This document shows, one piece after another, positions 1-16,701 of a stretch of DNA of 16,701 nucleotides. Position 1 is the stretch's first letter. Each line of letters starts with the position of its first letter. Origin of the DNA: a bacterium (lineage in GTDB: Bacteria; RBG-13-66-14); the NCBI GenBank assembly GCA_021107695.1, contig JAIOSI010000289.1, forward strand, positions 1-16,701. The letters are read 5' to 3'. The notes under the pieces were generated by a model, which was not told the origin of the DNA, did no database searches, and was given only the letters and a program-made list of their open reading frames with translations. The position numbers and the translations under genes are program-made.

Positions 1-37
1 GGCGGGCATTGCCTCATCGGCAAAAATGCCCGCCGCA
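1..37. repeat. Palindromic intergenic repeat, copy 1
   Basis: Arms GGCGGGCATT (1-10) and AATGCCCGCC (25-34) are perfect inverted repeats around a 14-base spacer. The whole unit matches 7318-7354 at about 33 of 37 positions, and the same arms recur at 12940-12961. It may continue to the left of the window. Further right, 90-108 holds a small CCTCTC/GAGAGG hairpin. I see no gene in 1-358. Confidence 0.75.
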
Positions 38-214
38 AATTTGTCAGGGATTAGAAACAACCTCTCACCCCAGCCCGTGGGACGATCCCCCTCTCCATGG
101 GCGAGAGGAAAGGGGATGATGATGCCAGATGATACGCTGTTTCATTAGTCGTCCATCTACCCAATCTCTTGTGCTAATGCGACATCCCAGCCGACCGGCA
201 ATCTATATTCGATA

Positions 215-243
215 TTGACAGTATTCGAGTATGCTGTTATGCT
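215..243 (+). promoter_or_regulatory. Sigma70-type promoter of the dsrE/hdr locus
   Basis: A perfect -35 box TTGACA (215-220) and a -10 box TATGCT (238-243) are separated by exactly 17 bases. Transcription would start near 250, giving a leader of about 110 bases before the DsrE-like gene. This is the only strong promoter I find ahead of the + strand Hdr genes, so it probably drives at least the first gene and perhaps the whole locus. No experimental support is available. Confidence 0.7.
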
Positions 244-277
244 GGTTTTCATTGCTGGCGGAGGGATTTTATTTTTA

Positions 278-309
278 GAGAACTTTGTGAAGTAAGGTAC
301 AAAGTTTTC
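278..309 (+). promoter_or_regulatory. Inverted repeat in the dsrE leader, possible operator or RNA stem
   Basis: GAGAACTTTGT (278-288) and ACAAAGTTTTC (299-309) are inverted repeats matching at 10 of 11 positions around a 10-base spacer. They lie about 30-60 bases downstream of the predicted start of transcription. The symmetry fits either a dimeric repressor site or a leader stem. No U-tract follows, so it does not look like a terminator. The function is inferred from position only. Confidence 0.45.
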
Positions 310-358
310 CAGCCCCCGCCGCTCAAGTCCACATCCCTATCCCCATTCGGAGGTTCCT

Positions 359-718
359 ATGGCTAAGAAAATGGTAGTATTCTGCGGTAGCGATCACGTT
401 GAAAAGGCCTTTCCTCCCTTCATGCTTTCCGGCGGTGCGATTGCTCTGGACATGGATATCACTCTTTTCTTCACGATGAGTGGTTTGAACATTATCAAAA
501 AGGGCGGTGCGGAAAAGATCACCCTCAAGGGTGCACCGAAGACACTTCCAGGATTCATTGATCTGATGAAAGAGTACAACGTCCGGATGATCGCCTGTTC
601 TGCTGCTCTGCCTCTGGTCAATATGACCGAGAAGGATATCATCGATGGCGTGGAGTTCAACGGCATCGCCACCTTCCTCGCCCTGGCAGAAGAAGCGGAC
701 ATCGTCCTGACCTTCTAG
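359..718 (+). CDS. DsrE/DsrF-like sulfurtransferase-family protein
   Basis: This 119-residue protein has the compact alternating beta-alpha pattern of the DsrE/DsrF/peroxiredoxin-like family. It has a hydrophobic beta strand at the N-terminus (MVVFCG, Cys9), a segment DITLFFT (33-39), and a conserved-position cysteine Cys80 in IACSAAL. In family members such as DsrE and TusD, the equivalent cysteine carries a persulfide and passes sulfur to TusA or related carriers. The next gene is tusA, which supports that role. The ATG at 359 follows GGAGG (349-353) with 5-base spacing. It is cytoplasmic, with no signal peptide. The family call is fairly firm; the partner and substrate are inferred. A long gap of 331 bases separates it from tusA. 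Confidence 0.82.
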   Translation: MAKKMVVFCGSDHVEKAFPPFMLSGGAIALDMDITLFFTMSGLNIIKKGGAEKITLKGAPKTLPGFIDLMKEYNVRMIACSAALPLVNMTEKDIIDGVEFNGIATFLALAEEADIVLTF

Positions 719-832
719 CAACGCAGGGAGTTGCATCACAGGGCTGGGCTTCGCCCAGAACACCTTGGGGATGTCCGCTCCCACTGACTGCTCAAAGCTG
801 TTGGTTTTGTAGGGGCGTATTGAATGCGCCCC
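719..832 (+). repeat. Composite intergenic repeat, copy A
   Basis: This begins right after the DsrE-like stop codon. It contains the palindrome CTGGGCTTCGCCCAG and ends in the small palindrome GGGGCGTA (812-819) / TGCGCCCC (825-832). The block aligns with 8890-9010 at roughly three quarters identity by eye, and a shorter inverted copy lies at 7427-7472. The rest of the gap before tusA (833-1049) holds no gene I can support. The 719-1049 gap interrupts what otherwise looks like one transcription unit. Confidence 0.7.
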
Positions 833-1049
833 GGCAATATCGTCTCGGGTGGGGTGAAAGGTATCTCCCAAACAGTATCATGTTTAATTGCCGTTGCTAC
901 TCCTGAGAACCGTTATACACTAGCTCTTTTCTTTATTCCGCTTTGAGAAGGGTTTCACGGACTTCAGCGGTGTGCTAACATCGACTCCTGCTTCATAAGC
1001 TGTCCCATGAACATCTAAACGATGAACGAAAACCATAGAGGAGATGTAA

Positions 1050-1304
1050 ATGACTAACGAAGAACTCATGGCTCTGGAAATAGCCAGCACGATTGACGCT
1101 CGCGGCACCGCCTGTCCTGGTCCTCTGCTCGAGGCAAAGCGCGGTATGACCAAGGTTCCGATGGGCGAGGTCATGGTCGTTCTCTCGTCGGACGAAAGTA
1201 CCAACAACGACATCCCGATGTGGTGCAAGAAGGTTGGACACGACTTCCTGGGTAACATCGAAGCCGACGGTTACTGGCAGCTATTCATCAAACGGGGCAA
1301 ATAA
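1050..1304 (+). CDS. TusA-family sulfur carrier protein
   Basis: The 84-residue protein has the usual TusA length and its signature CPGP at residues 22-25, preceded by DARG. The motif cysteine (Cys22) is the persulfide carrier in TusA, SirA and YeeD proteins. TusA accepts sulfur from cysteine desulfurases or DsrE-like proteins and delivers it to tRNA thiolation, molybdopterin or dissimilatory sulfur enzymes. Here it sits between a DsrE-like protein and Hdr subunits, which favours a role in energy metabolism over tRNA modification. The ATG follows AGAGGAGAT (1037-1045). Its stop codon directly abuts the ATG of the next gene, so the two are almost certainly cotranscribed. A second cysteine is at residue 59. 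Confidence 0.92.
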   Translation: MTNEELMALEIASTIDARGTACPGPLLEAKRGMTKVPMGEVMVVLSSDESTNNDIPMWCKKVGHDFLGNIEADGYWQLFIKRGK

Positions 1305-1712
1305 ATGCCACGCGACAAAGCTAGAATCTTAGTCTTCTCGACCAACAACATCTCCGATCCAGGGATCGACCTGGCGGGCGGTGCTCACATGAGCTACCCC
1401 CCCGAGGTGATGGTTGTTAACGTTCCCTGCTCCAGCGGGATTCGTCCCTCCTGGGTGCTTCATGCCATCGAGGCTGGCTTCGACGGGGTCTTCATTGCCG
1501 CCGATGGAACCGACTGCGCCTATCTCTCCGACTGTACCCTGCGTACCGGCGAGGTAGTAGCGATGTCTCAGGAGCTGCTCCGCGAGCATGGACACAACGC
1601 CAAACGCCTGAAGATGGCTGCGATCTGCTCGGTCTGTGCCGAGTCCTTCGTCGGTCATATGGAAGCCTTCACCAAGGTTCTCATTGGATTGAATGAAGCA
1701 GCTGCCGCATAG
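1305..1712 (+). CDS. MvhD/HdrA-associated iron-sulfur subunit family, altered cysteines
   Basis: This 135-residue protein follows the MvhD (F420-non-reducing hydrogenase delta subunit) layout. It has an N-terminal strand then DLAGG, a CSSGIRP segment (42-48) matching the usual CSGRxDP, HAIEAGFDGVFIAADGTDCAY (53-73) matching the usual EGADGVxVxGCxxGDCHY, and a helical C-terminus. MvhD carries a 2Fe-2S cluster and wires a hydrogenase or dehydrogenase to HdrA. Here the N-terminal CxxC region is replaced by STNNIS (12-17), and the GC position is Asp67. Cys42 and Cys71 remain, and Cys77, Cys108 and Cys111 (CSVC) are unusual. The cluster may be lost or rebuilt. The gene starts immediately at the tusA stop. 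The family call is good; the function of the altered protein is unknown. Confidence 0.78.
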   Translation: MPRDKARILVFSTNNISDPGIDLAGGAHMSYPPEVMVVNVPCSSGIRPSWVLHAIEAGFDGVFIAADGTDCAYLSDCTLRTGEVVAMSQELLREHGHNAKRLKMAAICSVCAESFVGHMEAFTKVLIGLNEAAAA

Positions 1713-1745
1713 CGTAACGGTTGGCTGAGAGACTATTGTCCTACA

Positions 1746-1897
1746 CTCCGCTTCTTTGTAAGCGGAGCGCACTTATAGATTTACCTAACCGATACCGTTT
1801 GGATTGTTGCGGGGTTTTGATGTTAAGACAAGGGGTTTCAACCCCTTGTGGAGTGGGCTACGGACTCCGATTGCGCAAGGTGGCGATCGCTCCTTGC
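1746..1897 (+). repeat. Three consecutive hairpins between the MvhD-like gene and hdrA
   Basis: There are three clear inverted repeats. The first is CTCCGCTT/AAGCGGAG (1746-1753, 1760-1767). The second is ACAAGGGGTT/AACCCCTTGT (1828-1837, 1840-1849), a near-perfect 22-base palindrome. The third is GCAAGG/CCTTGC (1875-1880, 1892-1897), enclosing the octamer GCGATCGC (1883-1890). None is followed by a convincing T-run, so they are not typical intrinsic terminators. They may be repeat elements, mRNA-processing sites or stabilising stems within the operon. I see no gene in 1713-1964. Confidence 0.6.
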
Positions 1898-1964
1898 CTC
1901 AACACCTCGTATGGAGAATCTCTTCCCATTTTATGGGATACAAACAGCATTATAAGGTCAGGGC

Positions 1965-4673
1965 ATGGATTACGACATTCTGATCGTCGGCGGCGGGATC
2001 GCCGGAATGGAATCGGCACTCTCCATGGGAGAGATGGGCTACAAGGTGCTTCTCGTGGAGAAAGAGCCTAGCATTGGCGGGAAGATGGTCCTGCTGAGCA
2101 AGGTCTTCCCCACCCTGGACTGCGCCAGCTGCATCTCGACTCCCAAAATGGCATCCACTGCTCATCATTCTAATGTGGATGTGCTGGTCAGCAGCAAGGT
2201 AAGCGAGATTACTCGCAACGCTGATGGTAGCTTTACCGTGCGATTGCACAAAAAGCCGACCTTCGTTGACTCCGATGCCTGTACTGGTTGCGGTGAGTGC
2301 GAGCTTACCTGTACTGTGGCACTCCCCGACGAGTTCAACTTTGACCTCACCGCCCGGCGGGTCGCCCACATCCCCTATCCTCAGGCAGTGCCGAAGAAGT
2401 CGGTTATTGACCGTCAGGGTTTGTCTCCCTGCTCCTACAGTTGTCCAGCCGGGGTCAAGGCTCACGGCTACGTTTCTCTGGTACGCAGTGGTCAGTACGA
2501 GAAAGCCTTCCGCCTCCACATGGAAGATGCTCCCCTGCCTGGCAGCCTCTCTCGCGCCTGTTATTCCCCCTGTGAAGAGCAGTGTACCCGGGGCGATTAC
2601 GAAGGTACGGTGGCAATTCGTGGTATCAAACGCTTCATGGTGGACTACTACTACGATAAACACCCAGAGCCGGAGTACGGTCCCGCTGAGGTACAACAAG
2701 AGAAGAAGGTTGCCATCATCGGTTCCGGTCCCAGCGGACTCACCGCCGCCTACCACCTCGGTCGCCGAGGCTATCCGGTTACAATCTTCGATAACATGCC
2801 TGAGGCAGGGGGAATGTTGCGCCACACCATCCCCTCCTTCCGTCTGCCCAAAGATGTCCTCGACCGCGATATCAAGAACATCACCGCCCTTGGGGTGGAA
2901 ATTAAGACCAATAGCACCATAAACGACCTTGGCAAGCTGAAGGACGAGGGCTACGATGCGATATATATCGCCGTGGGTGCGGGAATGCCCCAGATGATGG
3001 GTATCGAGGGTGAGGGACACCTCAATGTTCTCGATTGCCTGACCTTCCTCAAGCAGGCCCAGGACGAAGAAAAGCCCCACGTAGGTCGCCATGTCGTGGT
3101 GGTTGGTGGCGGTAACGTGGCGATGGATGTCGCTCGCACGGCTCGCCGTCTGGGAGCCGAGTATGTTCATATTGTCTATCGTCGTACTGTAGAGCAGATG
3201 CCCGCTCACAAGTGGGAGATTGCCGAGGCGAAGGCCGAAGGGGTTATATTCCATCCTTCTGTCGTTATTACTCGGGTGATCAGCACAGCCGACGGCGGAA
3301 TGGCATTGGAGTGTAATCGGACTGTCAGTCAGCCGTTGAGTACCAGTCGCCAGTCCAGCGGACCCTACGTTACCGATGAGACGATCGCTATTCCCGTAGA
3401 TACCGCTGTTCTGGCAATCCCCGCCATCGGCAATAAGCCGAACACCGTCCCCTTTCGCAACGATTTGGCAATCAACTCCAACAGCACCATTCGGGTAAAC
3501 AACTCCAGCCTGCAGACCAGCCTGCCGCACATCTTTGCCGGTGGCGACTGCGCGACGGGAGCCTCCACCATTGTCGAGGCGATCGGTCAGGGTAAGCGGG
3601 CGGCGTTCTATATTGACCGCTATCTTCAGGGTGATAAACTTAACATCGCCTTCGATGAACGCCTGCCGATGACCGACAAGCACTCTGTTCACGAACGCGA
3701 GCGTCGAGTAACTGAGCTTGAGCCGTTGATTGACCCAGAGCTGGATGCCACTGAGCGTGTTGATAACTTCGATGAAATTGCCGGAACCTTTACCGAGGAG
3801 CAGGCTCGCTACAGTGCCAACCGCTGCCTGGACTGTGGTTACTGCTCAGAATGCAACGAGTGTATTGCGACCTGTCCGTCGGACGCTATCCGACTCGACC
3901 AGAAAGCTGAAAAGTCAGTCCACAAGGTTGAGTCGGTTATCGTTGCCACCGGGTTTAAGCTCTTTGACCCAGCAAAGAAGCCAGCCTTGCGACCAGACCA
4001 CCCCAACGTCATCTCTGCCATGCAGATGGAGCGTCTGCTGTCACCGACCCGACCGTACAACAATCTGCTGCGCCCCGGCGATGGTCGTCGTCCCGACAAC
4101 ATAGCCTACGTCATGTGCGTTGGCTCCCGAGACCACGCTGCGGGTAACCCGATCTGCTCCCGAATCTGCTGTGTGTACACCGCCAAGCAGGCGCAGCTGA
4201 TTATGGGCGCGTTGCCCTTGGCAGATATCACCGTCTATTACATAGACATCCGTGCCTTCGGCAAGGGATACGACGAATTCTACCAGCAGGCAAGCGACAT
4301 GGGGGTTTACTTTACCAAGGGGCGGGTTGCTAAAATCGATCCCGCCGCCGATGGCAACCTGACTCTCCATTACGAAGATATTGTCCACGGTGGCATCAAG
4401 ACCGCTAACCACGACCTCGTGGTGCTGGCTACTGGTTTGCAGCCGGAGATGGGCGTGGCATCCCTCTTCAGGGATGAGAATCTAGAACTCGACGAGCTGT
4501 TTTATGTCAGCGAGACAGAGCTTGACTATAGCCCAGGTCAAACCAGCCTGGATGGAGTCTTCGTTGCCGGAACGGCTTCAGAACCACGGGACATCCCGGA
4601 CAGCATCCTCCACGCTGGCTCCGCCTCGGCCCTGACGGCAGCCTATCTCGAAAAGCGCAAACGCAATACCTAA
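1965..4673 (+). CDS. HdrA-like flavoprotein with an inserted GltD-type NAD(P)H:FAD module
   Basis: This 902-residue fusion starts with an HdrA FAD motif (VGGGIAG, 8-14), the HdrA cysteine loop DCASCISTPKM (52-62) and a 4Fe-4S set C106/C109/C112/C116. From about 150 to 615 a GltD/NfnB-like module is inserted. It has N-terminal cysteines 156, 160, 199, 203 and 207, an FAD loop IIGSGPSG (251-258), an NAD(P)H loop GGGNVAMD (381-388) with YRRTVEQMPA (405-414), and FAGGDCATG (524-532). A cysteine cluster C621/624/627/630/633/637 follows. HdrA sequence then resumes with CVGSR (718-722), CSRICC (731-736) and VFVAGT (865-870). HdrA is the bifurcating flavoprotein of Hdr complexes; the insert suggests direct NAD(P)H exchange. 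The N-terminal domain and C-terminal ferredoxins of classic HdrA are absent. AAGG (1954-1957) precedes the ATG. Confidence 0.9.
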   Translation: MDYDILIVGGGIAGMESALSMGEMGYKVLLVEKEPSIGGKMVLLSKVFPTLDCASCISTPKMASTAHHSNVDVLVSSKVSEITRNADGSFTVRLHKKPTFVDSDACTGCGECELTCTVALPDEFNFDLTARRVAHIPYPQAVPKKSVIDRQGLSPCSYSCPAGVKAHGYVSLVRSGQYEKAFRLHMEDAPLPGSLSRACYSPCEEQCTRGDYEGTVAIRGIKRFMVDYYYDKHPEPEYGPAEVQQEKKVAIIGSGPSGLTAAYHLGRRGYPVTIFDNMPEAGGMLRHTIPSFRLPKDVLDRDIKNITALGVEIKTNSTINDLGKLKDEGYDAIYIAVGAGMPQMMGIEGEGHLNVLDCLTFLKQAQDEEKPHVGRHVVVVGGGNVAMDVARTARRLGAEYVHIVYRRTVEQMPAHKWEIAEAKAEGVIFHPSVVITRVISTADGGMALECNRTVSQPLSTSRQSSGPYVTDETIAIPVDTAVLAIPAIGNKPNTVPFRNDLAINSNSTIRVNNSSLQTSLPHIFAGGDCATGASTIVEAIGQGKRAAFYIDRYLQGDKLNIAFDERLPMTDKHSVHERERRVTELEPLIDPELDATERVDNFDEIAGTFTEEQARYSANRCLDCGYCSECNECIATCPSDAIRLDQKAEKSVHKVESVIVATGFKLFDPAKKPALRPDHPNVISAMQMERLLSPTRPYNNLLRPGDGRRPDNIAYVMCVGSRDHAAGNPICSRICCVYTAKQAQLIMGALPLADITVYYIDIRAFGKGYDEFYQQASDMGVYFTKGRVAKIDPAADGNLTLHYEDIVHGGIKTANHDLVVLATGLQPEMGVASLFRDENLELDELFYVSETELDYSPGQTSLDGVFVAGTASEPRDIPDSILHAGSASALTAAYLEKRKRNT

Positions 4674-4711
4674 GTAACTTCCTTATCCCAGGAAGCAGGA
4701 ACGGGAAATAG

Positions 4712-5266
4712 GTGGCGCAGTTGGAAACGTTTGCAGAGCCTAAAAAACTGGCTAAAGACACTGGTTATCAAGCTCAAAGACTAGAAAAACTGGCTGGTTT
4801 CACCGACAGTATGATAGACGCTCCCATCAGGGAACTTGTTAGACACATCAACGATTTGCCTTACTGTTTTACGCTCCAGTGTTGCTATGGTCACTTCACT
4901 TACGATGGGCAACGTGATCCTTACAATTTTGAGGCTTTGCCACGTACGACCAGGATAAAATCCGTGGAGTACCGGATAGCCTACGTTGCCTTTTGTATCA
5001 AAAATAGTGTGTTCGGAAGAACTTTACTGGAAGATATCAACAGAATAACAACTGTTGATCCGAAAAACGTACAGATTTGTAGTGCAGAGTGGTTCTGGAA
5101 GAAACAGGTCAACTCTTATGCGTTGCAGGTGGAGCCATATCGATTTAGACATAAGGACAAAGTCATACTTGATTATGAAGAAGCCTTACATATAGAAAAA
5201 GTACGACATGAGTTTTTTGTCAGACTTGAAGAGTTGTTCCAAAAACTGAGGATAACCGATGAGTAA
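4712..5266 (+). CDS. Conserved-looking hypothetical protein, AT-rich, within the hdr operon
   Basis: I do not recognise the function of this 184-residue protein. It has a motif-like stretch INDLPYCFTLQCCYGHF (46-62), with Cys52, Cys57 and Cys58, a segment SAEWFWKKQVNSYALQVEP (124-142), and a charged, coiled helical C-terminus. The Cys-rich stretch loosely recalls TYW3-type proteins, but I would not assign that. Sampled GC is about 37%, against about 57% in the next gene, which suggests a different origin. The start is the GTG at 4712 with AGGA at 4697-4700; a later start at the Met34 codon is possible. Its end overlaps the hdrA-2 start by 8 bases (ATGAGTAA), so translation is probably coupled. 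Confidence 0.75.
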   Translation: MAQLETFAEPKKLAKDTGYQAQRLEKLAGFTDSMIDAPIRELVRHINDLPYCFTLQCCYGHFTYDGQRDPYNFEALPRTTRIKSVEYRIAYVAFCIKNSVFGRTLLEDINRITTVDPKNVQICSAEWFWKKQVNSYALQVEPYRFRHKDKVILDYEEALHIEKVRHEFFVRLEELFQKLRITDE

Positions 5267-6998
5267 AGAGCGCAGAATCGGCGTGTATGTTTGCTACTGC
5301 GGCGGTAACATCTCCGACTACGTGGATGTGGAGGCAGTACGCGATGCCTTGGAAAATGAAGACGGTGTCGTCGTTGCCAAAACGCACATGTTCACTTGCT
5401 CCGACGCTTCTCAGCAACTTATGATCGATGAGATTGGCGAGGAAAACCTCGATGGTATTGTGGTGGCATCTTGTTCGCCAAAGCTGCACCTCCACACCTT
5501 CCGCGAAATGGCGAAGCGCGCCGGACTCAACGAATATACCTACAGTCAGGTTAACATTCGTGAGCAGGACTCTTGGACGCACCGCCATGATGTGGAAGCG
5601 GCTACGGAAAAGGCCATTCGCCTAGTCCGTGGTGGCGTTGCAAAGACGAAGCTCACCGCTCCGCTAAAGAATATCCGTATAGAGACCAAACCTAGGGTGT
5701 TGATTGTTGGTGCTGGTGCTGCTGGATTGCGGGCATCTTTGGTACTGGCGGACATGGGACTGACCGTCTATCTGCTGGAAAAGGAAGATGAGCCGGGTGG
5801 CTGGGTGAAGAAATGGGGCAAGATGTTCCCCAACAACAAGCGTGGGGATGAATCAATCGCCAAGCTGGTTGCTAAGATTCGCACCAGTGAGAGCATTACC
5901 CTCTACACAAACGCACGGCTTATTGAGAAGAGCGGCTCTCTGGGTGACTTCGAAGTCAAAATCGAGGTCAAAGGCGAGACGATTCCTCTCAATGTTGGTG
6001 CGATTATCGTAACTACGGGCTTCAAGCCCTACGAACTTGCTCAGGATGAATTCGGTCACGGACTAAACGGTGTCATTACCCTGCCTGAATACAAAGAAAT
6101 ACTCTTCGCCAGCGGTGAGGATAAGCTGATCCACAACGGAAAACCAGTAAAGAGCGTTACCTTCGTTCACTGCGTTGGCAGCCGTCAGCGACAGGAAGAC
6201 TACGATAAGCCAAATCTCTATTGCTCTCGTTACTGCTGCACCGCTTCTATCCACTCCGGTCTCACCACCAGGGGCATTGACCCTAGTATTCATCAGTATC
6301 ACCTCTTCCGGGACATCCGTAGCTATGGTCGCTACGAGCTTCTCTATGAGGAAGCTCGCAACGGCGGCTCGCTCTTCTTGCGCTACGATCCCGACAGTCC
6401 TCCTATTTTTGAGCAGGCAAAAAATGGTCGGGTGCGTATTCAGGTCAAAGACCAGCTCACCGGCAATGAGGAACTGGAACTGGAGACTGACCTCGTCGTC
6501 CTGGCTACGGGAATGGTTCCCCGTGAGAACGACGAACTCAATAACGTCCTCAAGCTTCCCATCGGACTCGACGGTTTCTACAACGAGATTCATCCCAAGC
6601 TACGCCCGGTGGAGACGGTGGTTGACGGTGTCTTCATCGCTGGAACCTCTCAAGGACCAAAGAATCTTGCCGAAAGCGTCTCTTCTGCTCTGGCATCAGT
6701 TTCCAAGTCCGGCGGACTGCTGATGAAGGGCTACGTCGATCTGGAGCCCTTCGTCGCCATCGTCGATGCCGACAAATGCACCTGGTGCGGCAAGTGCGAG
6801 GAGATCTGCCCCTACGGCGCAATTGAGAAGATAACCGCTGAGGACGGCTCAAAAGAGATCGCCCTGATTACCAAGGCTGTTTGCAAGGGTGGAGGAACCT
6901 GCGTTCCGGTCTGTCCCGAAGGGGCGATCGATATCGAAGGCTACACCAACGAGCAGATTACCTCGCTCATCGATGCAATGATTAAGGAGGTCGTCTGA
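5259..6998 (+). CDS. HdrA-like flavoprotein with C-terminal ferredoxin domain (second HdrA)
   Basis: The 579-residue protein has the HdrA N-terminal domain (VYVCYCGGN 9-17, Cys47, SCS at 71-73), an FAD loop VGAGAAG (150-156), HCVGSR (304-309), YCSRYCC (321-327), VLATGMVP (414-421) and VFIAGTSQGP (458-467). It ends with a ferredoxin domain, C507/C510/C513/C517 and then C542/C548/C552. Position 545, normally Cys in the second motif, is Gly. The central HdrA cysteine loop (CxxCxxTPKM) and central ferredoxin are missing; that region reads KKWGKMFPNN (184-193). This is the reverse of the upstream HdrA, so the two may work as complementary halves. GAGGA (5248-5252) precedes the ATG, and the start overlaps the upstream gene by 8 bases. 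Confidence 0.9.
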   Translation: MSKERRIGVYVCYCGGNISDYVDVEAVRDALENEDGVVVAKTHMFTCSDASQQLMIDEIGEENLDGIVVASCSPKLHLHTFREMAKRAGLNEYTYSQVNIREQDSWTHRHDVEAATEKAIRLVRGGVAKTKLTAPLKNIRIETKPRVLIVGAGAAGLRASLVLADMGLTVYLLEKEDEPGGWVKKWGKMFPNNKRGDESIAKLVAKIRTSESITLYTNARLIEKSGSLGDFEVKIEVKGETIPLNVGAIIVTTGFKPYELAQDEFGHGLNGVITLPEYKEILFASGEDKLIHNGKPVKSVTFVHCVGSRQRQEDYDKPNLYCSRYCCTASIHSGLTTRGIDPSIHQYHLFRDIRSYGRYELLYEEARNGGSLFLRYDPDSPPIFEQAKNGRVRIQVKDQLTGNEELELETDLVVLATGMVPRENDELNNVLKLPIGLDGFYNEIHPKLRPVETVVDGVFIAGTSQGPKNLAESVSSALASVSKSGGLLMKGYVDLEPFVAIVDADKCTWCGKCEEICPYGAIEKITAEDGSKEIALITKAVCKGGGTCVPVCPEGAIDIEGYTNEQITSLIDAMIKEVV

Positions 6999-7243
6999 TG
7001 GCACGCAATGCGGAACGCCCCCTGCGGCAGGCTCTGCGAGACGAGATGTACCTGAAAGACAGGATCATCTCTACGCTTAAAGAAAGCCCCAAGACGATCC
7101 CCCAGATTCAGGAAGCTCTGGGTGAGTACCCTATCCACGAGGTGGTTTACTGGGTTGCCGCGCTCTGGCGGTTCAAAATCCTCGAAGAAACCGGTAAGCC
7201 CGACTTCGAAGGCTTCTATACCTACGAGCTTAGGGAAGAGTAA
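6998..7243 (+). CDS. Small winged-helix-like protein in the hdr operon
   Basis: This 81-residue protein is basic at its N-terminus and has the pattern of a small winged helix. Helix one is DRIISTLKESP (21-31), a TIPQIQEAL helix (33-41) suggests helix-turn-helix element one, and YPIHEVVYWVAALWRFKILEETG (44-66) suggests a recognition helix and wing. Its ATG shares one base with the hdrA-2 TGA stop, and a strong AAGGAGG (6984-6990) precedes it, so it is a genuine coupled gene. Size and position suggest a structural accessory or a local regulator of the Hdr operon. The fold is inferred by eye; DNA binding is not shown. Confidence 0.75.
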   Translation: MARNAERPLRQALRDEMYLKDRIISTLKESPKTIPQIQEALGEYPIHEVVYWVAALWRFKILEETGKPDFEGFYTYELREE

Positions 7244-7317
7244 CAGTAAAAGACCTTTGCAAGATGCCGTTACGGCGTAGATTTGACCTTGGTCATTAAA
7301 CAGCTTTGTAAATGTAG

Positions 7318-7354
7318 GGCGGGCATTGTCCCATCGACTAAAATGCCCGCCGCA
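7318..7354. repeat. Palindromic intergenic repeat, copy 2
   Basis: Arms GGCGGGCATT and AATGCCCGCC flank a 14-base spacer almost identical to that of the copy at 1-37. The left flank reads TGTAGG, the hallmark of the other palindromes in this window. It lies between the winged-helix gene and hdrC, inside the presumed operon. Confidence 0.75.
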
Positions 7355-7426
7355 GGCTGAAGCAAGCAATGGCGGCGACTATAATCCCCGCTGCGAATAA
7401 GCAACAGCGATAGAATACAACAGTGA

Positions 7427-7472
7427 TTTTCTGGGCGAAGCCCAGTAACGGGATGCAACGCCCTTGCGTTGC
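7427..7472 (-). repeat. Composite intergenic repeat, short inverted copy B
   Basis: Read on the - strand this matches the left part of the composite repeats at 719 and 8890: CAACGC, then GTTGCATC, then the palindrome CTGGGCTTCGCCCAG. It is followed on the + strand by a CCCCCTC/GAGGGGG hairpin (7476-7494), which ends just before the hdrC ribosome binding site. The 7244-7509 gap is therefore almost entirely repeat material. Confidence 0.65.
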
Positions 7473-7509
7473 CTGCCCCCTCAAGATGAGGGGGATAGGG
7501 GAGTTGAGA

Positions 7510-7812
7510 ATGTATAAGATAGATGCTGATTTTGTTGAGGCGGTTAGCCACTCCGACGAGTTCAACGCCAACGCCTGTATGCACTGTGGCAACTGCACCG
7601 CCAGCTGCCCAATGGGGCTGGAGCTGTTGCCGAGGAAGCTCTTCCGCTACGTAGTCGTCGGGCTAGAGAAAATGGTGGTCGAGAACGCCGAGACCATCTA
7701 CTCTTGCCTGCTCTGCAAAATGTGCGAGGAGAGCTGTCCCGCCGATGTCCACATCGCCGGGAACGTTAAGAAGCTGCGCAACTACATTAACACGAAGTAT
7801 TACAAGCTCTAG
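7510..7812 (+). CDS. HdrC-like protein with two 4Fe-4S clusters
   Basis: This 100-residue ferredoxin-type protein has two full CxxCxxCxxxCP sets, Cys23/26/29/33 and Cys66/69/72/76, in the arrangement and spacing of HdrC. In Hdr complexes HdrC passes electrons from HdrA to the catalytic HdrB. The ATG at 7510 follows GGGGAG (7497-7502). The frame stays open further upstream to a GTG at 7423, but that extension would be translated repeat DNA and is rejected. The HdrB-like gene follows 47 bases later. It is cytoplasmic. No unusual residues are visible. Confidence 0.9.
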   Translation: MYKIDADFVEAVSHSDEFNANACMHCGNCTASCPMGLELLPRKLFRYVVVGLEKMVVENAETIYSCLLCKMCEESCPADVHIAGNVKKLRNYINTKYYKL

Positions 7813-7859
7813 TTCTCGTCTGGATACACTCTGGTGAGTTACCCAACTGAGGTTTTGTT

Positions 7860-8834
7860 ATGGCGTTACCGACCGGTAAAGTTATCGGAATCATGGCCGA
7901 TAACCTGCGCAAGCGGAAGAACGTGATTCCCCTCTCCGCAAAGAAGTCCACCGCCTGGGCGGAGGGACTCAACCTGCCCCGTGGCGGAGAAACGGTAATC
8001 TATACCGGACTGCTCTATCAGCTGATGCCGGGGATTACCGGGCTGGCGGCGAAGATGGCGAGCTATGAGAACTCCTTCATGCGCCACCTGATGGGCATGG
8101 GACGGCTGGCGAACAAATTCATCAACGTCGCCGCCTTCATGGGCGGGGCAAAGCCCGCCGTTTACAAAGAGTACAACAGGATTCTGCGGAACATCGCCTG
8201 CCTACTGCAAAAGTCAGGGGTGGAGTTCGGTTACCTCTACGAGCAGGAGCTTTACACAGGAGCCCTGCTCCACGACAACGGGGTTGAGCATCTGGTCAAA
8301 AAACAGGCACGGCGTATCTGGGATGTCCTCCAGGCGAATGGGGTGAAGGAGGTCATCACCACCGACCCCCACACCACCAACATGCTGCGCAGCGTCTTCC
8401 CGGAGGTGATCGAGGGCTACGACCTCAAGGTACGCAGCTATCTGGAGGTACTGGCGGAGGTTGCGCCGGAAGCCACCAATCCGCTCAACAAAGAACTCGT
8501 CATCCACGACTCCTGCATGTACGCCCGTTACGAAGATGTGATTGACGAGCCGCGCCAGGTTCTGGCAAAGGCCGGAGCGAAGGTCGTCGAGCCGGACTAC
8601 GCTGGCAAGCTGACCTGGTGTTGCGGCGGACCGGTGGAGAGCCTCTTCCCGTCAAAGTCAAAAAAGGTTGCCGAGGAACGGGTCTCCCAGCTGGCAGAGA
8701 ACGGCAGGCAGATCACCGCGATGTGTCCGATCTGCGTCTTCAGTCTCCGCGAAGCCGCCGAAAAGCGAGACGACGGCACCGAGATCCACGACATCATCGA
8801 CCACCTCAGCGAGGCTTACTGCCTCGATAAGTAG
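7860..8834 (+). CDS. HdrB/HdrD-like CCG-domain protein with one intact cysteine-rich motif
   Basis: This 324-residue protein has one complete CCG (DUF224) motif: Cys219 (HDSCMYAR), Cys254-Cys255 (WCCGGPVE) and Cys289/Cys292 (MCPIC). The spacing C-x34-CC-x33-CxxC fits a non-cubane 4Fe-4S site of the HdrB type. HdrB and HdrD usually have two CCG motifs. Here the N-terminal region (VIYTGLLYQLMPG, 46-58) keeps the strand pattern but lacks the cysteine. The HdrC-HdrB order matches Hdr operons, so this is the likely catalytic subunit, reducing or oxidising a disulfide or persulfide substrate. TGAGG (7848-7852) precedes the ATG. An intrinsic terminator follows 24 bases after the stop. The substrate is unknown. 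Confidence 0.85.
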   Translation: MALPTGKVIGIMADNLRKRKNVIPLSAKKSTAWAEGLNLPRGGETVIYTGLLYQLMPGITGLAAKMASYENSFMRHLMGMGRLANKFINVAAFMGGAKPAVYKEYNRILRNIACLLQKSGVEFGYLYEQELYTGALLHDNGVEHLVKKQARRIWDVLQANGVKEVITTDPHTTNMLRSVFPEVIEGYDLKVRSYLEVLAEVAPEATNPLNKELVIHDSCMYARYEDVIDEPRQVLAKAGAKVVEPDYAGKLTWCCGGPVESLFPSKSKKVAEERVSQLAENGRQITAMCPICVFSLREAAEKRDDGTEIHDIIDHLSEAYCLDK

Positions 8835-8858
8835 CTAAAAGCAGAGTTTAGGGAAATC

Positions 8859-8888
8859 AAAAGGGCAAACCCGTGGGTTCGCCCTTTT
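8859..8888 (+). terminator. Intrinsic terminator of the hdr operon
   Basis: AAAAGGGC and AACCC pair with GGGTT and GCCCTTTT to form a stem of about 13 base pairs with one mismatch, ending in TTTT. It lies 24 bases after the HdrB-like stop, and the strand fits. Confidence 0.8.
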
Positions 8889-8889
8889 G

Positions 8890-9010
8890 CAACGCGGTGC
8901 GTTGCATCACAGAGCTGGGCTTCGCCCAGAACACCTTGACATCGTTCGCTCCCGCTGGTCACTCGTAAATATGGTTTTGATAATGTAGGGGCCGACCTTC
9001 AGGTCGGCCC
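8890..9010 (+). repeat. Composite intergenic repeat, copy C
   Basis: This second full copy of the block at 719-832 shares GTTGCATCACAG, then CTGGGCTTCGCCCAGAACAC, then CGCTCCC, and ends with TGTAGGGG. The terminal palindrome here is GGGCCGACCT/AGGTCGGCCC (8989-8998, 9001-9010), with a different stem sequence from copy A. The gap 8835-9151 between the Hdr operon and the tRNA gene contains only this, the two terminators and short linkers. Confidence 0.7.
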
Positions 9011-9044
9011 GCAGCATTGTGGTAGAATTGCGTTTCTCTGCAAT

Positions 9045-9073
9045 AGAAAAGGGGCGAACACAAGGTTCGCCCC
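9045..9073 (-). terminator. Repeat-derived intrinsic terminator of the ispE-spoVG-tRNA unit
   Basis: On the - strand GGGGCGAAC, a 5-base loop and GTTCGCCCC are followed by TTTTCT. The outer flank reads CTGTAGGGG, so it belongs to the same palindrome family as the other intergenic repeats. It sits about 80 bases beyond the tRNA 3' end and would stop transcription from that side before the Hdr operon. Confidence 0.65.
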
Positions 9074-9151
9074 TACAGTTTAATATCTGATAATTATCGC
9101 CATAACGCAGGGCGACGAGGTGTTTTTGAGATGTTTCCCTTACCAGCCCTC

Positions 9152-9226
9152 TGGCTGGGGCGGTAGGATTCGAACCTACGAATGGCGGCCCCAAAAACCG
9201 CTGTCTTACCGCTTGACGACGCCCCA
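9152..9226 (-). tRNA. tRNA-Gln (anticodon UUG)
   Basis: This 75-base gene on the - strand has acceptor arms TGGGGCG and CGCCCCA, discriminator G and an encoded CCA. The anticodon stem GCGGT/GCCGC carries the loop TTTTGGG, which places TTG at the anticodon. The T arm contains GGTTCGAATCC. All parts fit bacterial tRNA-Gln. The 5' end is 43 bases after the spoVG stop, so it is probably processed from an ispE-spoVG transcript. Linkage of ispE, spoVG and tRNA-Gln is familiar in bacteria. Confidence 0.95.
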
Positions 9227-9269
9227 GCAGTACCCGTCGGCAAGGTGGATTGTAACATAAAGGGGTTGT

Positions 9270-9680
9270 TTACTCGTCGTCGGGTTCCTCGCTGGGTTCC
9301 TCTTCTTCAGCTAATTCTTCGGGCTCTTCGTCATCGGTTTCTTCATCGGAGTAGAGTCGGGCGCGCATCGCTTCATCCTCGTCTTCTATATCGTCCTCCA
9401 CCGGCTCCTCGGCGGTGTAAAGCTGTTCACGCATTGTCTCGTCGTAGCGATCGAGGATGGCTTTCTCGATCATCTCTCTGGTGGCGGTGTTGAGGGGATG
9501 GCAGACATCGCGGCGGGTACCGTCGCGGCGTTTCTTGTTGGGCATGGCAACCCAGAGACGGTCGGTGCCGTCGATCACCCTGAGGTCTTTGACAATAAAG
9601 CAATCGTCAAAGACGACGGAGGCGTACGCCTTCAATCTCTCTTCGTCGCGGATGCTGATTTTAACGTCGGTGATTTCCAT
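9270..9680 (-). CDS. SpoVG-family regulator with a long acidic tail
   Basis: The first 80 or so residues are typical SpoVG: MEITDVKISI at the start, LKAYASVVFDDCFIVKDLRV (16-35), and AMPNKKRRDGTRRDVCHPLN (45-64) with the basic surface used for nucleic-acid binding, then REMIEKAILDRYD (68-80). SpoVG is a DNA/RNA-binding regulator, about 85-100 residues in most bacteria. This one has 136 residues. Residues 83-136 form an extremely acidic tail with a repeated unit, MRxxLYxxEE, at 83-92 and 105-114. The ATG is preceded by AAGGA. It sits 62 bases downstream of ispE on the same strand and ahead of tRNA-Gln. The family call is strong; the tail's role is unknown. Confidence 0.93.
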   Translation of the reverse strand: MEITDVKISIRDEERLKAYASVVFDDCFIVKDLRVIDGTDRLWVAMPNKKRRDGTRRDVCHPLNTATREMIEKAILDRYDETMREQLYTAEEPVEDDIEDEDEAMRARLYSDEETDDEEPEELAEEEEPSEEPDDE

Positions 9681-9742
9681 GTTTTTCCTTCGAGAGTAGT
9701 GAGTTCGGAAGTTGCGGGAGGTTGTTCTTGCTGTTAATTGGT

Positions 9743-10612
9743 TCAGGAGGGTTCTCGCAGGGTGATTCCCTTAGAAACGATTCGGGTTGGAATGGCGGCA
9801 ACGCCGTTCATCTCCAGTTCACGGGCGATAATTCCGGCCTCTTCAAGGTCGCTGGCAACCCCAAAACAGGTCGAGCCGGAGCCGGACATCGAGACAGGAT
9901 TAAGCTCGGTCTGGTGGAGTTTATCGAGGGTTTTCTCCACCGCGATAAAGGTGTCGGTAACCGGAGCAATAAAAGCGTTGGGCAGCTCTGCTGGAGTCTT
10001 GCCACCACCAAGCCACTTAACAATTGGCTTGGTATCCAGCTTGCCAAAGTCCCTTTCGCTAAGGGCGTTATACGCCCAGCCCGTAGAAACAGCGGCGCGG
10101 GGAAAGGCGATCACCAGGCAAATCTCCTGCTTTAACTCAATTGGAGTGAGCAGCTCGCCCCTGCCCTCTACCAGTGCCGCACCGTCATTGAGGAAAAAAG
10201 GAACATCGGAGCCGAGGCTCACCGCCAGGTCAAGTAGCCCCTTGTGATTCAGCGGTTGACCGGTTAGCTCGTTCAGTCCCAGCAGGGTTCCGGCGGCGTT
10301 GCTCGAGGCCCCGCCCAATCCTCCACCCGGAGGGATTCGCTTGAAAATCTCAAAGTGATAGTCAATGTCCTTGCCAGTTTCTTTGGCAAAGAGTTTTGCC
10401 GCCCGCCAGACCAGATTGTTCTTGTCCGTTGGCACACTATCCGCACCGTGGACGGCAAGGGAAAACTCGGCAGCTTCCTCGATTACCAGACGGTCACTCA
10501 ATCCGATATTGACGAAGACGCTCTCCAGATCGTGATAGCCGTCGGCGCGTTTGCCGATGATGGCAAGACCGAGGTTGAGTTTTGCCGGACAGGTGATTTC
10601 GATTCTCAGCAT
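9743..10612 (-). CDS. 4-diphosphocytidyl-2-C-methyl-D-erythritol kinase (IspE)
   Basis: This 289-residue GHMP kinase has family length. It opens with CPAKLNLGL (8-16, catalytic Lys11), has KRADGYHDLESVF (21-33), the ATP loop PPGGGLGGASSNAA (94-107), the catalytic Asp136 in LGSDVPFF (133-140), and motif 3 SMSGSGSTCFG (241-251). It phosphorylates CDP-methylerythritol in the MEP isoprenoid pathway, in the cytoplasm, using ATP. The start is fixed by homology: only the ATG at 10612 gives the normal IspE N-terminus. There is no Shine-Dalgarno sequence ahead of it. It heads the - strand unit ispE-spoVG-tRNA-Gln. Confidence 0.97.
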   Translation of the reverse strand: MLRIEITCPAKLNLGLAIIGKRADGYHDLESVFVNIGLSDRLVIEEAAEFSLAVHGADSVPTDKNNLVWRAAKLFAKETGKDIDYHFEIFKRIPPGGGLGGASSNAAGTLLGLNELTGQPLNHKGLLDLAVSLGSDVPFFLNDGAALVEGRGELLTPIELKQEICLVIAFPRAAVSTGWAYNALSERDFGKLDTKPIVKWLGGGKTPAELPNAFIAPVTDTFIAVEKTLDKLHQTELNPVSMSGSGSTCFGVASDLEEAGIIARELEMNGVAAIPTRIVSKGITLREPS

Positions 10613-10618
10613 GGGAGC

Positions 10619-10648
10619 AAACTAACACAGTCTTATTCCGATAGTCAA
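10619..10648 (-). promoter_or_regulatory. Possible ispE promoter giving a leaderless mRNA
   Basis: On the - strand TTGACT (10648-10643) is followed after 18 bases by TAGTTT (10624-10619). The -10 box is weak but keeps the key T1, A2 and T6. The start of transcription would fall at or within a base or two of the ispE ATG, which matches the absence of a ribosome binding site. Confidence 0.35.
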
Positions 10649-10713
10649 GCAGACTATGGTTGATTAACTGCGGATTATTTTCTTCAAAAAGCTCAACAGG
10701 GGCAATTTGAGCG

Positions 10714-10742
10714 TTGACGAAGTGCAAACAAGGTGCTATATT
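10714..10742 (+). promoter_or_regulatory. Sigma70-type promoter of the secreted-protein gene
   Basis: TTGACG (10714-10719) and TATATT (10737-10742) are separated by exactly 17 bases. The predicted start near 10749 gives a leader of about 135 bases. That leader has no gene I can support; it contains the direct repeat GTCTGGAG at 10855 and 10871. Confidence 0.65.
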
Positions 10743-10883
10743 GGGACGTGGATGGTGTGTCGGAGCAATGGGGCAGGTGGGAGAGTCTTTGTCCTGTTTT
10801 TGGCTTGCTGAAATCTTTTGGGGGATCAGGCGTGTATCCAGCTGTAGAACCCGCGTCTGGAGTAACCTGTGTCTGGAGGACCA

Positions 10884-11681
10884 ATGTTTAAACTGTCTGT
10901 AGTTTTATGTTTGTTTCTTGCCTTCACCGCGTTGGGGTACAATCTGCTGCTGATCGACGATTACGCCGCCAGCGGCTCCAACTCCGATTTTGAGGAGCTG
11001 ATCAACCGGGGTATTCTCGAAGGCATGGGTATCAGCTATACCTACATTTACAACAACAGCGTTACCAAGAGAACCGAGGACGCGAGCTACCTCGCCAACT
11101 ACGACATTATCCTCTGGAACACTTGGAACCGGGTGATCAGTGCCGAGGAGAAAAACACGCTGGGTGCCTGGGTTACAACAGGGGCTTATCTGGTTGTTAC
11201 CGGTTTTGATGCTCTGGGTAGTCCAACGGATGTTAATGCCGCCGCCCTGGTACATTCGATCAACAGTGGTGATTTTTCGTATACTGCGAAGTATCGAATC
11301 TACGACGTTGATCACTGGATGACCGACGGAATCTATGAATACACCGCTGGTCTTGAAGGGGATTTCTATTCGGAATCAACCGATCACGACTTGGCTGGTC
11401 CGTCGGCCGGTACTCTTGCTTTGGGAATCGTTTGGGATGGGAGTGGCAGTGGTGGTTTCTTTGGACCGATTAAGTTTATGGTTACTGAGAACATCGGTAA
11501 CGGCGGGATCGTTGTCTATTGGAACGGTAACAAGAACGTCCACGACTGGTCGAACTTCACCTATCAGCCCCACCTGGTAAACATGTTCCGCAACATGATG
11601 GATTATCTGTGTTTTATCGATCCGCCATCCAGCATTGAGACGGTAAGCTGGGGACAGATCAAAGCGACCTTTAGTAACTAA
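10884..11681 (+). CDS. Secreted hypothetical protein, amidotransferase-like alpha/beta fold
   Basis: This 265-residue protein starts with a clear signal peptide: Lys3, a hydrophobic core LSVVLCLFLAF (4-14) and a likely cleavage after TALG (15-18). The mature part begins with a Rossmann-like strand NLLLIDDYAAS (20-30), then a helix, YDIILWNTWNRV (73-84) and AYLVVTGFDALG (101-112). This resembles a class I glutamine amidotransferase or ThuA-like fold, without an obvious catalytic Cys-His pair. The rest is rich in Gly, Asn, Tyr and Trp, typical of extracellular proteins. The C-terminus SWGQIKATFSN matches a nearby gene remnant. The ATG at 10884 follows GGAGGA (10875-10880); a GTG at 10869 would spoil the signal peptide. 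The function is unknown. Confidence 0.75.
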   Translation: MFKLSVVLCLFLAFTALGYNLLLIDDYAASGSNSDFEELINRGILEGMGISYTYIYNNSVTKRTEDASYLANYDIILWNTWNRVISAEEKNTLGAWVTTGAYLVVTGFDALGSPTDVNAAALVHSINSGDFSYTAKYRIYDVDHWMTDGIYEYTAGLEGDFYSESTDHDLAGPSAGTLALGIVWDGSGSGGFFGPIKFMVTENIGNGGIVVYWNGNKNVHDWSNFTYQPHLVNMFRNMMDYLCFIDPPSSIETVSWGQIKATFSN

Positions 11682-11714
11682 GCTGATCGGTCGCTACAGA
11701 TGATGATTTTACGA

Positions 11715-11743
11715 GGGACGGGCAAATTGCTTGTCCCTTTCTT
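11715..11743 (+). terminator. Intrinsic terminator after the secreted-protein gene
   Basis: GGGAC...GTCCC with two G-T pairs and a further GCxxxGC inner stem (11715-11737) is followed by TTTCTT. It lies 33 bases after the stop codon on the same strand. Confidence 0.65.
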
Positions 11744-11804
11744 AACAGGCTGCGGATTCAATCTATAGGGGCAGACTGATTCTCTGAATGAGACCTTTGC
11801 ATAA

Positions 11805-11963
11805 CTCAATGCTTTTGACTGTTCGCCTGTTCGGGAGGCTGCCGCCTGGATCGAAAAAGATTTTCCCCGTGAAGTAGAACAAGCAACGATGGTGGAACTG
11901 GACTGGACTCAGACCAACGCTGAGGAAACCACCTTCGGTCAGATTAAGGCAATGAGCTTCTAA
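11805..11963 (+). pseudogene. 3' remnant of a gene with the same C-terminal tail as the upstream secreted protein
   Basis: The frame is open from just after a stop at 11802-11804 to the TAA at 11961-11963, about 52 codons, with no plausible start and ribosome binding site. The only ATG (11889) would encode 23 residues. The reading includes AAWIEKDFPREVEQA and ends TTFGQIKAMSF, closely matching SWGQIKATFSN at the end of the gene at 10884. A terminator follows, as it would after a real gene end. I read it as a decayed or deleted paralogue. The 11682-12119 gap otherwise holds two terminators and a promoter. Confidence 0.5.
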
Positions 11964-11989
11964 GAAGTGGTTTTTTATAGTGATTGAGA

Positions 11990-12014
11990 AGAGCCGTTCG
12001 CGGCTCTCCCTTTT
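11990..12014 (+). terminator. Intrinsic terminator after the gene remnant
   Basis: AGAGCCG, a TTCG tetraloop and CGGCTCT (11990-12007) form a perfect 7-base-pair stem, followed by CCCTTTT. It lies 26 bases after the remnant's stop codon. Confidence 0.7.
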
Positions 12015-12035
12015 CATTTCTTACAATAGGCTCGT

Positions 12036-12064
12036 TTGCTTAACGCCGGATATTATTGGATAAT
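12036..12064 (+). promoter_or_regulatory. Likely promoter of the methyltransferase gene
   Basis: TTGCTT (12036-12041) and GATAAT (12059-12064) are separated by 17 bases, with four and five consensus matches. Transcription would start near 12071, about 50 bases before the chosen start codon. Confidence 0.5.
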
Positions 12065-12119
12065 AGAGATTCACTCGTGATTGTGTGGAGATTCTGGCAA
12101 TTTGCTGAAGGAATCGGAT

Positions 12120-12878
12120 TTGAGTTTAACGAAGGGCGTAAAGGAGCGGCAAGACTTTTTTCGAGCGGAGCAAGACCCAGGACCGCTGACCGGTCTGGCT
12201 CTGGGTGAGCCGCTGGGTCGTTCACTACCACTACGGGAGCTTTACCGAACCTGGTGGGCGGCACTGAGAGACCTCAGTGGTCGCTGGGTGCTGGAGCTGG
12301 GCTGTGGCTACGGTGGCGAGTTGCTCGGCCTGACCAAACGAGGAGCCAGAGCCGTTGGACTGGACATCACCGCCGCCCGACTTCATCAGGCGGTGAAGAA
12401 CGCGCCCGCTGCCGGATTCGTCCGAGGCGATGCCGACCGCCTGCCCTTTGCCAATGAATCGTTCTACGCCGTGATTGGTAACGCCGTACTGCTGCATCTT
12501 CACAGAGAGCGCACGATGGCGGAGCTGCGCCGGGTTCTAAAGCCCGGCGGCGTGGCGATCTTCCTGGAGCCACTCACTGGGCATCCGCTGATTGACCTCT
12601 ACCGTCGGTTCTTTACCGCTTCCCGGCGGGGGCATGTTGACTACCCCAGCTTCAGGGAACTTCTACATGGCTCTCTCGGCAGCAAAACCGAGGTAACCGC
12701 TTGGTATCTGACTGCTGCTCTCCCGCTGATTCTGGTTCGCATCTTCGGTAGCTCACGTCTGTTGCGGGGGCTAACCCGGCTACTGGGACGGCTGGACAGC
12801 TGGCTCTTCAAACAACTTCCCAGCCTGAAACACCGCGCCTGGCTGGGACTGGTTGTGTTTCGTAAAGAGAACATTTAA
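12120..12878 (+). CDS. Class I SAM-dependent methyltransferase
   Basis: From the TTG at 12120 the protein has 252 residues. It has a class I methyltransferase core: the SAM-binding motif I VLELGCGYGGELLGL, the acidic strand-2 end AVGLDIT, GDADRLPFAN as motif II/III, and LRRVLKPGGVAIFLEP as the post-motif strand. This resembles the Methyltransf_11 group of small-molecule methyltransferases. The C-terminal third (about 165-252) is leucine- and arginine-rich, with a hydrophobic stretch LTAALPLILVRIFG that could contact membrane. The start is uncertain. The TTG at 12120 has AAGGAA (12108-12113) at good spacing, while a TTG at 12081 has no such signal. The substrate cannot be told; no biosynthetic neighbour helps. 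Confidence 0.85.
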   Translation: MSLTKGVKERQDFFRAEQDPGPLTGLALGEPLGRSLPLRELYRTWWAALRDLSGRWVLELGCGYGGELLGLTKRGARAVGLDITAARLHQAVKNAPAAGFVRGDADRLPFANESFYAVIGNAVLLHLHRERTMAELRRVLKPGGVAIFLEPLTGHPLIDLYRRFFTASRRGHVDYPSFRELLHGSLGSKTEVTAWYLTAALPLILVRIFGSSRLLRGLTRLLGRLDSWLFKQLPSLKHRAWLGLVVFRKENI

Positions 12879-12901
12879 CGCTTATGAAACCTTTGAATAA
12901 G

Positions 12902-12968
12902 TCTGCATTTTCGCAGAAGATGGACTTTGTCCATCTCGCGGCGGGCATTAAAATGCCCGCCCTACATT
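12902..12968 (+). repeat. Row of three hairpins after the methyltransferase gene, ending in palindrome copy
   Basis: TCTGC/GCAGA (12902-12906, 12913-12917) is followed directly by AGATGGAC/GTCCATCT (12918-12925, 12929-12936), then GGCGGGCATT/AATGCCCGCC (12940-12949, 12952-12961). The last is a copy of the 1-37 palindrome with the spacer deleted, flanked by CTACATT, which is TGTAG inverted. The row separates the methyltransferase gene from RNase J and may stop or stabilise transcripts, though no T-run follows. Confidence 0.6.
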
Positions 12969-13007
12969 AGACTTCCTAAACGGTGCAGCACCTATGTATC
13001 CGTCATA

Positions 13008-13035
13008 TTGGCATTTTCAAGAGTTTCGCTATTTT
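13008..13035 (+). promoter_or_regulatory. Possible promoter of the RNase J gene
   Basis: TTGGCA (13008-13013) and TATTTT (13030-13035) are 16 bases apart. Transcription would start near 13042, leaving a short leader with AGGA just before the ATG. Confidence 0.4.
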
Positions 13036-13058
13036 AAGTTTCCCTCCACAGGAATAAC

Positions 13059-14780
13059 ATGGATACCATCCGCACCACCACCGAACTTGACAGTCTGGAA
13101 ACCACACCGGAACGGCTCATCCCCCAGGGCGGGATTGCGATAACCTTCCTCGGCGGGGTCGGTGAGTTTGGCAAGAATCTGATGCTGCTGGAGTCGGAAG
13201 CCGGGGTTGTTGCCATAGATTGCGGTCAGGCGTTCCCCGACGACCTCCTCTTCGGCGTGGACTCGGTGATTCCCGAAGCCACCTATCTGGAATCCGTCGC
13301 CGACCGACTCCTCGGCTATGTCTTTACCCACGGTCATCTCGACCACATCGGCGCGCTGCCCTACCTGCTGCCCAAGGCTCCGGCACCGCTCTACGGAACC
13401 CGGCTCACCATGGGGTTCATCAACAGTCGGCTACAGGAGTACAAGGATCTGCCCGACGTCGCGCGACATAAAATCAAGGCGGGCAAGAGCTTCACCCTGG
13501 GCGATTTCAGGATCGAGCCTTTCGCCGTCAGCCACTCCGTCCCCGATGCCATCGGGCTGGCGATCCACACCCCGGCGGGGCTGCTGCTCCACAGCGGGGA
13601 CTACAAACTCGACAAGAAGCCGATTGACGGGCGCAAGACCGAGCTAAAGAAGATTCGCCGCTACGGCAAGGAGGGGATTAAGTTCTTCCTCGGCGACAGC
13701 ACCAACGCCGAGATCCCCGGTCGGTCGAAGAGTGAATCTATCATCGGCAAGGTGCTGCAAGAGGCCTTCTCCAGCACCAATGGGCGGATTATCGTTACGA
13801 CCTTCGCCAGCCACATCCACCGCATCCAGCAGATTGTGAATGCCTGCGATGCCGTCGGACGCAGTCTGGTTCTTAGCGGACGCTCGGTGCGCCAGAATAC
13901 CCGCATCGCCCGGGAGCTGGGCTATCTGGAGATTCCCGACCGCCTTCTGGTTCCGGAGAAAAAGGTTGACCAGCTTCCCGCCTCCCGCTCCGCACTCCTG
14001 GTCTCCGGCTCGCAGGGAGAACCGCTCTCCGCCCTCTCTCGCATCGTCAGCGGTGATCATCGCCATATCAAAATTGAACCGGGGGATTTGGTGATCTTCT
14101 CTGCCAAGAAGATTCCGGGGAATGAGGTCGCCATCGGGCGGCTGATTGACCGCATCTTCCTTCAGGGTGGCGAGGTTCTCTACGAGGGTCTGGACGATGT
14201 TCACGTCTCTGGTCATGCCTACGCCGACGAGATTACCGAGGTTCTCGACGCTGCCCAGCCGGAGTTCCTGATACCCATTCACGGCGAGCATCGCCAGCTC
14301 TTCGCCCATCGTCGCCTGGCGACCCGGCATGGCTTCCCTGAGGATAAAATAATCGTCCCCCACCTGGGAGGACGACTGCTGGCGCAGGGCGATGACGTTT
14401 GGTGGGACGCTCCGGTTCCCGCCGGTCGGGTGCTGGTCGATGGCAAGGGCGTGGGCGATATCGGTCCCATCGTCCTGCACGACCGGAAGACCATGGCGGA
14501 CGACGGGATTCTGGTAATCATCGTCGCCATCAGCAAGCAGACCGGAGAAGTGCTACGCGAAGTGGAATTAGTAACACGGGGGCTGGTCTATGTTGACGAC
14601 AGCGAGGACTTCCTGGCTGAGGTCGCCGAGCGGGTGCATGAGCTGATTGAGGAGGCATCACCGGAGGCACGGGAGGACGAGGAGCTGCTGGGCGACTGGC
14701 TCCGCCGCAAGACCCGCCGCTTCATCCAGAAAAAGCTGGAACGCCGCCCCCTGGTCGTCCCGGTGATTTACGAGCTGTAG
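13059..14780 (+). CDS. Ribonuclease J
   Basis: This 573-residue metallo-beta-lactamase/beta-CASP ribonuclease is at usual RNase J length. It has LGGVGEFGKNLMLLE (31-45), the zinc motif THGHLDHIG (90-98), His159, HSGDYKLD (178-185), LGDSTNAEIPG (211-221), the beta-CASP segments TTFASHIHR (247-255) and SGSQGEP (316-322), HVSGHAYADE (382-391) and IPIHGEHRQL (405-414). The C-terminal domain ends WLRRKTRRFIQKKLERRP. It acts as a 5'-3' exo- and endoribonuclease in mRNA decay and rRNA maturation in the cytoplasm. The ATG at 13059 follows AGGA (13050-13053). It faces the kinase gene convergently. Confidence 0.96.
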   Translation: MDTIRTTTELDSLETTPERLIPQGGIAITFLGGVGEFGKNLMLLESEAGVVAIDCGQAFPDDLLFGVDSVIPEATYLESVADRLLGYVFTHGHLDHIGALPYLLPKAPAPLYGTRLTMGFINSRLQEYKDLPDVARHKIKAGKSFTLGDFRIEPFAVSHSVPDAIGLAIHTPAGLLLHSGDYKLDKKPIDGRKTELKKIRRYGKEGIKFFLGDSTNAEIPGRSKSESIIGKVLQEAFSSTNGRIIVTTFASHIHRIQQIVNACDAVGRSLVLSGRSVRQNTRIARELGYLEIPDRLLVPEKKVDQLPASRSALLVSGSQGEPLSALSRIVSGDHRHIKIEPGDLVIFSAKKIPGNEVAIGRLIDRIFLQGGEVLYEGLDDVHVSGHAYADEITEVLDAAQPEFLIPIHGEHRQLFAHRRLATRHGFPEDKIIVPHLGGRLLAQGDDVWWDAPVPAGRVLVDGKGVGDIGPIVLHDRKTMADDGILVIIVAISKQTGEVLREVELVTRGLVYVDDSEDFLAEVAERVHELIEEASPEAREDEELLGDWLRRKTRRFIQKKLERRPLVVPVIYEL

Positions 14781-14870
14781 GAGAACCGTGTTATTAAGGC
14801 ACGGAGCCGTTCTCAGCTAATAACGCAGGGCGAGGACTTCTGCCGATGAGGAAATCCCCGCCCTACATAA
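14781..14870. repeat. Hairpin and degenerate palindrome copy after the RNase J gene
   Basis: Directly after the stop codon, GAGAAC/GTTCTC with inner CGTG/CACG forms an imperfect hairpin (14781-14814). Next, GGGCG (14828-14832) and CGCCC (14859-14863) with inner GGA/TCC and TT/AA form a longer interrupted palindrome, flanked by CTACATAA, the inverted hallmark of this repeat family. ACGCAGGGCGA also occurs near 9106. No T-run follows, so it is a weak terminator candidate. The remainder to 15021 shows nothing else I recognise. Confidence 0.5.
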
Positions 14871-15021
14871 ACCTCGCAATTATTAGCGACATCGTTCTTC
14901 TGTGCTATCCCCTTGTCGAATCCGAAACAAAGGGCAACCACAGGGATTGCCCACAACACATTGCTATGAATATTTGTTTTCACCGACCCATTTTGGGTCA
15001 GTGAGCTTGCGAGACGAACAA

Positions 15022-15051
15022 CCCCGGCGGCTTTTGCTACCGGGGATTTTT
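15022..15051. terminator. Bidirectional terminator between RNase J and the kinase
   Basis: CCCCGG (15022-15027) and CCGGGG (15040-15045) form a stem with a 12-base interior. ATTTTT follows on the + strand. It abuts the kinase stop codon on the - strand, where a weaker TTGTT follows. It could serve both convergent genes; the + direction is stronger. Confidence 0.6.
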
Positions 15052-16701
15052 ATTCTCCATTCACCGCTGGCTTCTTCTTAAAATGGATCGAGAAGATCGC
15101 GCCCACAGCGGGATTTGAGGCGACCCGCACCTCGGCTCCGTGGATTCGAGCTACGTGAGCGACGAAGGACAGTCCCAGTCCGGTTCCGCCGACCTCTCGT
15201 GCCGACTCCGAGCGATAGAACTTCTCGAAGATCCGCTTCTGCTCGTGAGGCTCGATGCCGGGACCATCATCGGCAATGGAGAAGACGATGCTGTTCACCC
15301 GCTCTTCTACGCTGGCGCGAATCTCCGTTCCGGAAGGGGCGTACTTGATGGCGTTGTCGAGGAGGTTGACCAGCGCGCTGTGGAGGAGGTTTGGGTCGGC
15401 GAGGATGATTGAAGCAGCGACGGGGGCTTTCTGTACAATGACCTTGCCGGACTGCTGCGCCGCCACCCGCACCGCCTCCACCGCTTCGTTCATAATCGCC
15501 AGCGGGTTCAGCGGCAGCATCTCGCCCCGGGTTCGCCCGCTCTCGATTCGACTGACGTTGAGGAAGGACTCGATCAGCCCCAGCAGACTTTCGGTTTCGC
15601 CGTAAATGTACTCAGAATACTCCCGCCGTTCGATGGGTGAAACATCTTTATCGCCCAGCAGCTCGGCGAAGCCCCGAATCGTCGCCAGGGGACGCTTGAG
15701 GTCATGGCTCATGATGTGCATAACCTCGGTCTTCATCCGGTCTATGCGAGCCAGCTCGGTGATGTCCGCCAGGGTGAAGACGAAGCCGCTGAGACCCTGT
15801 TCGTCGTTCAGTGATGCCACAGTCATCTTCAGGATGCGGCGGTGGAGCTTGATGGTGTTGCGGTGGGTGGTTGAGGTCGCCTCGACAATTGCCGAGCGCA
15901 GGTTCTGACCGGGCATCAGCGAATAGATGCTCTGCCCGCTGAGGTCGGTTCGACCGAATAGCTCGACGGCGGCAGCGTTCGCCAGCCGAATCACGCCGAA
16001 GGGGTTGGTCAGCAGCACCGCCTCGGCGGCGGCATCGAGAACCCGCTGGAAGGTATGCCGATTGTCTGCCAGTGCCTCTTCCAGTCGAGCCAGAATCGCC
16101 AGCTTCGCCTGGGTCTGTTCCCGACTCAGGCTGGTCAGCGGACCGGGGAGCGGCTGTTCGTTCTGCTGATACAGCTCCCGGAGCTTCCGCGCACTGGCGG
16201 CAAGGAGGGCGGTTTCGTTCACGCTGGGACTGCCCCGATAACAGAAACAGACTGTGGGCGAATCGTAGTCGTCGAAGAACACCTGTAGAGGAGCCTCCGG
16301 CTTGCGATCGCAGCCCTCGCAGGCGGTACCGAAGCGTTGGAGAACCTGTCCGCCGTTGCGCAGCTCCATCCCGTGCAGCCCCAGGGTATAGCCGAGGGCG
16401 GTTTCCATCTCTATGGTCAGGGAGGCTCGTCCGAGGAGGAGCTGGTTCTCCGGCGCAAGCTCTTTCCCCAGGGAAAGCAGGCGGCGATCAAGCGTTCGGT
16501 TGACCGAGATTAACCGCCCCAGGCTTACCGAGACAAAGATCAGTCCCACGGCAAACAGAATCGGAGCCAGCGGAAGGAAGAGATTGAAGAGCCAGAACAG
16601 CCCCCAGCCCAGCAGGAACCAACCGACGATAAAGCCGATGAAAAGCAGGACGGTATTCTTCGGGCGATAACGGGTAAAGAGATAGCCAAAGAGGATACTG
16701 A
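15050..16701 (-). CDS. Membrane PAS-domain sensor histidine kinase (N-terminus outside window)
   Basis: The frame has no stop from the TAA at 15050 to the right edge, so the gene is cut at its 5' end. A GTG at 16549 is not the true start: 50 more in-frame residues upstream are strongly hydrophobic (VLLFIGFIVGWFLLGWG and FLPLAPILFAVGLIFVSVSL), at least two membrane helices. Numbering from that GTG, a Cys-bearing region has CEGC (77-80) and CFC (101-103). A PAS domain spans about 165-270, and HisKA has MSHDLKRPL with phospho-acceptor His282. The ATPase has NLLDNAIKY (395-403), DDGPGIE (427-433) and GTGLGL (455-460). It is a two-component sensor; no response regulator is visible. The cysteines may bind metal or sense redox. 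Confidence 0.92.
   Translation of the reverse strand, partial: SILFGYLFTRYRPKNTVLLFIGFIVGWFLLGWGLFWLFNLFLPLAPILFAVGLIFVSVSLGRLISVNRTLDRRLLSLGKELAPENQLLLGRASLTIEMETALGYTLGLHGMELRNGGQVLQRFGTACEGCDRKPEAPLQVFFDDYDSPTVCFCYRGSPSVNETALLAASARKLRELYQQNEQPLPGPLTSLSREQTQAKLAILARLEEALADNRHTFQRVLDAAAEAVLLTNPFGVIRLANAAAVELFGRTDLSGQSIYSLMPGQNLRSAIVEATSTTHRNTIKLHRRILKMTVASLNDEQGLSGFVFTLADITELARIDRMKTEVMHIMSHDLKRPLATIRGFAELLGDKDVSPIERREYSEYIYGETESLLGLIESFLNVSRIESGRTRGEMLPLNPLAIMNEAVEAVRVAAQQSGKVIVQKAPVAASIILADPNLLHSALVNLLDNAIKYAPSGTEIRASVEERVNSIVFSIADDGPGIEPHEQKRIFEKFYRSESAREVGGTGLGLSFVAHVARIHGAEVRVASNPAVGAIFSIHFKKKPAVNGE

Follow-up and report, generated by a model that had tools for sequence, protein, structure and literature searches.

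The 16,701-nucleotide stretch of bacterial DNA analysed here (the window) carries a near-fixed eight-gene set that is common to bacteria of several phyla, and that brings the sulfur carriers DsrE and TusA together with an FlpD/MvhD-like protein, two unlike HdrA proteins, a small winged-helix protein, HdrC and HdrB. ORF calls and profile searches place it in a run of nine ORFs, all on the forward strand, between positions 359 and 8834, with the following features:

215..243, forward: promoter-like site TTGACA-17-TATGCT with extended -10 TG (10/12 match)
359..718, forward: DsrE2-like sulfur carrier, short form, 119 aa (DrsE_2, 76.2 bits)
711..786, forward: dispersed-repeat copy in the DsrE-TusA gap (repeat comparison)
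1050..1304, forward: TusA sulfur carrier with CPGP motif (74.6 bits)
1305..1712, forward: FlpD/MvhD-like protein, probably an electron-transfer subunit (FlpD, 93.9 bits)
1965..4673, forward: HdrA with a GltD-type NAD(P)H/FAD module inside its ferredoxin domain (HdrA-GltD), HdrL-like, 902 aa (profile matches)
4712..5266, forward: passenger gene with TYW3-like fold, outside the conserved set
5259..6998, forward: second HdrA, 579 aa, with N-terminal HdrA domain, FAD domain and C-terminal 2x[4Fe-4S] (HdrA2 model, 474 bits, cut-off 1100)
6998..7243, forward: small winged-helix protein, its gene kept in related loci
7429..7464, reverse: inverted, more diverged repeat copy in the winged-helix/HdrC gap (83-85% complementary)
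7510..7812, forward: HdrC, 2x[4Fe-4S] (profile match)
7860..8834, forward: HdrB-like protein with one CCG (non-cubane cluster) domain at its C-terminus (CCG, 44.5 bits)
8858..8889, forward: hairpin with a short T run, candidate terminator (folding)
8882..8957, forward: repeat copy after HdrB (repeat comparison, genome-wide matches)

Conservation of the gene set

We read 45 loci, the window's own and 44 further ones, each picked by a match to HdrA-GltD; several are closely related. All 40 loci with room for them have TusA and FlpD upstream of HdrA-GltD, the winged-helix gene is present in 41 of 41 such loci, and DsrE was detected in 38 of the 45, six of the remaining seven being cut off; DsrE was not found in locus L120, nor on the upstream side of L002. 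Gene order is conserved across phyla in these loci, and the synteny in the 44 further loci rules out chance for the gene set. The profile matches confirm the original prediction of a DsrE-TusA-FlpD/MvhD-HdrA(GltD)-HdrA-winged helix-HdrC-HdrB series in one direction, including its linkage to persulfide carriers. The counts also argue against the notion, to which we give very little credence, of an ordinary electron-bifurcating HdrL/MvhD complex that acts on some other disulfide and happens to have TusA and DsrE next to it. The pairing of HdrL and MvhD is documented (PMC2702500), and the same genome holds an HdrC-HdrB-HdrL-MvhD series beside hydrogenase-like genes (G000:C41); however, the HdrL of that series falls in another part of the HdrA tree, and its 12-kb stretch has no TusA or DsrE match.

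The original prediction had also listed an ORF of unknown function (4712-5266) as part of the set. It is instead a passenger: it is AT-rich (GC3 0.43, against 0.62-0.79 in the other genes of the run), its product is TYW3-like, and no homolog was seen in 38 loci, including the window's own (L001), which ends before the gene. In L073-L075 HdrA-GltD directly adjoins HdrA.

The predicted good promoter is present as a 10/12 site with TG, but such sites are as frequent as by chance in the region (6, against 5.6 with sd 2.2 in shuffles). The predicted intrinsic terminator corresponds to the hairpin at 8858-8889 (-18 kcal/mol, z -1.77, 11 of 200 shuffles equally good), but this has only four T and was not listed by a terminator scan of the region. 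Gaps of 331, 252 and 266 bp interrupt the run; since the first and third gaps and the 3' flank hold dispersed-repeat copies, a single transcript is only putative. The core of the repeat at 711..786 has 39 genome-wide matches (control 0), and the copy at 7429..7464 is not among them.

Sulfur carriers and the two HdrA proteins

The window DsrE carries the aligned family cysteine in the motif IACSAA and scores 78 bits against the DsrE2 equivalog model (cut-off 210); the short form also occurs in L073, L074 and L105, the last likewise of 119 aa. The TusA motif cysteine is present in 17 of 17 aligned rows, as CPGP in 16 and as CPEP in L008. The cofactor of the FlpD/MvhD-like protein is presumably a [2Fe-2S] cluster.

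In HdrA-GltD the matches to PRK12771 (501 bits, cut-off 516) and GltD fall within residues 145-648, with HdrA sequence on both sides (HdrA2 model 426 bits, cut-off 1100), bearing out the NAD(P)H module that had been predicted. Twenty-one cysteines are invariant in 17 of 17 full sequences. By domain matches, neither the N-terminal HdrA domain nor the C-terminal ferredoxin is present in this protein; both are present in the second HdrA, which in turn has no inserted ferredoxin and no DCxxC motif. The parts of HdrA are thus divided: HdrA-GltD retains the inserted ferredoxin and has acquired the NAD(P)H/FAD module, and the second HdrA retains the other two domains. From their sequences the two look like complementary halves of one HdrA pair. 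The window's second HdrA has Gly for one ligand cysteine of its last cluster (CKGGGTC).

In a tree that included five sHdrA rows labelled by gene context, six QmoA and QmoB rows labelled by apr/sat neighbourhood and seven HdrL rows, each window HdrA type formed its own group (100/100), outside the sHdr, Qmo and PDB CoB-CoM HdrA. The sHdrA rows likewise formed their own group (100/100), as did the QmoA and QmoB rows (100/99), and the window rows lay outside both. Together with the conserved gene order, this sustains the predicted distinctness of the system with respect to sHdr and type I Qmo.

The exchangeable output module

In two Bacteroidota loci HdrA and the winged helix form one protein, with the winged helix at the HdrA C-terminus; this fusion makes it a probable subunit of the complex. 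HdrC probably starts at 7510 (ATG) rather than at 7423 as in the ORF list; its eight ligand cysteines are present in 17 of 17 rows, six of which are N-termini of QmoC-like proteins. The HdrB-like protein has no CCG cysteines in its N-terminal half, and in the alignment of this family five cysteines are shared by 10 of the 11 rows; the exception is presumably L008, which is truncated by a contig end. Among the 45 loci, HdrC and HdrB are found in 31 and a QmoC-like membrane protein in eight, never both; neither was found in L116. Two of the eight QmoC-like proteins were compared with the NCBI QmoC model and scored 173.9 and 209 bits, short of the cut-off of 300. This interchangeability implies that HdrB chemistry is not the shared reaction. 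HdrB and HdrC, predicted as parts of the complex, are present in the window, but HdrB lies outside the constant core, which, as judged from the sequence comparisons, is formed by FlpD, HdrA-GltD, HdrA and the winged helix.

Comparison with known systems

TusA and DsrE are proposed, in the available text of PMC6067878, as sulfur donors to sHdr in sulfur oxidisers, and both systems link these carriers to Hdr subunits and contain flavin/Fe-S proteins; the sHdr locus L093 has an ArsR-type regulator too (by eye). However, sHdr of Hyphomicrobium and Acidithiobacillus has the order HdrC1-B1-A-hyp-C2-B2, whereas the window has one HdrC and one HdrB. Among the reference loci (L092-L098), LbpA-like genes occur in L093, L095, L097 and L098, in contrast to the nine window proteins, which have no lipoate-binding domain; conversely, the sHdr loci have no GltD module or FlpD match, and the window has both.

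Qmo combines two unlike HdrA subunits with an interchangeable QmoC or HdrCB (QmoABC, or QmoAB-HdrCB in Gram-positives), as the accessible part of PMC10504309 describes. Type I Qmo thus resembles the window's family in its HdrA pair and in the QmoC-like or HdrCB output, but its partner is AprAB; the window's operon, in which profile searches found no AprAB or Sat, instead has TusA, DsrE, a separate FlpD, a GltD insertion and the winged helix. Membership in the loosely defined type II Qmo (HdrA-like QmoAB and QmoC, with or without Apr and Dsr) seems to us improbable. The QmoC-like/HdrCB swap mirrors Qmo, and type II qmoAB is closer to HdrA and occurs also without Dsr and Apr; however, the accessible description has no TusA, DsrE or GltD insertion (PMC10504309), and the window HdrA rows fall outside the Qmo group of the tree, whose rows are type I.

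A GltD-inserted HdrA has been known since 2009 as HdrL, an HdrA/glutamate synthase fusion of Desulfobacterium autotrophicum with an adjacent MvhD, so this part is not new; at one locus of that species, hdrL and hdrA stand in tandem beside genes for HdrB- and HdrC-like proteins (PMC2702500). The likeness extends to the FlpD/MvhD adjoining HdrA-GltD in the loci with room. However, six of the seven HdrL rows span 1129-1503 aa (the seventh, L072, measures 943 aa, its N-terminal portion being encoded by another ORF), whereas the 902-aa window protein lies apart from five of the seven in the tree and beside TusA wherever testable.

The HdrABC-MvhAGD complex of methanogens, acting on CoB-CoM, shares HdrA, HdrC, HdrB and MvhD modules, but the window differs in the single CCG domain of its HdrB, in the division of HdrA between two proteins and in the lack of a hydrogenase gene in the operon. 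HdrB of the HdrABC/HdrD disulfide reductase has two CCG domains. Two are stated for one HdrB (PMC4911364). The YTD cluster of sulfur disproportionators (YedE-TusA-DsrE plus hypotheticals) shares the pairing of TusA with DsrE, but its available descriptions mention no Hdr genes, and the window operon has no YedE. DsrL, in the accounts available, couples NAD(P)H to the sulfur redox proteins DsrAB and DsrC, and FlxABCD-HdrABC couples Hdr to them (PMC10504309, accessible part), whereas the window operon has neither DsrAB nor DsrC.

Distribution and other sulfur genes

The operon is found in 21 of 113 genomes of the Bacillota class that includes the Peptococcaceae/Desulfotomaculum carriers, in 17 of 249 genomes of one Actinomycetota class, and also in Bacteroidota, Zixibacteria and an Alphaproteobacterium. 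Protein matches alone, gene context being outside their scope, name further relatives of HdrA-GltD from Latescibacterota, Acidobacteria, Verrucomicrobia and Calditrichaeota. The spread is patchy, with five of 386 relatives carrying the set. Profile searches of the locus proteins agree with the predicted lack of any recognised dissimilatory sulfur enzyme there, and searches of the window's own assembly (70.6% complete) detected neither DsrA nor AprA. DsrA is present in three of 22 carriers, and AprA exceeds the cut-off in three of 22 carrier genomes, on contigs other than that of the locus. In one Bacillota class DsrA occurs in 20 of 21 carriers against 55 of 92 other genomes (Fisher p 0.0016, uncorrected for kinship); given this enrichment, the system may work for DsrC or Dsr in that class. 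Genuine sHdrB1 was found in none of 23 carriers (13 weak matches of 42-86 bits, 10 without any; control G316, 1079 bits).

Proposed function

We somewhat favour a soluble, Qmo-like flavin/Fe-S complex as the link between three partners: sulfane sulfur on TusA/DsrE, NAD(P)H, and either quinone or HdrCB. NAD(P)H would reduce the GltD flavin; the HdrA-GltD clusters and then the HdrA flavins would relay the electrons to FlpD and to the sulfane sulfur on TusA/DsrE, from which sulfide would be released, and the output module (HdrC and HdrB here, QmoC-like and quinone-linked elsewhere) would trade electrons with a second partner. Such a system would be a Qmo-like module with its APS reductase partner replaced by a TusA/DsrE persulfide and NAD(P)H. 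A physical complex linking the FlpD/HdrA-GltD/HdrA core with TusA/DsrE, NAD(P)H and the output partners is quite probable; that its sulfur reaction runs reductively, as persulfide reduction, in most hosts is an evenly balanced matter, and true flavin bifurcation is conceivable but doubtful. In favour of the Qmo-like reading we counted the near-fixed gene set, the separate groups of the two HdrA types, the invariant ligand and carrier cysteines, the winged-helix fusion and the mutual exclusion of the two output modules. The GltD module and the NuoEF-like diaphorase that follows HdrB in G605 connect the system to NAD(H), and the SQR, TauE and regulator genes described below connect it to sulfur. 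We counted against this reading the DsrA enrichment among Bacillota carriers, the ambiguity of these sulfur-related neighbours, the repeat-bearing gaps in the window, the missing HdrA ligand cysteine and the exceptions L116, L120 and L002.

Neighbouring genes bear on the direction of the reaction. A type III SQR (616 bits, cut-off 525) lies about 1.2 kb upstream of DsrE-TusA in the QmoC-type locus L121, TauE of the sulfite-exporter family lies upstream in L003 and in no other locus, and L017 has a BigR-like ArsR (74 bits, cut-off 155). The SQR and TauE neighbours are also compatible with an oxidative role, and all three genes, along with the feeding of sHdr by TusA/DsrE proposed for sulfur oxidisers, speak for a counterpart of sHdr that oxidises the held sulfane sulfur towards sulfite and delivers electrons to quinone or HdrCB and NAD(P)+. 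We consider this unlikely, as the window has no lipoate-binding protein or second HdrB/HdrC pair, the 23 carriers have no genuine sHdrB1, and NAD+ is a poor acceptor for such an oxidation without coupling.

A Cys-bearing ArsR family is encoded upstream of TusA in L010, L014, L112, L113, L118 and L119 and within the same ORF as TusA in L120; a CsoR-like regulator, without the cysteine pattern of CstR, occurs in L003 (Pfam) and in L004, L126, L129, L130, L132, L136 and L137 (by eye). In other loci with upstream sequence (e.g. L005, L011, L127 and L128) no regulator was recognised by eye. Both regulator families, CsoR and ArsR, include metal sensors, and the ligands of the locus regulators are only putative. 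ArsR-, BigR- or CsoR-type regulators beside many loci, and the patchy spread, would fit an NAD(P)H-driven persulfide reductase under thiol-based repressors, with a role outside energy metabolism, in the homeostasis or detoxification of cytosolic sulfane sulfur. This has a low probability in our estimation, since so large a complex, with many clusters and a quinone-linked variant, would be costly for that role, and in G605 a NuoEF-like diaphorase follows HdrB. Downstream of HdrB, G605 also encodes an Fe-S protein fused to a GcvH-like domain in which no lipoyl Lys was recognised by eye.

Implications

The GltD-inserted HdrA, Qmo module swapping and the TusA/DsrE/Hdr linkage are each already known singly; no description of their combination was found in the literature searched, and the eight-gene set may therefore be a part of anaerobic sulfur metabolism that has gone unnoticed. 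It is possible, if rather unlikely, that it represents an undescribed respiratory sulfur module, a 'persulfide:NAD(P)H/quinone oxidoreductase' able to bifurcate or confurcate electrons. In such a module a flavin complex with two HdrAs would exchange electrons directly with the TusA/DsrE persulfide, and its other partners would be NAD(P)H and either quinone (QmoC-like) or a soluble HdrB partner. Most of the tested carriers outside the Bacillota have no detectable Dsr, Apr or sHdr besides it. The swap between HdrCB and the QmoC-like protein shows that two-HdrA modules can be re-plugged to other electron partners outside sulfate reduction. The set bears on the cytoplasmic oxidation or reduction of sulfane sulfur in anaerobes that have neither Dsr nor sHdr, and if a Bacillota carrier is in culture, the question would be directly testable.

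Gene content and organization of the operon

The window corresponds to contig C273 of a 1.83-Mb assembly that is 70.6% complete. Nine ORFs, all on the + strand, lie from 359 to 8834, and their assignment by Pfam and NCBIfam showed the gene list of the original prediction to be right:

359–718 (+), DsrE2-like protein
711–786, copy of a dispersed repeat
1050–1304 (+), TusA
1305–1712 (+), FlpD/MvhD
1965–4673 (+), HdrA with a GltD module (HdrA-GltD)
4712–5266 (+), 184-aa protein, no family
5259–6998 (+), second HdrA
6998–7243 (+), 81-aa protein, no family (the winged-helix protein)
7429–7464, copy of the dispersed repeat
7510–7812 (+), HdrC
7860–8834 (+), HdrB with one CCG domain
8858–8889, 3' hairpin
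8882–8957, copy of the dispersed repeat

The TusA and FlpD genes abut, and the second HdrA gene overlaps the 81-aa gene by 1 base; intergenic gaps elsewhere in the operon measure 331, 252 and 266 bp. The repeat, whose copies occupy operon gaps, has the core GCTGGGCTTCGCCCAGAACACCTTG, which finds 39 matches in the assembly with at most 2 mismatches as against 0 in a reversed control. Promoter-like sites occur in the operon region at chance level, and the hairpin has a folding energy of -18 kcal/mol and is absent from the list of the terminator scan; a single transcript is plausible. The genes downstream (9152–16549) show no evident link to the operon and comprise, in order, tRNA-Gln (-), SpoVG (-), a GHMP kinase family gene, probably IspE (-), a gene without an assigned family (+), a methyltransferase (+), RNase J (+) and a PAS/histidine kinase (-).

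We rejected the 184-aa ORF as a subunit of the operon on account of its own base composition, its TYW3-like fold and the absence of homologs among the matches listed for other loci. This ORF of low GC3, sitting between the two HdrA genes, has 1638 homologs; among the 120 listed, four of the six rows that name an organism are from Desulfobacterales, Thermodesulfobacteriota or Deltaproteobacteria, and a sequence search of the PDB gave nothing useful. TYW3 is an archaeal and eukaryotic enzyme of tRNA wybutosine synthesis, and a large bacterial TYW3-like branch is therefore a curiosity.

Conservation of the gene set and its order

A scan of named genomes recovered HdrA-GltD loci from Peptococcaceae, Desulfotomaculum, Actinomycetota, Thermoleophilia, Bacteroidota, Zixibacteria and one Alphaproteobacterium. 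The 19 Chloroflexi-type loci from the same scan have a different kind of HdrA and were left out of the synteny counts, though five supplied rows for the tree described below. Genomes carrying a TusA-linked HdrA-GltD locus (carriers) numbered at least 5 of 386 among relatives, 17 of 249 in the Actinomycetota class and 21 of 113 in the Bacillota class; these are lower bounds, given that 2, 3 and up to 8 candidates per genome, respectively, were scored and that carriers with partial loci were missed, such as G078 in the Actinomycetota-class scan.

The synteny sample consisted of 45 loci including the window (33 + 12), several of them near relatives and all picked via HdrA-GltD, so that the counts describe the neighbors of HdrA-GltD and not how often these genes occur without it. 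All 40 loci with room for them have TusA and FlpD upstream of HdrA-GltD, and in the remaining five the contig starts at or inside HdrA-GltD; TusA thus stands beside HdrA-GltD wherever this can be tested. The winged-helix gene is equally constant (41/41 loci with room; four end before it). DsrE was found in 38 of the 45 loci. Six of those lacking it (L002, L006, L008, L012, L018 and L075) have sequence that ends on at least one side, L002 having none within 1.5 kb upstream, and in L120 it is missing with both sides of the locus covered.

In the second set of 12 loci, all from the class of the Peptococcaceae genome G062 (Bacillota), the order is throughout TusA-FlpD-HdrA(GltD)-HdrA-wH-HdrC-HdrB-DsrE, where wH is the winged-helix gene. 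DsrE comes first, and in its short form, in the window, L073, L074 and the genome G605; it is also first in Bacteroidota and some Actinomycetota-class loci (L011, L013, L114, L115 and L121), and in L117 it is placed between FlpD and HdrA-GltD. The expectation of a conserved gene set and order is thus borne out by the synteny of the 45 loci.

Two distinct HdrA groups

HdrA-GltD (902 aa) begins at the FAD domain, has its ferredoxin domain interrupted by the GltD-type module (GltD matches within residues 145–648) and is devoid of a C-terminal ferredoxin. The second HdrA (579 aa) combines an N-terminal HdrA domain with two C-terminal [4Fe-4S] motifs, and has neither an inserted ferredoxin nor a DCxxC motif. 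As each has domains that the other is without, the two appear to be complementary pieces of an HdrA pair. This reading is supported by invariant cysteines: 21 in HdrA-GltD, in 17/17 full rows, and the N-terminal, FAD-domain and C-terminal cysteines of the second HdrA, kept in 18/18 rows. A ligand of the last [4Fe-4S] cluster, residue 545 of the window's second HdrA, is Gly and not Cys (CKGGGTC), as in the same-family relatives L073 and L075 (CKGGGPC); it is Cys in 15 of 18 rows.

An IQ-TREE phylogeny of 61 HdrA FAD domains, leaving out five partial or near-duplicate rows (the HdrA of L018, L012 and L008; the HdrA-GltD of L008 and L075), recovered the second HdrA (17 rows) and HdrA-GltD (17 rows) each as a single group at 100/100. 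Both fall outside the five sHdrA, six QmoA/QmoB and four PDB-entry HdrA rows, the labels sHdr, Qmo and HdrL resting on our interpretation of gene context; the predicted distinctness from sHdr and Qmo therefore holds for the rows available. The deep branches, which would show the HdrA kind nearest to these two groups, are weak (60/85).

A GltD-fused HdrA found with MvhD, termed HdrL, was reported in 2009; at one of the loci described it sits in tandem with an HdrA, and genes resembling HdrB and HdrC are also present (PMC2702500). Five of the seven HdrL rows in our tree group elsewhere, and the long HdrL proteins of L078 and L100 join HdrA-GltD weakly (91/73). The window's genome has a second, HdrL-type locus (L072, G000:C41:5000-17098), with the order HdrC-HdrB-HdrA-MvhD followed by hydrogenase-like genes; its HdrL lies in another part of the tree, and the N-terminal part of its HdrA is a separate ORF.

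An interchangeable output module

The output module is HdrC plus HdrB in 31 of the 45 loci and a QmoC-like protein in eight (L005, L009, L011, L013, L014, L016, L118 and L121); at the thresholds used no locus has both. L116 has neither type, and five loci end at contig ends before the module. The QmoC-like proteins, 371–390 aa in the six sequences read, combine an N-terminus resembling HdrC with several hydrophobic segments, assigned as membrane segments by eye. An HMM made from these six detected those of L118 and L121. The QmoC model, applied to two of the proteins, gave matches over almost the full length, both below its cut-off of 300 bits (L005, 173.9 bits; L011, 209 bits). HdrB, which by sequence has one weak match in the PDB, was rejected as a universal active site, being missing from these eight loci. 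Since a QmoC-like protein stands in its place there, HdrB does not belong to the constant core, and the reaction that all loci have in common is expected to be independent of the HdrB non-cubane cluster.

The winged-helix protein

The AlphaFold model of the 81-aa protein is a winged helix (pLDDT 88.9). In L011 and L013, both Bacteroidota loci with a complete HdrA, this domain is fused to the HdrA C-terminus (27.6 and 47.5 bits), because of which we read it as a probable subunit and reject the view that it is a regulator only. Its Foldseek matches are winged helices of a generic kind, and none reaches E <= 0.001; DsrD ranks 38th among them. DsrD is a small protein tied to DsrAB activation by Neukirchen et al. 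(PMC10504309), and a possible likeness to it is a lead only. Identity with the sHdr 'hyp' gene was also rejected: hyp is ~290 aa long, and the winged-helix HMM matched no ORF of the sHdr reference loci L092–L098.

Sulfur and NAD(H) context

Of 22 carrier genomes, three have a DsrA match above the cut-off and three an AprA match above the cut-off; neither was found in the window's incomplete assembly. Independence from Dsr as a general rule is contradicted by the class of G062, where DsrA is present in 20 of 21 carriers vs 55 of 92 non-carriers (Fisher p 0.0016, kinship ignored), and was rejected. An sHdrB1 query scored 1079 bits in the control G316; among carriers 13 of 23 gave weak matches (42–86 bits) and 10 of 23 none.

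The neighbors of the loci point to reactive sulfur, with the ligands of the regulators being putative. L121 has a type III SQR (616 bits against a cut-off of 525), L003 has TauE, and L017 has a regulator resembling BigR (74 bits against a cut-off of 155). A Cys-bearing ArsR family is found upstream of TusA in L010, L014, L112, L113, L118 and L119. In L120 a single ORF (6698–7426, +) encodes both an ArsR-type regulator of this family and TusA (NCBIfam matches 27–99 and 167–241), which suggests a cognate regulator. L006 and L131 also carry ArsR-type genes upstream, divergent in L006 and identified by eye in L131. Eight Bacillota loci have CsoR-like regulators (L003 by Pfam, seven by eye); their identity with CstR was rejected, the Cys pattern seen by eye differing from that of CstR. 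Further loci, among them L005, L011, L127 and L128, had no regulator that we recognised.

After HdrB, the G605 locus (L106) encodes a [2Fe-2S]/[4Fe-4S] protein fused to a GcvH-like domain (13772–15058, -; PF01597, 66.5 bits), which by eye is missing the lipoyl lysine and is faintly reminiscent of the LbpA of sHdr. A NuoEF-like diaphorase is also encoded downstream of HdrB (Complex1_51K, 150 bits), and together with the GltD module it would provide the link to NAD(H).

Relationship to known systems and functional implications

Searches of a library of open-access papers, outside which most subscription papers and bioRxiv preprints lie, turned up no account of these genes as a set. Published accounts associate TusA, DsrE and LbpA with sHdr (PMC6067878), report type II Qmo both in the presence and in the absence of Dsr/Apr (PMC10504309) and describe YTD clusters (PMC8780430, PMC12998232). 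By the tests made, the locus is a member of neither sHdr nor type I Qmo. We infer that its products form a physical complex with persulfide as the substrate, acting in the reductive direction and possibly by bifurcation. The locus would work like a Qmo/HdrL hybrid, with TusA/DsrE as its sulfur partner.
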